Shown: positions 1-64,000 of the stretch, piece after piece | Position numbering within the stretch: position 1 is the stretch's first letter | How the letters are laid out: every line of letters begins with the position of its first letter | Assembly (NCBI RefSeq): GCF_000429545.1 | Contig: NZ_AUCB01000013.1 | Location: 62,001 to 126,000 of the forward strand | Length of the DNA stretch: 64,000 bases | Reading direction: 5' to 3' | Origin: Arenibacter certesii DSM 19833 | GTDB lineage: Bacteria > Bacteroidota > Bacteroidia > Flavobacteriales > Flavobacteriaceae | Notes under the pieces: model-generated | What the model saw: the letters and a program-made list of their open reading frames with translations, nothing else | What the model was told of the DNA's origin: nothing | The model's database searches: none | Translations under genes and position numbers: made by a program

Positions 1-345
1 GATACATTAAATAGTAATCCTAATTTTGCCGTTGAGGTATTACGACATATGGCACACGATTTAAAAGAGGCAGATGACGTTATCGTAAATATGTCCCAGA
101 AAACGGTAAAACAAAGGGTTGCCGAAGCTTTTATTTACCTAGAAGATAATTTTGGAGTTGATGATAAAGGCTATTTAGCCCTTACCCTTTCTAGAGAAGA
201 TATTGCTAATGTGGTAGGAACAGCAACCGAATCAGCGATCAGGATTATCTCTGAATTTAAAAAGTTAGGCCTTATTAAAGCTTCTGGCAAAAAAATAGCC
301 ATTGTAGATGCTAAAGGACTAGCGGATCTTGCCGTAGGGATATAA
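1..345 (+). CDS. Crp/Fnr-family transcription regulator, C-terminal part
   Basis: The frame is open from base 1, so the gene starts left of the window and only about the last 114 residues are visible. The segment reads as the dimerisation helix followed by a winged helix-turn-helix of the Crp/Fnr type: LTLSREDIANVVGTATES is the recognition-helix region and is followed by a short beta wing (SGKKIAIVD). Members sense small ligands, redox state or oxygen through an N-terminal cupin domain, which is not visible here. A universal stress protein gene lies about 250 bp downstream on the same strand, a pairing that fits a stress or oxygen-limitation regulator. The effector cannot be judged. Confidence 0.85.
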   Translation, partial: DTLNSNPNFAVEVLRHMAHDLKEADDVIVNMSQKTVKQRVAEAFIYLEDNFGVDDKGYLALTLSREDIANVVGTATESAIRIISEFKKLGLIKASGKKIAIVDAKGLADLAVGI

Positions 346-596
346 GCGGTTGAAATTACTTCCATAATTTTAATTTCTTCTACCAAGTTTCCTTCCAACG
401 GATTAGACTTGTTAGAGCTCCTTATTTTCTTTAGTTCCTATAGTTGTGGTAGTGAATTTTTTACGACCCACTATTCTAGCAATCAGCCATCATCCCTATT
501 CAATATGATAAAAGTCATAGATTCAGCTAGGTGGTTCCATTAATTTTACCTCGATAAAGAGTACTGGATTAAGGAATATTTAAAATCTAAAAGGAA

Positions 597-1508
597 TTGA
601 AAAAGATATTGTTGCCAACAGATTTTTCTGCAGATGCCTGGAATGCGGCCAAGTATGCTATTTCCCTTTTTAAGGAGGAAGAATGTACGTTTTATGTTTT
701 AAATACATATACACCAACTATTGCCCATAGTAGGTTTATGGCAACCTCAGTGGTGGGGAAAGCTTGCGAGGATGTGGTTAAGTGTAATTCTGAAAAGGGC
801 CTAAAGCAATTTGTGGAACGCATCAATAACGAATGCTATAATGCTAACCATAAATTTGAAATTATTTCTTCTTTTAGCTTATTGGTAGATGAGATGAAAA
901 ATATCATTGAGACCAAAAACATAGATCTAGTTATTACAGGTACAAAAGGGGCTAGCGGATTAGAGGAAGTTTTTATGGGAAGCAATACAGTGAGGATGAT
1001 AAGATCTATAAAGAACTGTCCGGTATTGGCAATTCCCTGCAATTTTACCTTTATAACCCCTTCCGAGATTGCTTTTGCCACAGATTTTAATCGATTTTAT
1101 ACTAATTCCGAACTTCGCCCCTTGTTAGAAATGGCTAAATCTTTTAAGGCGGCCATTAGGATAGTACACGTGCAATATGAAATTAAAGCCCTAACGGAAG
1201 TCCAGCAGTTTAATCTAAATATGTTGCGGAAATATTTAAGTGAGGTGGAGCATTATGTACATACGGTGTCGGAATTAAATTCCGTTTCCAAAACTTTAGA
1301 GATTTTTTCCAATGAATTAGGAATTCACTTACTGGCTATGCTTAACTACCAACATAGTTATATGGAAAAAATGACCCGCGAACCAGTAGTGAAGAGGATG
1401 GTATTTCATACCCAAATACCGCTATTGGTTATTCCAGAATTGGGCATGGGAACACCACCACATAGTAAGCGTGGTAAACAAGAGCCTGTTTCTAATCCCC
1501 CTCAATAG
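597..1508 (+). CDS. Tandem universal stress protein (UspA family)
   Basis: This 303-residue protein has two Usp-like halves. The first half starts KKILLPTDFS and contains the ATP-binding pattern G-2x-G-9x-G(S) as GTKGASGLEEVFMGSN, so nucleotide binding is plausible there. The second half keeps the fold outline (ending LLVIPELG) but lacks the glycine motif. Translation appears to start at TTG (597) a few bases after a purine-rich AAAAGG; no ATG in a suitable place was seen. The product is expected to be cytosolic. Its 3' end overlaps the convergent small membrane protein gene by 17 bp. The function of individual Usp proteins cannot be read from sequence. Confidence 0.85.
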   Translation: MKKILLPTDFSADAWNAAKYAISLFKEEECTFYVLNTYTPTIAHSRFMATSVVGKACEDVVKCNSEKGLKQFVERINNECYNANHKFEIISSFSLLVDEMKNIIETKNIDLVITGTKGASGLEEVFMGSNTVRMIRSIKNCPVLAIPCNFTFITPSEIAFATDFNRFYTNSELRPLLEMAKSFKAAIRIVHVQYEIKALTEVQQFNLNMLRKYLSEVEHYVHTVSELNSVSKTLEIFSNELGIHLLAMLNYQHSYMEKMTREPVVKRMVFHTQIPLLVIPELGMGTPPHSKRGKQEPVSNPPQ

Positions 1509-1713
1509 AATGGTCCTCATAAAAATCTTCGAAAGTTTTGTTGGTAGTGTAATCGTCGGTTAGTACCCTATATACCATATAGATAACCATTAACTGTCCC
1601 ACTACCGTAAGATAAAAGACCCAATTAAAAGGAAAATTCATTGCGGCCATAATAGCAAGTATGACCAAGACCATTGTTGTGGCTATTACCCAGAACATTG
1701 CCGATTTTCTCAT
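1492..1713 (-). CDS. Small two-helix membrane protein, unknown function
   Basis: A 73-residue protein with a short basic N-terminus (MRKSA) and two hydrophobic segments at about residues 5-24 and 28-48, then an acidic cytosol-type tail ending EDHSIEGD. No recognised domain. It overlaps the 3' end of the universal stress protein gene on the opposite strand. The hydrophobic pattern and the initiating ATG just inside a clean intergenic region favour a real gene, but no neighbour gives a role. Confidence 0.6.
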   Translation of the reverse strand: MRKSAMFWVIATTMVLVILAIMAAMNFPFNWVFYLTVVGQLMVIYMVYRVLTDDYTTNKTFEDFYEDHSIEGD

Positions 1714-1849
1714 TTTATTATTAATTTACGAAAAACAGGAGTTCCTTCCTGTTAAGGGAGTAATAAAAAACAGAATGTGAATGCTATTGAGTTTTAAATG
1801 TTAAAGGCTTATTTTTGGTATTAATCACGTCAATTTTTGAAAACTATTA

Positions 1850-2545
1850 TTGGTAACTAAAAACAGCTATACCGAAAATTCTAAGATTCTTGTAGCAACC
1901 GACTGTATTGTCTTTGGTTTTGACGAAGGGATATTAAAACTATTGGTCTTTAAAAGAAGGATAGCTCCTTTTAAAGGGGAATGGTCTTTAATTGGGAGTT
2001 TTGTGAAGGAGGAAGAAAGTGTGACCGAGGCGGCAAGAAGGGTTATGTATCAGTTTACTGGCTTGGAAAATATTTTTCTAGAAGAATTGAAAGTGTATAG
2101 CGATGTAGATCGCGATCCCGGAGCTAGGTGTATCTCTATAGCTCAGTATGCTCTAATCAGGATAAATGATTATGATAAGGGACAGGTAGAAGATCACGGA
2201 GCCAAATGGTTTGCCTTGGACCAATTGCCAGATCTAGTATTAGATCACAAATGCATGATTTCCGATGCATTGGAGCGCCTCAGAGAAACAGCGATTAGGA
2301 AACCTATCGGTTTTGAACTGTTGCCAGAGAAATTTACCATACCACAACTTCAGATTTTATATGAGTCCATTTACCAAAGAAAATTGGATGACAGAAATTT
2401 TAGAAAGAAGTTATTATCCTTTGATCTCCTTATTAAATTGAACGAAAAAGATAGGACAACTTCTAAAAAAGGAGCTTTTTTATATCGGTTCGATAATAAG
2501 AAATATAAAAAATTGGAAAAATCGGGTTTTAGTTTTGTGCTTTAG
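1850..2545 (+). CDS. NrtR-like Nudix-derived transcription regulator
   Basis: A 231-residue protein made of an N-terminal Nudix-fold domain (about 10-150) and a C-terminal winged-helix domain (about 155-231, with FTIPQLQILYESIY and RNFRKKLL). This is the architecture of NrtR/AraR-type repressors of Bacteroidota, in which the Nudix fold senses a metabolite such as an ADP-ribose derivative or a sugar. The Nudix box is degenerate: in GSFVKEEESVTEAARRVMYQ the expected RE is RR and the following catalytic EE pair is YQ, so hydrolysis is unlikely and a sensory role is inferred. The start is TTG at 1850. The ligand is unknown; no obvious sugar or NAD operon is adjacent. Confidence 0.8.
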   Translation: MVTKNSYTENSKILVATDCIVFGFDEGILKLLVFKRRIAPFKGEWSLIGSFVKEEESVTEAARRVMYQFTGLENIFLEELKVYSDVDRDPGARCISIAQYALIRINDYDKGQVEDHGAKWFALDQLPDLVLDHKCMISDALERLRETAIRKPIGFELLPEKFTIPQLQILYESIYQRKLDDRNFRKKLLSFDLLIKLNEKDRTTSKKGAFLYRFDNKKYKKLEKSGFSFVL

Positions 2546-2618
2546 CGATTGTAAAACAGGGATTTATTAAGCGAAAGAAATAAGATGCTGCAAAGTGTAT
2601 TTATAATGAAAGCTTTGC

Positions 2619-2626
2619 TATCTTTG
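2619..2626 (+). promoter_or_regulatory. Flavobacterial -7 box (TATCTTTG) of putative sRNA
   Basis: TATCTTTG matches the TAnnTTTG -7 element used by the Bacteroidota primary sigma factor. It sits just upstream of a hairpin-rich, terminator-ended interval without a convincing ORF. No good -33 TTTG was seen at the expected distance. Confidence 0.5.
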
Positions 2627-2631
2627 CGATG

Positions 2632-2750
2632 TTGTGTTGTGTCCCAGTGAGAATTGGGACTTAGGTTGAAATTGTTGAATAACACTAGATGTAGTTCTGG
2701 TACAACAATAACCGATGAAAGGCTTTCCATTATGGGGGGCTTTTTTTATT
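2632..2750 (+). ncRNA. Putative structured small RNA of about 120 nt
   Basis: The interval lies between two genes and combines a -7 box, strong local structure and a terminator. Hairpin 1 pairs GTCCCA (2641-2646) with TGGGAC (2655-2660). Hairpin 2 pairs ATTGTTG (2671-2677) with CAACAAT (2703-2709) and encloses a second stem, ACTAGA with TCTGGT. A terminator-type stem and T-run closes the unit. GTTGT near the 5' end can alternatively pair with ACAAC near 2702-2706. Size and layout would suit a flavobacterial 6S-like RNA, but I cannot confirm the family. A 62-residue minus-strand ORF across it looks spurious. Confidence 0.45.
2718..2747 (+). terminator. Rho-independent terminator of putative sRNA
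   Basis: AAAG(G)CTTTCC pairs with GGGGGGCTTT, using several G-U pairs and one bulged G. It is followed at once by a run of seven T. Confidence 0.55.
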
Positions 2751-2868
2751 TAGAACAAGCTGTATTCCCGTATAATTAAGCTTCGAATATTTCCTAACAG
2801 CTGCAATTTATCGTATTTTTAATTATGGAATTCCTAGGAAAGGGGTTCAAAATAATAAAACTACAGCA

Positions 2869-4026
2869 ATGCCATTATACCATAAGCTAGGTAAGATTCC
2901 CAAGAAAAGACATACCATCTTTAAAAAGCCCGATGGAAGTCTTCACTATGAACAGCTTTTTGGAACTATTGGTTTTGATGGCATGTCCTCTTTAATGTAT
3001 CACTTACACCGACCTACTATGGTAAAGGAGGTTGGCAAAACTTTGGATATCTCTCCAAGGGCTGCTGTAGACCATAATATAAAATCGCGATTGCTAAAAG
3101 GATTTGAGGTTAGACCTACAGATGATTTTTTGGATAGTAGAAAGGTGGTTTTATTTAATTCTGATGTGCATATAGCATTGGCTGCACCCAAAAAGTCCAT
3201 GACCGATTACTTTTACAAAAATGCGGACGCAGATGAATTATTGTTTGTTCATAAGGGTAGTGGGGTTTTAAAAACGATGTTGGGAGAAATTAATTTTGAA
3301 TATGGCGATTACCTTTTAATCCCACGTGGGATGATCTATCAAATTCATTTTCATACCGAGGATAATAGGTTGTTCATAACAGAATCTTATCACCCCATTT
3401 ATACCCCTAAGAGATATCGGAACTGGTTTGGTCAACACCTGGAAAATTCTCCCTTTTGTGAGCGCGATTTTAAGCTCCCTTCAAATCTACAAACCTATGA
3501 TGAATTGGGGGATTTTCTACTAAAAGTGAAGAAACAAGGGCAGTTGCATCATTTGGTATATGCCTCTCATCCTTTTGATGTGGTAGGCTGGGATGGATAT
3601 AACTATCCGTATGGATTCTCTATCCATAATTTTGAACCTATTACGGGTCGGATTCATCAACCGCCACCAGTACATCAGACCTTTGAGACCTCTGCCTTTG
3701 TGGTCTGTTCATTTGTGCCGCGTATGTACGATTACCATCCAGAATCCATACCTGCTCCTTATAATCATTCCAACATCGATTCCGATGAGGTATTGTATTA
3801 TGTGGATGGGGATTTTATGAGTAGGAAAAATATAGATCAAGGCTTTATATCCTTGCATCCTGCTGGAATACCTCATGGACCGCATCCCGGTACCTATGAA
3901 GCTAGTATAGGGAAATCTAAGACCGAAGAATTAGCGGTAATGGTAGATACATTTAGACCGCTGCAACTCACTCAGGCAGCTTTAGATATAGATGATGGCA
4001 CGTATTTCCAATCTTGGATGGAGTAG
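2869..4026 (+). CDS. hmgA: Homogentisate 1,2-dioxygenase
   Basis: This 385-residue cupin enzyme opens the ring of homogentisate with O2 and Fe(II) to give maleylacetoacetate, in tyrosine/phenylalanine breakdown. The C-terminal cupin holds the likely iron ligands: His of YNHSN (about 300), Glu of SDEVLYY (about 307) and His of GIPHGPHPG (about 336). It is shorter than the roughly 440-residue human and Pseudomonas forms but has the usual length of the Bacteroidota clade. It stands as a single gene; hpd and fahA are not in the window. It lies beside the histidine catabolic genes but on the opposite strand, so it is not part of that operon. Start ATG at 2869. Confidence 0.92.
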   Translation: MPLYHKLGKIPKKRHTIFKKPDGSLHYEQLFGTIGFDGMSSLMYHLHRPTMVKEVGKTLDISPRAAVDHNIKSRLLKGFEVRPTDDFLDSRKVVLFNSDVHIALAAPKKSMTDYFYKNADADELLFVHKGSGVLKTMLGEINFEYGDYLLIPRGMIYQIHFHTEDNRLFITESYHPIYTPKRYRNWFGQHLENSPFCERDFKLPSNLQTYDELGDFLLKVKKQGQLHHLVYASHPFDVVGWDGYNYPYGFSIHNFEPITGRIHQPPPVHQTFETSAFVVCSFVPRMYDYHPESIPAPYNHSNIDSDEVLYYVDGDFMSRKNIDQGFISLHPAGIPHGPHPGTYEASIGKSKTEELAVMVDTFRPLQLTQAALDIDDGTYFQSWME

Positions 4027-4045
4027 GGTAGGTGTCACCTATTAT

Positions 4046-5011
4046 TTAATGATGTATTACAAAATGAATTAAAGAAGCGGCTAGTTTCGCTGTTTGATGA
4101 TCTCTATCGTAGGAAGGGTTCAATTCTGCAATATCTAAACTGATCATTTTTTCGGAGTCTTTAATAATCTCCAAACATTCTAAAACTATTTCTGGGGAAA
4201 ACCCCATTGGTGAAGCTGCACTAGTCCCAGGAGCGTAGGCAGAGGAGAATCCGTCAAGATCAATGGTAGTATATACATAATCTACTTCTTTTATAAAGCG
4301 CTCTAATTTAATTTTTAAGTTGGCAAGATGGTGTAGGTTGAAACGTTTGTTTTGAATAACAGTGACGTTTAAGTTTTTCGAGGTATTAAAAAGGGATTTT
4401 GTATTGGCATCTTCACGAATTCCGAGACACATATATTTAAATTTCTGATTCTCCAATTTTTGGTCCTGTGCAATCTGATAAAAGGGAGTTCCAGAATTAT
4501 TTCCAAGGGTATTGGAGCGTAAATCAAAATGAGCATCAAAATTGATGATACCGATTGTTTTGTTTTTTCCGGTGGAAGTCAGGTAGTTTTTAATTCCATT
4601 AAAATGCCCGTAGGCAATATCATGTCCACCTCCAATTAGAATAGGAAAGGTGTTTAATTCCAGTAATCGGGAAACACTTGATGCCAGTGATTTCTGTGCC
4701 TCTTCCATGTTGGAGTTTAAACACTGAATAGTACCCGCTTCTAAAAGTGTGGTATCCTCACTTAAATGGTTCGGCATTTTAGACAATTGCTGGCGTATGG
4801 CATCGGGTCCATCTACGGCCCCAGGCCTACCTTGGTTTCGCCTGACTCCTTCATCACAGGCATATCCTAAAATAGCATAGGCCTGCTCAGAAAATGGGGG
4901 AATACCGGTCTCTGTTATGTTAATATGGTGCACCTTTTCATGGAGGTATAGTTCCTTCTCGGAAATTCTTCCATTCCAGAGGTCGGGATTTGTGGGGATA
5001 TAGTTCTTCAT
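4046..5011 (-). CDS. hutG: Formimidoylglutamase (arginase/ureohydrolase family)
   Basis: A 321-residue ureohydrolase. The dinuclear Mn-binding motifs are visible: GGGHD (127-131), NFDAHFD (157-163) and TIDLDGF (249-255). In the histidine pathway the enzyme splits N-formimidoyl-L-glutamate into glutamate and formamide. Assignment to HutG rather than arginase or agmatinase rests on family resemblance and on hutU, hutI and hutH lying upstream on the same strand. A 1.3-kb stretch with a RAYT gene and palindromic repeats separates it from hutU, so co-transcription with the rest of the operon may have been disrupted or may run through the repeats. Confidence 0.88.
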   Translation of the reverse strand: MKNYIPTNPDLWNGRISEKELYLHEKVHHINITETGIPPFSEQAYAILGYACDEGVRRNQGRPGAVDGPDAIRQQLSKMPNHLSEDTTLLEAGTIQCLNSNMEEAQKSLASSVSRLLELNTFPILIGGGHDIAYGHFNGIKNYLTSTGKNKTIGIINFDAHFDLRSNTLGNNSGTPFYQIAQDQKLENQKFKYMCLGIREDANTKSLFNTSKNLNVTVIQNKRFNLHHLANLKIKLERFIKEVDYVYTTIDLDGFSSAYAPGTSAASPMGFSPEIVLECLEIIKDSEKMISLDIAELNPSYDRDHQTAKLAASLIHFVIHH

Positions 5012-5083
5012 TTCTATAAAATTAATGTTTTGAGCATTATGAACAGCCCCCAGAGGATCTAATTATTTATCTGTCTTTTAGTT

Positions 5084-5389
5084 TTGGCTAAAGCCAATAT
5101 ATATTATTTTTCTATCCCCTAGCTGAAGCTAGGGGCTTTTCAGCTGAAGCTAGTGAGAATTCAATATAGATAATATTGTTTTATGCATCAGATTGCTGTG
5201 GAGTATTTTGGGTGATTATTTGATTCTTAGTTATGCTATGTTATGCTGGATATATTGAGCTTTATTCCCAGACCTATTTGAATAGCCTCCAGATTTATCT
5301 AGAGGATGAGGATGTGTACGGTCATTGGACTTTAGTCCAACTGGATGTAATCATAAATTTATCTACGCCTAGAGTTTGGCTAAAGCCAA
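5084..5389. repeat. REP-like palindrome cluster, left part
   Basis: Four different short palindromes occur in this order: TTGGCTAAAGCCAA (5084-5097), CCCCTAGCTGAAGCTAGGGG (5116-5135, perfect 9+2+9), CCTCCAGATTTATCTAGAGG (5286-5305) and TTGGACTTTAGTCCAA (5325-5340), then TTGGCTAAAGCCAA again (5376-5389). The same palindrome types reappear on the other side of the neighbouring RAYT gene. They look like REP/BIME-type elements mobilised by that transposase. An ORF covering 5233-5436 consists mostly of these repeats and is not believed. Confidence 0.85.
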
Positions 5390-5533
5390 TACACCCTATT
5401 TCTTGCTATCAATTTAATATGTATAATATTGTTTAATGTAGGAAATCGCTGTGGTTATGGTTTTGCAATGATTCTAGGTGATGATATTTTATGTATGTAA
5501 TATTGATTAATATTCCTAGCCTCATTTGAATAG

Positions 5534-5587
5534 CCTCCAGATTTATCTGGAGGATATAAATGAATCAGATCAATTGACTTTAGTCAA
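5534..5587. repeat. REP-like palindromes overlapping the RAYT stop codon
   Basis: CCTCCAGATTTATCTGGAGG (5534-5553, perfect 8+4+8) is followed by TTGACTTTAGTCAA (5574-5587). The second palindrome contains the stop codon of the RAYT gene (5580-5582), so the repeat directly abuts the transposase as in known RAYT/REP loci. Confidence 0.85.
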
Positions 5588-6005
5588 ACCTATACTCCTT
5601 CATTAACTCATTATCTTCTTCCTGAAAAGTTTTGGTTTTATGATGCTCATCTTGATTTTTTATGTATTCTCTAACCTTGTAGAGCATTGAATAGGATACT
5701 GAACCTGCAAAATATTCATCTTGCCATTCAAATTTCGAATTACAGAGATTGTTTTTATTTATCCAATATGAAGATTCTCCTTTTATCAATTGCATAACTT
5801 TTCTAATTGTTTGGTCTGTTCCAAGCGATATTAAGATGTGGCAATGATTGGTATAGCCATTAATGAAATCGATCATGATATTCTTCTCTTTTGCATTCTT
5901 TTTTATATGATTCCATAGTTGATTTCTTAGAGCCGGGGTATTAAGATAGGGTTCCCTATTCTTGGTGCTAAATACAAAATGAATATAGGTTCTTACAAAT
6001 GGCAT
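5580..6005 (-). CDS. REP-associated tyrosine transposase (RAYT, IS200/Y1 type)
   Basis: A 141-residue single-domain Y1 transposase. The HUH motif reads NHCHILISL (about residues 52-60) and the catalytic tyrosine lies in VREYIKNQDEHH (about 111-122). RAYT proteins bind and cut single-stranded REP palindromes and are thought to spread them. Both sides of the gene carry matching palindromes within 0.5 kb, which supports this reading over a classical IS200, which would have subterminal hairpins and self-mobility. The gene lies between hutU and hutG in the same orientation. It appears full length and intact. Confidence 0.9.
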   Translation of the reverse strand: MPFVRTYIHFVFSTKNREPYLNTPALRNQLWNHIKKNAKEKNIMIDFINGYTNHCHILISLGTDQTIRKVMQLIKGESSYWINKNNLCNSKFEWQDEYFAGSVSYSMLYKVREYIKNQDEHHKTKTFQEEDNELMKEYRFD

Positions 6006-6053
6006 GGTTGGTTTTTAATTCAATATAATCATTAATTATCTAAGCTTAAGGGT

Positions 6054-6106
6054 TTGGCTAAAGCCAAGATATATTATTATTTCTATCTCCCTAGCTGAAG
6101 CTAGGG
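6054..6106. repeat. REP-like palindromes, right part (types 1 and 2)
   Basis: TTGGCTAAAGCCAA (6054-6067) and CCCTAGCTGAAGCTAGGG (6089-6106) repeat the order and spacing seen at 5084-5135, including the AT-rich spacer and a following half copy TTCAGCTGAAGCTAA. This is a second copy of the same composite unit. Confidence 0.85.
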
Positions 6107-6262
6107 GCTATTCAGCTGAAGCTAATGGCTATTCATAATAGATTATATTGTTTAATGCATGAGATTGCTGTTGAGGGATTTAGGTGTTTTTGGGATTATA
6201 CCTCATTCTGTTTTACACTCCTAATTGTGAGGATTAATCTAGGATTAAATTGGTTTGAATAG

Positions 6263-6317
6263 CCTCCAGATTTATCTGGTGGATTTAGATTTGGATATAA
6301 TTATCTGACTTTAGTCA
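6263..6317. repeat. REP-like palindromes, right part (types 3 and 4)
   Basis: CCTCCAGATTTATCTGGTGG (6263-6282, one arm mutated) is followed by TGACTTTAGTCA (6306-6317). This repeats the composite unit at 5286-5340 and 5534-5587. It ends about 30 bp before the hutU stop codon. Confidence 0.85.
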
Positions 6318-6346
6318 AACCGATCGCAGATCAAAATCGATAACAA

Positions 6347-8365
6347 TTAAAATAAATCCTCCAGAAGATCATCCGCTACCATATTCGGTAGGGTTACTTT
6401 TAGTTGCGGACTGCGTTCCATTTCTCTTTTTATGGCAAATAAGGCTTCTTCGTTTCTTGCCCAACTTCTCCTAGAGATACCATTATTTACATCATAGAAC
6501 AACATGCTCTTTAATTTTCTGGATGCTGCTTCAGATCCATCTAGGACCATTCCGAATCCTCCATTTATCACCTCGCCCCAACCTACTCCGCCACCATTAT
6601 GGATAGATACCCAAGTAGCGCCCCTAAAACTATCTCCAATTACATTATGAATAGCCATATCAGCGGTAAATTTGCTACCGTCGTAAATATTACTGGTCTC
6701 CCTGTATGGGGAATCCGTACCACTTACATCGTGATGGTCTCTTCCCAATACAACCGGAGCGGAGATTTCTTTATTGGCAATAGCCCTATTAAATGCTTCG
6801 GCGATTTTGGCCCTTCCTTCTGCATCTGCATATAAAATTCTAGCCTGTGATCCTACTACGAGCTTGTTGCTTTCGGCCTCTCTGATCCACTTAATATTGT
6901 CTTGCATCTGCTGCTGTATCTCGGGAGGGGCAGTGGCTTCAATTTCTTGCATCACCTCTAAAGCAATAGCATCCGTTTTTTGTAGGTCGGATTTCTCTCC
7001 CGAAGTACAAACCCATCTAAACGGGCCAAATCCATAATCGAAACACATAGGACCAAGAATATCTTGAACATAGGAGGGGTATTTAAAATCGATTTTATTA
7101 TCCGCCATGATATCTGCACCTGCTCTAGAGGCCTCCAATAAAAAAGCATTACCGTAATCAAAGAAGTAGGTACCTTTGGCGGTATGTTTGTTAATGGCGG
7201 CTACTTGCCTTCTTAAAGAGGCCTGTACCTTTTCCTTAAAAGCTTCGGGCTCTTTGCTCATCATAGTATTTGCTTCCTCAAAAGTGAGTCCGGCTGGGTA
7301 ATACCCTCCCGACCATGGGTTGTGGAGGGAAGTTTGGTCGGAACCTAGATGGATAGCTATATCCTCCTCATAAAATTTCTCCCAAACGTCCACAATATTT
7401 CCAAGATAGGCTAGGGAAACTACCTCTTTCTTAGTAATGGCTTGCTTTGCTCTTGTGGTTAGCTGGTCTATATCCTTTATAAGTTCATCTACCCATCCCT
7501 GTTGGTGTCTTTTTTCTGCAGCTGCTTTATTTACTTCAGCACAAATTGTAATGCATCCAGCAATATTCCCCGCTTTTGGTTGTGCTCCGCTCATGCCTCC
7601 GAGTCCGGCAGTAAGGAATATTTTTCCCGCTGGAGTCTCATCAGCTTTCAACACTTTTCTAAAAGCGTTCATTACGGTGATAGCGGTACCATGGACAATT
7701 CCTTGCGGACCAATATACATATAGGAACCTGCTGTCATCTGTCCGTATTGCGTAACGCCTAGGGCATTGTATTTTTCCCAATCGTCCGTTTTAGAATAGT
7801 TGGGGATCATCATTCCGTTGGTAACGACTACTCTTGGTGCCTCTTTAGACGAAGGGAATAACCCCATAGGATGGCCGGAATAGATGTGAAGCGTTTGCTT
7901 TTCCGTCATATTTGCCAAATACTGCATGGTGAGTAGGTATTGCGCCCAATTCTGAAATACGGCCCCATTTCCGCCGTAGGTAATAAGTTCTTCGGGATGT
8001 TGTGCTACAGCAGGATCTAGGTTGTTTTGTATCATCAACATAATGCTGGCAGCCTGAGGCGTTTGAGCAGGATACTCATTTATCGGTCTAGCATAGATTG
8101 GATATTCTGGTTTAAAGCGATGCATATAGATTCTACCTAGGGTATTCAGTTCCTCCGCAAATTCTTTTGCCAGCTCGGTATGCCATGCTGCAGGGAAATA
8201 CCTCAAAGCATTTCTAATGGCCAGTTTTTTCTCTTCCCTGGAGAGGATATCCTTGCGGATAGGTGCTCTATTGGTATTTTTTGGATAGGTTCTTTTTGGG
8301 GGTAACTCGGCCGGAATCCCTTGTAGTATTAGTGCTTTAAAATTGCCTTTTTTCACAGCTGCCAT
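6347..8365 (-). CDS. hutU: Urocanate hydratase
   Basis: A 672-residue protein of the long urocanase type, which converts urocanate to 4-imidazolone-5-propionate with a tightly bound NAD+. Recognisable stretches include the N-terminal YGGNGAVFQNWAQY, the glycine-rich GLGGMSGAQPKAG that forms the NAD-binding core, the cysteine-bearing FGPFRWVCTSG and the C-terminal HNGGGVGWGEVINGG. It is the second step of histidine degradation. hutI begins 10 bp upstream on the same strand, so hutH-hutI-hutU form a tight operon. It is cytosolic and complete. Confidence 0.95.
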   Translation of the reverse strand: MAAVKKGNFKALILQGIPAELPPKRTYPKNTNRAPIRKDILSREEKKLAIRNALRYFPAAWHTELAKEFAEELNTLGRIYMHRFKPEYPIYARPINEYPAQTPQAASIMLMIQNNLDPAVAQHPEELITYGGNGAVFQNWAQYLLTMQYLANMTEKQTLHIYSGHPMGLFPSSKEAPRVVVTNGMMIPNYSKTDDWEKYNALGVTQYGQMTAGSYMYIGPQGIVHGTAITVMNAFRKVLKADETPAGKIFLTAGLGGMSGAQPKAGNIAGCITICAEVNKAAAEKRHQQGWVDELIKDIDQLTTRAKQAITKKEVVSLAYLGNIVDVWEKFYEEDIAIHLGSDQTSLHNPWSGGYYPAGLTFEEANTMMSKEPEAFKEKVQASLRRQVAAINKHTAKGTYFFDYGNAFLLEASRAGADIMADNKIDFKYPSYVQDILGPMCFDYGFGPFRWVCTSGEKSDLQKTDAIALEVMQEIEATAPPEIQQQMQDNIKWIREAESNKLVVGSQARILYADAEGRAKIAEAFNRAIANKEISAPVVLGRDHHDVSGTDSPYRETSNIYDGSKFTADMAIHNVIGDSFRGATWVSIHNGGGVGWGEVINGGFGMVLDGSEAASRKLKSMLFYDVNNGISRRSWARNEEALFAIKREMERSPQLKVTLPNMVADDLLEDLF

Positions 8366-8375
8366 ATTTTATCGA

Positions 8376-9623
8376 TTATTGTCCAACTACAAGTCTGCCT
8401 TTTTTCCAAACCATAGTAGGTTGTAGCATTCCCTGATGGTATAATATTTCCTTATAGTTATGGGTGGGGAATGCGATGAAATCTGCTAGGAATCCCGTCT
8501 CAATTTTCCCTCTATCTTCTAATCCTAATGCTGCAGCAGCTCTATAGGTAATTCCAGAAAGCACTTCAGTATTGCTGAGTTTTTCAAAAGTTCCCAGTAC
8601 AGCGGCTTGAATTAGCAAGTTACCCATGGGGGCAGAACCGGGATTCCAATCACTTGCAATGGCAACGCTAGCCCCAGCATCCAACAATCGGCGGGCGGGA
8701 GTGTAGTTGCAGCCCAACCCCATAGAGGCACCTGGTAGGGCAGTGGCAATTACATTACTATTGGCTAAAAGCTGAATTTCGGTTGCTGTACTGGCTTCTA
8801 AGTGGTCGGCACTAATCGCCCCATATTCTACGGCTACGGCACTACCGCCCGTAGAGAATTGATCGGCATGTACCGTAATATCAAACCCCATCTCTTTCGC
8901 CTTTTTAAAATAAGGAGCGATAGAAATAGCAGAATAGGCACCTTCCTCTAAAAAAGCATCTATTCTAGTGGCTAGATTTTCTTCCTTTAAAATTGGGAAA
9001 AGGGTAGTGCTTATTTCTGATAAATATTCTTCAGGAGTGCCCTTATAATCGTTGGGCATCATGTGGGCTGCCAAACAGGTCGGAATAAGGTCGGCTGCAA
9101 TGGCTTTATTTGCGGTTGCAATAGCGTTTAGTATTTTCAGCTCTTCCTCTACTGATAGCCCGTAGCCGCTTTTAACTTCTATGGTAGTTACCCCTTGGTG
9201 CAAATGTCTATTGGCTCGGTCTTTTATTCCTGTAACGAGCTTCTCAGCACTCGATTTCCTAGTTTGGGTAACCGTATCCCATATCCCTCCGCCGGACTGG
9301 GCAATTTCCAAATAGGTCTTGCCAGCATTTCTTAGGGCGTAGTCGTTGGCTCTACTTCCTCCAAAACAAATATGAGTGTGGGCATCTATAAAGCCAGGCA
9401 GACATACTAGATCTGAATCTATGGTTATGGTTTTTGCATTTAAATCCCGAGCCTCTTTTTTTAGGTCCGAAAAATGCCCTACTGCGTAGATTTCATTGCC
9501 TTTGGTAATAATACCCCCATTTTCAATTATTGGTAGTTGACTGTCTTGTAAGGCACCCTTTATTGGCATGCCAGTCATCGTTAAGAGTTGCTTAAAAGGA
9601 CCTATGAGTGAATATTGATTCAT
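8376..9623 (-). CDS. hutI: Imidazolonepropionase
   Basis: A 415-residue amidohydrolase. It hydrolyses 4-imidazolone-5-propionate to N-formimidoyl-L-glutamate, the third step of the hut pathway. The HxH metal motif is in LPGFIDAHTHICFGG (about 75-89), and further histidines sit in TVHADQFS and SADHLEA, with a late Asp in ASDWNPGSAP. It lies between hutH (35 bp) and hutU (10 bp) on the same strand, which removes doubt about the substrate. Length matches the family. Confidence 0.95.
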   Translation of the reverse strand: MNQYSLIGPFKQLLTMTGMPIKGALQDSQLPIIENGGIITKGNEIYAVGHFSDLKKEARDLNAKTITIDSDLVCLPGFIDAHTHICFGGSRANDYALRNAGKTYLEIAQSGGGIWDTVTQTRKSSAEKLVTGIKDRANRHLHQGVTTIEVKSGYGLSVEEELKILNAIATANKAIAADLIPTCLAAHMMPNDYKGTPEEYLSEISTTLFPILKEENLATRIDAFLEEGAYSAISIAPYFKKAKEMGFDITVHADQFSTGGSAVAVEYGAISADHLEASTATEIQLLANSNVIATALPGASMGLGCNYTPARRLLDAGASVAIASDWNPGSAPMGNLLIQAAVLGTFEKLSNTEVLSGITYRAAAALGLEDRGKIETGFLADFIAFPTHNYKEILYHQGMLQPTMVWKKGRLVVGQ

Positions 9624-9658
9624 GTCTAATTTTTTTGATTTGCTTACACTTCTGATTA

Positions 9659-11239
9659 TTAATAATTCTCAAACTCCCCCTCAAACGGACTGTTCGGTGT
9701 AAGCTTATGTTGTTTCATTACCTTTTGAACGATGCGGATGAGGGTCTTATTCTGAATAATATCGATTCCCTTTTCAATGTCATCAGAAAAGACGCGGTCT
9801 TTATTGGCAAAGGCTACTTTTTCGCGGACTTTCTTATGTATTTCATCCAGGATAATGCCTGACTTCAAGGGCTTTCTAAACTCGAATGCTTGGGCAGCGG
9901 TCAGAAGCTCTATAGCCAATATTTTCTCTACATTTCCCAACACCTGCAGGGCCTTTCTTCCACTGATAGATCCCATACTAACATGGTCTTCCTGTCCCAA
10001 AGAGGTGGGTATACTATCTGCGCTAGCGGGAAAACAAAGCCCCTTATTCTCACTCGCCAAAGCCGCGGAGGTGTATTGTAGTATCATATAACCCGAATTA
10101 ATACCTGTGTCTTCCATCAGTAATTTGGGAACACCAGGACTATTTCCTTCTAAAGCGAGGTAAATCCTTCTGTCTGAAATATTGCCTAGTTCAGAGGCTG
10201 CCAAGCAAGCATAATCTAACACCATGGCTAAGGGCTGACCGTGAAAGCTTCCTCCGCTGATGGTTAAGTCTTTGTCAATAATAATAGGGTTGTCGGTAAC
10301 CGAATTAAGTTCTATTTCCAAAAGTTCTTTTAGATGCAGCCATGCATTTCTAGAGGCGCCGTGCACTTGTGGAATACATCGCAAGGAATAAGGATCTTGT
10401 ACTCTTTCGCAATTAATGTGGTCTTCCATAATTTCAGAACCTTTTAGTAAAAACCGAATGTTCGCTGCAACGTGGTCATTCCCTTTAAAAGGACGTAATT
10501 GGTGTAGTTCTTTAAAAAAAGGCTTAACGCTTCCCTGTAGGCCTTCTATCATCATAGCGCCAATAATATCTGCTTGGGTAAGGCAAGCCTGCATTTTCTC
10601 TACCACCTTTACAGCATGGGCAGCTATAAACTGGGTGCCATTTATTAAGGCTAACCCCTCTTTGGGACCCAATTCTAAGGGCTGGAGTCCCGCTTTTTTA
10701 AATAGCTCCGCCGTAGTCATTACCTTTCCATTGTAATTTACTTTCCCCAGTCCTATTAAGGGCAGAAAGAGATGGGAAAGGGGAGCCAGATCTCCGGATG
10801 CTCCAACAGAACCCTGTGAAGGAACAATGGGTATTGCATTATTATCTATATGCCATAATATGCGGTCTAAAGTAGCTTCTGCTATTCCAGAATACCCTTT
10901 GGCTAGGGAGTGGACTTTTAGAACCATCATCAGTTTGGCAATTTCTGTTTCTATTGGTGGTCCAACCCCTACACTGTGACTTTTTAAAATATTGGTCTGT
11001 AATGTTTTGACTTCCGCTTTAGATATTTTGGTGGTGCACAAGGGACCAAATCCGGTATTGATTCCATATACCGGATCACCTTTCTCTACAATGTTGGCAA
11101 CCACACTAAAACTAGATTGTATTTTTTCTCTTGTAGTGGAAGAAATCTCTCCTTTAATACTACCCCTGGCAATGGATAGTGCCGTTCCTGCGGTAAGATG
11201 ATCCTCTCCAAATTGGAATGGTTTTGTTGAACTGGACAT
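9659..11239 (-). CDS. hutH: Histidine ammonia-lyase
   Basis: A 526-residue member of the aromatic amino acid lyase family. Ala147-Ser148-Gly149 within GSVGASGDLAPLSH cyclise to the MIO prosthetic group. Tyr58 in PVYGINTGFG matches the conserved active-site tyrosine. It removes ammonia from L-histidine to give urocanate, the entry step of the pathway. It is the first gene of the leftward hut operon and is divergent from a LysR regulator across a 78-bp gap that must contain both promoters. The C-terminus (TPNSPFEGEFENY) is slightly extended. Confidence 0.95.
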   Translation of the reverse strand: MSSSTKPFQFGEDHLTAGTALSIARGSIKGEISSTTREKIQSSFSVVANIVEKGDPVYGINTGFGPLCTTKISKAEVKTLQTNILKSHSVGVGPPIETEIAKLMMVLKVHSLAKGYSGIAEATLDRILWHIDNNAIPIVPSQGSVGASGDLAPLSHLFLPLIGLGKVNYNGKVMTTAELFKKAGLQPLELGPKEGLALINGTQFIAAHAVKVVEKMQACLTQADIIGAMMIEGLQGSVKPFFKELHQLRPFKGNDHVAANIRFLLKGSEIMEDHINCERVQDPYSLRCIPQVHGASRNAWLHLKELLEIELNSVTDNPIIIDKDLTISGGSFHGQPLAMVLDYACLAASELGNISDRRIYLALEGNSPGVPKLLMEDTGINSGYMILQYTSAALASENKGLCFPASADSIPTSLGQEDHVSMGSISGRKALQVLGNVEKILAIELLTAAQAFEFRKPLKSGIILDEIHKKVREKVAFANKDRVFSDDIEKGIDIIQNKTLIRIVQKVMKQHKLTPNSPFEGEFENY

Positions 11240-11317
11240 AGATGATTTTTTATGAATATAAAATTATTGATTAAGTTTGATAATTTCCAATACCAATAAG
11301 TTAGGTAATTAATAACT

Positions 11318-12220
11318 ATGAGTTATCTAATAGAGCTTAGACATTTTAAATACTTTCTAGCAGTAGCGGAGGAACTGCATTATAGGAAGGCAGCAGAAAA
11401 ACTGAATATTTCTCAGCCTGGGTTAAGCAGGCAAATAAAGCAGATGGAGGAGATTTTGGAGGTGGATTTGTTTGTTAGAAGCAAAAGGAAAGTGACCCTT
11501 ACTGCTGCTGGGGAATACCTGAAAGGGGAGGTGGAGTTTATTTTAAATCACCTAGAGGTTACTAAAAAGCAATTGAAATATGTTAGTCAGGGCGATTTTG
11601 GAGAGGTGCGGATCGGATTTTTAGGTTCTGCCATGCAAGAATTGATCCCCAAGTTATTGATTAATCTCAAAGATAAGTTTCCTGGGATACGTACCAGTTT
11701 AGAGGAAGTTTCTAATAATGCTCAAATAAATGCCTTGCTAAAGGATAGATTAGATATGGGATTTGTGCGTTTGTCCAGAGTTCCAGATGGGTTTAATATT
11801 AAACCTGTGTATGAGGATACCTTTTCTGTGGTATTACCTGAACAGTATCCGTTGTCTTCTCAGAATTTTAAGGATGTTAGTCAGTTATCCAAGGAGAATT
11901 TTATACTATTCTCCCAAGATTATAGCCCGTTGTATTATGATACCATAATGAGTATATGTGAAGATGCAGGTTTTACTCCTAAAGTGTCTCACAAATCGGT
12001 GCATGCCCATACTATTTTTAAGTTGGTAGAGAATAATTTGGGGGTGGCTATAGTCCCCACTTCTTTACAGTATGGATTTCAGATGAAGGTGAAATTTATA
12101 GAGTTGAAAAATATTCCTCAGAAAGCCGTCTTATCCATGGTTTGGAAAGAGGATAATAGAAATCCTGCTTTGAGGCATTGTGTTAATTTATTGTTGGATG
12201 AGGCATCTAATGCCAATTGA
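11318..12220 (+). CDS. LysR-family regulator, probable hut regulator
   Basis: A 300-residue LysR-type regulator with an N-terminal winged HTH (residues 6-65; AAEKLNISQPGLSRQIKQME is the recognition region) and a periplasmic-binding-like effector domain (about 90-295). LysR proteins often control a divergent gene, and this one is divergent from hutH with 78 bp between the start codons. Control of the hut operon, perhaps with urocanate as inducer, is therefore inferred and not shown. Many other bacteria use HutC (GntR) instead, so a LysR here is a departure from the classical arrangement. Confidence 0.88.
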   Translation: MSYLIELRHFKYFLAVAEELHYRKAAEKLNISQPGLSRQIKQMEEILEVDLFVRSKRKVTLTAAGEYLKGEVEFILNHLEVTKKQLKYVSQGDFGEVRIGFLGSAMQELIPKLLINLKDKFPGIRTSLEEVSNNAQINALLKDRLDMGFVRLSRVPDGFNIKPVYEDTFSVVLPEQYPLSSQNFKDVSQLSKENFILFSQDYSPLYYDTIMSICEDAGFTPKVSHKSVHAHTIFKLVENNLGVAIVPTSLQYGFQMKVKFIELKNIPQKAVLSMVWKEDNRNPALRHCVNLLLDEASNAN

Positions 12221-12264
12221 TAATGTAATTTTATACCTAATTCAAATTTATATAAATAAAACAT

Positions 12265-12816
12265 ATGATTTTTGATGTAATAAAGAAAAGACGATCGGTT
12301 TTCCCCGCGCAATATATAGATACTCCAATTGCTAAAGAAGACATTAAAAAAGTATTGGAAGCCGCCAATTGTGCTCCAACTCATAGAAAAACGGAACCAT
12401 GGCGCTTTAAGGTATTACAAGGAGAGGCTAAGGAGAAATTAGGAATGTTTCTGTCTTTAAAATATATGGAAACAGATCCTAGTCCAAAACAGTTCAAAGC
12501 CGGAAAATTGATTCAAAACCCTAAAAAAGCAGGTGCTATTATTGCTATTTGCATGCAGCGCGATCCTAAAGAAAGTGTACCAGAATGGGAAGAGGTAGCA
12601 GCAACGGCTATGGCAGTACAGAATATGTGGCTCTGCTGTACCCAATTAGGAATAGGATGCTATTGGAGCTCACCTGGGTTGATAAAGCATATGGATGAAT
12701 TTTTTCATTTGAATGAGGGCGAAAAATGCCTTGGATTTTTCTATATGGGCAATTATGAGGGGGAAATCCCGGAAGTAGAACGAGGTTCTTGGGAAGAAAA
12801 GGTAACTTGGATGTAG
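12265..12816 (+). CDS. Nitroreductase-family FMN oxidoreductase
   Basis: A 183-residue protein of the nitroreductase fold. The N-terminal FDVIKKRRSVFPAQY has the basic FMN-phosphate-binding segment RRS, and GIGCYWSSPG matches the second FMN-contacting loop. Family members are NAD(P)H-dependent flavin enzymes acting on nitro compounds, quinones or other acceptors. The substrate is not predictable. It follows the LysR gene by 44 bp on the same strand and may be co-transcribed. Confidence 0.85.
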   Translation: MIFDVIKKRRSVFPAQYIDTPIAKEDIKKVLEAANCAPTHRKTEPWRFKVLQGEAKEKLGMFLSLKYMETDPSPKQFKAGKLIQNPKKAGAIIAICMQRDPKESVPEWEEVAATAMAVQNMWLCCTQLGIGCYWSSPGLIKHMDEFFHLNEGEKCLGFFYMGNYEGEIPEVERGSWEEKVTWM

Positions 12817-12826
12817 TTCGCTTTGT

Positions 12827-13339
12827 TTACAGAAACGGAAATAGGGCCGACTTATATTCCCAGGCTTTATAGATAAAAAGCCCTAGATAGATTATGGTGA
12901 CCATGAATTTTATAAAGGTTCCCGTAAGAAACCCTAAAAAAGACCCAAAAGCAGCCTTCAGGGCTGTTTTTTGGTCTGCTTTATTGATCAATTCTCCTAC
13001 CAAGGCGCCCACAAAAGGCCAGATAATAATTCCGAAAAAACCGAGAATCGGAAAAATAAGGGCCACTATTAAGCCGACAGTAGTGCCTATCATTCCCCAT
13101 TTACTACCCCCAAATTTTTTGGTTCCCCATACGGGAATAATATAATCTAGGGCAAAAACTAGAATTGCTATGCCTAGGGTAATGCCCAAGAACACCCAAT
13201 CATCTGGCACCGCTTTGGTAAGGTGAAGTAGAAGCAGGCCAATCCAACTTACCGGTGTTCCTGGTAAAACGGGAAGAAAACTGCCCAATATCCCTACCAC
13301 CATTAAAAGAAATCCAAGAAATAATAATATGATGTCCAT
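12827..13339 (-). CDS. DUF456 multi-pass membrane protein
   Basis: A 170-residue, very hydrophobic protein with four or five membrane segments and the family signature GSFLPVLPGTP near residue 20 plus glycine-rich GAFVGEL-type repeats later (GALVGELINK). The biochemical function of DUF456 is unknown. It converges with the nitroreductase gene, with 10 bp between the stop codons. Confidence 0.85.
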   Translation of the reverse strand: MDIILLFLGFLLMVVGILGSFLPVLPGTPVSWIGLLLLHLTKAVPDDWVFLGITLGIAILVFALDYIIPVWGTKKFGGSKWGMIGTTVGLIVALIFPILGFFGIIIWPFVGALVGELINKADQKTALKAAFGSFLGFLTGTFIKFMVTIIYLGLFIYKAWEYKSALFPFL

Positions 13340-13412
13340 GTACCGCCTTTAAATTCTTTAGAGTTTATTAGGTGTTGGACGAAGATAAGGGAGAATTGTT
13401 ACAGTAGCTTAA

Positions 13413-13480
13413 GAAATGACTGTGGTAGTCACTTCAACAGAGCCCATTTCGGGCGACGAGAAGTCGCAAAAGATTGGCTT
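13413..13480 (+). repeat. Flavobacterial intergenic palindromic repeat, copy 1
   Basis: The unit starts GAAATGACTG, continues with AGTCACTTC, has an inner GCCC/GGGC stem and ends GAGAAGTCGCA followed by TTGGCTT. The outer arms ACTTC and GAAGT pair. Three more copies lie at 13918, 14133 and 14297, all in the same orientation. Confidence 0.8.
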
Positions 13481-13588
13481 TGGAGATAATATTTTTCATT
13501 ATTATTTGTATCTTTCCAATTGCCTTATTCACAGATTAATCAACGGAAATTATTTATTATCTTATAGTAATATCAATCCAAGTTTTAA

Positions 13589-13888
13589 GTGTTTTTCAAT
13601 CACTTCGTATATATAATCACCAATGAATATCGCACAACACTATACGTTGGGGTAACCAATAATATACAACGCAGACTTTCCCAGCACTATTTTGATAGTC
13701 AAAATTCCAAAAAATCCTTTGCAGGAAAATATAACTGTATTTACTTGGTGTATTATGAAGGATTTGAAAATCCAAAAACCGCCATTTCCAGAGAAAAGGA
13801 AATCAAAAAATGGCGAAGAGAAAAAGAGAATAGTCTTATTTCTTCTTTCAACCCTAAATGGGAAACCCTCAATAATCAGATATTTTAA
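13589..13888 (+). CDS. GIY-YIG domain nuclease (small, stand-alone)
   Basis: A 99-residue protein consisting of a GIY-YIG domain only: FVYIITNEYRTTLYVGVTNN carries the YII and YVG elements, the catalytic Arg is in IQRRLSQH and the Glu in AISREKEIKKWRREKE. The likely start is GTG at 13589. Relatives (UPF0213-like) are structure-specific nucleases of unclear biology. Directly oriented copies of the same intergenic repeat flank it on both sides (13413-13480 and 13918-13984), so it may travel with or act on that repeat. The flanking DNA has no other gene. Confidence 0.8.
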   Translation: MFFNHFVYIITNEYRTTLYVGVTNNIQRRLSQHYFDSQNSKKSFAGKYNCIYLVYYEGFENPKTAISREKEIKKWRREKENSLISSFNPKWETLNNQIF

Positions 13889-13917
13889 CTGGAGTAAAAC
13901 AATTTGTTTCTCCTTAT

Positions 13918-13984
13918 CAAATGACTGAGTTAGTCACTTCGACGGAGCCCATTTAGGGCGACGAGAAGTCACACAAGATTGGCT
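13918..13984 (+). repeat. Flavobacterial intergenic palindromic repeat, copy 2
   Basis: Nearly identical to copy 1 (AATGACTG..AGTCACTTCGACGG..GGGCGACGAGAAGTC..TTGGCTT). Together with copy 1 it brackets the GIY-YIG gene. An 85-residue ORF starting just after it is repeat-derived and not credited. Confidence 0.8.
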
Positions 13985-14132
13985 TATGGGGTGGCTAAGT
14001 TTAATTTTTCCAAGACAGTTTCATCTTTTACTTTATTAAGGTTATCGTTTAGCCACTTGTGTGATTTAGCTCATGGTATTTGTATTTCAGGGGTATTCGT
14101 GAACCTTCGGTTTCTCCTCCCTCCGGTCGTTC

Positions 14133-14206
14133 GAAATGACTGGATGCGTCACTTCGACATGAGGTGCATTTCCGCACCGATTGAGAAGTCGCACACACTT
14201 GGCTTT
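14133..14206 (+). repeat. Flavobacterial intergenic palindromic repeat, copy 3
   Basis: Same outer arms (GAAATGACTG, GTCACTTCGAC, GAGAAGTCGCA, TTGGCTTTA) but a different inner stem: GGTGC pairs with GCACC in place of GCCC/GGGC. The compensating change shows that the secondary structure is what is kept. Confidence 0.75.
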
Positions 14207-14296
14207 ATTGTAACTAAGTTTAATTTGTCAGGATAGTTACATTTTGTATCTCATTGAACTTCTTTCTTAGTAATAAGTGTGATTTCTCTCTATCGT

Positions 14297-14380
14297 TCGA
14301 AATGACTGTGGTAGTCACTTCGACGGAGCCCCCTTTTCCGCAACTCCCAATGGGCTCGGGAGAGAAGTCGCACTTACTGC
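14297..14380 (+). repeat. Flavobacterial intergenic palindromic repeat, copy 4
   Basis: Same outer arms, with a longer inner part in which GAGCCC pairs with GGGCTC around 14326-14358. It ends about 80 bp upstream of the blaI operator region. Confidence 0.75.
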
Positions 14381-14460
14381 TTTTTATATTGGTGAGGCAC
14401 TTAAAAAATTCACTTTTTCTTAATCAAATTCACCTCAATACAAAATTTAATAACTAAAAC

Positions 14461-14519
14461 ATTAGTTTAAACTAATAATTTAGTTATATTTGATTTAAAG
14501 TTAAACTAAAAGCTTAGTT
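14461..14519 (+). promoter_or_regulatory. BlaI-type operators around a TATATTTG promoter
   Basis: The pattern AACTAA-N4-TTAGTT occurs twice, at 14470-14485 and 14504-14519, and the first is preceded by the perfect palindrome ATTAGTTTAAACTAAT (14461-14476). Between the two sites lies TATATTTG (14485-14492), a flavobacterial -7 box. The second operator ends 3 bp before the blaI start codon. This is the layout expected for an autorepressed blaI-blaR operon. Confidence 0.8.
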
Positions 14520-14521
14520 GT

Positions 14522-14884
14522 ATGAGACAGTTGACCAAGGCCGAAGAGGAGGTAATGCAAGTGTTATGGCAGTTGAAAAAATGTAATGTAGCGGCAATTA
14601 TAGACGAACTACCGGAACCTAAACCTGCCTATAACACGGTATCTACTATTGTCCGGATCTTAGAGAGCAAAGGGTTTGTAGACCATGAGAAGGAGGGAAG
14701 GGGACATTTATATTTCCCACTGGTGAAGAAATCGGACTATGGGAACCAATCCATTAATAAGTTGGTGGATGGTTATTTTCAAGGTTCTTTTAAAAGTATG
14801 GTTTCTTTTTTCATGAAGAAAAATGATATGAGTCTTTCCGAGTTAGAATCCATTATGAAGGAAATTAAAAAAGAAAAGGAATGA
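14522..14884 (+). CDS. BlaI/MecI/CopY-family repressor
   Basis: A 120-residue protein with an N-terminal winged helix (about 1-75: LTKAEEEVMQVLWQLKKCNV and YNTVSTIVRILESKGF) and a short C-terminal dimerisation helix. Family members repress their own operon until a membrane M56 peptidase sensor triggers their cleavage. The sensor gene follows with an ATGA overlap (14881-14884). Symmetric sites lie directly upstream of the start. In flavobacteria these pairs are common and usually not linked to a beta-lactamase; none is present here, so the regulon is unknown. Confidence 0.9.
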   Translation: MRQLTKAEEEVMQVLWQLKKCNVAAIIDELPEPKPAYNTVSTIVRILESKGFVDHEKEGRGHLYFPLVKKSDYGNQSINKLVDGYFQGSFKSMVSFFMKKNDMSLSELESIMKEIKKEKE

Positions 14885-16536
14885 TACAGTATATCCTAGA
14901 ATGCATGGCGTTTCAGCTTTTATTTTTAATAGTGTATGACCTGTTTTTAAAAAGGGAGACTTTCTACTAATGGAACAGGGCATACCTTCTAGGCTCCTTC
15001 GTGCTTTCTATATTACTTCCGTGGATTAAAATTGAGGCGTTAAAGACTACCGTATCGCAGGAATCCTTTGTTTGTCCAGAATATCTGTGGGGCATGGAAC
15101 TATCGGCTGGAGTGGTAGGAACCCCTAAACCTACACCTTCAATCCAATTTTCTACCACCGAAATGGCGTTATATGGAGGAATGCTCTTAGCAGCAGTGTT
15201 GTTTTGCTTTAAACTGGATCAGCTGTATCGACTTAAAAGAAAGGGCGAGATCCGCTACTTTGAAAGTTTTACCCGAATAATGGTGCACAATAGTCAAATG
15301 GCCTTTTCATTTTTTAGGTCCATTTTCATAGGGGACAAAGTATTGGAAAAGGATCATGATAGTATCATTCAGCACGAGCTGGTGCATATAGAACAGCGAC
15401 ATTCATTGGATTTATTGTTCTTTGAGGTCATGCGGATAGTGGCTTGGTTTAATCCCATGGTCTATGTCTATCAAAACCGAATCTCCGAATTGCACGAGTT
15501 CATCGCCGATGCAAAAGTGGCCAAAACCCACAAGGAAGAACAATATCAAATGTTGTTATCGCAGGTTTTTCAGACCCAAAATATTTCATTCATCAATCAT
15601 TTTTATAAAAGTTCATTAATCAAAAAACGAATCGTCATGTTACAAAAAACGAAATCAAAACAAATCTGGAGGTTAAAGTATTTGTTAATGCTCCCTTTGG
15701 TGGCAGGTATGTTGGCCTATACTTCATCCGAAGCTCAGGAAGCTCAGAAAAATGATTTGGAAAGCATAGCACTTCCCGAAATAGTTGTTAATGGATCGGA
15801 AAATGCCACCATTTCCCGGTCCGGTAATTGGGATAGGGCTGATGTTGAAATTATGGATAAAATTCCTGTTTTTGTTTCTTGTGATAAGGAAGCTGATAGG
15901 AATGCTTGTTTTGAGACCGAGTTTAAATCGTTTGTACTTGAAAATTTAGAATATCCTATAGAGGCGAAGAAGAAAGGAATTCAAGGTCGTGTTAATGCAA
16001 TGTTTACTGCAGGGACCGATGGTAGTATTGGAGGATTAAGATTCAGAAGTACAGCTAAAATTTTTGAGGAGGAAGTGAAGAGAGTGGTATCCAATCTTCC
16101 AAAAATGATTTCAGGTGAGCATATGGGAAAGAAAGTAGAAATTACTTTCACCATTCCTATTACATTTAAATTGAATGAGCAGTCAGGTATTGATATCCCT
16201 TTTGCAACCGTAGAGAAGGTGCCCGTTTTTCCCGGCTGTGAGAATGCGGAGGATAAAAGAGCCTGCTTTAATGAAATGATGCAAAATCATATAAGGGAGA
16301 ATTTTAGATATCCCGAAGAGGCTCAAAAGGATAGTATTCAAGGTCGAGTGAATATTTTGCTTGTCATTCAAGAGGATGGGAGTATAGGCGGTGTTAAAAC
16401 GAGGGGTCCAGATACACTTTTGGAGGACGAGGCCGCTCGGATTATTTCTCTATTACCTAGCATGACTTCGGGTAAACAAAAAGGTAAAAATGTCAGGGTG
16501 CCTTATTCCATTCCCATTACGTTTAAGTTGCAATAG
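14881..16536 (+). pseudogene. BlaR1-like M56 peptidase sensor with two TonB-C domains, in-frame stop at codon 30
   Basis: Reading from the ATG at 14881 (ATGA overlap with blaI) gives MIQYILECMAFQLLFLIVYD and then KRETFY, stop TAA at 14968-14970, then WNRAYLLGSF in the same frame to 16536. Relatives are expected to be continuous here, commonly with a Gln before WNR, so a CAA/CAG-to-TAA change is likely. The remainder is intact: zinc motif HELVHIEQRH, distal Glu in ELHEFIADAKV, a membrane helix (KYLLMLPLVAGMLAY) and two C-terminal TonB-C-like repeats (each with C...RACF, a YPxEA stretch and a final IPITFKL). A restart at GTG 15001 would give 511 residues without the first membrane helix. It may be a pseudogene, a restart product or a sequencing error. 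Confidence 0.8.
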
Positions 16537-16553
16537 AAGAATAGTGGAAGATT

Positions 16554-16585
16554 AAATTCCGATAGTTCGCTGGCTATCGGAATTT
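16554..16585 (+). terminator. Terminator after the blaI-blaR-like operon
   Basis: AAATTCCGATAG (16554-16565) pairs with CTATCGGAATTT (16574-16585) across an 8-nt loop, followed by T-rich sequence. It is symmetrical enough to work in both directions. Confidence 0.8.
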
Positions 16586-16734
16586 TGTGCTTTTGATAAT
16601 GGATATAATAGAAGGAAGATAACCTAAACCCCAAAACCTCTATTTTTCTGCTAAAAGAATATCCGAAATAAAGCAGGAAATTCACGTGAATGCCTACTAA
16701 ATTGAGCAAATTATTGTAATTTCCGCCCTAGAAT

Positions 16735-17220
16735 ATGGCATTCATGAGGAAAATTGTGGTTTTGGCTTGTATTTGTCTTTTTGCCTCTTGTGATTGGTTT
16801 ACTTCTAAAGAAGATAAAACCCAAGAATTGGTGCATGAGGAAATGCAAAATATTAACTTTAATGAGGTAGACCGTTATCCGATGTTTTCTGATTGTGACG
16901 AAATGGTTTCTAAACCAGCGCAAAGAATATGCTTTGAGACTACCTTACTTATGCATTTTTCAAGGACTTTGGAGGACTTCGATTTTGTAATCGATACCGA
17001 AGTGAAAGATACTATATACGTGGATTTTATGATGGACAGAAATGGGTCGATTTCTGTATTGGGGATTCAGAAAAATTCCAATATAGATGATCAAATGCCC
17101 GAGTTTAATGGCATTATAACACAGAGCCTAAAAAGTATGCCCAAAATAGAACCCGCCCTTAAAAGAGGTATTCCCGTAAATGCCAAATTCCGCATTCCTA
17201 TTGTACTCAATAGTAACTAA
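16735..17220 (+). CDS. Lipoprotein with TonB-C-like domain
   Basis: A 161-residue protein with a lipoprotein signal peptide: after MRKIVV come a hydrophobic stretch and the lipobox LFASC (Cys about 20). ATG at 16735 or the in-frame ATG at 16744 could start it. The mature part resembles the repeats at the end of the upstream M56 sensor: MFSDCDE..QRICFE matches their FPGCEN..RACFN, and the ending FRIPIVL matches IPITFKL. It therefore probably arose by duplication of the sensor's TonB-C module and may work in the same signalling unit at the membrane. No direct function is known. Confidence 0.75.
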   Translation: MAFMRKIVVLACICLFASCDWFTSKEDKTQELVHEEMQNINFNEVDRYPMFSDCDEMVSKPAQRICFETTLLMHFSRTLEDFDFVIDTEVKDTIYVDFMMDRNGSISVLGIQKNSNIDDQMPEFNGIITQSLKSMPKIEPALKRGIPVNAKFRIPIVLNSN

Positions 17221-17233
17221 CAAATAGCTTTTT

Positions 17234-17788
17234 TTGAAACACGAAAAAATTATATTGGGGATCGATCCTGGTACCACTATCATGGGTTTCGGTCTAATAA
17301 AAGTGGTGAATAAAGAAATGGAGTTCCTCCAAATGAACGAACTTCTTTTGCAAAAATATAGCGATCCCTATACCAAACTGAAACTTATTTTTGAACGCAC
17401 CATAGAGCTGATAGATACCTATCATCCAGATGAAATTGCCATTGAGGCTCCGTTTTTTGGGAAAAACGTACAATCCATGTTAAAACTTGGTAGAGCCCAA
17501 GGGGTGGCCATGGCCGCAGGATTATCACGAGAAATTCCCATAACGGAATACCTGCCCAAAAAAATAAAAATGGCCATCACCGGAAACGGAAATGCCAGTA
17601 AAGAACAGGTAGCCAAAATGCTACAGAGTGTCCTTAAACTAAAAACACTCCCCAAAAATCTAGATAGCACCGACGGACTCGCCGCAGCAGTATGTCATTT
17701 CTATAACGAAGGCCGTATAGAAGTCGGCAAAAATTATAGCGGATGGGAAGCCTTCGTAAAGCAAAACGAGAAACGGGTGAAGAAGTGA
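17234..17788 (+). CDS. ruvC: Holliday junction resolvase RuvC
   Basis: A 184-residue RNase H-fold endonuclease that cuts Holliday junctions in concert with RuvAB. The first catalytic Asp is in LGIDPGTT (Asp11), Glu in IAIEAPFF, and the late acidic pair in DSTDGLAAAVCH. The start is probably TTG at 17234. Its stop codon (17786-17788) is immediately followed by 7-bp tandem repeats and a small inverted-repeat-bounded insertion that now separates ruvC from hemW. Confidence 0.93.
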   Translation: MKHEKIILGIDPGTTIMGFGLIKVVNKEMEFLQMNELLLQKYSDPYTKLKLIFERTIELIDTYHPDEIAIEAPFFGKNVQSMLKLGRAQGVAMAAGLSREIPITEYLPKKIKMAITGNGNASKEQVAKMLQSVLKLKTLPKNLDSTDGLAAAVCHFYNEGRIEVGKNYSGWEAFVKQNEKRVKK

Positions 17789-17830
17789 TCAGTGTTCAGT
17801 GTTCAGTGTTCAGTGTTCAGTGGTCAGTAA
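17789..17830 (+). repeat. Six tandem 7-bp repeats (TCAGTGT-type)
   Basis: Four exact TCAGTGT units are followed by TCAGTGG and TCAGTAA with no gaps. The array begins directly at the ruvC stop codon and runs into the left inverted repeat of the small cassette. Confidence 0.9.
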
Positions 17831-18261
17831 ATAGTAATCAGTAAAGGAAACGAAAGTAATATGAAATTTCAAGATCTTTTGGCTTATCGCAAATCTTTTG
17901 ATTTGGCAATGCGTATTTTTGAAGTGTCAAAATCGTTTCCAAAAGAGGAGGTGTATTCCTTAACGGATCAAGTTAGGAGATGTTCAAGAAGTGTGTCTGC
18001 AAATATTGCCGAGGCCTACGGAAAGCGACCGTATCAAAAACATTTTATCAGTAAATTAAGTGATAGTGATGCGGAAAATTTGGAATTACAGTCATGGCTA
18101 GCGTTTGCTCTTTCTTGTAAGTACTTAGAAAAGCATATTTTTGATGAGCTTATGGAGGAAAGTCACCAAGTGGGCAAATTAATTAATTATATGATGGCAA
18201 ATCCTCAAAAATTTGGTTCCAAACAAAACTGACTACCGATTACTAATTACTGATCACTGAA
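17816..18261. mobile_element. Small cassette bounded by 28-bp inverted repeats, carrying a four-helix-bundle gene
   Basis: The left end 17816-17843 begins TTCAGTGGTCAGTAAATAGT. The reverse complement of the right end 18234-18261 matches it at 25 of 28 positions. The two ends enclose one gene only. The right repeat stops 1 bp before the hemW start codon and the left one starts in the heptad array after ruvC. No transposase is encoded, so any movement would be in trans. The mobile interpretation is inferred from this geometry. Confidence 0.6.
17861..18232 (+). CDS. Four-helix bundle protein (23S rRNA intervening-sequence family)
   Basis: A 123-residue, all-helical protein of the family named after ORFs in 23S rRNA intervening sequences. 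The conserved opening is FQDLLAYRKSFDLAM and the centre has QVRRCSRSVSANIAEAYGK. Related proteins form pentameric bundles; proposed roles include nucleic acid binding, and diversity-generating retroelement accessory proteins share the fold. Here there is no rRNA or retroelement nearby. The gene sits alone between long inverted repeats, which suggests a selfish or passenger unit. Confidence 0.85.
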   Translation: MKFQDLLAYRKSFDLAMRIFEVSKSFPKEEVYSLTDQVRRCSRSVSANIAEAYGKRPYQKHFISKLSDSDAENLELQSWLAFALSCKYLEKHIFDELMEESHQVGKLINYMMANPQKFGSKQN

Positions 18262-18262
18262 A

Positions 18263-19396
18263 ATGAGCGGCATCTACATACATATCCCATTCTGCAAACA
18301 GGCTTGTCACTATTGCGATTTTCACTTCTCTACCAGTATGGGGAAGAAAGAGGCAATGATACAAGCTTTGATACTGGAATTGGAAATGAGGAAAACCGAT
18401 TTTTCTAATGAAGAGGTACATACCATCTATTTTGGAGGGGGCACCCCATCGGTTTTAGAACCCTCGAAAATAGAACAGATTCTGGCTGCAGTCCAACATC
18501 ATTACAAAGTGGTAGAAGCGCCAGAAATCACCTTAGAAGCAAATCCCGATGACCTATCTGAACATAAAATAAAAGAATTGGCCAGTACTTCCATCAATAG
18601 GTTAAGTATTGGTATTCAATCTTTTTTTGAGGAAGATCTAAAGTTGATGAACAGGGCCCACAATGCAATAGAAGCGAAAGAATGCATCGCCCTAGCAAGT
18701 GCCTATTTTGATAATATTTCTATCGACCTCATTTATGGGGTTCCGGGGATGACCAATGAACGCTGGACGGCCAATATCGAAAAAGCACTATCATTTAAAA
18801 TCCCGCATATTTCAAGCTATGCCCTTACCGTGGAGCCCAAAACCGCTTTAAAAGCGTTTATAGATAAGGGAATAATAGCACCGGTAGATGATGAGTTGGC
18901 CGAAGCCCACTACTATATTTTAGTAGATAAACTTACAGCTGCCGGATATATAAACTATGAATTTTCCAATTTTGGAAAAGAGGGCTATTTTTCACAGAAT
19001 AATACTGCCTACTGGCAGGGGAAAAAGTACTTGGGCATTGGTCCATCTGCGCACTCCTATGATGGAAAACAAAGGGGGTGGAATATTAACAACAATGCCA
19101 AATACATAAAATCCATCACCCAAAACATCTTACCTATGGAAACGGAAGTGTTGTCTAAAACAGATCGTTATAACGAATATATAATGACAGGACTGCGGAC
19201 AATTTGGGGAGTATCTTTGGATAGGATTAAAGCGGATTTTGGACAAGAGTTTCATGCGTACTTATTAAAACAAGTAGAACAGAAAATTAAAGAGGAACTG
19301 TTGGTTATAAAAGATAACCACCTCTTAGTAGCGCCAAAAGGTAAGTTTTTAAGCGACGGAATAGCGGCCGACCTATTTATTGTTAACTTGTCCTAA
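18263..19396 (+). CDS. hemW: Radical SAM heme chaperone HemW
   Basis: A 377-residue radical SAM protein. CxxxCxxC is present as Cys11, Cys15, Cys18 in IPFCKQACHYCDF, followed by the SAM-contact motif YFGGGTPS. It resembles HemN but lacks the extra cysteine-bearing N-terminal extension of true coproporphyrinogen dehydrogenase, and members of this length bind heme and act as heme chaperones. The start codon lies 1 bp after a 28-bp inverted repeat, so its original upstream region has been replaced and no normal ribosome-binding region is evident. Confidence 0.9.
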   Translation: MSGIYIHIPFCKQACHYCDFHFSTSMGKKEAMIQALILELEMRKTDFSNEEVHTIYFGGGTPSVLEPSKIEQILAAVQHHYKVVEAPEITLEANPDDLSEHKIKELASTSINRLSIGIQSFFEEDLKLMNRAHNAIEAKECIALASAYFDNISIDLIYGVPGMTNERWTANIEKALSFKIPHISSYALTVEPKTALKAFIDKGIIAPVDDELAEAHYYILVDKLTAAGYINYEFSNFGKEGYFSQNNTAYWQGKKYLGIGPSAHSYDGKQRGWNINNNAKYIKSITQNILPMETEVLSKTDRYNEYIMTGLRTIWGVSLDRIKADFGQEFHAYLLKQVEQKIKEELLVIKDNHLLVAPKGKFLSDGIAADLFIVNLS

Positions 19397-19540
19397 ACAT
19401 GTTTCAGGACCTAAGCTCGAATTATGGGAGAGGGTTATAGGTATATTTTCAACAATTCAACTTTACCTAAAAATGCAATAAGTTGGAGTGCATTATAAAT
19501 TATTAATTGAGATTAAAATACGGAAAGAATAGTACCATTC

Positions 19541-20290
19541 ATGAAAGCAGTTATAAAACACAATAAAATAAAATATACTATAGACCTCGCAAACCCCTTG
19601 GATATTTCTATCCCTGTTATAGGAGGCGATAATAATGTGACCTCTTGGTACCTGCCTCCTCCTAAAATAGAGCCACACAAGGAGGGTGAATTTGTGGGGA
19701 AAGTTACCGAGGGAGGTTCTACAAATTTTAATGATATATACTTTAACCCCCATTCCCATGGTACACATACCGAATGTGTGGGACATATAACAGAAGAATT
19801 CCGATCGGTAAATAAATGCCTGTCTAAATATTTCTTTATGACGGAGGTGATTACTGTAGCTCCAGAAAAAATGGGAGACGATTTTGTGATTTCCAAAAAG
19901 CAGTTACAATATGCTTTGGGGAATAAAAATAGGGAAGCAGTAGTCATTAGGACCATTCCCAATTTAAGCGAAAAGAAATCCAGGCAATATTCCCATACCA
20001 ATCCGCCCTATTTGATGGGAGATGCGGCTGAGTTATTAAGAGACAAAGGGATAGAACACCTGTTGATAGACCTGCCTTCTGTGGATAAAGAGAAAGATGA
20101 TGGCAACTTATTGGCCCACAAAGCATTTTGGGATGTTGAAGGAAAGATACGACAGAATGCCACTATTACGGAATTGATTTTTGTAGCCAATACTATTCCA
20201 GATGGGAAATACTTCTTAAACCTGCAACTCGCACCTTTTGAAAACGACGCAAGTCCCAGTAGACCAGTTTTGTACAAAATTGAAGATTAA
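19541..20290 (+). CDS. Cyclase-family metal-dependent hydrolase (KynB-like fold)
   Basis: A 249-residue protein of the cyclase family to which kynurenine formamidase KynB belongs. The metal motif is HSHGTHTECVGHI (residues about 68-80); the usual HGTHxDxPxH is here HGTHTECVGH, so Asp is replaced by Glu. The N-terminal IDLANPLDISIPV is also typical. It probably hydrolyses a small amide or lactone. No kynurenine or tryptophan genes adjoin, so the substrate is open. Confidence 0.8.
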   Translation: MKAVIKHNKIKYTIDLANPLDISIPVIGGDNNVTSWYLPPPKIEPHKEGEFVGKVTEGGSTNFNDIYFNPHSHGTHTECVGHITEEFRSVNKCLSKYFFMTEVITVAPEKMGDDFVISKKQLQYALGNKNREAVVIRTIPNLSEKKSRQYSHTNPPYLMGDAAELLRDKGIEHLLIDLPSVDKEKDDGNLLAHKAFWDVEGKIRQNATITELIFVANTIPDGKYFLNLQLAPFENDASPSRPVLYKIED

Positions 20291-20300
20291 TTAATAAAAG

Positions 20301-20660
20301 ATGGGTAAGCTAATAAAGATAGAAGAAATGTTGATGTTCCTTCTTGGGATTTATCTTTTTAGTCTACTAAATTATAACTGGTGGTGGTTTGCTGGTTTAA
20401 TATTAACTCCAGACATTGGTATGGTAGGGTATCTAAAAGGAAATAGGACCGGGGCAATAGGATACAATCTCCTACATCATAAGGGTATTGGAATCGCAAT
20501 TTATTTAATAGGGATTTATCTTTCCTTACCTTTGTGCCAACTAATTGGTGTAATTTTATTTTCCCATGCCTCTTTGGATAGGGCTTTTGGTTATGGTTTA
20601 AAATATGATAAGGGATTTAAATACACCCACTTAGGCGAAATAGGTAACGCACATGAATGA
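20301..20660 (+). CDS. DUF4260 membrane protein
   Basis: A 119-residue protein with about four hydrophobic segments. The family-like motifs WWWFAGLILTPDIGMVGYL and YNLLHHKG are visible, as is HASLDRAFGYGLKY near the end. Function unknown. It begins 10 bp after the cyclase-like gene and overlaps the next gene by 8 bp, so the three form an operon. Confidence 0.85.
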   Translation: MGKLIKIEEMLMFLLGIYLFSLLNYNWWWFAGLILTPDIGMVGYLKGNRTGAIGYNLLHHKGIGIAIYLIGIYLSLPLCQLIGVILFSHASLDRAFGYGLKYDKGFKYTHLGEIGNAHE

Positions 20661-21276
20661 AATATTAGAACTTTTTTTAGGGCTTATCCTTGGAGCTATT
20701 GCTATGTACTGGGTATTTTCCTTGTTCAGAAAGAAAAGGAACAAAGAACTTACAGAACACCAGTCTACCATTTTATTGGATAAGATTAAGAGCGTCTGTA
20801 AACTGATCACTGTGGAGGGCGACTTTGCTGAAATATATCGCTATGAGAATACTAGGGAGCACTTTTTAAGCATGGTAAGTAGTAAGAAGAAAGCGTTGAT
20901 TGTAATTAATGCTAAAGTGCACATTGGATTCGACCTAAAGAAACTGCGAATGCATGCAGATAACGAGAAGAAGAAAATAGTCCTGACGAATTTCCCTGAA
21001 CCCGAAATATTATCCATATCTCCGGATCTTCAATTTTACGATATAAAAAACGGATTTTTTAATGTCTTTACTCCGTCCGATCTTACCTCTCTTAATGTAG
21101 AAGCCAAAAAGCACATAGAAGAGAAAATACCTGCAAGTGGATTAATGGATACAGCGAATAGGGAAGCTTTGGAAGCAGTACTTTTAATAGAGAATATTGT
21201 ACAGACTATTGGATGGAAATTGGACTATAGCGCCTTGGAATTGAACGAATATAAGCATCAGAAATTAAATAAATAA
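20653..21276 (+). CDS. DUF4230 protein, membrane-anchored
   Basis: A 207-residue protein with one N-terminal membrane helix (about 5-23) and a soluble domain with DUF4230 features: LLDKIKSVCKLITVEGDFAE, ALIVINAKVHIGFDLKKL and a late helix around NREALEAVLLIE. It is probably exported and membrane-tethered. Function unknown. It overlaps the DUF4260 gene by 8 bp. Confidence 0.85.
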   Translation: MNEILELFLGLILGAIAMYWVFSLFRKKRNKELTEHQSTILLDKIKSVCKLITVEGDFAEIYRYENTREHFLSMVSSKKKALIVINAKVHIGFDLKKLRMHADNEKKKIVLTNFPEPEILSISPDLQFYDIKNGFFNVFTPSDLTSLNVEAKKHIEEKIPASGLMDTANREALEAVLLIENIVQTIGWKLDYSALELNEYKHQKLNK

Positions 21277-21355
21277 TAAAGCTATTATTCGCCTACCTTA
21301 GAAGGAGAATCTGTTGAACATGTAACACTGCTATAAAAACATTAACAAACTTTTG

Positions 21356-21748
21356 ATGAAAAACATATTTTTAGGAATACTATTTTTAACGATTACCGTT
21401 GTTAGCGGACAAACAGAAGAAAAAATGAAACAATTTGACTCAAATTTTGTGCATACCGTGTATTTTTGGTTGAAGCACCCTGATAATGCTGAAGATAGAA
21501 AAGCATTTGAAACTTCTCTTAAAAAGTTTTTAGACCATTCTCAGTATGCCAAGACCAAGTTTATAGGTGTGCCCCCAAAGGCATCTAGGGACGTGGTAGA
21601 TGGATCTTTTACCTATTCCTTAGTAGTGACATTTGAATCTGCAGAAGCACAAGAAAAGTATCAGAAAGAAGAACCACACTTACTGTTTGTAAAAGAGTCT
21701 AGCGACTTGTGGACCAAAGTCATCGTTTACGATTCAACTAGTATCTAG
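21356..21748 (+). CDS. Dabb (stress-responsive A/B barrel) domain protein, exported
   Basis: About 130 residues with a signal peptide (MKNIFLGILFLTITVVSGQ) and a Dabb ferredoxin-like barrel: HTVYFWLKHP, then KFIGVPPKASRDVVDGSFTY and SLVVTFESAEAQEKYQ. The open frame can be extended to a TTG at 21353, but the adjacent ATG at 21356 is preferred. Dabb proteins form dimers and have varied roles; here a periplasmic location is inferred. Confidence 0.8.
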   Translation: MKNIFLGILFLTITVVSGQTEEKMKQFDSNFVHTVYFWLKHPDNAEDRKAFETSLKKFLDHSQYAKTKFIGVPPKASRDVVDGSFTYSLVVTFESAEAQEKYQKEEPHLLFVKESSDLWTKVIVYDSTSI

Positions 21749-21821
21749 TAAGTCGTAGGACTGGAGATAGGTGAAGCTAATTTTGTGTCGTCCTTTTTAA
21801 AAATCCATAGCTAGTTTAGGA

Positions 21822-22178
21822 ATGAATATAGAAGAATTTAGAACCTATTGTTTGGATAAAAAAGGGGTGACAGAAGAATTCCCTTTCGATTCAAAAACCT
21901 TGGTGTTTAAGGTAATGGGGAAGATGTTTGCCCTCACCTCTTTAGAACAAGTTCCTCTTAGAGCCAATTTAAAGTGCGACCCAGAAAAAGCTATTGAACT
22001 TAGGGAACTCCATGACGGTAAAATTATTCCGGGTTACCACATGAGTAAAATTCATTGGAATACCATTTATGTAGAAAAATTAGCGCCGGATTTAGTTCGG
22101 GTATTAATAGACCACTCCTATGACCTAGTAGTAGTAAAACTCACCAAAAAATTACAAGCTCAACTGCGGGACCAATAG
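21822..22178 (+). CDS. MmcQ/YjbR family protein
   Basis: A 118-residue protein of the CyaY-like-fold MmcQ/YjbR family: FPFDSKTLVFKVMGKMFAL, then LKCDPEKAIELRE, GYHMSKIHWNTIYVE and DHSYDLVVVKL. It is often annotated as a DNA-binding protein, but its physiological role is not established. Stand-alone, cytosolic, complete. Confidence 0.88.
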   Translation: MNIEEFRTYCLDKKGVTEEFPFDSKTLVFKVMGKMFALTSLEQVPLRANLKCDPEKAIELRELHDGKIIPGYHMSKIHWNTIYVEKLAPDLVRVLIDHSYDLVVVKLTKKLQAQLRDQ

Positions 22179-22213
22179 GTTATCCCAAAAAATCAGTGTT
22201 TTAATCTTCCCAT

Positions 22214-23986
22214 ATGGATCAATTAATATCATTTTATAATAAAAAAATCGCAGCGCAAACGGAGTTGCTACGGGTGGTTAAAAATCAATTACTCACTTCT
22301 AGTATTCTGCGTTTGGCGGTTTTCTTATTGGGGAGTTTTGGCGCGTATTTCTTTTTTGGAAATACTAAACTGGTCATAGGGATCATAATTATAACCATTG
22401 CCCTTTTTCTATTTCTAGTGAGTAAACATACAGACATACAATACAAAAGGGATAAGATTTTAGCTTTGATCCATATAAACGAAACTGAGATTCAGGTCCT
22501 AAATCGTAAATACCACCACCTTCCAGATGGTAAAGAATATAAGGATGATAGTCACTACTTTGCTCAGGATATAGACCTGTTTGGTAAGGGTTCTTTTTAT
22601 CAATATAGTAACAGAACGGCTTTGCCCGATGGTAGCGATCACCTGGTAGAACTATTTTTATCCAATAATATTGATGGAATATTACCTAGACAAGAAGCGG
22701 TAAAAGAGCTTTCCCAAATGCCCGATTGGCGACAAGACTTTTCTGCGACTGCCACTTTGGTAAAGGCAGATGCAAGTACAAAAACTATTGTTTCTTGGCT
22801 AAAGGGGTACAAAGCCTACGTCCCTAAAATTATGAAGTGGTTGCCAAATTTGTTTACCCTGATTTCAATAATATCCCTTGCCGGGTATTTTCTAGGCCTG
22901 CTTCCTGGGTATCCTATTATAATCATCTTTCTGGTGGGATTATTGCTAACTGGATTTTTTATAGGGAAAACCGGTAAATTGGCTTTGGATGCCAATAGAG
23001 TGCAAAGTACTTTTCAGCAATATCAATGGCTTATCTTAAAGATTGAAAAGGTTGAGTTTAAATCCGACCTGTTAAGGAGAAAAAGAAATACGGTGCTCTC
23101 ACAAGAGCAACCCGCTTCTAAGCTACTAAAAGATTTCACTGCCAAATTAAGTGCTTTAGATCAGCGTAATAACATGATATTTGGTCTATTTGGGAACGGG
23201 TTTTTACTTTGGGATCTACGACAAGGTTATAAATTGGAAGATTGGATTGCAAATCACGGTGCTAAAGCAGAACATTGGTTTGCTACCATCGCATTTTTTG
23301 ATGCCTATAATAGCATGGGGAATTTTGCTTATAACCATCCGGCATATACCTTTCCCAAATTAGTGGAAAATAATACGGTATTAAAATCGACTAAGGCATC
23401 GCATCCCTTGTTGGACCCCAAAAAAGCGGTTGCCAATGATATTGATATCCAAAGGGAACAGTTCTTTATTATCACAGGAGCCAATATGGCAGGGAAAAGT
23501 ACCTTCTTGCGTACCGTTTCTTTGCAATTGGTTATGGCTAATATGGGACTTCCTGTTTGTGCAGAAGAAGTGGAGTACACTCCAATAAAGCTAATTACAA
23601 GCATGCGCACCACAGATTCTCTTACCGATGATGAGTCCTATTTTTTCTCGGAATTAAAGCGATTGAAATTCATTGTAGATGAGATTAAAACAGATAATTA
23701 TTTCATAGTACTCGATGAAATCTTAAAAGGCACCAATAGCTTGGATAAGGCTAGAGGGTCTAGAAAATTTGTGGAGAAATTAGTGGGGTCTAAATCTACT
23801 GGGATTATTGCTACCCACGATTTAAGCCTATGCGAAGCATCAGCAGATCTCCCACAAATTAAGAACCATTATTTTGATGCGGAAATTATTGATAACGAAC
23901 TACATTTTGACTATACGTTTAAAGATGGAATTTGTCAGAATATGAATGCTTCCTTTTTATTGAAGAAGATGGAAATTGTAGAATAA
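22214..23986 (+). CDS. MutS-family ATPase with N-terminal membrane helices
   Basis: A 590-residue protein. It has two hydrophobic pairs (about 30-70 and 205-245), then a MutS core/clamp region and a MutS ATPase domain: Walker A ITGANMAGKSTFLRTV (about 420), TDSLTDDESYFFSELKR and Walker B YFIVLDEILKGTNSLDK, then GIIATHDL. It lacks the mismatch-recognition domain I with its Phe-x-Glu motif, so canonical mismatch repair is unlikely. This membrane-bound MutS-like class is widespread in Bacteroidota and uncharacterised as far as I know. Confidence 0.85.
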   Translation: MDQLISFYNKKIAAQTELLRVVKNQLLTSSILRLAVFLLGSFGAYFFFGNTKLVIGIIIITIALFLFLVSKHTDIQYKRDKILALIHINETEIQVLNRKYHHLPDGKEYKDDSHYFAQDIDLFGKGSFYQYSNRTALPDGSDHLVELFLSNNIDGILPRQEAVKELSQMPDWRQDFSATATLVKADASTKTIVSWLKGYKAYVPKIMKWLPNLFTLISIISLAGYFLGLLPGYPIIIIFLVGLLLTGFFIGKTGKLALDANRVQSTFQQYQWLILKIEKVEFKSDLLRRKRNTVLSQEQPASKLLKDFTAKLSALDQRNNMIFGLFGNGFLLWDLRQGYKLEDWIANHGAKAEHWFATIAFFDAYNSMGNFAYNHPAYTFPKLVENNTVLKSTKASHPLLDPKKAVANDIDIQREQFFIITGANMAGKSTFLRTVSLQLVMANMGLPVCAEEVEYTPIKLITSMRTTDSLTDDESYFFSELKRLKFIVDEIKTDNYFIVLDEILKGTNSLDKARGSRKFVEKLVGSKSTGIIATHDLSLCEASADLPQIKNHYFDAEIIDNELHFDYTFKDGICQNMNASFLLKKMEIVE

Positions 23987-24071
23987 CGGTACTATTGCGA
24001 GATGGGCTGTTAGCAATACGAAATGCGAAGGAGCTAGTTTATTTTTAGGTTTAGAGGATTATAAAATTTAA

Positions 24072-25073
24072 ATGGATTCACTTACACAAATAGTACTCGG
24101 TGCTGCGGTTGGGGAAGCAGTTTTAGGAAAGAAAGTAGGCAATAAGGCCATGCTATATGGCGCTATTGCAGGGACTATTCCCGATTTAGATATTATAGCG
24201 AATTATTTTACCGATACGGTATCCGCTATTGAATGGCATAGGGGATTTACGCATTCTATCTTCTTTTCCATTCTGTTTGCACCAGTATTTGGATGGTTAA
24301 TCTATAAATTGGAACGAAAACAACCTGCTAGTTGGAAAGATTGGTCGTGGCTTATGTTCTGGGGACTGTTTACACATCCTATTCTCGATTCTTTTACCAC
24401 CTGGGGCACACAATTATTCTGGCCGTTTGGATATAAGCTGGCCTTTCAAAGTATATTTGTAATAGACCCCCTATATACTTTGCCGTTTTTAGTATTTCTC
24501 ATTTTGACTATGATGCAAAAACGAGATTCCCCTAAACGTGCTCAATATAATAAGCTGGGGCTAACGGTGAGTACTGCTTACTTGGGGGTTACCCTTTTGT
24601 TAAAGGGGTTTGCTTACAATAAAATCACCCAGAACCTAAAAGATCAAGGAATAGATTATAAGGAGATAACGGTAAGACCATCCCCATTTAACACCATACT
24701 TTGGTCTGCTAATATTGATGTAGGGGACGCCTACTTAATAGGAAATTATTCTTTTTTTGACCAACAGCCCATTCATTTTAGTCGATACCCTAAAAACCAT
24801 CAATTACTAGGGGATTTATCGGCACAGGATAAAGTGCAGCGATTAAAAGGAATTACAGAGGGTTGGTATACTATCGTAGAGGATAATGGGGAACTTTATT
24901 TTAATGACCTCCGCTTTGGTTTGATGAGTTTGGAGCCAGATGAGGATAGATTCGCTTTTAGTTATAAAATACAGCCTATAGAAGGGGATGTAGTGGTAGA
25001 AGAGACTCCTAAACTAAAAAGAGATGCCAAGCTCCTGCTATCGGCCTTATGGGCGCGAATGTGGGGAGTTTGA
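24072..25073 (+). CDS. YdjM/DUF457-type membrane-bound metal-dependent hydrolase
   Basis: A 333-residue protein starting MDSLTQIVLGAAVGEAVLGK, with the family motifs GTIPDLD, WHRGFTHSIFFS and GLFTHPILDSFTTWGTQ that supply His/Asp metal ligands within membrane helices in the first half. The second half (about 190-333) is soluble and variable. The E. coli relative YdjM is LexA-regulated, but no SOS box was looked for successfully here. The hydrolase activity is a family prediction. Confidence 0.85.
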   Translation: MDSLTQIVLGAAVGEAVLGKKVGNKAMLYGAIAGTIPDLDIIANYFTDTVSAIEWHRGFTHSIFFSILFAPVFGWLIYKLERKQPASWKDWSWLMFWGLFTHPILDSFTTWGTQLFWPFGYKLAFQSIFVIDPLYTLPFLVFLILTMMQKRDSPKRAQYNKLGLTVSTAYLGVTLLLKGFAYNKITQNLKDQGIDYKEITVRPSPFNTILWSANIDVGDAYLIGNYSFFDQQPIHFSRYPKNHQLLGDLSAQDKVQRLKGITEGWYTIVEDNGELYFNDLRFGLMSLEPDEDRFAFSYKIQPIEGDVVVEETPKLKRDAKLLLSALWARMWGV

Positions 25074-25100
25074 CCATACTAGTAATTAATATATTTTATA

Positions 25101-25733
25101 ATGCCTAACCAACCAATTAAAACTAGAATAAGGATCTTTTGGTTCGGGCTAAGTGGGGTGCTATTATTTGTATTAGCAACAATCATGGGTGGCATTTTTA
25201 TGGAAGATTATAGTCACACTCGGCAACTAATCAGTGAATCCTATGCTCATGGTACCACATATGGTCCGTTACTAAGATGGGCCGGATTCATTCCTAGTGG
25301 AATTTCTATTGCTATTTTTTCCTTTCTTGCCCCGTTAGTATTGCCAAAATCAAAACTAGTGAGTTTGGGGTTTTGGGTGGTAGGTGTTTTTTATGGGATA
25401 GGAACTATTATCGTTTCACTTTTTCCTTGTGATATAGGCTGTAACCCTCAGTTTATAGATCCGTCTGCCTCACAAATAATACATACAATTGTTGGAGCGT
25501 TCACTTATATAGTGGTGCCTAGCGGTCTTATATTAATAGGATTGGGTTCCAAATCCATTATGCGGATTGTCTCACTAGCCTGTGGAATCCTGGCCTATGG
25601 CTTTGTAGGGCTTTTAATAAATGATGCAGCAGGACCTTATATTGGATTGTTTCAAAGAGTAGTAGAGGCCTGTACGCTTGGCTGGTTGATATATATGTCC
25701 TATTATATTAAACGTAATGCAGCTCTTTCCTGA
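25101..25733 (+). CDS. DUF998 membrane protein
   Basis: A 210-residue protein with six predicted membrane helices. The segment SLFPCDIGCNP followed by IHTIVGAF is typical of DUF998. Function unknown. It lies 27 bp after the YdjM-like gene on the same strand. Confidence 0.8.
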   Translation: MPNQPIKTRIRIFWFGLSGVLLFVLATIMGGIFMEDYSHTRQLISESYAHGTTYGPLLRWAGFIPSGISIAIFSFLAPLVLPKSKLVSLGFWVVGVFYGIGTIIVSLFPCDIGCNPQFIDPSASQIIHTIVGAFTYIVVPSGLILIGLGSKSIMRIVSLACGILAYGFVGLLINDAAGPYIGLFQRVVEACTLGWLIYMSYYIKRNAALS

Positions 25734-25912
25734 TGGCATAGTATGCCTTTTACAGCAGTTTTCGGAAATTCTTTCTTATTAGTTTACTTCGCTAAACCAA
25801 ACACGAGTACTCATCTAAAGTATTATCTCTTAACCTGACTTATGTCATATGTTAAGTTCCTATTCTTAATGATCTTTATGGTATTAAAAAATGGAATATA
25901 AAGTATAATAAT

Positions 25913-26332
25913 ATGAAAAAGAGAGAGCTAGTATCAAAAATAATGTCGACCGATTTAATTACAATTAATCACACCAATAGCTTATTGGATGCAGAGAAAT
26001 TGTTTAAAAAACATAAGATTCGTCATATTCCAGTAGTAAGTGATAAGAAAATAGTCGGTATTCTAAGTTTAACCGATCTATTGCGAATTAGTTTTGTGGA
26101 TTCGTATGGGGAAGAAGATTCTGATGTGGACACGGCTATTTATAATATGTTGAGCATAGAGCAGGTAATGGTGAACAATCCTGTGCATGTGTCTTCTACC
26201 AAAACGATTAGAGAAGTGGCAGAAATCTTATCTAAAGAGGAGTTTCACGCTTTACCAGTGGTTGATGATGGAGAATTAGTGGGTATTGTGACCACTACAG
26301 ATTTACTAAACTACTTGTTGGAGCAATACTAA
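25913..26332 (+). CDS. Tandem CBS-domain protein
   Basis: A 139-residue protein consisting of two CBS motifs (about 8-70 and 80-139; VSDKKIVGILSLTDLL and VVDDGELVGIVTTTDLL). Such Bateman modules bind adenine nucleotides and act as energy or redox sensors. With no attached effector domain it would have to act through a partner. A strong terminator follows 20 bp after the stop codon. Confidence 0.9.
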   Translation: MKKRELVSKIMSTDLITINHTNSLLDAEKLFKKHKIRHIPVVSDKKIVGILSLTDLLRISFVDSYGEEDSDVDTAIYNMLSIEQVMVNNPVHVSSTKTIREVAEILSKEEFHALPVVDDGELVGIVTTTDLLNYLLEQY

Positions 26333-26352
26333 ACAATAGCTCAAAAATTATA

Positions 26353-26386
26353 AAATCCATAAATGAGATTCTTCATTTATGGATTT
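26353..26386 (+). terminator. Terminator after the CBS gene
   Basis: AAATCCATAAATGA pairs perfectly with TCATTTATGGATTT across a short loop, followed by CTTTG. Confidence 0.85.
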
Positions 26387-26467
26387 CTTTGTATTGGTCT
26401 TACAAGGTATAGTTTCGAAGTGTTTTATCACACCACATTAGGCTATATTATAGAAAAACAACCTTGT

Positions 26468-26635
26468 TTAGTTTTCATGTTTTATTGGTTTAGTAGATAA
26501 TTTTACCTGAGGCTTTTCCCCGTTATTTTCTTCAACTTTAATACTTAGCTGCTTATTTTCTTTTAAGAAATTAAGGGCCTTTTCATAGGAAATAGCCTTG
26601 TTGTCTAGAGAAAATTCAGCGCCAGGACTCAATAC
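26468..26635 (-). pseudogene. C-terminal remnant of an M56/BlaR1- or TonB-related protein
   Basis: The reverse strand is open for about 55 codons before a TGA and has no start codon of its own: LSPGAEFSLDNKAISYEKAL, then FLKENKQLSIKVEENNGEKP and a terminal KLSTKPIKHEN. The pattern (PGAEF-LD-K-ISY..AL) is like the C-terminal tails of flavobacterial M56-type signal transducers. The upstream part is missing, so this is a decayed gene fragment. The family call is tentative. Confidence 0.5.
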
Positions 26636-26726
26636 TCATTACCATGTAATTGTGATTTCGACTACGCTTAATCACCGACTGATGGTGTTTGTAATAGGAA
26701 GATATTGTATGTAGGTTCTATAGCAA

Positions 26727-26758
26727 AAAAAAATCCGCTCGAAAAGGAGCGGATTTTT
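26727..26758 (-). terminator. Terminator after the dipeptidase gene
   Basis: AAAATCCGCTC pairs with GAGCGGATTTT across a 6-nt loop with A-runs and T-runs on either side. It lies 6 bp from the dipeptidase stop codon. Confidence 0.85.
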
Positions 26759-26763
26759 AAAAT

Positions 26764-28155
26764 TTATTTTTTGGATAGTTCCGTAAAATATTTGTAGAAA
26801 TACGGGATGGTTTCTATTCCTTTAAGGTAGTTCCAAATGCCAAAGTGTTCGTTGGGCGAGTGTATGGCATCGCTGTCCAGGCCAAAGCCCATTAGGATGG
26901 TCTTGCTCTTGAGTTCTTTTTCAAACAGGGCTACAATAGGGATACTACCACCACTTCTTTGTGGAATTGGTGTTTTGCCAAAGGTTGTTTTATAGGCTTT
27001 TGAGGCTGCTTTGTACCCGTCATTATCAATTGGGGTGACATAACCTTGTCCACCGTGATGCGGCTTTACCTCTACAGTAACCCCTGCAGGGGCTAGCCTT
27101 TCGAAATGGGCTTTAAAAAGTCTGGTGATTTCTTCCCACTCTTGATGTGGTACCAAACGCATAGATATTTTTGCGTAAGCTGTACTAGCGATCACAGTTT
27201 TGGCACCCGCACCAATATAGCCTCCCCAAATACCATTAACGTCTAGAGTTGGACGTATGGAGTTGCGCTCATTGGTAGTATATCCTTTTTCCCCATATAC
27301 ATCTTTAATGTCTAGTGCCTTCTTATAATTCTCTAAATTAAAGGGTGCTTTTGCCATTTGGTTGCGCTCTTCTTGGGATAGCTCCTCTACCTTATCGTAA
27401 AATCCTGGGATGGTAATACGATTGTTCTCATCGTGCAAGGAAGCAATCATTTTAGTGAGTACATTAATAGGGTTGGCTACTGCACCACCATAAAGTCCGG
27501 AGTGCAGATCTCGGTTAGGACCGGTAACAGCTACTTCTACATAGCTAAGACCACGAAGTCCGGTAGTAATAGAAGGCACGTCCTTGGCAATCATTCCAGT
27601 ATCGGAAATTAGAATGATGTCATTGGCAAGTTTCTCCTTGTTATTGGCTACAAATTCGCCCAAGTTCTCACTTCCGACTTCCTCTTCTCCTTCAATCATG
27701 AACTTTACGTTGCACGGCAATTTGTCGTTTTTCACCATAAATTCCATGGCTTTAACGTGCATGTACATCTGCCCTTTGTCATCACAAGCTCCTCTGGCAA
27801 AGATGGCGCCTTCGGGATGGATATCGGTTTTTTTAATGACGGGTTCAAATGGAGGGGAGTCCCACAGGTCAATAGGATCTGCAGGTTGCACATCGTAATG
27901 GCCATAAACCAATACGGTAGGAAGTTTTGGATCTATTATTTTTTCTCCATAAACAATAGGGTATCCTTTAGTTTCACAAATCTCTACCGTGTCGCAACCC
28001 GCTTCTAAAAGAGCAGTTTTTACCGCATCGGCGGTATTTAATACATCTTGTGAAAAAGCAGGGTCTGCACTTACGGAAGGCATTTTTAGGAGTTCTATTA
28101 GTTCATTAATAAAACGGTCCTTGTTTTTGTTGAGGTACTCTGTTATTTGTTGCAT
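26764..28155 (-). CDS. M20-family dipeptidase
   Basis: A 463-residue zinc peptidase of the M20 family (carnosinase/PepV-like). Metal and catalytic motifs: VLVYGHYDVQPADP, ARGACDDKGQ and EGEEEVGSENL, with a dimerisation domain in the middle (about 190-345) and a late HSPNEHFGI. It probably hydrolyses dipeptides in the cytosol; no signal peptide is seen. Length is normal for the family. Confidence 0.92.
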   Translation of the reverse strand: MQQITEYLNKNKDRFINELIELLKMPSVSADPAFSQDVLNTADAVKTALLEAGCDTVEICETKGYPIVYGEKIIDPKLPTVLVYGHYDVQPADPIDLWDSPPFEPVIKKTDIHPEGAIFARGACDDKGQMYMHVKAMEFMVKNDKLPCNVKFMIEGEEEVGSENLGEFVANNKEKLANDIILISDTGMIAKDVPSITTGLRGLSYVEVAVTGPNRDLHSGLYGGAVANPINVLTKMIASLHDENNRITIPGFYDKVEELSQEERNQMAKAPFNLENYKKALDIKDVYGEKGYTTNERNSIRPTLDVNGIWGGYIGAGAKTVIASTAYAKISMRLVPHQEWEEITRLFKAHFERLAPAGVTVEVKPHHGGQGYVTPIDNDGYKAASKAYKTTFGKTPIPQRSGGSIPIVALFEKELKSKTILMGFGLDSDAIHSPNEHFGIWNYLKGIETIPYFYKYFTELSKK

Positions 28156-28233
28156 TTTAATTTTTGTATAAACGATAAAAATACAAAAAAGAAATTTTTA
28201 TTGCATAAGTATTTCAGAATTCAAAAATTGCTT

Positions 28234-28241
28234 TATATTTG
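28234..28241 (+). promoter_or_regulatory. -7 box (TATATTTG) of the tRNA-Leu promoter
   Basis: TATATTTG lies 26 bp upstream of the truncated tRNA copy and about 100 bp upstream of the intact tRNA-Leu. No closer promoter-like box was seen, so the broken copy is probably transcribed in front of the real one. Confidence 0.65.
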
Positions 28242-28266
28242 CATCCCGATAATAATCGGAACTAAT

Positions 28267-28306
28267 GCAGGCGTGGTGGAATTGGTAGACACGCTAGACT
28301 TAGGAT
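28267..28306 (+). pseudogene. Truncated tRNA-Leu(UAG) 5' half
   Basis: From GCAGGCGTGGTGGAATTGG onward this matches the first 40 nt of the intact tRNA-Leu 73 bp downstream with a few differences, through the anticodon loop CTTAGGA. It then diverges, so the 3' arm of the anticodon stem, the variable arm, the T arm and the acceptor 3' strand are missing. Its GCTAGA anticodon-stem arm differs from the GTCAGA of the intact gene. Confidence 0.8.
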
Positions 28307-28339
28307 TAAACCAAATAAAAAGTGTTAAAATATTAAAAT

Positions 28340-28421
28340 GCGGGCGTGGTGGAATTGGTAGACACGTCAGACTTAGGATCTGATGCCGCGAGGTGTGGGA
28401 GTTCGAGTCTCCCCGCCCGCA
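28340..28421 (+). tRNA. tRNA-Leu (anticodon UAG)
   Basis: GCGGGCG (28340-28346) pairs with CGCCCGC (28414-28420), with discriminator A at 28421. The anticodon stem TCAGA/TCTGA encloses the loop CTTAGGA with anticodon TAG. A long variable arm and GTTCGAGTC in the T arm are present, as expected of a class II tRNA. CCA is not encoded. It marks the likely integration site of the conjugative element to its right. Confidence 0.95.
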
Positions 28422-28422
28422 C

Positions 28423-28452
28423 AAAAGCCGAAGAGAAATCTTCGGCTTTTTT
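28423..28452 (+). terminator. Terminator of tRNA-Leu
   Basis: AAAAGCCGAAGA pairs with TCTTCGGCTTTT around GAAA, with trailing T residues. Confidence 0.9.
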
Positions 28453-28775
28453 CATTTGAAAATAGTGGCTAAAAATAGGACAGGTACAACATAGGTACAA
28501 CATTTTGCTTTTTTTTGGTGCTAATATAAAATGATATGCTTTTTAATTGTTTGACATTAAGTGCTATGAAAAACTCTTTATTTCAATAAAGTCTAGCGTT
28601 TTTTTATCATTCTATTCAAAAAACATTCTCTTTCAGTTACTTTACTCTTGTCCCAAAAAAAGCATAAATATGGGACAAATTCTTGTATTTAAACATCTAC
28701 ACTCTTCAACGAATAAAAGTTAGAATTGATCCTACTTTAGGATGAAGTTTATTGTCATACAATATTACCGCAAGT

Positions 28776-28922
28776 TAAACTCGTAAAATACTTCCATCAA
28801 AAGACTACGGCATAAAGCCAACGCTTCTTCCACTACTCATTTATTCCGTTTCCTTTTGAGCCAAGATTTTATCTTCCGTTTGGTTTCTGCTCAAATATTG
28901 TTTAATCAAAAATTTGAGTATT
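28776..28922 (+). repeat. Leader repeat, copy A (upstream of parB)
   Basis: About 147 bp in front of the parB start closely match the 145 bp in front of the small gene at 30972. Conserved islands include CATCAAAAGACTACGGCATA, TTTATTCCGTTTCCTTTTGA and GCTCAAATATTGTTTAATCA. Within it TTTGAGC (28855-28861) and GCTCAAA (28889-28895) form an inverted repeat kept in both copies. Confidence 0.9.
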
Positions 28923-30710
28923 ATGACAACAAAAGCGAGTACCACAAAAAAGCGCAGTCGAACAAAAGTAGCTGCCAAAAAAGAAGTGAACGGAAAAAAA
29001 GTCCAGGCACTTAAAATTGAGAATCTGCCTATTGCAAAAGTCAAACCCGACCCGATGCAACCCAGAAAAACGTTTGATGAAAAGTTGCTAGAACAGCTTT
29101 CAGAAAGTATTGAGAAGCACGGCGTACTACAACCTATTACGGTAAGGAAATCCAAAAAAGATTATATCATCGTAATGGGCGAGCGTAGGTATCGTGCCAG
29201 TAAGTTAGCTGGCAAGAAAACGATACCCTGTATTGTAAGAACGTATAAGGACGATGATGTTCTGGAAATTCAAATCATTGAAAATCTACAAAGACAGGAT
29301 GTTGAACCTACCGAAGAGGCCGAAGCAATTGCCTTTCTGAGTGAAAAGTATGCACCTGCTGAAATTGCAAAGCGATTGGGCAGAACAGACAACTTTATAA
29401 GACAACGCCTAAAGTTAGCAGGATTGATAGAGGGCTTTAAGCACTTTGTACGAAATGGCGAAATGACCATATCCTTGGGCGTAGGTGTAGCGCTCTTTGA
29501 ACCAGAAGAACAGCAGATGATGTTGGAAACTATGGGCGAGGATTTTAATGCACATCAGATAAACAGGATGATTAAAGACCAGACCTACGATTTGGAAAAA
29601 GCATCCTTTGATGTAGCCGATAAAAAATTGGTCCCAAAAGCAGGGTCTTGTGTAGAATGTCCTTTCAATGCTGCAAATCAAGGTAATCTGTTCGGCGAAG
29701 GAAAAATGGTCTGTACAAAATCAGCCTGTTTTGAAACTAAGAAAAGTAAATCGTTCTTAAACCTGATTAAGAAATCAAAAAAAGAGAACATCCTGCTAAT
29801 TCCTGAGATACGACAGTATTGGGCAGATGACGAAAACAATCAGCTCATAATATCACAATTGGAAAAGAATGGATTGAAAGTCTATTTACTGGACGATGTT
29901 GAAATCTTAGAAAATCCGATTGAGCCAACAATCGAGGGTATCAAGATAGAATATCAGCATTACGATTATTCTGAAGATGAATTAAAGACAGAATTGGATG
30001 AAGCAATGCATAATTATAAAGAAGCATTGGAAAAATTCAATTCAGCAAAAGAAGATGGATTTGTAGATGGTGTTATTTTCCATCCTGAAACGTACAGGAA
30101 CAAAGAGGTCTTTGTAACGATTATTGAAAAATCAAAGAACGATTCTACGGAATATTCGGCACCATTGGCCAACAGGAAAATGGCAGATTGTACGCCTGAA
30201 GAACAAATCGTTAAAATCAACGAAAGAGAAATCCGTAAGAAGCAAATAGAGAACAACAAGCAGTTTGAAGAAGTTGTGCAGATGATTCGTGAAACGAAAT
30301 ATATCGATACGAAGAAGACACTTTCAACGGATGAAATGTCGGCATTCTCGATATCGCTCTTTGAAAATAATGTGGACTATATGAGCCAACAAAAGTATTT
30401 CTCAAAGTTCTTGGGCGACACTTCAAAGATGACCAAAGTTGAAATGGTCGATAATTTCAAGAAGAAGTTCAAAAAGGAAATCTTTCACAAGTTGATACGC
30501 TATATGCTAACAAAGCAAGTGCATTTTGGCGAAAGCAATCACGTCAATAATCTGACAAACATTTCATTTTACAACGCAATGCAAGGATATTACAAATCCA
30601 AGATTGCCGGCATAGAAAAAGAATATGCCGAAAAGAGAGACAAGCGTGAAGCACGTTTGAAAGAGCGTATCACAGTTCTTGAAAAGCAAATTAAGGAACT
30701 CAACGATTAG
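28923..30710 (+). CDS. parB: ParB/RepB/Spo0J-family protein of the ICE
   Basis: A protein of about 595 residues with a basic tail, the ParB N-terminal nuclease-like domain (about 35-125, with QPITVRKSK and VMGERRYRASK) and the central HTH (about 130-190, AEIAKRLGRTDNFIRQRLKL). A cysteine cluster near residue 245 (CVECPFNAA..CTKSACFE) could bind a metal. The C-terminal half is long and charged, ending in a coiled coil. The start is ATG 28923, not the upstream TTG 28914, because the duplicated leader aligns its ATG at the same place as copy B. No parA partner is near. The role could be element maintenance or gene regulation. Confidence 0.88.
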   Translation: MTTKASTTKKRSRTKVAAKKEVNGKKVQALKIENLPIAKVKPDPMQPRKTFDEKLLEQLSESIEKHGVLQPITVRKSKKDYIIVMGERRYRASKLAGKKTIPCIVRTYKDDDVLEIQIIENLQRQDVEPTEEAEAIAFLSEKYAPAEIAKRLGRTDNFIRQRLKLAGLIEGFKHFVRNGEMTISLGVGVALFEPEEQQMMLETMGEDFNAHQINRMIKDQTYDLEKASFDVADKKLVPKAGSCVECPFNAANQGNLFGEGKMVCTKSACFETKKSKSFLNLIKKSKKENILLIPEIRQYWADDENNQLIISQLEKNGLKVYLLDDVEILENPIEPTIEGIKIEYQHYDYSEDELKTELDEAMHNYKEALEKFNSAKEDGFVDGVIFHPETYRNKEVFVTIIEKSKNDSTEYSAPLANRKMADCTPEEQIVKINEREIRKKQIENNKQFEEVVQMIRETKYIDTKKTLSTDEMSAFSISLFENNVDYMSQQKYFSKFLGDTSKMTKVEMVDNFKKKFKKEIFHKLIRYMLTKQVHFGESNHVNNLTNISFYNAMQGYYKSKIAGIEKEYAEKRDKREARLKERITVLEKQIKELND

Positions 30711-30726
30711 CTTTTGTTGTTTGAAG

Positions 30727-30752
30727 AAGGGTCGGCATTCGTGCTGGCCCTT
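30727..30752 (+). terminator. Terminator after parB
   Basis: AAGGGTCGGCA pairs with TGCTGGCCCTT (two G-U pairs) around TTCG, followed by five T. Confidence 0.85.
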
Positions 30753-30826
30753 TTTCTTTTTTATGATAGTGTTTTAAAAGATGGGTTGATAAGGAAGGGG
30801 TTATCAATCAATAGTTAGCGCAAAGG

Positions 30827-30971
30827 TAAACTCGTAAAATACACCCATCAAAAGACTACGGCATAAAGCCAACGCAACATCCTACGCTTATTTATTCCGT
30901 TTCCTTTTGAGCTGAGATTTTAGCTTCCGTTTGAGTACTGCTCAAATATTGTTTAATCAAAATATATCATT
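30827..30971 (+). repeat. Leader repeat, copy B (upstream of DUF932 operon)
   Basis: Second copy of the parB leader, aligned over its whole length up to the ATG. It conserves the GGCATAAAGCC hairpin, the TTCCGTTT pair and the TTTGAGC/GCTCAAA inverted repeat. Differences are scattered, so this is an old duplication under constraint rather than a recent copy. Confidence 0.9.
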
Positions 30972-31133
30972 ATGAAACGAGTATCTGAAAAACCTAAAAT
31001 TTCGCTACAAGAAGCTGAAAAGCATTATCAATCGAGTAGTGAAAATTATGACATTGATAGTGGGGAAAGCCATTTCGCTTACTACAGGGATAAGCATCCC
31101 AACTATTACCGAGTATTATCACAAAATGTTTAA
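30972..31133 (+). CDS. Small protein of 53 residues upstream of DUF932 gene
   Basis: ATG at 30972 directly after the conserved leader opens MKRVSEKPKISLQEAEKHYQ and ends HPNYYRVLSQNV. The stop codon overlaps the ATG of the DUF932 gene (ATGTTTAA), which indicates translational coupling. No domain is recognised; it is charged and mainly helical. It is credited because its start sits at the same point as the parB start in the duplicated leader. Confidence 0.65.
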   Translation: MKRVSEKPKISLQEAEKHYQSSSENYDIDSGESHFAYYRDKHPNYYRVLSQNV

Positions 31134-31986
31134 TCTAAATTCAAAAGCTATGTATTTACAAAATTTGCAACAGGATGAAATCTTTGTTCCATCAGAAATG
31201 AAATCCTTAAAAAGTCTGACACAGATGGAATCCCGAAGAGGACTTGAAAATGCCATTATCTCAAATGGCAAAATCGTCAACGTGGTATCGAACAGCTATG
31301 GCCACATTCCGAACCAACTGTTCTTCAAGAAAGCTGAAGAAATGCTGACCGATGCACAGCTGAACTTTCACAAACGCACCATCAACAAAAATGACAGGTC
31401 GTTCATTACCGACTTTATCATCGACGACAAAAGCCAGTTTACCGTCAAGAACGATAAGGACTTGATATTACCGATGCTTCGGTTCAAAAACTCGTATGAC
31501 GGAAGTGAAAAAACTTCTGGACACTTCGGGTTTTATAGAGAAGTATGTTCAAACGGACTACACGTTTCTCAGGCAGAAATCGAGTTTTCCATCAAACATA
31601 GTAAGAACAATACGCACCTTATTATGCCAAGGTTGAACAATCTATTCGATAAATTTCTGGACAATGAATTCTACACCATTACAAAGAAATTAGACAAGAT
31701 GAAAGAATTTAAAATCATCGATACACAGGAATTTGTGAAAGCGATTCTTGACAGGACGAAACTGTTCCGGTATGAATGTAGCGACAAGAACAGCGACCCG
31801 TCGAAAAAATCTCGTGAGGTCATCGAAATCTTAAACTATGAAGCTTTGTTGCTCAATGAAGAACCAAATCTTTGGTTAGGTTACAATGCGTTTAATTCAG
31901 TACTTCATAATGTCTTAAAGAAAAGCTTTGGCCAACAAGAACGATTGGATAAAAAGCTGTTTAATGAAGTCTATGCTATGGCATAA
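31126..31986 (+). CDS. DUF932-domain protein
   Basis: A protein of about 286 residues from ATG 31126 (MFNLNSKAMYLQN); the frame can be extended upstream but would run through the coding region of the small protein. DUF932 proteins are common on plasmids, phages and ICEs. Typical stretches are NVVSNSYGHIPNQLFFKKAE, then LILPMLRFKNSYDGSEKTSG and HFGFYREVCSNGLHV. No activity is established. It overlaps the 53-residue gene and so belongs to the leader-B operon. Confidence 0.85.
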   Translation: MFNLNSKAMYLQNLQQDEIFVPSEMKSLKSLTQMESRRGLENAIISNGKIVNVVSNSYGHIPNQLFFKKAEEMLTDAQLNFHKRTINKNDRSFITDFIIDDKSQFTVKNDKDLILPMLRFKNSYDGSEKTSGHFGFYREVCSNGLHVSQAEIEFSIKHSKNNTHLIMPRLNNLFDKFLDNEFYTITKKLDKMKEFKIIDTQEFVKAILDRTKLFRYECSDKNSDPSKKSREVIEILNYEALLLNEEPNLWLGYNAFNSVLHNVLKKSFGQQERLDKKLFNEVYAMA

Positions 31987-32959
31987 AGCCAAAAGGTTCA
32001 TCCAGTACCTTAAACTGGATTTTTTTGTGCTTGCTATTTATAGGTTTAAAAGCAATACCGTTCAGCACATTCCCCTACATTTCGCGAAAAGCTTCATTCC
32101 GGGAAAAGCGCTTTCCTATAATAATCTTGGACACAACTTCAAAGCTTCCGTTTTCCATTCCACTTGCCCGTTCATTCCCGAGAAAAGTCGGGAAGCGGTC
32201 AAACTGCATTCCAACCTACACCTTCAAAGTCAAGTCCGCTTTAAATCCTGCATAATGAGAATAAATAATTTTCTTAATCCGTTCAGCACATTCCCCTGCA
32301 TTTCGCGAAAAGCTACATTTCGTGAAAAGAGCTTCATTACAAAGGTCTTGGACACAATCCCCAATTTTAGCTTTCCATTCCGCTAACCCTTCCCGCTATG
32401 CTGGGAAGGAACACTTCATTCCTTTGCCAAAATTGAGAATTAAGTCCGTTTTTCATCGGAAAGTCATCCCTTCGGTTTTCTTAACAGGATTTTCGGCGCG
32501 GTCTTCTTGAGCCCTCAATCGAAAATCCTTAAAAACCGAACCGCTGCCTTACACATTTTAAGGGGTTTATAATGGATAAAGCCTTTGTTGTTTTTCGGGG
32601 CGTCGAAAAACAGGCACGACATAACCAATTCTAATATAAACACAGCTGCTTATCTCGCTTAACTGTCGGTACGCTCAAACGCAACTGCGTTTAAAAGAAT
32701 TGCTAATGCCCTTATGGAACTTGTCAAGACTATACAAGTTTTAGTGAAAAATAAGGTTTCTACTTCCTTGAAAATCTAAGGATTTTACTACGTCGCAAAC
32801 ACACCTGATTTTGCCCGAAAAGTCTTGACAAAACCCACTCTATCCATTGTGCAGTGCACAGAAGAAAAGAACAAACACCCCTTAAAATTTAATTCAGTTT
32901 AAAACAAATAGGGGAAATATAAACCAGTCTGATACAAAGCAGACACAAATCTTTTTATT
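31987..32959. other. Long non-coding tract with direct repeats and hairpins
   Basis: No believable gene is seen in 973 bp; short ORFs (up to about 150 codons) show no domain. A 35-bp segment beginning CCGTTCAGCACATTCCCCT occurs at 32058-32092 and 32279-32313, each containing TTTCGCGAAA, and similarity continues weakly downstream (CTTGGACACAA). Hairpins: TTCCC/GGGAA near 32388-32406, AAACGCA/TGCGTTT at 32677-32692, and palindrome TGTGCAGTGCACA at 32848-32860. It is more GC-rich than the surrounding DNA and may hold RNA genes or a replication or transfer site. Confidence 0.6.
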
Positions 32960-33304
32960 ATGAGTACTATTAAAAATCACGTTCAGTTAATTGGAAACGT
33001 TGGACAAGAGCCAACCATTACGAACCTTGAAAGCGGAAAGAAAGTAGCCCGTTTTTCATTAGCAACAAATGAGTATTACAAGGACAAAGAAGGCAACAAG
33101 CAAACGGACACGAATTGGCATACCGTAGTAGCTTGGGGCAAAACTGCCGAAATTGTAGAGAAGTATGTTGTTAAAGGCAAAGAAGTTGGAATATCGGGAA
33201 AACTTAAAACCCGAAGTTATACAAATGATGATAACGAACAACGCTATGTTACGGAAGTTGTAGCCGATGAAATTCTATTACTTGGAAGCAAAGACGACAA
33301 GTAA
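32960..33304 (+). CDS. ssb: Single-stranded DNA-binding protein
   Basis: A 114-residue OB-fold protein: NHVQLIGNVGQEP, ARFSLATNEYYKDKEG and NWHTVVAWGKTAEIVEKYV are standard SSB stretches. It has only a minimal tail (LLLGSKDDK), without the long acidic DDxPF end of chromosomal SSB, as is usual for mobile-element versions. It probably protects transferred or replicating single strands of the ICE. It is followed by its own terminator. Confidence 0.93.
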   Translation: MSTIKNHVQLIGNVGQEPTITNLESGKKVARFSLATNEYYKDKEGNKQTDTNWHTVVAWGKTAEIVEKYVVKGKEVGISGKLKTRSYTNDDNEQRYVTEVVADEILLLGSKDDK

Positions 33305-33315
33305 ATCTTAAAATG

Positions 33316-33351
33316 AAAGAGGGCGTAACCGTCGAAAGATGCGCCCTCTTT
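33316..33351 (+). terminator. Terminator after ssb
   Basis: AAAGAGGGCG pairs with CGCCCTCTTT across a 16-nt loop, with following T residues. Confidence 0.85.
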
Positions 33352-33381
33352 TTCATTATTAACTAATAAAATGTAATAACA

Positions 33382-33762
33382 ATGAAAGCACAAGTTAACG
33401 AAATTAAAGAGCAATTACAATATTTTAATGGAACTGAAATGTTCTACTCTTTACCATTATTGAAAACCCGTTTTACAGATGGACTAAAATATTTATCAGA
33501 AGTTGCTGAATGTTTTTGGCTTATTACGGACACGTCCGTAATTGCAAAAAGTCTGATGAGCCGAAGTGAATTTATTACCATTGACTTCAAAAGATTGCCC
33601 GAAGAAAAACAAGATTATTCTGGTTATGAAGCTGAAATAATTTACAGCGATGGCAATGATAATATTTTAGAAAAACACGGCTATCGGGTTACCGATTTCC
33701 CACTTGATGAACTTCGGTTATTTTTTGTAAATGGCACGCTGATGTTGCCAAGCGAATACTAA
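33382..33762 (+). CDS. DUF6876-type protein
   Basis: A 126-residue soluble protein with the recognisable opening EQLQYFNGTEMFYSLPLLKT, then FTDGLKYLSEVAECFWLITD, and a terminal FVNGTLMLPSEY. I assign DUF6876 from memory of similar ICE proteins. No function is known. It is typical cargo of the ssb-mob interval of Bacteroidetes elements. Confidence 0.75.
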   Translation: MKAQVNEIKEQLQYFNGTEMFYSLPLLKTRFTDGLKYLSEVAECFWLITDTSVIAKSLMSRSEFITIDFKRLPEEKQDYSGYEAEIIYSDGNDNILEKHGYRVTDFPLDELRLFFVNGTLMLPSEY

Positions 33763-33774
33763 AAATCGGAAGTT

Positions 33775-33972
33775 ATGATATATCTAAATTTTACCGATTT
33801 GAACGAGGAAACACAAGAGCGATTAATTGCCAGTTCCAAAGAAGATGTAAAGGAAAAATATGGCAAGGATATTATGAATTATGCAACCAAGCATAATACC
33901 AGTTTGGACAAGATGCTTGACGAAGAAGCACTACGGAATTTGTATTCGTATAAATACATTTTCAACATATAG
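33775..33972 (+). CDS. Small acidic/helical protein, unknown
   Basis: A 65-residue protein, MIYLNFTDLNEETQERLIAS onward, predicted mostly helical and charged. It starts 12 bp after the DUF6876 gene and ends 14 bp before a perfect terminator, so it is the last gene of that small operon. No domain is recognised. Confidence 0.65.
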   Translation: MIYLNFTDLNEETQERLIASSKEDVKEKYGKDIMNYATKHNTSLDKMLDEEALRNLYSYKYIFNI

Positions 33973-33985
33973 TTTTTGAAATTAA

Positions 33986-34021
33986 AAGAAAGCACCTCTA
34001 AAATTTTAGAGGTGCTTTCTT
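33986..34021. terminator. Perfect 36-bp palindromic terminator
   Basis: AAGAAAGCACCTCTAAAA is followed immediately by its exact reverse complement. The GC stem with A and T flanks works in both directions. Confidence 0.85.
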
Positions 34022-34209
34022 ATGCAATTAATTTTGAAGTCAATAAAAAAACGTATCTTTATATCGCTGGAAATACAGCACACAAATTAAAGTAAGGTTA
34101 TCCATTTTTTACTTTCGCCGATAACCGTACACATCGGAAAATAACATATCGGAAAATCATTTTCCCTGAAAATGGCAATCGGCTTTTTAGCTGGATTGTA
34201 TGGATTTTT

Positions 34210-34393
34210 GTCACGCTTGGGCGTGACGAAAAGGAATAGCAAGAGGGTAACACGCTGCGCGATGTTTCGGATTCCTTTTTGTTTTCAAATAGCTGATTAT
34301 CAGTGATTTGAATATATTTTAATTTCCTGACAATCAGCAATTTGCGACAAACGGGCTGTAAACGCCCATTTTTAGGGAAGATTTTGCGACAAA
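34210..34393 (+). other. Candidate origin of transfer (oriT)
   Basis: The gene-free interval upstream of the mobilisation genes is rich in symmetry. A perfect hairpin GTCACGC-TTGG-GCGTGAC lies at 34210-34227. AAAAGGAAT (34229-34237) pairs with ATTCCTTTT (34271-34279) around the GC-rich ACACGCTGCGCGATG. TTTGCGACAAA occurs twice as a direct repeat (34341-34351 and 34383-34393, 42 bp apart), the second 11 bp before the start of the accessory mobilisation gene. Position and structure fit an oriT with accessory-protein sites; the nick site is not identified. Confidence 0.55.
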
Positions 34394-34403
34394 TCGGCGA
34401 AAT

Positions 34404-34784
34404 ATGGACTCATTTATTGGAATTAGATTTAAAAAGGAAACTGCAAAACGTTTCCAAACATTCTCACGCACTTACTTCAAATCGCATACGGAGGCAATGT
34501 CCACGATGCTTGATTTTTTCTTCTACAATGAAATTTCGCCAAAGGAAAAGCTGGGTCCGACCGGAAGAACTATCGAAGCCAAATTACTTAAAAGAATCAA
34601 TGCTGTAATTGCCATAATGAGGGATGTAGAAAAGACACAAACCAAACCTACGGTAGCGATGATTCAATCTCTTTTTCAGACAGAAGAACCAAATGAAAAG
34701 CCTCTGATTGTGGAAAAGAAATATGCCAAAGAGAAAAAGGAAGTACGCTTTCGCGAAAAGCAAAACCCAAGTAATCAACTTTAA
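34404..34784 (+). CDS. BfmA/BtgA-family mobilisation accessory protein
   Basis: A 126-residue basic protein beginning MDSFIGIRFKKETAKRFQTF, with a ribbon-helix-helix-like or short HTH N-terminus (about 1-50) and a helical middle. BfmA/BtgA proteins of Bacteroides elements assist the relaxase at oriT. It sits 11 bp before the relaxase gene and directly after the candidate oriT, which supports the role. It could also repress the mob operon through the TTTGCGACAAA repeats next to its start. Confidence 0.8.
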   Translation: MDSFIGIRFKKETAKRFQTFSRTYFKSHTEAMSTMLDFFFYNEISPKEKLGPTGRTIEAKLLKRINAVIAIMRDVEKTQTKPTVAMIQSLFQTEEPNEKPLIVEKKYAKEKKEVRFREKQNPSNQL

Positions 34785-34795
34785 ATTTTTGAGCT

Positions 34796-35827
34796 ATGTA
34801 CATCACAATAACACCTCAAAAATTAGGCGGCACTTATAGTCAGGGTTCAGCGGATTTTGTAGGCTATTTAGAGAAAGAAAATCAAGGTTTGGAACAACAA
34901 GATGTAGAACACTTCTTTAACCAATATGGCGATGAAATTTCCGCAGAAGAAGTGGTCAAAGAAATTGATGGAAATACCGCAAAATTGAAAAAGAAAGAAC
35001 CCAAATTTTATTCGATTACGGTCAGTCCTTCAAAGTATGAATTGCGAAAACTTCAGAACAATAGCCAAGATTTAAAAACCTACACTCGTGAGCTAATGAA
35101 GGATTATGTTGCCAGCTTCAATCGAGAAATTAATGGGCGACCTATATCTATTGATGACATAAAATACTATGCGAAAATTGAACATCAAAGAGCGTTCAAG
35201 GGAACCGATTTTCAGATTAAAGAAAACCAACCGTATGCTACAAAAATACTACAGCTCAAAACGGAAATACAAAATGTACAGGACGGACGAGCGGAAGGGA
35301 ATATTAAAAAGATGAACAGGGAAATTGCCAAACTGGAACGCCAAGCACCACATCAACAAAATGGAAAACGAATAGTTCAAGGAATGGCAAAAGATGGAAA
35401 CCAAAGTCATATCCATATTATCGTAAGCCGAAAAGATGCTTCCAATTCCGTTAGTCTTTCGCCAGGTAGTAAACACAAAGCTTCAGAGGTTGAAATGCAC
35501 GGTAAAAAGGTAAAGCGAGGTTTTGATAGGGACACCTTTTTCGCGAAAGCAGAAAAAACCTTCGATACAAAATTTGGCTACAAACGCAATTTTGCTGAAA
35601 CCTACAAAGCAAGAAAAGATTTTGTAAAAAATCCCAACCTCTATTTTGCTGCTTTGATGAAACTGCCAGCTAACGAAAAGGCATTGGCTTTTAAAATGAT
35701 TACAAAAACAGGCTTGCCAGTAATACCAAGTATTCCAGTAAGCCAAGCACAAATTGCACTTCGGGTTTTCAAACGGTTAAGACGTGGTGCAGAAATAGCA
35801 ATTAAATCAAGTTCCATCGGAATCTAA
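34796..35827 (+). CDS. Relaxase/mobilisation nuclease (Bacteroidetes MobB/BfmB-like)
   Basis: A 343-residue protein. The nuclease core shows FYSITVSPSKYEL, a helical segment with KYYAKIEHQR and the histidine motif GNQSHIHIIVSRKDAS (about 200-216), matching the HxH metal site of relaxases. It is expected to nick oriT and stay bound to the 5' end of the transferred strand. The C-terminus (KLPANEKALAFKMITKT onward) is a conserved tail of this clade. It lies between the BfmA-like gene and the coupling-protein gene as one operon (gaps of 11 and 5 bp). Confidence 0.85.
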   Translation: MYITITPQKLGGTYSQGSADFVGYLEKENQGLEQQDVEHFFNQYGDEISAEEVVKEIDGNTAKLKKKEPKFYSITVSPSKYELRKLQNNSQDLKTYTRELMKDYVASFNREINGRPISIDDIKYYAKIEHQRAFKGTDFQIKENQPYATKILQLKTEIQNVQDGRAEGNIKKMNREIAKLERQAPHQQNGKRIVQGMAKDGNQSHIHIIVSRKDASNSVSLSPGSKHKASEVEMHGKKVKRGFDRDTFFAKAEKTFDTKFGYKRNFAETYKARKDFVKNPNLYFAALMKLPANEKALAFKMITKTGLPVIPSIPVSQAQIALRVFKRLRRGAEIAIKSSSIGI

Positions 35828-35832
35828 GTATT

Positions 35833-37413
35833 ATGCAGATAGATAATATCATAACGACACTTTCAATTATTGGTTTTACCAGTACTGTTTTCTATGCGAT
35901 GTTTCGGGTAAGCAAGTATGCGTTTCTTCTGAATATCGCAATACTGTCATTTCTCGGATTCTATGTTGCTGCTGGAAATGAATTAACATTGATTTTGTTG
36001 TATCTAGTTTGTCCGCTACTATTAATTAATACAGGACTATACGTTTTTCTTCATAAAACAGAAAGCTCGCAAAACGGAGATAGTAAATACCAAGTCAACT
36101 TTGCGACCACCAAAGGAAATTTCAAATTAGATAACATCAAACGTGGCGCATCCGTCATCGGATCCGCTGGAAGCGGAAAAACCGAAAGTGTGGTTTATGG
36201 ATTTCTGAAACACTTCCAAAAAGAAGGTTTTTGTGGAATCATCCACGACTATAAAGATTTTGAATTGACCGAAATGGCATATCCACTTTTCAAGGATAGC
36301 GATATTCCGTTTAAGGTCATTTCCTTCGATAAAATCATCCATAGGGTAAATCCTATTGCGCCACGTTATTTAGAGAACGAGGAAAGCGTTAATGAGGTTT
36401 CAAGGGTCTTAATCGAAAATCTATTAGAGCAAAGAGAAAGTGGAACAACAGGCACAACAAAATTCTTCAACGATGCTGCGGAAGGTTTGATTGGTGGGTT
36501 AATTTGGAAATTAAAAACGGAATATCCAAAATACTGTACGTTACCCCATTTGATAGCTGTTTATCAATTTCTTGATACAAAAAGCCTAATCCAGTTTCTG
36601 GAAACCAACACCACCTCACGAGCAATGGCAGATGCTTTTATTAGTGGCAAAGATTCTGAAAGACAGACTGCTGGTGTAAAAAGCACCTTGGCCAATGCGC
36701 TCAAACGAATTAGTACACAACGTATTTTTATGGCATTGTCCGCAGATGAAGTGCCACTCGATATAAATAGCGAAGAAAATCCAGCTGTAATTTCTATAGT
36801 GAACAATCCCAAATTTGAGACTTCGTATTCGCCTGTTATAGCGACTATAATCCATACAATTACAAAGCAAATGAGTGTTAGAAATAGTGAACCTTCTTTT
36901 CTGTTGATGGAAGAAGCACCTACGATACGTTTATTAAATATGCACCGTATTCCTGCAACACTTCGAAGCTATAATATCTCTACAATTTATGTGATGCAAG
37001 ATAAAATACAAAATGATATGATGTATGGCGATAAAGCGAGTAAGGCAATTTTAAGCAATCTATCCTATCAGTTTTTTGGAAAGGTTAATGATCCTGATAC
37101 TGCAAAATATTATGAACGCTTTTTTGAGATTGTTAAAGACCCGACAAAAAGCATAAGCCGTGGTCACAATCTGGATTTTGATACAAGAATTACGACAGGA
37201 GAAAAGGAAATTCCTAAAATCAGGGCAGATGTTTTCTTTCGATTGAAGCAAGGAGAGTTTATCACATATGCGGATGGAAAGGATAAAAGGGTACAATTTA
37301 AGTTACAGAATATTAAAAGAGAGCTTCCAAACGGTTCAAAAGAATATTCAAATGAAGAATTGGAAGCTAATTTTGAAAGGATTTATATTGAAGCGAAATC
37401 AATATTTGGATAA
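35833..37413 (+). CDS. VirD4/TraG-like type IV coupling protein
   Basis: A 526-residue protein with three N-terminal hydrophobic segments (about 5-70), then a P-loop ATPase domain: Walker A VIGSAGSGKTESVV (about 110-123), Walker B-like FLLMEEAPTIRLL (about 355) and a TrwB-type nucleotide region. It would carry the relaxase-DNA complex to the mating channel. It starts 5 bp after the relaxase stop. The channel genes themselves are on the opposite strand beyond an IS3 element. Confidence 0.88.
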   Translation: MQIDNIITTLSIIGFTSTVFYAMFRVSKYAFLLNIAILSFLGFYVAAGNELTLILLYLVCPLLLINTGLYVFLHKTESSQNGDSKYQVNFATTKGNFKLDNIKRGASVIGSAGSGKTESVVYGFLKHFQKEGFCGIIHDYKDFELTEMAYPLFKDSDIPFKVISFDKIIHRVNPIAPRYLENEESVNEVSRVLIENLLEQRESGTTGTTKFFNDAAEGLIGGLIWKLKTEYPKYCTLPHLIAVYQFLDTKSLIQFLETNTTSRAMADAFISGKDSERQTAGVKSTLANALKRISTQRIFMALSADEVPLDINSEENPAVISIVNNPKFETSYSPVIATIIHTITKQMSVRNSEPSFLLMEEAPTIRLLNMHRIPATLRSYNISTIYVMQDKIQNDMMYGDKASKAILSNLSYQFFGKVNDPDTAKYYERFFEIVKDPTKSISRGHNLDFDTRITTGEKEIPKIRADVFFRLKQGEFITYADGKDKRVQFKLQNIKRELPNGSKEYSNEELEANFERIYIEAKSIFG

Positions 37414-37590
37414 TAACAAAATATGGATTTTGCCTTTAAAAACTATAAATTTTTTATTTTAGAGCATCTGTAAATTAAGTTATTTCCTTTAAATAATAAT
37501 CTCTCAGGATTTCTTTGAATTTTTCAGAGTTCAATGGACTTGCAACTGGAATTACTACATTAGACTAGACATTAAGTTGAGAGAATTTGT

Positions 37591-37929
37591 TTGCTAGTTA
37601 TTATTTTAGCAATTATGAGAAGTAAAGCAAAACATTACACATTAGAATTTAAGCAAAAAGCTGTAGAACTAAGTTATGCCAAAGACAATGTAAGGCAAGT
37701 ATGTGAAGACTTAGACATTATTCCATCCGTGCTTTATCGATGGCGAAAAGAGTTAAAAGACTACGGTAAAAACAGTTTTCCGGGTCGAGGTAAGCCCAAA
37801 ATGACTGATGAAGAAAAGGAGATAGACCGTTTACGAAAAGCTTTAAAAGAAGCTGAATTAGAGCGTGATATTTTAAAAAAGGCGATTGGCATCTTCTCCG
37901 TGAGCGACAAGAAAAATATAGGTTTATAA
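37591..37929 (+). CDS. IS3 transposase OrfA
   Basis: A 112-residue protein with an N-terminal HTH of the transposase-8 type (YTLEFKQKAVELSYAKDNVR) and a C-terminal leucine-zipper-like helix (IDRLRKALKEAELERDIL). It binds the IS ends. A slippery A-AAA-AAG at 37875-37881 near its end allows a -1 frameshift into OrfB. The start may be the second ATG at 37615 (MRSKAKHY). Confidence 0.9.
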   Translation: MLVIILAIMRSKAKHYTLEFKQKAVELSYAKDNVRQVCEDLDIIPSVLYRWRKELKDYGKNSFPGRGKPKMTDEEKEIDRLRKALKEAELERDILKKAIGIFSVSDKKNIGL

Positions 37930-37940
37930 AACAACACCTT

Positions 37941-38795
37941 ATGAAGTTTCCTGTTGAGGCGATGTGCAAAGTATTAAAAGTAAGTAAAAGCGGTTATTAT
38001 TTCTGGTTACGATCGGGGCCAAGTAAGTTGTGGATAGAAAACCAAAAGATAAGCTCTCTTATTAAAACCATATTTGATGTTAGTTTTCAAAGCTATGGTG
38101 CTCCAAGGATAAAATCAGAGTTGGAAGCATTAGGGTATAAGGTATCTAAACCTAGAGTAGCCCGTATTATGCGAGCTAATTATTTATTTGCTAAAAGAAA
38201 GCGGAGGTTTAAAACAACCACGGAGAGTAGTCACAATTATCCAATAGCTCCTAATTTACTCAACCAATGCTTTGATGTTAAGCAGAAAAACCAAGTTTGG
38301 GTAAGTGATATCACTTATATTCAGACCAAACAAGGCTGGTTATACCTCACTGTAATTATTGATTTATTTAATAGAAAAGTGGTTGGATGGTCTTTAAGTG
38401 AAGACCTCACTGCAGACAACACTATTGTAAGAGCTTGGAATATGGCTATAAAGAACACAACTTTGCTGGAACCTCTGATTTTTCATTCTGATAGAGGTAT
38501 ACAATATGCTAGTCAAAAATTCACCTCTATCATTAAAAACTATGATGGCCTAGTTAAGCAATCTATGAGTCGTAAAGGAAACTGTTGGGATAACGCGGTG
38601 GCTGAATCCTTTTTTAAATCCTTAAAAGTAGAATGGGTATATAGGCACAATTATAAACGAAAATCTGAAGCTGAATTATCTATCTTTCAGTGGATAGAAA
38701 CATGGTACAATAATAAACGAAGACATTCCTTTTTAGGGAACAAAACTATCAAAGAATTTGAATTAGATATGTATAATCATGAACTAGCAGCTTAG
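37941..38795 (+). CDS. IS3 transposase OrfB (DDE integrase-type)
   Basis: A 284-residue protein. HTH_21 (about 35-90), then the rve core with the complete catalytic triad: Asp in VWVSDITYIQTK, Asp in FHSDRGIQYAS and Glu in WDNAVAESFFKSLK. Reading backward in this frame past the ATG gives KGDWHLLRERQEKYRFIKQH, which joins OrfA at the slippery site, so the active enzyme is the OrfAB fusion made by -1 frameshifting. No disabling mutation was seen. Confidence 0.92.
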   Translation: MKFPVEAMCKVLKVSKSGYYFWLRSGPSKLWIENQKISSLIKTIFDVSFQSYGAPRIKSELEALGYKVSKPRVARIMRANYLFAKRKRRFKTTTESSHNYPIAPNLLNQCFDVKQKNQVWVSDITYIQTKQGWLYLTVIIDLFNRKVVGWSLSEDLTADNTIVRAWNMAIKNTTLLEPLIFHSDRGIQYASQKFTSIIKNYDGLVKQSMSRKGNCWDNAVAESFFKSLKVEWVYRHNYKRKSEAELSIFQWIETWYNNKRRHSFLGNKTIKEFELDMYNHELAA

Positions 38796-39027
38796 TCATT
38801 CAACTAATTGTCCAGTTTTTTGTTGCAAGTCCAGTTCCTTAAGCATATTCAGTTTAATAAAAATTAAAGTTTAACTTCATTGTAAAGATAAAAAAATTGT
38901 TGAATTAGTTTGAGAATAAATCCGCAAATGTTTCAGCTTTAGACATTCTGAATTGACTCACTTGGCTTAGTGCCTATTGCGAGTTGATTAGTGAGAATTT
39001 TTAGGAAGAAGATGTATATGATAATAA

Positions 39028-39047
39028 AAAAGCCCAGAAGGGCTTTT
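39028..39047 (-). terminator. Terminator of the tra operon
   Basis: AAAAGCCC-AGAA-GGGCTTTT with A- and T-runs outside, about 100 bp beyond the stop codon of the last tra-region gene. The rest of 38834-39144 holds no gene that I can recognise. Confidence 0.8.
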
Positions 39048-39144
39048 AAAAAAAATAGAAGACTAATTAATTCTATATAGAAAGTACCTATTCGGTATCT
39101 TTTAAATGCTGATAATTCAGAATTCGAATGTTATTTGAGCTCCC

Positions 39145-39507
39145 TTAAAAAGGCCCTTTTTCTCTAGGCCCTTTATTAGTGACTTTCCATTGTCCATTCA
39201 CTTTAACCAATTTAAAAATACCAGATTTTCCATCATAGGTAGAGCTATATTTTACCCAAGCAATCTCGCCATCAATAGCTTCATCTAAAATTTCTACCTC
39301 GATTTCTTTATCAGAATCTGGTATCATATTTTGAACAGTAACCAAACTGCTATATCCTTCCGGTGTTGTATGCTTCTTAAGAACTGATTCATCTTTAGAG
39401 AAAAAGCTTTTAGCAACAATTTTTGCGGTTTCTGAAGGGGACGTATTCTTATTTTCTGAACAAGAAATGAAGAGAAGTAGGAGTGAGCAAATGACTAAAT
39501 TTTTCAT
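39145..39507 (-). CDS. DUF4878-like lipoprotein, end of tra operon
   Basis: A 120-residue lipoprotein: signal MKNLVICSLLLLFISC with the lipobox cysteine at 16, then a small alpha+beta domain of the NTF2-like DUF4878 type (ETAKIVAKSFFSKDESVLKK, GIFKLVKVNGQWKV). It is placed right after traN. Small lipoproteins in type IV secretion operons can stabilise the outer-membrane part or act in entry exclusion; neither can be decided here. Confidence 0.75.
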   Translation of the reverse strand: MKNLVICSLLLLFISCSENKNTSPSETAKIVAKSFFSKDESVLKKHTTPEGYSSLVTVQNMIPDSDKEIEVEILDEAIDGEIAWVKYSSTYDGKSGIFKLVKVNGQWKVTNKGPREKGPF

Positions 39508-39514
39508 AATATTT

Positions 39515-40372
39515 TTAATTTGGGTTATTGATATATCTATGTGATATTTTTAGTTCAATATTTCTTTCGCCATCTTTTTCATTCAATTCCAAAATTGCCC
39601 TACGGTCATTAGATAATGAGAATTTGGGCAACACATAAACGAATCGTATCATCTTACCCTCAGCAATTTTTGATGGTAGATGGTGTTTGTAAATTGGTTC
39701 TTGATACAAACTCTGTAAAGATTTCTTTTTCCCTTTTTGTCGAGTCTCGATTGAAAGGTTCAAGAAATTCAAATCGTAATCCAACGTAGAATTATTCTCA
39801 ATCTGGATAACGAAGTAGAGTTCTTCTTTATCAAAAACAATATTCTCAACACTCAAAACAATGCCTTCGTTTCGCTTCTTAATTCGACCTATACGCTGGT
39901 TTCTGTTAAGAAGATAAGAGCAGAATTTGTGATAATAATACGTTCTGTTGTCTACACTATCTTTAACAGTTGCAGTCTGAATAGAATCACTTACTAATGG
40001 CTTTTCATTCCCAATACTATTTGATAAAGGAATGAAGTAATTGAGCTTAGACAGTTGCTTTTTATACCTCACAATATACGAAAAAATTGATCCATTTCTG
40101 TTGACTACCAGTAGATTACTTTCTTTCCCAGGCTTTGCCTGAAGTAATCCAAAGTATTGTTCTTTCTCACGATTGTAGGTAAAAACAAAATTATCCGAAC
40201 CAGTTATACCCTGACGTATAGGTTCTGGGAAAAATAGCGCAACATTTTTAGTGTCGTTTGCGTAAATAGTGTCGAGGACTGTGTTTGTTTGCGTTGTAGC
40301 TTGTGCCCAGCACAATCGAGGTGCGATAGCGGACATAATTATAAGAGCTGAAATAATGATATGCTTTTTCAT
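39515..40372 (-). CDS. traN: Conjugative transposon protein TraN (DUF4138)
   Basis: A 285-residue exported protein with signal peptide (MKKHIIISALIIMSAIAPRL) and a beta-rich domain of the DUF4138 family: LDTIYANDTKNVALFFPEPI near the N-terminus and KEELYFVIQIENNSTLDYDL in the middle. In CTnDOT-type systems TraN is an outer channel component comparable to VirB9. It follows traM by 31 bp on the same strand. Confidence 0.85.
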   Translation of the reverse strand: MKKHIIISALIIMSAIAPRLCWAQATTQTNTVLDTIYANDTKNVALFFPEPIRQGITGSDNFVFTYNREKEQYFGLLQAKPGKESNLLVVNRNGSIFSYIVRYKKQLSKLNYFIPLSNSIGNEKPLVSDSIQTATVKDSVDNRTYYYHKFCSYLLNRNQRIGRIKKRNEGIVLSVENIVFDKEELYFVIQIENNSTLDYDLNFLNLSIETRQKGKKKSLQSLYQEPIYKHHLPSKIAEGKMIRFVYVLPKFSLSNDRRAILELNEKDGERNIELKISHRYINNPN

Positions 40373-40403
40373 AAGAGTGCGTTTTTAAATGCCCATTATG
40401 GGC

Positions 40404-41333
40404 TCATAATTTTGGTTTTAGAATTAATCTGTAATTATTTAGTACGGTTACTTTTATGTTTCGATTGTTACGCCTAAACACCTTTGTAATTCCGCCTACT
40501 TGTGGAACGGTAGGAATATTGATGTCGCTAACAATATCGTCTATAACTTCGGTGGTAGCTTCTGCTCGAAAATTGTTTTGTACATAGATGCCCTCACTAC
40601 CATCCGATAAATCGAAGGCTTTGAGTTTGGTGGGATGATGCTTTATATTTTCAATTTCAATTAAAGCCCGATTGGGCTGAAAGCTTATAAATCCAAAAAC
40701 TGGTGTGTTCTTTGGCATCAATTTGTTATTGATTGTTGCAGCTTTGGTAAGACGCATTCGTAATCTGGTATTTGCTTTCACAATTTGATCGCCATCGACA
40801 ACCACATAAATGGTTTCATCTGTATTGCCAATAATCGAAACTTCGTTTGGTTTCGGCGAAGCAGCAAAGAACAATTGATGTTCCAGGCCCAATTCTTTAG
40901 CTTCTATTTTTTGTTCCCTTTTGATATCGGCTGAATCTATTTGCTGTGCAGTATTTTGAGTAATTTTCTTTTGCCCAAAGCTCTGATATCGCTTTTCGGA
41001 ATATTGAATTTTGCCTGATTCGTAAATACTATCTACAATACGTTTCTTTTCCTGTTCTGGTAGATCAGGATTGTAAAGACCTGTTGAATCTAAAAACTTT
41101 TCATCGTAGATGCTAGGTGCATTATTTTCACGCACTTCTTTTAAATCATTGATAGCATCTAGTTTAGAATTATACTCTTTTTGGTTTTCATCTAAATCTG
41201 GCACTAAAGTCTGTTCAAGATTTTCATTTTCACTTTCATCAGCGCCCATAACCATCATAGAATAGGAAATAAGGAATATAAAAATGACGGCCAACACCGC
41301 TGCAAATACTATTTTATTCTTTTCTATTTTCAT
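40404..41333 (-). CDS. traM: Conjugative transposon protein TraM
   Basis: A 309-residue protein with one N-terminal membrane helix (about 8-29), a long charged linker (about 35-140) and a C-terminal beta-rich domain (RMRLTKAATINNKLMPKNTP, FGFISFQPNRALIEIENIKH), the layout of a VirB10-like channel protein spanning inner to outer membrane. A gap of about 120 bp separates it from traK, where CTnDOT has the small traL; no convincing traL ORF was found there. Confidence 0.85.
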   Translation of the reverse strand: MKIEKNKIVFAAVLAVIFIFLISYSMMVMGADESENENLEQTLVPDLDENQKEYNSKLDAINDLKEVRENNAPSIYDEKFLDSTGLYNPDLPEQEKKRIVDSIYESGKIQYSEKRYQSFGQKKITQNTAQQIDSADIKREQKIEAKELGLEHQLFFAASPKPNEVSIIGNTDETIYVVVDGDQIVKANTRLRMRLTKAATINNKLMPKNTPVFGFISFQPNRALIEIENIKHHPTKLKAFDLSDGSEGIYVQNNFRAEATTEVIDDIVSDINIPTVPQVGGITKVFRRNNRNIKVTVLNNYRLILKPKL

Positions 41334-41454
41334 CTGTTTATATTTATTTGTTGTTATTTGTCAGATGTAATTCGCCATTTAACATTGAAAATAGTTTTCA
41401 AAATTGATGTGGCTCATTTCATAATCGTGGTTTTGTTAATTGCCGATTATCGGC

Positions 41455-42069
41455 TCAATTTTCATCGTTTAATTTTTTTAAGGTGTTCTCGAAATAGTTT
41501 GTAATCAATAGTCCGTGAGGATTGTTAGGGAAGTTTCGGTCAACGATAATTAGGTTTCCAGTGGAAACCAGTTCGTAGGTATCGATTATAGAACCTCGAT
41601 TGATTTCAAAAACCGTTACCGTTCGGAATATAAAATTCCCATTTTGTTCCTCGATTTGAGAATCGATACTTAATACTTTTTGAACCAATGAATATTGCAA
41701 TAGCCTGTTATATACACCATCGGCTTTTTTTTGGCGATATAAATTGTCTACAGAACTGTTACCCAACCAAAGTGCTTTTTTTAAATTACGCTCATAATTA
41801 CTCGCATCAATGTTATAGAAGTACTTGTGAAATAGATCTAAATGTGATAAAGCTTCTACTTGAAAATTTTCTTTTTGGGTAACGAGTTTCAAAGGAATAA
41901 TACTACCATCGGTATTAATTGCAAAAGCACTATTTAGCGCTCTTTTATTGGTAGTAAATGTCATCCAAATAGAAAATGTGCTAGATAGCAATCCACAGAC
42001 AACGACTACCAAAACGATAAACCGATTTAATTTTAGGACTTTATAAATATTCTTATATGGTGTTTTCAT
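41455..42069 (-). CDS. traK: Conjugative transposon protein TraK
   Basis: A 204-residue bitopic membrane protein (helix about 17-37) with a periplasmic VirB8-like domain; SHLDLFHKYFYNIDASNYER followed by NLKKALWLGNSSVDNLYRQK is a recognisable TraK stretch. It is presumed to be a core assembly factor of the mating channel. It lies 11 bp after traJ. Confidence 0.87.
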   Translation of the reverse strand: MKTPYKNIYKVLKLNRFIVLVVVVCGLLSSTFSIWMTFTTNKRALNSAFAINTDGSIIPLKLVTQKENFQVEALSHLDLFHKYFYNIDASNYERNLKKALWLGNSSVDNLYRQKKADGVYNRLLQYSLVQKVLSIDSQIEEQNGNFIFRTVTVFEINRGSIIDTYELVSTGNLIIVDRNFPNNPHGLLITNYFENTLKKLNDEN

Positions 42070-42080
42070 TCAATAAGGAG

Positions 42081-42923
42081 TTAACTGGTAAACAATCTAA
42101 GTGTGAAGGATGTGGCACGTTTGTACAACTTGAATTTTAGGAAGACGATAAAACCTACCGTGCCGAGTTGAACAACAGGTGCGAAAAATCCACTTCCAAC
42201 ATCAGTACCGAATAAATTCGTCCAAAAGTTAGTGTTCATTTCCGTGTAGAGCGCATTGATAAATACGTTTACTAGAAAGAAAGCAGGCACCAACATATAG
42301 ACCGCAGCGTACAATTTAAAAAACGTGTAGGCAAGCGAACGAAACTTTTCAAAAACTGCTAGACTTATAACCAATGGAAAAAAGGCTTGCATTATACCTA
42401 ATAAAAAATAGCGTTCTGCAAGAAATAGCGGATAGATAAACAAATCCAAAATCCAAAGAAAAAGACTTATGATAAATGCAAATATCTTGAAACCGTAGAG
42501 TGGTGTTACTAAAGCTTCATATAAGAGCGTCATAGCTGCTTGCGCAACCTCGATGATACTAACGTCTTCTTCTATGGGAATGTCTTGCATTTGCAAAGGA
42601 AGCAAAGCAGGTGCTGTGCCTCGATATTGTCCTTCAATGGCCACTAAAATACCATCAAAAAACCCTAACACCTGCGTTGAGAAAATTACTAATATGACGA
42701 TGGCAAAATTCTTCATCAAATCCCCTGGACTTAATCCCCAGGTGTAACCATCTTTATCCGCTACACCTTCATTATATTTTTTAAGAATATTGATTAAAAA
42801 GAACAGAACAGCAAGCGTTTTCATTCCGGCAATGGTGTATTGCGAAAAGTTGCTGCTCTGTATGGTCTGGAAAACCGCATCTATGTATTCCAGTCCAATC
42901 CCTAAAAGTATGGTTGCGGTCAT
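42081..42923 (-). CDS. traJ: Conjugative transposon protein TraJ
   Basis: A 280-residue polytopic protein with about six membrane segments, comparable to VirB6. Typical features are GLEYIDAVFQTIQSSNFSQY, the GYTWGLSPGDLMKN loop and the C-terminal NVFINALYTEMNTNFWTN. It is somewhat shorter than CTnDOT TraJ as I recall it. Only 2 bp separate it from traI. Confidence 0.87.
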   Translation of the reverse strand: MTATILLGIGLEYIDAVFQTIQSSNFSQYTIAGMKTLAVLFFLINILKKYNEGVADKDGYTWGLSPGDLMKNFAIVILVIFSTQVLGFFDGILVAIEGQYRGTAPALLPLQMQDIPIEEDVSIIEVAQAAMTLLYEALVTPLYGFKIFAFIISLFLWILDLFIYPLFLAERYFLLGIMQAFFPLVISLAVFEKFRSLAYTFFKLYAAVYMLVPAFFLVNVFINALYTEMNTNFWTNLFGTDVGSGFFAPVVQLGTVGFIVFLKFKLYKRATSFTLRLFTS

Positions 42924-42925
42924 TT

Positions 42926-43540
42926 TTAGTATTCTGTTTCTCGATTATTGACTTTGTCTTGCATTTTTCTGAAGGAAATAATATTCTTATAGCGTTTGGT
43001 TTTTGTAATGATGTTAGACACCATTTGCTTGGATTCCATTTCTTTCTGCTTTAGGATTTCAGCGCGTTCGGCATCGCTCATTTTTAGGTAATCGCTGGAT
43101 AGAATTTCATCAATAAAATCTACCGTTTCTAATGAGTTTTGAACTATGGCATCGAAGGATTCTACAACTCTACTAACTTCATCGGGTTTAATGTATGGAG
43201 AGTTTAGTATGTCTTGTAAATCATTTTGCATTACATTTATAAGGTGCTGATTGTTGTCTGCAATTTCTTGGACAGCATTAAGTTGTTGAACCACGCTCGA
43301 TACTTGCTCGATGGCTTCTTTAGCATCTTTTAAGAATTTTACAGACTTAATCATTTGAGCCGTCTGTTTACCTGATTCCAAAAGTTGTTTTACCAAACTG
43401 ATAAAATTGGTGTTGTCATAAGTGGGCATTCCTTGGGCTTTAATATTTAAGCTAAACAGCAATGCGATTGCTAGTACTAAGATTTTTGTTTTACTTATTG
43501 GTGAAAATTTGTTTTGGTATTCGTGAATCTTCGATTTCAT
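42926..43540 (-). CDS. traI: Conjugative transposon protein TraI (DUF4141)
   Basis: A 204-residue exported protein. A basic stretch and hydrophobic signal (about 18-35, ending in NIKAQG) are followed by long amphipathic helices (QLLESGKQTAQMIKSVKFLK, IEQVSSVVQQLNAVQEIADN). It matches the DUF4141/VirB5-like TraI proteins that precede traJ in Bacteroidetes ICEs. It is not a relaxase despite the name. Confidence 0.85.
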   Translation of the reverse strand: MKSKIHEYQNKFSPISKTKILVLAIALLFSLNIKAQGMPTYDNTNFISLVKQLLESGKQTAQMIKSVKFLKDAKEAIEQVSSVVQQLNAVQEIADNNQHLINVMQNDLQDILNSPYIKPDEVSRVVESFDAIVQNSLETVDFIDEILSSDYLKMSDAERAEILKQKEMESKQMVSNIITKTKRYKNIISFRKMQDKVNNRETEY

Positions 43541-43544
43541 AATA

Positions 43545-45947
43545 TTATGTTTTAGATGTGAATTGAATTATTGCTTTTTCCATATCGTTATGCTCATTGT
43601 AGAGCTTCATTATTTCTTCATTTTCCTGTCCATCGGTCAAGTAAGCTGCGTACACTTCTTTCGGAACTTCAAGACGAAAAATGTTACTTTCCTTTCCTAT
43701 TTTGATAAACATTTCGGTGTACTTCTGTGGTCCAGAAAGGTTGTTTTTGATAGACTTTAATTGATTAAGGTCGTGGCTGGATAGATTGAGACGTTTAACT
43801 AATTCGTCATAGCCTTTTTCATTGTTTAGGCTGTAGATGATTTGTGTGTTTTCCAGTATGCTTGCTGATGTGGAATTATTGGGTAGCTGATTAATAGATT
43901 GCAGAATAATACCAATAGCACCATTTTGTTTACGAATAGCTTGGTAGTAGAATTCTACACTTTCCAGTACGTTGTCAAACTTTAACTGCTTGGCAAACTC
44001 ATCAAATAGGATGATACCTTTTTCAGCACGGTTTTTCCAAATAGTTCTTTGGATAGCCGATTTTATGAGTTTTAACATTACAGATAAGATTTCCTTATTG
44101 TCTTTGACTTCATCCAGTTCAAAAACAATTAATCGTTTGTCCTCTATTTTATAGGTTTGGTCTTCGCTGACTTCAAATAGGAAACTGTATAGACCATCGC
44201 CGACATATTCTGACATTACGTGCAAAAAGCTTGTGACGTTGAAGTAGTCGGGATGGATTTTTAAGTCGTCAAGAAGTTTTTCTTGATGCCTTTCTATAAA
44301 GCTGTAAAATCCATCCAATGAGTGATTTTCTAGTGTACTATCGTAATAATGTTTCAGTATTTTTTTGATAGAAACCGATTGTGCCTTGGTCACTTTTAAA
44401 TCTGAAGCGAACAGCTCAAACAAGAAGACAGACAAATCTTCCAACCGTTCAGGCGTCAAATCTTTTACATCGCTGATGTAAAAAGGGTTGATGCCTAAGT
44501 TCTTTCCGCTTTCATATCTAAGTACGGTATATTTCTCAGGGTATAGTTTTGCGAATTTGGTATATGAACCACCCAAATCGATGATTACCAAACGGACACC
44601 ACTTTCAAAATATTGGCGTAAAATATTATTTGCCAAAAAGGATTTTCCTTCGCCTGTTGGCGCAAAAATCGCAAAGTTTCGTGCTTTTATACGTTTCTTC
44701 CGTTCGTCCCAAACATCTTTTAGAACAGGTACATTATGTTCTCTATCGTTAAAGATGATTCCTGTGGCATCCGAATTGTAATTGGTGTTATTAATGAACA
44801 GACATAAAGCGTGTTTCAAATCCGTTACATATAAGTCGTTATTTGAAAAATTAGAAGAAAAACAGCAGTAACTATTAAGGATGTAGTTCTTCCGCTCTTC
44901 GCCTCTTGGATAGTATGGAATGATGTCCAGTTCTTTAAACTCAGTTTTAATTTTTGAACCGATTCGACTTAAATTTTCAGGGGTCTTATCCCAATACACA
45001 ATGTTTAGATGACCACGGATTATTCGTGCATTATCATCGGCATTAATCTGCTCGAGAATGTGTTGAATTTTGCCTAGTACCACTTTGTTCTGAGAGCCGA
45101 AATTGGAACTTTTGTTCAGTTCTTCAACTTTCTTATCAAGCAGCTTGCGCCACTTCTGTTTGTCATCCAAATACAAAATTTGATTGACTATGTGATTCTC
45201 ATTAAGCGTAAGCCCTAAGCCATCAATAAACCCTTGATGAAACACAAAATCGTCAGAAGTGAATTTCTCATTGGTCTTGCTACTCTGTACACTTTCGCCA
45301 AAGCACAGTTCGCTATTGATGGCAAGGGCATCAAAATGGTTTTCGCCAATATTGACGCTTTTTTTATCTAATAAGATGTCGGTGTCAAAACCATCATTAA
45401 AGCCATTAAAATAACCGTTGGTTAAGTGCTGTATCTCTTTCGATTTAAGCGAAACAAACTTCATCTTTCGGCTATTATTTATAAAGGAAATAGAATCGCT
45501 AACTGAACCGATGAAGCTCTTAACATTGTCATCTAATTGTTGGATAATCCCTTTTGAAACTTTACGGAATGGGTTAACATACTTTGAATTGTTTAAAGCC
45601 TTGTTCTTAGTGAGCGTGAAGAACAAAAAGCAACGATGTTCCATATAGTCACGCCCTTTGAAGTGGTCGTGGGTGGCTTTTTCTAAAAAGGTTGTATTTG
45701 GAAGCTTTTCTGAAGTGTATGTTTTCTTTAGGTAGACATCTTGCTTTTGTACAACTGTACCTATGGGCAATGATTTTAATGCTTGAAACCAAGCACCGTG
45801 TATGTCCTCAAAATCTTTTTCTGATAGAGAATAAATTTCAGGTAGCGTTCCTTCATAGCACAAGACCACATTGCCATTATTGGCAAATATGATATTGTCT
45901 TGAATATCTGTAATTGGGTAATATGCTGAAAGATTAATCTTGTTCAT
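43545..45947 (-). CDS. traG: Conjugation ATPase TraG (VirB4-type)
   Basis: An 800-residue cytosolic or peripheral ATPase that powers assembly of the mating channel. The VirB4 N-terminal domain (about 1-400) is followed by the ATPase core: Walker A IFAPTGEGKSFLANNIL (about 425-441), Walker B GIILFDEFAKQLKF (about 645-660), then the QSINQLPNN glutamine loop. It overlaps traF by 14 bp and precedes traI by 4 bp. Length and motif order are normal. Confidence 0.92.
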   Translation of the reverse strand: MNKINLSAYYPITDIQDNIIFANNGNVVLCYEGTLPEIYSLSEKDFEDIHGAWFQALKSLPIGTVVQKQDVYLKKTYTSEKLPNTTFLEKATHDHFKGRDYMEHRCFLFFTLTKNKALNNSKYVNPFRKVSKGIIQQLDDNVKSFIGSVSDSISFINNSRKMKFVSLKSKEIQHLTNGYFNGFNDGFDTDILLDKKSVNIGENHFDALAINSELCFGESVQSSKTNEKFTSDDFVFHQGFIDGLGLTLNENHIVNQILYLDDKQKWRKLLDKKVEELNKSSNFGSQNKVVLGKIQHILEQINADDNARIIRGHLNIVYWDKTPENLSRIGSKIKTEFKELDIIPYYPRGEERKNYILNSYCCFSSNFSNNDLYVTDLKHALCLFINNTNYNSDATGIIFNDREHNVPVLKDVWDERKKRIKARNFAIFAPTGEGKSFLANNILRQYFESGVRLVIIDLGGSYTKFAKLYPEKYTVLRYESGKNLGINPFYISDVKDLTPERLEDLSVFLFELFASDLKVTKAQSVSIKKILKHYYDSTLENHSLDGFYSFIERHQEKLLDDLKIHPDYFNVTSFLHVMSEYVGDGLYSFLFEVSEDQTYKIEDKRLIVFELDEVKDNKEILSVMLKLIKSAIQRTIWKNRAEKGIILFDEFAKQLKFDNVLESVEFYYQAIRKQNGAIGIILQSINQLPNNSTSASILENTQIIYSLNNEKGYDELVKRLNLSSHDLNQLKSIKNNLSGPQKYTEMFIKIGKESNIFRLEVPKEVYAAYLTDGQENEEIMKLYNEHNDMEKAIIQFTSKT

Positions 45948-46218
45948 AATCGAAGCCAGAATTTCTTTTGTTACTTATTATTTTAGGGAAGGCTTTAGCT
46001 GTTTGAAAAAGTTGTGGATTATTAGCCATCCTTGTAAGAGCGATGTATAAGGCTGCATTAAAAACCATAACACCTATTATCATTAAGAAGCTGAATGAAA
46101 AAATGATGATTAATAACGAAGCAAGTATCGCAACCATCATCAATGCAAACAGGGAAATAGGCAGTCCAAAAATGACTGCCCGTTTCCGTATGTTTTTATA
46201 GACCTCGAAGCGTTTCAT
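45934..46218 (-). CDS. traF: Conjugative transposon protein TraF (DUF4133)
   Basis: A 94-residue protein with two adjacent membrane helices (about 17-60) and a basic N-terminus (MKRFEVYKNIRKRAVIFGLP). Its size and position between traE and traG match the VirB3-like DUF4133 family. It starts directly next to the traE stop codon. Confidence 0.87.
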   Translation of the reverse strand: MKRFEVYKNIRKRAVIFGLPISLFALMMVAILASLLIIIFSFSFLMIIGVMVFNAALYIALTRMANNPQLFQTAKAFPKIISNKRNSGFDYEQD

Positions 46219-46506
46219 TTAGACTACGATTCCTATTAGGTATGTGAAGATGCCGACTACTGCACCAGCAATCAAAACAAATACTAGTACTCTAGTAATT
46301 CCTTTTTTAAGATCTGCATTTTCTCCAAAGAAATGTCCTGCATTAAACAGGAAGCCAACTAGGAAGATGACACCTAATAAAATTGGAAAAATAGTTCTGA
46401 TAGTGTCGCCAACATCATTAACTGAATCTTCAATACCACCAATTTGAGCAAAAAGCGAAGTGGATAAGAGTGAAAGAAATGATGCTAAATAGAGTGATTT
46501 TTTCAT
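46219..46506 (-). CDS. traE: Conjugative transposon protein TraE (DUF4134)
   Basis: A 95-residue protein with a signal peptide (about 1-20), a short acidic stretch (GGIEDSVNDVGDTIRTIF) and two membrane helices. This is the architecture of VirB2-type pilin or channel subunits. It is the first gene of the leftward tra operon; its promoter must lie in the 190-bp gap to the divergent amidase gene. Confidence 0.85.
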   Translation of the reverse strand: MKKSLYLASFLSLLSTSLFAQIGGIEDSVNDVGDTIRTIFPILLGVIFLVGFLFNAGHFFGENADLKKGITRVLVFVLIAGAVVGIFTYLIGIVV

Positions 46507-46555
46507 AATAAAATTGTTTAGATTTTTATGTTGTTTTCGTTAGTAGAAATTTACA

Positions 46556-46563
46556 TATATTTG
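46556..46563 (+). promoter_or_regulatory. -7 box candidate (TATATTTG) for the amidase gene
   Basis: TATATTTG on the plus strand in the divergent gap between traE and the amidase gene, 133 bp upstream of the amidase start. Confidence 0.4.
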
Positions 46564-46695
46564 AACATAAAATACTGTAAATCAGTAATTTGTGAATAAA
46601 ATATTATTTGATTCTATTTGAATTCGGTTGTTATTATTTAGCATCAAATCCTATGGATTTTTAAAGGGAAGTTGTTGATAACCTGAAAATTAAAA

Positions 46696-47325
46696 ATGAA
46701 GAAAGTGCTCAAAAACGTCAGTTTTGTCTTTTTGCTTCTAAAAATGTGCATCGTTTTTGGACAAGAAATGAGTGCTCAAAAAAGAATAATTATAGACGTT
46801 GGACACGGTGGAAAAGATGCTGGTGCAATTGGTATAAATAAAATTCAAGAAAAGGACATCGTATTGGATATTGCGAATGCCATTTTGAAGCTAAATAAAG
46901 AATTAGGAAAACCTTTAGATATTTATTTGACCAGGTATAAGGACACACTTATTTCATTATCTGATAGAATAAGGCTCGCCAAAATCTTAAAAGCAGATTT
47001 ATTTGTGTCGTTGCATTGTAATCATTCGGATAATCCAAATGCAAGAGGAATTGAAGTTTATGCTTCAAAGAAACAAGCGAAGTATTCTAAAGAATCTGTT
47101 TTTGTCGGCTATCAAATTGAAAAAATGCTTTGCACAGCGATAGGATATGAAAGTAGAGGTGTGAAGTTTGCCAACTTTCAAGTGCTTCGAGAAACAGTTG
47201 GTTTTTGTCCTTCCGTGCTTTTGGAATTGGGTTTCTTATCTAATAAAGATGAAGGTACTTATATTTCAAATGCTACCAATATTCAATTCGCTGCCAACGC
47301 TATTTTACTATCAATACAAAACTAA
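46696..47325 (+). CDS. N-acetylmuramoyl-L-alanine amidase (Amidase_3)
   Basis: A 209-residue enzyme with a weak signal peptide (about 1-23) and a zinc amidase domain: IIIDVGHGGKDAGAIG with the first zinc His, FVSLHCNHSDNPNARGIEVY with the second, and the catalytic Glu in VLLELGFLSNKDEG. It cuts the peptide stem from peptidoglycan and in an ICE probably clears a path through the wall for the mating apparatus. It is divergent from the tra operon. Host cell division is a less likely role for an element-borne copy. Confidence 0.9.
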   Translation: MKKVLKNVSFVFLLLKMCIVFGQEMSAQKRIIIDVGHGGKDAGAIGINKIQEKDIVLDIANAILKLNKELGKPLDIYLTRYKDTLISLSDRIRLAKILKADLFVSLHCNHSDNPNARGIEVYASKKQAKYSKESVFVGYQIEKMLCTAIGYESRGVKFANFQVLRETVGFCPSVLLELGFLSNKDEGTYISNATNIQFAANAILLSIQN

Positions 47326-47332
47326 TATTATT

Positions 47333-47431
47333 ATGAAAGACATATTTTTAGAGTTAACCGAAAGTTTAAAAGCGATTATAGTGCAATTTATTTCAGAAGT
47401 GATTTTGTTATATAAATCATTTCGAGGTTGA
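47333..47431 (+). CDS. 32-residue hydrophobic peptide after the amidase
   Basis: ATG 7 bp after the amidase stop codon opens MKDIFLELTESLKAIIVQFI, continues with a hydrophobic helix and ends KSFRG. An amphipathic or single-span membrane peptide is possible. The very short length makes it uncertain; close spacing and good reading context are the only support. Confidence 0.4.
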   Translation: MKDIFLELTESLKAIIVQFISEVILLYKSFRG

Positions 47432-47432
47432 A

Positions 47433-48488
47433 TTACATTCTTTCATCAAGCATTATTGATTTATACCAGTAAAAGAAAGCCTCTGGATTATTCTTTTTAA
47501 GCTTGTTGAGCTTATTGTATTTAGGGTTTTCAATCAACCAGTCTTTTACCTCTAATGGGTTATCAAACCTTTCAATCTTATTATTGATTTGGGATTTGAT
47601 TAGTTCAGACAAGTATGCCACTTTTGAAGATGCTATGATGGCTTCTTCAATATTGAATTTCTCAATGGTAAAGTTTGTAAAATTACTGATACCTGTTTGA
47701 AGATGTTTAAAATCTTCAGATTTAGTGTCGCGAGTTGAAAGCACAAAACAAGCTTCTTGCGTATCGTTTAGTACTTGCTCTGCGGTTATATCTAATTTTC
47801 TAAAGGAAAGCTCTTCTTTAACCACTTTTGCATAGCTGGTTCGTACCACCGTCAAATCAGAAATATTTTCCATTAAAAAAGCGACATCGAATAACTGTTT
47901 GATAATCTCTACAGGTCTTCCTTTGCTATATAGAATTCCTGTTGTTTTTGGGGCAAAGGCGGTTAGTTTATCGCCTAAAATAGCGTCAAAAGTTGGCATC
48001 ATTACTTGTGTAATTTCGCCCTCTGTCTGAATCCAATCGTGAGCTATTGGGATTTCTGTGAGTTCAGGATATGGATTTGGGGTATAAAGAACATCCAATA
48101 AAATCGGCTCAATGCTTCCATCCACGTGGCTTTTATAATATGTTTTAAAATGTCCCACAGGGGCATCAGGTGTATGTTTTCTATTGTTGTCATCTTCCCA
48201 ATGTGTGAAAACAGTTTTACTACACATAGTATCTAATATGGGGTCTATATCGCTTTGAATTTGTTCGGTTATGATATCAATGTCAATGGAAAATCGCTTT
48301 GGCTTTTTTGTTGCTAACAACAAAGCGGTTCCACCTTTGAAAATAAATTCTAGACCGTTTATCTTTAATTGTTCCAATAGTATCAAGGCATAAATAACCT
48401 TCTCTATAAGTTTTGGATCATACTTCCTGCCAAGTTTTTGCTTGACCTCAAAAATCCATTCTGGATGATATGTACTTTCTTTAATCAT
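47433..48488 (-). CDS. abiEii: AbiEii-type nucleotidyltransferase toxin
   Basis: A 351-residue protein of the AbiEii/AbiGii (DUF1814) family. The nucleotidyltransferase signature is visible as FKGGTALLLATKKP followed by FSIDIDI (GG(T/S) then DxD), and the downstream DVLYTPNPYPEL is common in the family. AbiEii toxins block growth upon phage infection, and related enzymes modify tRNA acceptor ends. The antitoxin gene lies 23 bp upstream on the same strand. On an ICE the pair can serve for both maintenance and phage defence. Confidence 0.88.
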   Translation of the reverse strand: MIKESTYHPEWIFEVKQKLGRKYDPKLIEKVIYALILLEQLKINGLEFIFKGGTALLLATKKPKRFSIDIDIITEQIQSDIDPILDTMCSKTVFTHWEDDNNRKHTPDAPVGHFKTYYKSHVDGSIEPILLDVLYTPNPYPELTEIPIAHDWIQTEGEITQVMMPTFDAILGDKLTAFAPKTTGILYSKGRPVEIIKQLFDVAFLMENISDLTVVRTSYAKVVKEELSFRKLDITAEQVLNDTQEACFVLSTRDTKSEDFKHLQTGISNFTNFTIEKFNIEEAIIASSKVAYLSELIKSQINNKIERFDNPLEVKDWLIENPKYNKLNKLKKNNPEAFFYWYKSIMLDERM

Positions 48489-48498
48489 ATATATTAAG

Positions 48499-48528
48499 TT
48501 TTGGCAAAATATTAATTCTTTGCCAAAG
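48499..48528 (-). promoter_or_regulatory. AbiE operator-like inverted repeat, toxin-proximal
   Basis: TTTGGCAAA (48500-48508) and TTTGCCAAA (48519-48527) face each other across 10 bp. The site covers the antitoxin stop codon and the gap before the toxin start. The same arm pair occurs upstream of the antitoxin gene. Confidence 0.7.
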
Positions 48529-49240
48529 TTAAATTCATTCTATGTTCTACTTCTTTTTCCTTATTTCGTCTTTGGGCATAACGTTTCATTTTGCCTTGAT
48601 TGATTTCAAACTTGCTAAAAGCCGATTCGTATATAAAATCTAATTCCCCTTGTTGTGCACCATACAAGTTGGTATCGATAATCATATCCACTAAAAGTTT
48701 CTCTAGTGATGGTATTATGATATTTTCAGTTTCGATTACAGGTGCTTCCGAAACCAAATGTTTTATAATAATTACATCATCACTGTTGTGAATGTAAAGC
48801 TCAAAGGTTTCTGTATCGGGTTCTAAAAAAACTTGTTTTCCTTTGTCCTTTAATTTGTAAAATACGGATTGGGCTACATCTTTTTCCAATTCAACAATGG
48901 TGTAATATTTAAATGGCTGGTGTCGCATTAAACCGTTCAGCCAAATAGTGTTCCAAATACAAAAGTCTATGAAGGGATAGTCCTTTTTGATTTTATTGAA
49001 CAGTCGCTTTAATTTACTATTGATAACTGGACAAAATTCATTATTCCCCTGCAACGCATAAATACCTCTAGTTGGATTTTTTAATACCCCTTCTTTTTTT
49101 AGTTTCGACAAATAGACGTTAATTGAGCTTTCTTTCAGATTTGGAAAATCTTTGCGAATGCCATCAACTAAATCTTTTTTAGAAATAGTTTGATTCCCTT
49201 GAAAATAGGATGGTATTTTTTTTTCTATTGTATAATCCAA
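48512..49240 (-). CDS. abiEi: AbiEi-like antitoxin (DUF6577-type)
   Basis: A 242-residue protein with an N-terminal winged helix (about 10-65: KKDLVDGIRKDFPNLKESSI and VYLSKLKKEGVLKNPTRGIY) and a larger C-terminal domain with PSLEKLLVDMIIDTNLYGAQ. AbiEi antitoxins bind inverted repeats in their own promoter and neutralise AbiEii without a stable complex (type IV). The paired gene order and the operator-like inverted repeats on both sides support the call. Confidence 0.85.
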   Translation of the reverse strand: MDYTIEKKIPSYFQGNQTISKKDLVDGIRKDFPNLKESSINVYLSKLKKEGVLKNPTRGIYALQGNNEFCPVINSKLKRLFNKIKKDYPFIDFCIWNTIWLNGLMRHQPFKYYTIVELEKDVAQSVFYKLKDKGKQVFLEPDTETFELYIHNSDDVIIIKHLVSEAPVIETENIIIPSLEKLLVDMIIDTNLYGAQQGELDFIYESAFSKFEINQGKMKRYAQRRNKEKEVEHRMNLTLAKN

Positions 49241-49259
49241 AGTAATTACATTTATTAAG

Positions 49260-49289
49260 CTTTGGCAAAATACAATAAATTTGCCAAAG
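49260..49289 (-). promoter_or_regulatory. AbiE operator-like inverted repeat, antitoxin promoter
   Basis: CTTTGGCAAA (49260-49269) and TTTGCCAAAG (49280-49289) form a 10-bp inverted repeat with a 10-bp spacer, about 20 bp upstream of the antitoxin start. It matches the known habit of AbiEi to bind inverted repeats for negative autoregulation. Confidence 0.75.
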
Positions 49290-49294
49290 ATTAA

Positions 49295-49957
49295 TTATTT
49301 TCTTTTGTCCCCAGCACCTTTATCAAAAGCAATCAAATTAAATAGCTCACGCATTCGGCTACGAACACGGTTTCCATAGCGTTCTTCCAGTTCTTCAGCA
49401 TTGAGATTTGTGGTAGCGTGTGTCTTGATTTTATGTTTGGTCTGAAGATAAAGTTCATATCGGGAAAGCAATACTTCGCCCATTACGTTCAAGTCTTTGC
49501 CATAGAATCTTCCGGCAGGTTCAATACCTAAATCATCAAAACAATAAAACCTGGTATTGCCATAGTCTTCAATGGTTTTAAAACCTAGGTGGTTAAAGCT
49601 GAAAGTAATGTTTCTACACGGAATCATCTCATAAGGTCTTTGCATTGGTACGATATGGCGTAGTAATTTCATCAAGGTCGTTTTTCCGCATCCTACAGGT
49701 CCAGAAAGTAAAATGCCTTTGTCGATATCAATGCCGTTCTTTTCACAATTTTCTTTGTCCTTGATGAAATAATGGCAGAGTTTACGAATGATAACCGTGT
49801 CCTCTTCATAGATTCTAAATTGTTGACCAAAGAGTTTCGATCCCTTTGCATTTAGGTAGATTAGAATTTTGTCAAAATCGTAAAGAACGCTTTTGCCATC
49901 AAACTTTCCGAGCGAGTATTCCACGCCACCTTCGGTAATTTTAGAGGGGTTGTCCAT
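49295..49957 (-). CDS. AAA+ ATP-binding protein, probable DnaC-like helicase loader
   Basis: About 220 residues from the internal ATG at 49957 (MDNPSKITEGG); a longer frame starts at 50032 but would overlap the preceding gene by 92 bp. The P-loop is LLSGPVGCGKTTLMKLL and Walker B is FYCFDDLGIEP; a sensor-1-like THATTNLNAEELEERYG and the arginine-rich NRVRSRMRELFN follow, as in DnaC/IstB proteins. It overlaps the end of the initiator-like gene by 17 bp. The pair resembles initiator-plus-loader modules of phages and plasmids. An IstB transposition helper is less likely since no IstA is present. Confidence 0.8.
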   Translation of the reverse strand: MDNPSKITEGGVEYSLGKFDGKSVLYDFDKILIYLNAKGSKLFGQQFRIYEEDTVIIRKLCHYFIKDKENCEKNGIDIDKGILLSGPVGCGKTTLMKLLRHIVPMQRPYEMIPCRNITFSFNHLGFKTIEDYGNTRFYCFDDLGIEPAGRFYGKDLNVMGEVLLSRYELYLQTKHKIKTHATTNLNAEELEERYGNRVRSRMRELFNLIAFDKGAGDKRK

Positions 49958-50696
49958 AATCTTTGTTTTTAGTGGTTCGCAAGTTGTCCTTGATTTGGGA
50001 TGCTTGTTTTTTGTTTGGTTTGTTTTCTTCATCGAAAAGCTCGGTTCTATCCATCCAGTTGAGGGCTAAGGCACGCCAATCTCTAATTTCTTTTCCATCG
50101 CTAGTTTGCCAATTTCGAGTTTCATAATGCTCGAAGAATTTTTTTCCTTCATCAGCATTAAAACTTTTTTCAACAAAAAAATCAATAACTGCCTGCCTGC
50201 CCTTTGGTTGTTTTATATTGTTTACTTGTTTGGTATTGTTTATAGTAGATACCAATACTTGTCCACTCACGGGACGGTGAGAGTCCACAACTTGTCCAGA
50301 TATGGGATAGTGCTGTCCTGCTATCGGTACACCATTGGGACGGTACTGTTCCGCAACCTGTTCTAATATGGGACTGTACCGTCCCGTATCAGGTTCATCA
50401 CTTGTACCGATAATGTACATCTTGATTTTACTACCCTTGTAAGGATTATTTGAAGGGTAGTATGACAAGTAGCCCCAAGAATCTAGGTTGGTAACACACC
50501 TGTGATAAGTGGATTTTGAACCTATTTTTGATGCGAGCATCAAATCTCTACGATTAACATAGAATTCATTTGCAAAGCGGCTACTGTTCCATTCTTGGAA
50601 CAAGGCCATATATAAACTGATATGGGTAGGGTTTAGGCGGTCATCAAAATAGAACTTTTCAAAAGCCGCGTTTAGTAGCTTTATGTAGTTCATCAT
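49941..50696 (-). CDS. Replication initiator-like protein with internal 11-residue repeats
   Basis: A 251-residue protein. The N-terminal part (about 1-95) looks like a winged helix of replication proteins (LNPTHISLYMALFQEWNSSR, NRRDLMLASKIGSKSTYHRC, LDSWGYLSYYPS). Residues about 99-150 consist of imperfect 11-residue repeats such as AGQHYPISGQV and VDSHRPVSGQV, which arise from 33-bp DNA repeats. The C-terminal part has a DnaD/DnaT-like ending (FFEHYETRNWQTSDGKEIRD then WRALALNWMDR), a motif seen in helicase-loading proteins. The AAA+ loader gene overlaps its 3' end. The role in element replication is inferred. Confidence 0.7.
   Translation of the reverse strand: MMNYIKLLNAAFEKFYFDDRLNPTHISLYMALFQEWNSSRFANEFYVNRRDLMLASKIGSKSTYHRCVTNLDSWGYLSYYPSNNPYKGSKIKMYIIGTSDEPDTGRYSPILEQVAEQYRPNGVPIAGQHYPISGQVVDSHRPVSGQVLVSTINNTKQVNNIKQPKGRQAVIDFFVEKSFNADEGKKFFEHYETRNWQTSDGKEIRDWRALALNWMDRTELFDEENKPNKKQASQIKDNLRTTKNKDYGQPL
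50238..50402. repeat. Four 33-bp tandem repeats with dyads (candidate iterons)
   Basis: GGGA occurs at 50271, 50304, 50337 and 50370, exactly 33 bp apart. Each copy has the form GGGAC-N6-GTCC with imperfect dyad symmetry; copy 4 is best (ATATGGGAC, then TGTACC, then GTCCCGTAT). A partial fifth unit precedes copy 1 (50238-50270) with the shared tail ACTTGTCC. AT-rich DNA adjoins at about 50205-50260. The period is a multiple of three, so the reading frame of the surrounding gene is kept. Confidence 0.85.
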
Positions 50697-50981
50697 TTAA
50701 GAATTTGTCTTGTGTTGTACATGGTTTGAGGTCATTACATCTTGAATTTCTTCGGCATCGTAATAGATTATGCCTCCAACTTTTGTGTATGGTAGCGTAC
50801 CATTGATTCGAAGATTCTGTAATGTTCCTGGACTGACTTGAAGCAAGTCCATAACTTCTGAAGATTTGAGATATTTTTTAAGTTTTCCAGTAGCTTGTTT
50901 GGAAAGAAGGTTTTTAATGTCATCGAGCAATTCTATTTTAAATTCCCGAAGATCGTCTGTGGTAATAATATTTGCTGGCAT
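50697..50981 (-). CDS. Excisionase-like helix-turn-helix protein
   Basis: A 94-residue protein with a HTH_17/MerR-like domain (about 38-85: YLKSSEVMDLLQVSPGTLQN, then LRINGTLPYTKVGGIIYY). Such proteins on Bacteroidetes ICEs serve as recombination directionality factors or transcription activators. It ends directly before the initiator-like gene and probably heads that operon. The 348-bp gap upstream contains paired 22-bp repeats. Confidence 0.85.
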   Translation of the reverse strand: MPANIITTDDLREFKIELLDDIKNLLSKQATGKLKKYLKSSEVMDLLQVSPGTLQNLRINGTLPYTKVGGIIYYDAEEIQDVMTSNHVQHKTNS

Positions 50982-51150
50982 AATAGAACGGTTTTAAAAG
51001 AAAGGGGCTATCATTATCGCTTTTCAACTAATTTGATAGCCCCTGACCTGATTTAACTCACGAGCTTTAGTATTTTAATAAAAAAGTGTTCGTGAATCTG
51101 TCGATTTGACTTTCGTTCTACAAATTTGGGATGATTTATTGGATATTAAC

Positions 51151-51299
51151 CCCAAGTCATACCCAAGTTGGGTGTTTTTATATGCTCATTTTCAATGGTT
51201 TAAATTAGTTTTGTTTAGCGGTTGTCCTGAAAATAGTATATGCCAAATGATAATAACGAAAATTAATTTTATTTTTTCCCAAGTAGTACCCAACTTGGG
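51151..51299. repeat. Two 22-bp operator-like repeats between rteC and the HTH gene
   Basis: The composite CCCAAGT-N2-TA-CCCAA(S)TTGGG occurs at 51151-51172 and 51278-51299 in the same orientation, 127 bp apart, differing at three positions. Each contains a near-palindrome of CCCAA and TTGGG plus an extra half site. This fits binding sites for RteC, for the excisionase-like protein or for the element's recombinase. No gene is seen in 50982-51329. Confidence 0.8.
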
Positions 51300-51329
51300 A
51301 AGAAATTTAACATTTAAGCGAAATGAATT

Positions 51330-52181
51330 TTATCCATCCGTTTCCTCCATTCTCCTTAAAAGTGTTGCTTTCAGTCTATCGATAAACTTGGTTTGGTCAA
51401 TTTTCCGTTCTCTAATTTCGAGAAAAGTTCTATAAACATTTCCGAGTTTGAGTTCAAAGATGTCTTCACAAGCCGAAACCATCTCTTTAATCCCAGCCGT
51501 ACCACTTTTTATCGCTCCTGAAGCCTGTAAGGCATAAATCAATTCAATTAGGTCTGTTTTTGAGGCTGTCCATCCAAGTCGCTCGCCATTTGATAAAGTA
51601 CTCAGTTTATTCTGTACACCGTTTGACAGATCCCTCAAATAACTTAACTCTTCTACGTAATGACTGATTAATAAATCGTAGGCCATAATTTTGGCAATTG
51701 CATTATCGTGGCTTGTGGAAAATTCTGCATCGGTATAAAAATGAGATGTGTTTGACACCAGACTGATTTTATCATTTCCTCGTAAAAAATAGAATTCATC
51801 CAAAAGTTCAGAATCTTCCCTGTAATATTTTATAAAATCTATATTTCGCCGATTGCTTTCTTGTAGTTTATTTATTTCTGAATCGATAAATTCCTGTTGA
51901 GATTTTATGGTGCCAGCAGGTCTGTTTATTAAAAAATTGTAGAGTTTGGCATAAAATTTCAATCTGCTATAAACATAAGGCTTATGTTTTTTAAAGAATA
52001 TGATTTCATTTTGTTTGTCTTGAAATTCACTTTCTCTTACACAAACTCGCAATTGCTGTAAGTATTGTCTTGAAATGGAAATACCTTGTTCAACATTATT
52101 GAAATCGTTAAGATTAGATTCCTCAACTGCTTTTATTTCCTCTTTGTAATTATCTAAAATTTTATGAATCAGCTTATGCAA
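51330..52181 (-). CDS. rteC: RteC-domain regulator
   Basis: A 283-residue helical protein of the RteC family. In CTnDOT, RteC is made after tetracycline induction and activates the excision operon. Recognisable stretches are QEFIDSEINKLQESNRRNID, FIKYYREDSELLDEFYF and GWTASKTDLIELIYALQASG; the last belongs to a C-terminal winged-helix-like region. The rteA/rteB two-component genes and tetQ are not in the window, so the inducing signal may differ. Its promoter-distal neighbour carries the paired 22-bp repeats that may be its targets. Confidence 0.88.
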   Translation of the reverse strand: MHKLIHKILDNYKEEIKAVEESNLNDFNNVEQGISISRQYLQQLRVCVRESEFQDKQNEIIFFKKHKPYVYSRLKFYAKLYNFLINRPAGTIKSQQEFIDSEINKLQESNRRNIDFIKYYREDSELLDEFYFLRGNDKISLVSNTSHFYTDAEFSTSHDNAIAKIMAYDLLISHYVEELSYLRDLSNGVQNKLSTLSNGERLGWTASKTDLIELIYALQASGAIKSGTAGIKEMVSACEDIFELKLGNVYRTFLEIRERKIDQTKFIDRLKATLLRRMEETDG

Positions 52182-52241
52182 AATATTTGGGGCTTTAGAT
52201 TTGGGTTAATTATCAATAAATATGGTTATGTGCTTATTTTT

Positions 52242-53456
52242 TTATGGTGGATTTTTGAAAAAGAATAAAAAACCAATAACAGCCAAGACAATGCTGCCAG
52301 CAATTATAAAAGGGTAGTAAAAACCACCTGCGAGTAACCAAGTCCCTAAAACAGGCCCTAGAATTTGACCAACGCTATTAGTAGAGCTCTGAATAGAAAT
52401 GTTCCTGCCAGTATTTTGCTTTGATATTAATGAGACCGCAGAAAGTAAATTTGGGGTTACCATAGCACCTCCAGCAGCGAAAACAACGATTAACACATAT
52501 ACCAAGTATTCATTCTTAAAAAAGGGAAAGACAATTAAGGATAATCCAGATATAAACAACCCTAATGCAATTTGTTTCTTTGTGGATAAAAACTTCTCTC
52601 CGTAAGTAGCGAACAAAGGTTGTAAAACAGCCATTATTGAACCACATAGCATAAAACCAATACCTATTTGGTTACTGTTAAATCCTAATTCATCTTTCCC
52701 ATATATTGAAAAGACAGTTTCAAACAGCGTTACTACAAATTGGATGACAAACGACAGACCCAGTAATACGACAAAATATTTGGTAAATGTGAATCGCAAG
52801 CTCGCTTTTTGTGTTGTGAACGTATGTACGCGAGTGGTGTTTTTTAACCATTTTGCTACTACAAATAAGACTATAAGTCCTAGAAGAGCGGCAAACAAAA
52901 AGGGTACTGAAAATCGGTCTAAATGCAGCAGACCTATCGTATATTTTAAATGAAGGTCAGTTTGAGACAGAAAGCCACCAATGACAGGGCCAAAAATAAC
53001 ACCAGAGCTAATGGCAACACCCGACCAACCCATTATTTTTGTTCTTCGTTTTTCAGAAGTAATGTCGCTCAAATATGCGTTGCTAACTGGAATAACTGAT
53101 GACGTGAAAATACCACCAAAGATGCGAGCAACATATAGCATCGTCAATGATGTAGCAAGACCGGTAAGTAATTGCATAATTACAAAGCCGATTAGCCCAA
53201 CAATGATAATGGGTTTACGGCCGTATTTATCGGATAGCCTGCCCCAGAGTACAACGAAAAGAAGCTGGAAGAGCGGATAAATACTGGTCAAAAAACCAAT
53301 ATGAAAGTTAATCGAATCAGTATCTAGGTTATCTCCTAAAGCTAATCTTTCGGTATAGTAAGGAAGGGTTGGCAATAAAATACCATAGCCCAACATCACT
53401 ACAAATAAACTCAACAGAATTAAAAATATCCTGTTGAGTTTTTCTTTTCTATCCAT
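52242..53456 (-). CDS. MFS exporter (TetA/multidrug-like)
   Basis: A 404-residue transporter with 12 predicted membrane segments. Motif A is present as GRLSDKYGRKPIII between helices 2 and 3, and the antiporter motif C region as GVIFGPVIGG in helix 5, which points to a proton-coupled drug or metal exporter. Its ATG follows the CopB stop codon without any gap (TAAATG), so the two are translationally coupled. The substrate is unknown; co-operation with copper export, for example of a chelate, is speculative. Confidence 0.85.
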   Translation of the reverse strand: MDRKEKLNRIFLILLSLFVVMLGYGILLPTLPYYTERLALGDNLDTDSINFHIGFLTSIYPLFQLLFVVLWGRLSDKYGRKPIIIVGLIGFVIMQLLTGLATSLTMLYVARIFGGIFTSSVIPVSNAYLSDITSEKRRTKIMGWSGVAISSGVIFGPVIGGFLSQTDLHLKYTIGLLHLDRFSVPFLFAALLGLIVLFVVAKWLKNTTRVHTFTTQKASLRFTFTKYFVVLLGLSFVIQFVVTLFETVFSIYGKDELGFNSNQIGIGFMLCGSIMAVLQPLFATYGEKFLSTKKQIALGLFISGLSLIVFPFFKNEYLVYVLIVVFAAGGAMVTPNLLSAVSLISKQNTGRNISIQSSTNSVGQILGPVLGTWLLAGGFYYPFIIAGSIVLAVIGFLFFFKNPP

Positions 53457-55574
53457 TTATTTTTTACCGATTTTTCGCTTCAATAATTGCGCATTAATAG
53501 CCACTATAATTGTACTCAAACTCATAAATACCGCTCCTACAGCTGGCCCTAAAACAAAGCCAGAAGAGTATAGAACACCTGCAGCTAATGGAATGGCCAC
53601 CACATTATACCCAGTTGCCCAAATTAGGTTCTGAATCATTTTATTGTACGTAGCCTTTCCGAACAAAATTAGGTTTGCAATATCTTGTGGATTGCTATTT
53701 ACCAATATAATATCGGCTGTTTCGGCGGCTACATCAGTACCAGAACCAACAGCGATTCCTACATCAGCTTTGGCAAGTGCGGGCGCATCGTTTACGCCAT
53801 CTCCAGTCATAGCCACAAACTCTCCTTTGTTTTGCAACTCTTCTACAATTTCTACTTTTTGGTGTGGTAGCACTTCGGCATAATAGCCATCCAACCCTAA
53901 TTTTTCACTCACAGCTTTGGCTGTTTTTTCGTTATCCCCAGTTGCCATCAAAACTTTGATATTATTCTTTTTAAATATTTTTATAGCTTCCGCAGATTCA
54001 GGTCTTATTTCATCAGCAAGCGCAATGTATCCTGCTAGTTGTCCTTCAATTAATACAAATACAACAGTTTCAGCAGCGTCACTATAAGCATCTTCAGGAA
54101 TAGTTATTTTTTCATCCCTTAAATAACCAGGACTAACCACTTTTACTTGCTTTCCTTCTACATTTGCCTCTACACCTTTACCAGTGATCGCATTAAAGTT
54201 TTCAGGCTTTGGGATTGTAATATTGTCTTCTTTAACTTTTTTAATAATCCCAACAGCAATTGGATGTTCTGAACTTTGTTCCAATGCACTTGACAGTCTT
54301 AAGATTTCATCGTTTGAATAGGACACATTTACAGATTTGATTCGAGTAACGCCAAAGTCCCCTTTGGTCAAAGTCCCTGTTTTGTCAAATAGTAAGGCGG
54401 ATATCTTACGTGATTCTTCAAAGGCAGTTCTATTACGGATTAATAATCCATTTTGTGCAGATACAGCAGTAGAAATGGCAACTACAAGAGGAATTGCAAG
54501 ACCCAATGCGTGTGGACAAGCGATGACCATAACGGTAACCATTCTTTCTAATGCATACACAAACGGAAAGCCTAAAATCAGCCAAACTGCCAACGTACCA
54601 AAACCAATAGCCAAAGCTATATAAGTCAACCATTTTGCAGCCCTATCGGAAAGGTTTTGCATTTTAGATTTGGTCTTTTGTGCTTCCTCAACCATCGTAA
54701 TAACCTTATTGAGATAGCTGTCTTTTCCTGTATGTTCCACCTTTACCTTTAAAGTGCTATTGCCATTTACTGAACCACCTATTACCTTATCCTTTTCTTC
54801 TTTTTTCACAGGCTTGGACTCCCCTGTAAGCATTGATTCGTTTAAATAACTTGAACCTTCTACTATGATACCATCAGCTGGAACTTTCTCTCCAGGCTTT
54901 ACCAAAATCACGTCATTTTTCAACAAATCTTCAAGTGGTATATCTTCAATAGTGTCGCCTTTTACCCTGTGCGCTTCGGCAGGCATCATACTAACTAAAA
55001 GCTGTAATGCTTTTGAAGCGCCTAATACACTTTTCATTTCTATCCAATGACCAACAAGCATAATAGCAATTAGTGTTGACAGCTCCCAGAAAAAGTCAAC
55101 TCCTCGTAAACCAAAGACAGTTGCAGAACTGTAGAAATAGGCGACACTTATTGCCATAGATATAAGTGTCATCATCCCAGGTGCACCATTCTTTATTTCG
55201 GAAACAAATCCTTTAAGAAAAGGCCATCCGCCATAGAAATATACAATGGTAGAAAGCGCAAAAAGAATATAAGAATTTCCGGGAAGTAAAAATTCATACC
55301 CAAAAAAATCTTGAATCATTGGCGAGAAGAACAATATAGGGATGGTAAGTACTAGCGTTACCCAAAATCGTTTTCTAAAGTCTGCAATCATCATTTTATG
55401 ATGGTCGTGACCCATTTGTCCGTGACCCGGATTATGACCCGAATGGTCTCCACCTCCATTTCTCATTTTGGAATGATCCATTTTGGAATGATCTTCTTTT
55501 TTGTGTTTCATCTTCGAATGGTCCATTTTCGAATGGTCCATTTCTTTGTCTTTGTGATCTTTGTGATTGTCCAT
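53457..55574 (-). CDS. copB: CopB-type copper-exporting P1B ATPase
   Basis: A 705-residue P1B ATPase. The N-terminus is a His/Met/Lys-rich tail with repeated DHSKM units (about 1-62) in place of a CxxC domain. Then come eight membrane helices, the actuator GES motif (LTGESKPVKKEEK), CPH in VMVIACPHALGLAIPL, which marks the CopB (P1B-3) subtype, the phosphorylation site LLFDKTGTLTKG, and the hinge MTGDGVNDAPAL. It exports Cu(II)/Cu(I) or Ag(I). It is the first clear resistance gene of the cargo region and is coupled to the MFS gene downstream. Confidence 0.93.
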   Translation of the reverse strand: MDNHKDHKDKEMDHSKMDHSKMKHKKEDHSKMDHSKMRNGGGDHSGHNPGHGQMGHDHHKMMIADFRKRFWVTLVLTIPILFFSPMIQDFFGYEFLLPGNSYILFALSTIVYFYGGWPFLKGFVSEIKNGAPGMMTLISMAISVAYFYSSATVFGLRGVDFFWELSTLIAIMLVGHWIEMKSVLGASKALQLLVSMMPAEAHRVKGDTIEDIPLEDLLKNDVILVKPGEKVPADGIIVEGSSYLNESMLTGESKPVKKEEKDKVIGGSVNGNSTLKVKVEHTGKDSYLNKVITMVEEAQKTKSKMQNLSDRAAKWLTYIALAIGFGTLAVWLILGFPFVYALERMVTVMVIACPHALGLAIPLVVAISTAVSAQNGLLIRNRTAFEESRKISALLFDKTGTLTKGDFGVTRIKSVNVSYSNDEILRLSSALEQSSEHPIAVGIIKKVKEDNITIPKPENFNAITGKGVEANVEGKQVKVVSPGYLRDEKITIPEDAYSDAAETVVFVLIEGQLAGYIALADEIRPESAEAIKIFKKNNIKVLMATGDNEKTAKAVSEKLGLDGYYAEVLPHQKVEIVEELQNKGEFVAMTGDGVNDAPALAKADVGIAVGSGTDVAAETADIILVNSNPQDIANLILFGKATYNKMIQNLIWATGYNVVAIPLAAGVLYSSGFVLGPAVGAVFMSLSTIIVAINAQLLKRKIGKK

Positions 55575-55585
55575 AGTATTCTGTT

Positions 55586-56317
55586 TTAGGTGTTGGGATA
55601 TTTTAAATTATGTTTTTTAAGATGGTCCGTCAGTATATTTGCAACACTATAGTTGCGATACCAGCGTTTATCTGCGGGAATGATATACCAAGAAGGATCA
55701 TCACAGTTGGTTATTGCCATATTGTAAGCAGCTCTATAGGCATCCCATTGTTTCGCCGCCTTTTCATCTGCGATACTGTATTTCCAGCGTTTATGGGGTT
55801 TTGAAAGTCGTTCCTGAATACGCTCTTTCTGTTCTTCCTTGGAAATATGTAGGAAAAATTTAAGTACGTGAATGTTGCTCAGTCTTAAATGCTGCTCCAA
55901 GTATTTTATAAGTTTGCAACGGTGGGCTAACACTTCCTCCGAAAGTGAATTTGCTACCATAGGCATAAGTAGATCTTCGTAATACGAACGGTTAAACACC
56001 TGGATCATACCCTTGGGGGGAATATGCGGATAGACACGCCATAAAAAGTCATGCTTCAACTCTTCCTCGGTCGGTTTTTTAAACGATTTTACTTGAACGC
56101 CCTGAGGATTCATACTGCTAAGGGAATGACGAATGGTGCCGTCTTTTCCCGAGGTATCCATACCTTGCAGGATAATAAGTAAGCCAAAACGTCCATCGGC
56201 ATAAAACTTATTCTGAAGTTCAAAAAGTTCCTTGCGTAACTGAACCAAACCCTTCTTGCCCTCGTTTTTTGAAATGTTCGAGGGCGGTTGCGTCGAAATT
56301 GTATCTAAATCTATCAT
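55586..56317 (-). CDS. ppk2: Polyphosphate kinase 2
   Basis: A 243-residue P-loop kinase of the PPK2 family: Walker A LQGMDTSGKDGTI, the lid region RFGLLI..LRRV-type helices, Walker B VFNRSYYEDLL and RWKYSIADEKAAKQWDAY near the C-terminus. It transfers phosphate between polyphosphate and nucleoside mono- or diphosphates. The Asp usually starting the Walker B loop (FDRSHY in many) is Asn here (FNRSYY), worth noting for activity. It is 11 bp upstream of the copB start and could share its transcript. Confidence 0.88.
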   Translation of the reverse strand: MIDLDTISTQPPSNISKNEGKKGLVQLRKELFELQNKFYADGRFGLLIILQGMDTSGKDGTIRHSLSSMNPQGVQVKSFKKPTEEELKHDFLWRVYPHIPPKGMIQVFNRSYYEDLLMPMVANSLSEEVLAHRCKLIKYLEQHLRLSNIHVLKFFLHISKEEQKERIQERLSKPHKRWKYSIADEKAAKQWDAYRAAYNMAITNCDDPSWYIIPADKRWYRNYSVANILTDHLKKHNLKYPNT

Positions 56318-56327
56318 TTTTAATGCT

Positions 56328-56621
56328 TTATCGTAATTTTATTCTCATTGCTTCTGAAATGTTTTCAGCATAGACGCCGTAGGCATCTACCAAAAGTCCC
56401 TTTATTCCATCTTTGGAAGATATTGCGTATAGAATGCTATTGTCATCGGTACTGCTCATACCTTCAAAACGATAGGTCTTATCTACCGTAAAATCCTCTG
56501 GATGGATTTCAATTTTCAAGGAAGGACATTCCAAGCATTCTGGCTTTAAGTTGAAGTCATAAGGATAATCGTTTGCCTGTAAATCATTTATGGCTTCTGA
56601 GAGTGTGTCGTAATTTTTCAT
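56328..56621 (-). CDS. Small conserved protein, often misnamed PRPP synthetase
   Basis: A 97-residue acidic protein, MKNYDTLSEAINDLQANDYP, with CLECPSLKIEIHPEDF and a terminal GIKGLLVDAYGVYAENISEA. I recall similar proteins being common in Bacteroidota and carrying automatic names such as phosphoribosylpyrophosphate synthetase, but no PRPP-binding loop is present, so that name should not be used. It lies 10 bp before ppk2. Confidence 0.75.
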   Translation of the reverse strand: MKNYDTLSEAINDLQANDYPYDFNLKPECLECPSLKIEIHPEDFTVDKTYRFEGMSSTDDNSILYAISSKDGIKGLLVDAYGVYAENISEAMRIKLR

Positions 56622-56627
56622 TTGTAT

Positions 56628-57272
56628 TTATTTATAGTTCATTATAAAATAACTGCCATCCGATTCGGTAAATTTCTGAAAGGTCAATAACCCTTTTTCA
56701 TTTAATTTCTCGTTAACAGTATAATTGAGTTGCTTAATGCGAATTCCCAAGGCATAGGCCTTAATGTTAATTTTTGAATTAATATTATTTTCGCTATTAT
56801 TAAATTTTCGGTCGTAAATTTTTATGGTACTTTTTGAGCCAAAAAAATTCAACAAGCCCGAATCAAAACTCATTTCCAATTCTATATCTTCAAGGTTGTC
56901 CAAATCGTAGAGCTCTTTAAATTTTTTAGAGGTGGTATTAATTTCGGTCTCCTTTGATTTTGGGTTTGAAAACGGAAAAGCCATTACCATTACACTTGCC
57001 TCATCAGGCTTACAGCGATAGGTTGTGGTGTATTTATCGGTCGATTTTTTGTCTTTATCAAACAATTCCGTAACTACCTCAATTTCATAGTATCCATTTT
57101 TCTTTATTGTTTCACTGGCTTTGAAAGTTTGTTTATTTAAAAAAGAACCATTTTCATCAAAGTTTTCCCGAATAACAACTCTGCCTGAAATCTGCCCAAT
57201 GAGCATTTCAGTTTGTCCAGTCATTGTGATGCTGAATAAAGTGATTAGTACTATAAAGCCTTGTTTTCTCAT
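56628..57272 (-). CDS. Exported protein of unknown function (TapB/DUF3108-like)
   Basis: A 214-residue protein with a signal peptide (MRKQGFIVLITLFSITMTGQ) and a beta-rich body ending in a one-sided barrel-like pattern (YALGIRIKQLNYTVNEKLNE, KFTESDGSYFIMNYK). Weak similarity in layout to DUF3108/TapB proteins; not certain. It overlaps the start of the PRPP synthetase gene by 4 bp, so it belongs to the same transcript although the products act in different compartments. Confidence 0.6.
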   Translation of the reverse strand: MRKQGFIVLITLFSITMTGQTEMLIGQISGRVVIRENFDENGSFLNKQTFKASETIKKNGYYEIEVVTELFDKDKKSTDKYTTTYRCKPDEASVMVMAFPFSNPKSKETEINTTSKKFKELYDLDNLEDIELEMSFDSGLLNFFGSKSTIKIYDRKFNNSENNINSKINIKAYALGIRIKQLNYTVNEKLNEKGLLTFQKFTESDGSYFIMNYK

Positions 57273-58162
57273 ATATGGTGCATTAATTTTTTTACCTCTT
57301 TTGCCATAATATCACTTAAATCTATTCCATTTGAAGAGTGTGGGATGGTATTACAAGTCACTATTTTTTCTACTCCGGAATCCAATAAATCTTGATAGGC
57401 GTTTCCTGAAAAAACGGCGTGAATGCCTACACAAATAGGTGGTTTCATTCCTGCTTTTTTAAGATGTTGTACGGTTTCAATCATCGTTCGCGCCGTGGAA
57501 ATAATATCATCTACCAAAATGGGTGTAGCATCTTTATATATATCCACATCGGGAACAGAGACTTCTACATCACGGTCACCGTGACGCACCTTTTGTAATA
57601 CCGTAAATGGTGCTCCTGCATTTTTGGCGACTTCTGATACCCATTGTTCACTTTCAGAATCAGGTCCGATAAGTACCGGGTTTTCGATATTTTCTTTAAT
57701 CCATTCTGAAATTGCGTCGGCAGCGTGAATCACTTTATTTGGAATTTGATACACTTCTCCCAACGAACTAATTCTGTGCAAGTGAGGGTCAACTGTGGTA
57801 ATGCTATCGGCGAAACCAGAAATCAATTTTCCGAAGAAACCGGAAGTCACTCCTTCTCCTTCATTAAATACTTTGTCCTGCCGCATATACGCCAAATAGG
57901 GTGCTACCAAACAGGTACACATAGCTCCTAATGATTTGGCTGTGTGGCTTAAAAAATATAGTGACAACAGTTTTTCGTCCGGTTCGTGCAAGGTGCATAC
58001 CAGTACCACACATTTATCTTTAACATCAGACAATATGCGCGTGTATGATTCCCCGTCAGGGAATTTCCTTAATGTGGCTTGACCCACTTCAGCATCCATT
58101 TTTGTAGCCATTAGTTCTGTGAGTTCTTCATTTCCGGGAAGACTGAATAATATTGTTTTCAT
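57269..58162 (-). CDS. prs: Ribose-phosphate pyrophosphokinase
   Basis: A 297-residue PRPP synthetase with both phosphoribosyltransferase-like halves. The PRPP/ribose-phosphate loop is ILVDDIISTARTMIETVQ and the catalytic flexible loop is LQKVRHGDRDVEV; the metal-binding TVDPHLH and ATP-contact YMRQDKVF are also seen. It is more like archaeal-type and accessory forms than the main bacterial Prs (about 315 residues), so it is probably a second, element-borne copy. Directly upstream lies the nucleotide phosphorylase gene (10 bp). Confidence 0.88.
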   Translation of the reverse strand: MKTILFSLPGNEELTELMATKMDAEVGQATLRKFPDGESYTRILSDVKDKCVVLVCTLHEPDEKLLSLYFLSHTAKSLGAMCTCLVAPYLAYMRQDKVFNEGEGVTSGFFGKLISGFADSITTVDPHLHRISSLGEVYQIPNKVIHAADAISEWIKENIENPVLIGPDSESEQWVSEVAKNAGAPFTVLQKVRHGDRDVEVSVPDVDIYKDATPILVDDIISTARTMIETVQHLKKAGMKPPICVGIHAVFSGNAYQDLLDSGVEKIVTCNTIPHSSNGIDLSDIMAKEVKKLMHHI

Positions 58163-58172
58163 AGTATGTTCT

Positions 58173-59675
58173 TTAATTTATAGTTATGATGTCGTTATGG
58201 TTGTTTTCATATTCCAAGGCATAATTAAGTTCACCTTTGGATTCAGCATATATGGTATAAAGCAGTTGGTTCTCTTCGATTTGTTCTCCCAAATGCACAT
58301 TTAGAAGAATCCCTGCCGATTTAGATTGTGGTGCTCCAGAAAGCTTGGCCAGTTTTGCAATTTTACGGTTATCAATTCGTTGCAAAACGCCTGACTTTTC
58401 AGCTTTAATTTCAATTTTATAAGGTGCTAAAACTGGTTTTGAAAATTGACCTTGCGCCTTACAAATGGCTACGAATTTTTCATATGCTTTTCCAGATTTG
58501 AGAATTTTATGTGCGGTTTCCTGTCCCTTTCCTTTTTCTACTTTTCCAGAAAGTTCTAATAGTTCAGTAGCTAAAAGCAATGCTCTTTCTGTTAAGTCTT
58601 TAGGTGCATCTTCCTCATTTTTCAAAACTTTTAATATATCTATGGCTTCTAAAGTTGGACCGATACCCCTTCCAACAGGCTGCGTGCCATCCGTAACTAC
58701 AACTTTTACATTCAACCCAACAGCAGTTCCAACGGTTTCCATATGATTTTTTAGTTTTTCTGCCATTTCGGTACTGCGAACCTTGGCGGTTTCTCCCACG
58801 GGAATATCAATGACCACGTGAGTAGAACCAGCTGCTGCCTTTTTAGAGAGTACTGAAGCGATGAGCTGACCTTCGCTATCAATATCCAAGGCTTTTTCAA
58901 TTTTAATGAGCACATCATCGGCAGGACTTAACTGCGCTGTACCGCCCCAAACAAAACATCCGCCTTCTTTTTCTACTACGGTCTTTATTTCCTCGGAAGA
59001 GAGCGTAACATTGGTCAGTACTTCCATTGTATCTGCTGTGCCTGCTGGCGAAGTGATTGCCCGTGAGGATGTTTTTGGCATAGTAAGACCATACGCGGCA
59101 ACAATGGCAACTACCAATGGTGTTGTCCTATTGCCAGGCAATCCGCCAATACAATGTTTGTCGACCACGATATCCTTGTTCCAGTTCAGTTGCTTTCCGG
59201 AAGCAATCATTGCTTTCGTTAGGTCGGATATTTCATCAATATCCATTCGGTCGCCAGCACAGGCAGTAATAAATGCCGAAAGGTGGATGTTGGAATAATC
59301 GCCTTCCACGATATCGGTTATGATGTTGTTATAGGCCTTATAATCCAGTTTTTTGTTATAGATTTTTGCCCTGACGTGGCTTAAGGATTCAATAGGCTCT
59401 AAATGGGAAACATATAATGTATCGTTTGGGGAAACATTGAGTTTTTTCGCAGCAGCATCTGATAGTCCGATTTCATTAGGCAACAGAATATCAGAATTCA
59501 GGACATTAAGACTTGCTACGATTGATGTATTTGCATTGGATATTCTTATTCGGGTAAGTGCCTCAAACCCTTCTGAAATACAGACGTGGCAATCTTCGCG
59601 CATATACACTACATTTTCGTTTTGGGTATAGATTCCGAGATGTTTATATTTTAATATGTTTGAGTGTGTGTCCAT
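58173..59675 (-). CDS. Thymidine phosphorylase / AMP phosphorylase-like enzyme
   Basis: A 500-residue protein, about 60 residues longer than DeoA owing to an extra N-terminal beta domain (about 1-85), the layout of archaeal AMP phosphorylase. The core holds DKHCIGGLPGNRTTPLVVAI in place of the KHSTGG loop of true thymidine phosphorylases, then KTSSRAITSPAGTADTMEVL and DGTQPVGRGIGPTLEA. The PGNRTT loop suggests that a nucleoside 5'-monophosphate is cleaved by phosphate to base plus ribose-1,5-bisphosphate. That would feed the neighbouring PRPP synthetase module. Substrate choice is inferred. Confidence 0.82.
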   Translation of the reverse strand: MDTHSNILKYKHLGIYTQNENVVYMREDCHVCISEGFEALTRIRISNANTSIVASLNVLNSDILLPNEIGLSDAAAKKLNVSPNDTLYVSHLEPIESLSHVRAKIYNKKLDYKAYNNIITDIVEGDYSNIHLSAFITACAGDRMDIDEISDLTKAMIASGKQLNWNKDIVVDKHCIGGLPGNRTTPLVVAIVAAYGLTMPKTSSRAITSPAGTADTMEVLTNVTLSSEEIKTVVEKEGGCFVWGGTAQLSPADDVLIKIEKALDIDSEGQLIASVLSKKAAAGSTHVVIDIPVGETAKVRSTEMAEKLKNHMETVGTAVGLNVKVVVTDGTQPVGRGIGPTLEAIDILKVLKNEEDAPKDLTERALLLATELLELSGKVEKGKGQETAHKILKSGKAYEKFVAICKAQGQFSKPVLAPYKIEIKAEKSGVLQRIDNRKIAKLAKLSGAPQSKSAGILLNVHLGEQIEENQLLYTIYAESKGELNYALEYENNHNDIITIN

Positions 59676-59703
59676 ATTTTATTGGTTGTTGTGATTTTTC
59701 GAT

Positions 59704-61080
59704 TTATTCTATTTCTTCGATGGTGTATAATTGCGGAATTTCTGCATCCCACCCATAGGTTTCCTTGATGCCTTTTTGCAATGCTTCTGCACTCTCTTTT
59801 TCACCGTGTACAATGAAAATACGTTCGGGTTTGTTTTTTATATTGTCCATCCAGTCCATAAGCTCTGCGTGGTCTGCGTGTGCCGAAAGCCCTTCAATTT
59901 CTGCAACTTCCATATCAAAGGGCACCCATTTTCCATAGACTTTTAGTTCCTTATCGCCTTCCAATAATTTTCTGCCTCGCGTACCTTCAGCTTGATAGCC
60001 TACAAAAAGTAAGGTGTTATTTGGATTTTGTGCCTGTGTTTCAAGATAGTTGAGCATTCTTCCGCCTGTGAGCATTCCGCTTCCTGCAATCACGATTTTT
60101 GGCTTGTTGTCTGTTCTTAATTCCATTGTTTCCCGATAACTGCTTACGACCGTAAAGTGAGAACACATTTCGTCACATTCGTTGTCCTCCAATCTGTGCC
60201 AATCGCGAGTTCTATGAAACAGTTCCAATACATTGGCACCCATCGGGCTGTCCATAATCATTTGTACTCTGGGGATTTTCTTTTCTTTCAATAATTTCCA
60301 AAAGATGAGCATCATTAGCTGGGCACGTTCTACCGAAAAGCTTGGGACAAATAAGCTACCACCTCTGTTGATGGTATCATTTACTAATTTTTCAATATGT
60401 GGAAGTGCTTCTACTTCATCGGGATGAAACCTTCCACCATAAGTGGATTCAATGAAAAGCACATCCGCTTTTTTTGGTTTAAGGGGTGGATAGAGCAATA
60501 AATCATTGGTTCTACCAATGTCTCCTGAAAAGACAAAACGTTTTCCGTGCACATCCAACTCAATATAGGTTGCACCCAGAATATGTCCGTTGTATTGGAA
60601 GCGAGCCCTAATACCATCAAATAACGGAATCCATTGTGATTGTGGAATTCCTTTAAAGTGTGGGATAGTTTTTTCTACATCCTTTAAATCGTAAAGTGGT
60701 TCTGCGGGACTATGTTTGGAATAGCCTTCCTTATTGGCACGTTCGGCTTCTTGCTCCTGTATTTTTGCACTATCATTCAAAATGATTTTTGCAATGTCCA
60801 AAGTAGGATTCGTACCATAAATGGGACCATTGAAGCCTTGTTTTACCAATCTGGGTAAATAGCCTGTATGGTCCATATGACCGTGGGTAAGCAAAACAGC
60901 ATCAATATCACCTACATTAACAGGTGGGTACTCCCAGTTTTTAAGGCGTAATTCCTTTAACCCTTGGAAGAGGCCACAGTCTATAAGTATCTTTCTATCT
61001 CCTGTATCCACCAAATATTTTGAGCCAGTCACGGTGCCTGCCGCTCCCAAAAAGTGGATGTTTATTTTTTTGTTTTTCAT
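59704..61080 (-). CDS. MBL-fold/beta-CASP ribonuclease
   Basis: About 458 residues from ATG 61080 (MKNKKINIHFLGAAGTVTGS); an upstream in-frame ATG at 61110 adds ten unlikely residues. The metallo-beta-lactamase motif is LLTHGHMDHTGYLPRL, the Asp motif FSGDIGRT, then the beta-CASP domain (ESTYGGRFH, PSFSVERAQ) and the RNA-specificity end with GLSAHADHAEL and IVHGEKESA. Relatives are CPSF-73/RNase J-type RNA nucleases. It lies 28 bp upstream of the phosphorylase gene, so RNA breakdown next to nucleotide phosphorolysis is suggested. Confidence 0.9.
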   Translation of the reverse strand: MKNKKINIHFLGAAGTVTGSKYLVDTGDRKILIDCGLFQGLKELRLKNWEYPPVNVGDIDAVLLTHGHMDHTGYLPRLVKQGFNGPIYGTNPTLDIAKIILNDSAKIQEQEAERANKEGYSKHSPAEPLYDLKDVEKTIPHFKGIPQSQWIPLFDGIRARFQYNGHILGATYIELDVHGKRFVFSGDIGRTNDLLLYPPLKPKKADVLFIESTYGGRFHPDEVEALPHIEKLVNDTINRGGSLFVPSFSVERAQLMMLIFWKLLKEKKIPRVQMIMDSPMGANVLELFHRTRDWHRLEDNECDEMCSHFTVVSSYRETMELRTDNKPKIVIAGSGMLTGGRMLNYLETQAQNPNNTLLFVGYQAEGTRGRKLLEGDKELKVYGKWVPFDMEVAEIEGLSAHADHAELMDWMDNIKNKPERIFIVHGEKESAEALQKGIKETYGWDAEIPQLYTIEEIE

Positions 61081-61094
61081 CGTTATAGTATATA

Positions 61095-61349
61095 TTAATG
61101 TCCACCACAACAGGAAGGCGTATTTCCTTTGTCTTGGTTCGATTTGCTCAATTCCGCTATTTCGTTATATAGATTGCGGGAATCCTCTTTTATTACGAGT
61201 GCCAACTTCTTTACGGATTTAGGCTCGAAGTGTACCATACCCAATAATATTTCGAGGGCTTCTTCAAGTAGTTTAGAATCATCTTCCAATGCTTGGTAAA
61301 ATGGCTCTAAATCTATACGGTTCTGTTCTTTCAGTTCTTCTGTTTTCAT
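61095..61349 (-). CDS. Small helical protein with CCGGH tail
   Basis: An 84-residue acidic helical protein ending in SCCGGH, a likely metal or redox site (Cys-Cys-Gly-Gly-His). The body (LLEEALEILLGMVHFEPKSV) has no recognised domain. It lies 14 bp from the MBL nuclease start, within the cargo operon. Confidence 0.65.
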   Translation of the reverse strand: MKTEELKEQNRIDLEPFYQALEDDSKLLEEALEILLGMVHFEPKSVKKLALVIKEDSRNLYNEIAELSKSNQDKGNTPSCCGGH

Positions 61350-61387
61350 TTGTCCTATTTATTTAGATTAAAAATTTAAGTAGTGCT

Positions 61388-62230
61388 CTAATGAATTCCA
61401 CATAATTCTCTTGAATCTTCGAGAACCTTTTTGTGTCTTGATTTTGGCACTCCTACTTGTTCTAAAATTTTTGGGGTTTCGTGAAGCTCTTTACAGAGTA
61501 CGATACCTTCATCCAATAGTTTTGTTTTTTCAGCTTTGGTAAGTGTTGTTAATGCTGTTAATGGATGCAGCCCCGATTTATCTATTCTGTCTTTTAAACC
61601 GTCACCAATTGGATAATCCCAACTTGTCAATAGTAGCCCCACGCATTTACCATATTTCACCGCATCACTTGTAAATCGTGTATTGGTGTAAACGCCTCCT
61701 TTATGAAGCTTGGCTTCGTGACCTTTTTGACGTTCCCATTGTTTTTCAACATCTAAAAATCTTGAGTGGATATATAAGGGAATTTTAATGTTGCAAAAGC
61801 GACCTTGGTCACTGTGGTATTTACATTCAATCATATAATGGGTATTGTCTTTTTGGGCTATTACATCCACTTCGTGCTGAACGCAATTGCCTTGAACTAT
61901 TACACCAACCTGTGTTGAAAATCCTTCGTGTGCTAGTAGTTTGCCTACTAACTTCTCAAATGGGAAGCCAGAAGGACCTAATTCCATCAGGGCTTTTTTG
62001 AGTTTGTATTTTGAAGCACTTACTCTCGACTTACCTTTTAGCATTTTAAATGCCATTTGATAGATTTTTTTGGTGGTAATGCCTTCATATAATTGGTCTT
62101 CAACTTGCCCTACTATTTGCTGAATCAATTCTTCACTTGCTTGCGAACGTCTTAATGAATTGATAAGTTTATCCACATCAAAGGCTACCACGTCGCCCGA
62201 ATATTTTACTATGTTTATTGGATGTTTCAT
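61388..62230 (-). CDS. ATP-cone plus Mrr-like restriction endonuclease fusion
   Basis: A 280-residue fusion. Residues about 5-90 form an ATP-cone (INIVKYSGDVVAFDVDKLIN, TTKKIYQMAFKMLKG), the allosteric nucleotide-sensing module of ribonucleotide reductases. Residues about 95-210 form a PD-(D/E)xK nuclease of the Mrr type, with EVDVIAQK and MIECKYH supplying the catalytic Asp, Glu and Lys. A C-terminal helical domain follows. Nuclease activity could thus be gated by ATP/dATP levels. It overlaps the universal stress protein gene by 4 bp. Confidence 0.82.
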   Translation of the reverse strand: MKHPINIVKYSGDVVAFDVDKLINSLRRSQASEELIQQIVGQVEDQLYEGITTKKIYQMAFKMLKGKSRVSASKYKLKKALMELGPSGFPFEKLVGKLLAHEGFSTQVGVIVQGNCVQHEVDVIAQKDNTHYMIECKYHSDQGRFCNIKIPLYIHSRFLDVEKQWERQKGHEAKLHKGGVYTNTRFTSDAVKYGKCVGLLLTSWDYPIGDGLKDRIDKSGLHPLTALTTLTKAEKTKLLDEGIVLCKELHETPKILEQVGVPKSRHKKVLEDSRELCGIH

Positions 62231-63063
62231 TTTTTAATATGTATGGTCATTACAGGAAGTTCTGAATGATTGGTTACACCTTCGGCAATACTTTTTGAAA
62301 ATAAGCTCAAAAATCCTGTCTTTCCGTGGGTACTCATCGCAATTAAATCTGATGGCTGATGTTTTAAAAATGTATTAATACCTGCCTCTACTGAAGATTC
62401 GTTATGAACACTCATAGAAAATTTTTTTAGGTCGGGAAATTTTTCAAGGAATTCCTTAACAGGGTTTAATCCAACTTCTATACTGTTAAAGTCTGTTTCT
62501 GTATTTATGCGTAACAAATGAATTTTTGCATCACATTTTTCAGCTATCGAAAGTACTTCTTGAAACGGATGACTCACATCTTCTTCAAAATCTGATACGA
62601 ATAGAATGTCCTTAAAGGGAAATGTTACTTCCTCTTCTTTGACCACAATAATCGGGGCATTGGCCTTTCGGACAATTTTCTCAACATTGCTGCCAGTTAT
62701 TTCCCTCACTCGACCCTTTGTTCCACTACTGCCAGTTATAATAAAATCGTGATGAAAATGGCCAGAATGTTCCAGAATATCTTTTTGTCCTGAATCGAAC
62801 TGAAGAAAGGTTCGGCATTTAAGACCTTCGTGTTCCGCTATTTTTTCGAGTTCACGTAAATTAGCCTTTGCAGCACCTATCTGCTTTAAGGTTTCTGGAT
62901 AACGCTTTTCTTTAAGTTTGTCTAATTTTACCCAATCCACAGGTGTTGTCATTTGATGTAGAAAGTGTATTTCTGCATTGTATGTTTTTGCCATTTTAAT
63001 CCCGAGATGTGCAGCTTTAGTACAGTTTTCAGAGAAATCGGTAGGTACAAGTATGTTTTTCAT
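62227..63063 (-). CDS. Tandem universal stress protein (UspA family)
   Basis: A 278-residue protein with two Usp domains. The first starts KNILVPTDFSENC and has the complete ATP motif GSSGTKGRVREITGS. The second ends STHGKTGFLSLFSKSIAEG, where the last GS is replaced, so only the first half should bind ATP well. It overlaps the ATP-cone nuclease gene (ATGA). It is a second, divergent Usp in this window besides the one at 597, and part of the element's stress cargo. Confidence 0.88.
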   Translation of the reverse strand: MKNILVPTDFSENCTKAAHLGIKMAKTYNAEIHFLHQMTTPVDWVKLDKLKEKRYPETLKQIGAAKANLRELEKIAEHEGLKCRTFLQFDSGQKDILEHSGHFHHDFIITGSSGTKGRVREITGSNVEKIVRKANAPIIVVKEEEVTFPFKDILFVSDFEEDVSHPFQEVLSIAEKCDAKIHLLRINTETDFNSIEVGLNPVKEFLEKFPDLKKFSMSVHNESSVEAGINTFLKHQPSDLIAMSTHGKTGFLSLFSKSIAEGVTNHSELPVMTIHIKK

Positions 63064-63087
63064 AATTTTTTGTTTTAGGGTAGTTTG

Positions 63088-63861
63088 TTATTGTGCGGTA
63101 TAACCACCATCTATTACCAATTCAGAACCAGTCATAAATTTGGACTCATCCGAAGCTAGATAGACGACTCCATAGCCTATATCATCAGGCTCTCCCAAAT
63201 GACCAACAGGATGCAAACTTTCTAATTGCTTTTTGCCTTCTTCTACATTACCTTGAGCTTTCAGAAAATTTTCTACCATTGGTGTCCAGATATAAGCAGG
63301 ATGTATAGAATTGATACGGATTCCGTAGCCTTGTCTTGCACAATGCAGGGCAGCAGATTTCGTGAATATGGTAACACCGCCTTTGCTTGCGTTATAAGCA
63401 GGTAGGTTAGGGTCACCGATAAGTCCTTCAATGGAAGAGAAGTTGATGATGGAACCACCTTCTCCAGTTTCCTTCATACCCTTTATACCATATTGAGTAC
63501 CTAAAAAAGTGCCATTTAGGTTTACATCTATGAGGTTTTTCCAATCTTCAAGGGTAACTTCTTCTACAGTTCCACCTAATCCTATTCCGGCAGAATTAGC
63601 TAATATGTGTAATTTTCCGAAAGTTTTGAGCGTGGTCTCAATGACATTTTTCCATTCATCTTCTTTGGATACATCTTGTTTAATGAATATAGCCTCCCCA
63701 CCGTTAGCTTTGATTTGTTGGACTACCTTTTTTCCATCTTCTTCATCTATATCTGTAACAACGATTTTTGCTCCTTCACGTGCTAATAAAATAGCACTTG
63801 ATTTCCCTAGACCAGAGGCACCTCCTGTGACAATGGCTACTTTATTTTTTACTCGATTCAT
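63088..63861 (-). CDS. Short-chain dehydrogenase/reductase
   Basis: A 257-residue classical SDR: NAD(P) motif VTGGASGLGKSSA, NSAGIG (the NAG motif with Ser-Ala), catalytic Ser in INFSSIEG and YNASKGG with Tyr and Lys. TDIDEEDG after the second strand has Asp, which favours NAD over NADP. The nearest functional types are 3-alpha-hydroxysteroid or glucose dehydrogenase-like enzymes, but the substrate is not predictable. It is the most promoter-proximal visible gene of the leftward cargo run. Confidence 0.9.
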   Translation of the reverse strand: MNRVKNKVAIVTGGASGLGKSSAILLAREGAKIVVTDIDEEDGKKVVQQIKANGGEAIFIKQDVSKEDEWKNVIETTLKTFGKLHILANSAGIGLGGTVEEVTLEDWKNLIDVNLNGTFLGTQYGIKGMKETGEGGSIINFSSIEGLIGDPNLPAYNASKGGVTIFTKSAALHCARQGYGIRINSIHPAYIWTPMVENFLKAQGNVEEGKKQLESLHPVGHLGEPDDIGYGVVYLASDESKFMTGSELVIDGGYTAQ

Positions 63862-63903
63862 AATTTTAAGATTTAAGTGTTACTACTATTTTTTGCTTCT
63901 TAA

Positions 63904-63999
63904 TCAAGAAACTTCGTTTCCTGAAACTTTGTCTTTTTCAAAACAATCCAGATTATATATTGTGGTTTCTGCAATATTGGTCAATGCGGTTTTGGTTAA
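63904..63999 (-). CDS. C-terminal end of a gene entering from the right edge
   Basis: The reverse strand is open from the edge for 31 codons to TGA (rc of 63904-63906), reading LTKTALTNIAETTIYNLDCF and ending KVSGNEVS. It is too short to assign and could be a chance frame. It would be the gene upstream of the SDR in the cargo run. Confidence 0.35.
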   Translation of the reverse strand, partial: LTKTALTNIAETTIYNLDCFEKDKVSGNEVS

Positions 64000-64000
64000 A

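Follow-up and report, generated by a model that had tools for sequence, protein, structure and literature searches.

In bacteriophage lambda, the origin of replication is situated inside gene O, where inverted repeats that bind O dimers are accompanied by A+T-rich DNA, and the helicase loader is the product of gene P (PMC5043065). In pSK41, four Rep boxes are located centrally in rep; their DNA codes for a linker that joins a winged-helix N-domain to a C-domain and that the protein can do without (PMC5703833). Among integrated elements, SGI1 replicates in a plasmid-like manner after excision by means of the initiator RepA and four iterons at oriV (PMC7826253), and the ICEs ICEBs1 and Tn916 replicate for maintenance once excised (PMC4489591, PMC5704250). 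According to one review, streptococcal mobilizable elements carry replisome organizers and DnaC (PMC5704250). Another paper deals with a Bacteroides transposon in which one segment is amplified autonomously, and its text contains none of the terms 'origin of replication', 'initiator' and 'DnaC' (PMC10865816). In the literature searched, we found no description of an in-gene origin of this kind on a Bacteroidota ICE, nor of the copying or upkeep of excised Bacteroidota ICEs beyond transfer-linked replication.

Here, we analyzed a 64-kb stretch of DNA from Arenibacter certesii DSM 19833 (64,000 nt in full, hereafter the window). A mobile element found in marine flavobacteria seems to have its replication start inside the gene of the protein that would use it, a reading that stems from repeat DNA kept across many relatives even where the amino acids that it encodes change.

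Results

Genes and protein domains of the locus

The features discussed below are as follows:

51330..52181, minus strand: RteC regulator, conjugative-element context (PF09357, E 3.3e-73)
50697..50981, minus strand: HTH_17 gene, excisionase-like neighbor (PF12728, E 2e-9; excisionase PHROG, E 2.5e-8)
49941..50696, minus strand: initiator-like gene (ORF, 251 aa), containing the proposed origin
50406..50696, minus strand: N-terminal winged-helix domain (residues 1-97), the proposed DNA-binding part
50217..50405, minus strand: linker (residues 98-160), predicted disordered (pLDDT <50), whose DNA carries the repeats and the AT-rich tract
50370..50385, minus strand: site 1, GGGACGGTACAGTCCC in gene sense, 29.3 bits (23.1 bits when read on the plus strand)
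50337..50352, minus strand: site 2, GGAACAGTACCGTCCC in gene sense, 33.7 bits
50304..50319, minus strand: site 3, AGGACAGCACTATCCC in gene sense, 22.8 bits
50271..50286, minus strand: site 4, GGACTCTCACCGTCCC in gene sense, 17.8 bits, the weakest dyad
50247..50265, minus strand: junction word TGGACAAGTATTGGTATCT, two parts of which, GGACAAG and GGTATCT, are found again in distant families (linker listings; k-mers enriched relative to synonymous shuffles, in close relatives as well as distant ones)
50206..50246, minus strand: AT-rich tract, candidate DNA-opening region, containing four AAAC words at intervals of 10, 8 and 10 bp
50028..50216, minus strand: C-terminal helical domain (residues 161-223), from the structure model
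49295..49957, minus strand: DnaC-like AAA+ helicase loader (phrog_50, DnaC-like helicase loader, E 1.3e-17)

The initiator-like protein matched no Pfam family (E 0.1) and no NCBIfam family. Its N-terminal part matched phrog_428, 'replication initiation protein', weakly (E 4.9e-5), and its C-terminal part matched phrog_28809, of unknown function (E 2.2e-8); the C-terminal domain was also matched by a viral protein named replication initiator (E 2.8e-4). Foldseek returned zero PDB matches at E 0.001. The best fold matches of the N-domain were N-domain structures of plasmid initiators, which we take to be RepA_N proteins, and they scored slightly above unrelated winged helices. RepA_N initiators have a DnaD-like C-terminal domain; the C-domain here was modeled with a mean pLDDT of 69.7 and without a convincing PDB match. 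A preliminary description of this DNA had read an 11-residue repeat in the protein; such a repeat is present, and proline and glutamine recur in each of its units.

The same description placed an overlapping DnaC-like gene downstream of the winged-helix gene, where one is indeed found. The loader probably starts at ATG 49957, overlapping the initiator by 17 bp, and its longest ORF starts at 50032. Among the 179 relatives defined below, a P-loop ORF follows the initiator in 172, and in 97 of those 172 the first ATG of the loader frame lies 14 nt before the initiator's stop codon; the loader was recognized by a P-loop text pattern, by which seven of the 179 were negative. On the other side, the HTH_17 gene is not thought to be part of the origin. 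It was found upstream in 98 of 100 relatives tested with a rough text pattern, but the diverged initiators L002 and L019 have no such gene in that place. L002 (G000:C13:27144-30428), from the same genome as the window, is a second, diverged initiator behind an RteC-like gene; its linker repeat is degenerate, and the HTH_17 gene is not found between the two genes.

Together with RteC, tra genes in the window, including matches to the TraG P-loop (E 1.9e-61), Transposon_TraM (E 2.6e-39) and a coupling protein (E 2.6e-15), suggest an element of the CTnDOT type. The window holds neither a tyrosine integrase nor an att pair, and the contig's one integrase lies at C12:5965-6429. A tRNA-Leu gene (28340-28422) is followed by two copies of the direct repeat AGGTACAACAT (28482-28503), ahead of a ParB gene, and this region (28340-28503) is possibly the left end of the element; a second copy of the 29-base tRNA-Leu end was not found in the genome. 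Between the loader and the tra genes (47433-49240), a gene for an AbiEii-type nucleotidyltransferase (PF08843) is paired with a DUF6577 gene, and the pair is likely AbiE-like. An rve-type transposase (HTH_21 plus integrase core, 37941-38795) lies between the coupling protein and other tra genes. Beyond RteC (52242-63861) are genes for an MFS transporter, a P-type ATPase, PPK2, a PRPP-synthase-like protein, a phosphorylase, a beta-CASP hydrolase, an ATP-cone protein, Usp and a short-chain dehydrogenase, with a 15/45-bp repeat near the start of the P-type ATPase (55463-55553). Elsewhere, a 7-bp repeat, AGTGTTC, is present in 6.4 copies at 17784-17828, from the end of the ORF at 17234-17788.

The repeat array

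By inspection of the plus strand, GGGA starts at 50271, 50304, 50337 and 50370 with a period of exactly 33 bp, and AT-rich DNA lies beside the repeats, both as first described. The 16-mers at these positions are GGGACGGTGAGAGTCC, GGGATAGTGCTGTCCT, GGGACGGTACTGTTCC and GGGACTGTACCGTCCC, respectively. Each unit had been given the form GGGAC-N6-GTCC with imperfect dyad symmetry; the symmetry is imperfect, but the form is exact in one unit of four, GGGACTGTACCGTCCC (50370). The units at 50304 and 50337 are each one base off, and the one at 50271 has a spacer of seven bases instead of N6. In a common register, 2, 5, 6 and 7 of 8 dyad pairs are formed at 50271, 50304, 50337 and 50370, respectively (hand count; sum 20), so that the dyads are uneven. 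With uneven dyads and a single exact unit, the original observation holds in position and period and is corrected in form.

The array at 50271 is the most self-similar 4 x 33 array in the window, with 63 matches (equal at the neighboring phase, 50270), a value equalled in 2 of 2000 synonymous-codon shuffles of the initiator gene. The summed dyad score was reached by 3 of 2000 such shuffles and is tied at one unrelated window position, 60390.

Conservation in close relatives

Homologues of the initiator were found in 17 of 18 genus genomes and in 94 of 299 family genomes sampled and, with a 36-row alignment as the query, in 53 of 395 genomes of the phylum. The initiator may thus be common, although the phylum matches include N-domain-only and broken copies. 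A search of one genome per species confirmed 141 loci, of which 80 were kept, and 80 further regions were hand-picked from the genus and family match lists. The 220 loci correspond to 179 distinct coding sequences, since many loci duplicate the same contigs. Sequences with at least 68% identity and at least 235 aa were treated as close relatives; there are 88 of these including the window's own, the others being 69-98% identical, and the remaining 91 were treated as distant.

It had been proposed that DNA and period kept while residues vary would mark the repeats as binding sites, and this is the pattern seen in the 88 distinct close relatives. Synonymous changes scrambling the dyads did not occur among them, and the repeats are not missing from these close homologues. 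Their 11-residue units open with the codons TAC/CAC, NNT and CCC. The middle residue may be any of nine (H, R, N, Y, S, D, P, C or L), and the third base of its codon is T in 339 of 339 units. Histidine is written CAC at the first place (149/149) and CAT at the adjacent next place (125/125), and the third-place proline uses CCC in 332 of 335 cases, a codon chosen for 120 of 615 prolines elsewhere in the gene. Pro 102 and Pro 124, which lie in the linker outside the sites, use three codons. At conserved-residue columns of the 71 ungapped sequences, synonymous diversity was 0.102 in the linker (35 columns) vs. 0.332 in the N- and C-domains (112 columns; Mann-Whitney P 4.5e-7), and it was 0.083 (16 columns) in the initiator tail that overlaps the loader gene.

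In every one of the 88 close relatives, the sites are spaced by multiples of 33 bp. Four sites spaced 33-33-33 are found in 64 of them and three spaced 33-33 in 16, while a single interior gap of 66 is seen in six; the last two relatives have two sites each, at 99 in one and at 33 in the other. Thirteen of the 88 are exactly one unit shorter, and at least two different units are missing among the shortened relatives (L100 vs. L006, from the listed sequences). Over 335 sites of relatives, the half-site [T/C]ACnnTCCC is nearly fixed and the other half is loose, an asymmetry like that of protein-binding sites in which one half is strong and the other weak. Complementarity of paired positions over 339 sites equals the expectation under independence and falls below it at two inner pairs. 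It is the DNA, not the protein, that is conserved in the linker repeats of close relatives.

Restriction of the sites to initiator genes

A weight matrix was built from the 335 sites of 87 relatives, leaving out the window's own sequence. The four sites of the window scored 33.7, 29.3, 22.8 and 17.8 bits, and three of them, when read on the reverse strand, gave 23.1, 7.6 and 5.2 bits. Elsewhere in the window, the highest score was 4.4 bits. A one-mismatch pattern search of the 5-Mb genome from which the window derives returned six rows, five in the initiator gene and one at C12:73173, and the control returned zero. In 16 other genomes, 36 of 36 exact-pattern rows (hand count) fell inside initiator genes, and the ten one-mismatch rows outside them (eight places) were close in number to the 11 of the reversed-pattern control. 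Exact sites were found only in initiator genes across the 17 genomes searched.

The AT-rich tract

Directly 3' of the last repeat in gene sense is the AAAC tract. Within the gene, duplex stability is lowest over the 40 bp that start at 50212, which rank among the least stable 1.1% of the window. AAAC spacings of 8 or 10 make up 94% of those in close relatives, compared with 44% after synonymous shuffling; in distant relatives, 69% are 9-11, compared with 34%, and the words occupy all three codon phases. The AAACA-word test covered 148 of the 179 sequences. On this evidence, the tract would look like the region at which the DNA is opened.

Distant relatives, plasmids and phages

Distant members, which are ~30-65% identical, have other linker peptides, again with repeats that are followed by an AAAC tract. 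Their repeats are commonly GGACAAG or GGNACAAG, with a 12-bp period in some. Half-site words average 2.8 per distant linker and 1.0 in synonymous shuffles, and 70 of the 82 sequences tested (of 91) lie above their shuffled mean; the word list was picked after reading the linkers, which is not so for the 7-mer ranking. Members with little or degenerate repeat include L003/L019, L196, L199, L204 and L210. Short members (e.g., L163, L193, L201) have lost the C-domain and kept the repeats and AAAC words. A set of ~172-179 residues (L162-L166, L170, L175-L177, L180) appears to be without the C-domain and retains repeats, AAAC words and loader; among the 19 sequences below 200 aa, only L217 (109 aa) belongs to the seven without a loader.

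In distant relatives, the similarity of linker DNA tracks the N-domain when the C-domain is held fixed (partial r 0.49, 0/500 permutations), and its partial r with the C-domain when the N-domain is held fixed is -0.03 (358/500 permutations). In close relatives, the partial r values are 0.44 for the N-domain and 0.38 for the C-domain. Since linker DNA tracks the N-domain in the distant families (60 of 91 sequences, 148 of 179 in all), the correlation suggests that it is the N-domain that binds, although the segment of linker compared also sits nearer to that domain.

Relatives also occur on other types of replicon. A circular 25-kb Marivirga plasmid carries a relative of 29% identity that has both repeats and an AAAC tract. 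A loader lies behind it without overlapping, and no other replication initiator is named among the genes of its incomplete table. In the Polaribacter phage Freya_1, a relative annotated as a transcriptional regulator directly precedes a gene named DNA replication protein. Six IMG/VR contigs have relatives as well, with a P-loop gene behind in three. The linker repeats of Freya_1 and L256-L259 consist of yet other words. Phage-like L258 matches PHROGs with a replication-initiation or an O-like name (E 3.9e-27 and 4.6e-16), and O-like PHROG models were matched only by the phage relatives L258 and L260. Two Bacteroides plasmids (L273 and L274) contain phage-like modules in which an O-like gene, with a linker repeating ACAGCCAAT and ACAGGGGAT, is followed by an overlapping related loader; this gene is possibly another in-gene origin. 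On the plasmid, the range of GC skew was significant and the minimum fell ~1.3 kb from the linker; on the phage, the skew was not significant. As origin support, it is weak at most.

Discussion

Conservation of sites and period at the DNA level, restriction of the sites to one gene, a phased AT-rich tract, the gene order and a predicted three-part protein are all directly seen at this locus. The stretch is probably a vegetative (theta-type) ICE replication origin inside its own initiator gene. An origin in the style of lambda O had been suggested at the outset, and that suggestion gains support from DNA-level conservation in the 88 close relatives and from origin parts that lie in order, which in gene sense are the DNA-binding domain, repeats, AT-rich tract, C-terminal domain and helicase loader. 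At such an origin, the N-terminal winged helix of the initiator would bind the 16-bp sites that recur every 33 bp; because 33 bp is near three helical turns, the bound sites would lie roughly on one face of the DNA. Strain from the bound complex would then open the neighboring AAAC tract, the overlapping DnaC-like protein would load the host replicative helicase there, and the excised circle could subsequently be copied.

Several other explanations deserve consideration. The locus might serve solely as a primosome-assembly (single-strand initiation) site for the second strand after conjugative transfer, and not as a double-stranded vegetative origin. The tra genes of a conjugative element adjoin, and the loader alone could suffice for second-strand synthesis. 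We nevertheless consider this unlikely, given that repeated sites with an adjoining AT-rich tract fit duplex opening, that the protein resembles duplex-binding initiators, and that relatives occur on phages, and also on a plasmid for which no tra genes are listed. Iteron initiators often autoregulate, and sites within the gene could block transcription, so the initiator might bind them only for its own expression or copy number while the true origin lies elsewhere on the element. However, no site above 4.4 bits was found upstream or elsewhere in the window, and four mid-gene sites followed by an AT-rich tract would make an unusual operator; autoregulation as the only role seems quite improbable. 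It is even harder to argue that the sites are bound by RteC, the HTH_17 protein or the like. Their genes lie directly upstream, but linker DNA tracks the initiator N-domain in distant families, and repeat-bearing relatives are present on a phage and a plasmid where RteC is not among the listed genes. Moreover, L002 and L019 have no HTH_17 gene upstream, with the caveat that their linker repeats are degenerate.

The two remaining explanations concern the products of the gene and are both exceedingly unlikely. Palindromes are able to form hairpins, and the repeats might fold in the mRNA for translation control; against this, pairing across the 339 sites is no greater than independence predicts, the predicted fold is long-range with a z of -1.73 (13 of 200 shuffles fold as well), and Rfam had no match in 49000-52300. 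Alternatively, the 11-residue repeat might have been selected purely as a protein feature, in keeping with the proline and glutamine of every unit. This is difficult to reconcile with third bases that stay fixed while residues vary, with the predicted disorder of the linker, and with its replacement by other peptides in distant relatives.

If the locus is a vegetative origin, conjugative elements would join the replicons whose origin lies inside the initiator gene. The kind is a known one, and would occur here with an initiator family that has no Pfam or NCBIfam match and on conjugative elements. Now that a 180-bp candidate origin can be named together with its putative initiator and loader, the copying and upkeep of excised Bacteroidota ICEs become directly testable, and the linker offers a clean case of a DNA function written over a disordered protein segment. 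A wider hypothesis, to which we give somewhat less than even credence, is that a portable cassette of winged-helix initiator, in-gene repeats, phased AAAC tract and DnaC-like loader circulates among the ICEs, phages and plasmids of Bacteroidota. The repeats might then co-evolve with the N-domain and set incompatibility groups, and ICEs might go through a plasmid-like phase in which their own origin, not oriT and a relaxase, drives replication.

Comparison with known systems

SGI1 has its iterons outside coding sequence, as 16-bp direct repeats that lie downstream of repA and are accompanied by DnaA boxes, and its initiator belongs to another family (PMC7826253). In ICEBs1 and Tn916 a relaxase initiates replication, at oriT in ICEBs1 (PMC4489591, PMC5704250), whereas a separate origin, initiator and loader are proposed here. 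Genes 55-56 of phage Freya_1 share N-domain homology, a repetitive linker and a loader gene behind; they differ in their repeat words, in a C-domain that resembles phage replisome organizers, and in not being conjugative. The O-like modules of the Bacteroides plasmids have loader homology, repetitive linkers and a loader behind, with other repeat words, and they too are not conjugative.

Like lambda O/P, the present locus combines a proposed in-gene origin, repeated dyad sites (imperfect here) followed by A+T-rich DNA, and a loader gene downstream (PMC5043065). It differs in its 33-bp period, in AAAC words ~10 bp apart, in its conjugative setting, and in an initiator without a match to a curated O-family model (0 Pfam, 0 NCBIfam). 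Its loader is DnaC-like and AAA+ (phrog_50), whereas the lambda P family is not known to be AAA+. With pSK41 Rep, it shares mid-gene sites that encode a linker, a winged-helix N-domain and a C-domain (PMC5703833). In contrast to that system, the protein lacks a RepA_N Pfam domain (0 Pfam, E 0.1), a dedicated, overlapping loader gene follows, and the carriers are Bacteroidota ICEs. Since it fails the sequence-family tests of both lambda O and RepA_N, the cassette is not filed as a member of either family; by analogy, pSK41 is as good a model as lambda for its proposed in-gene origin.
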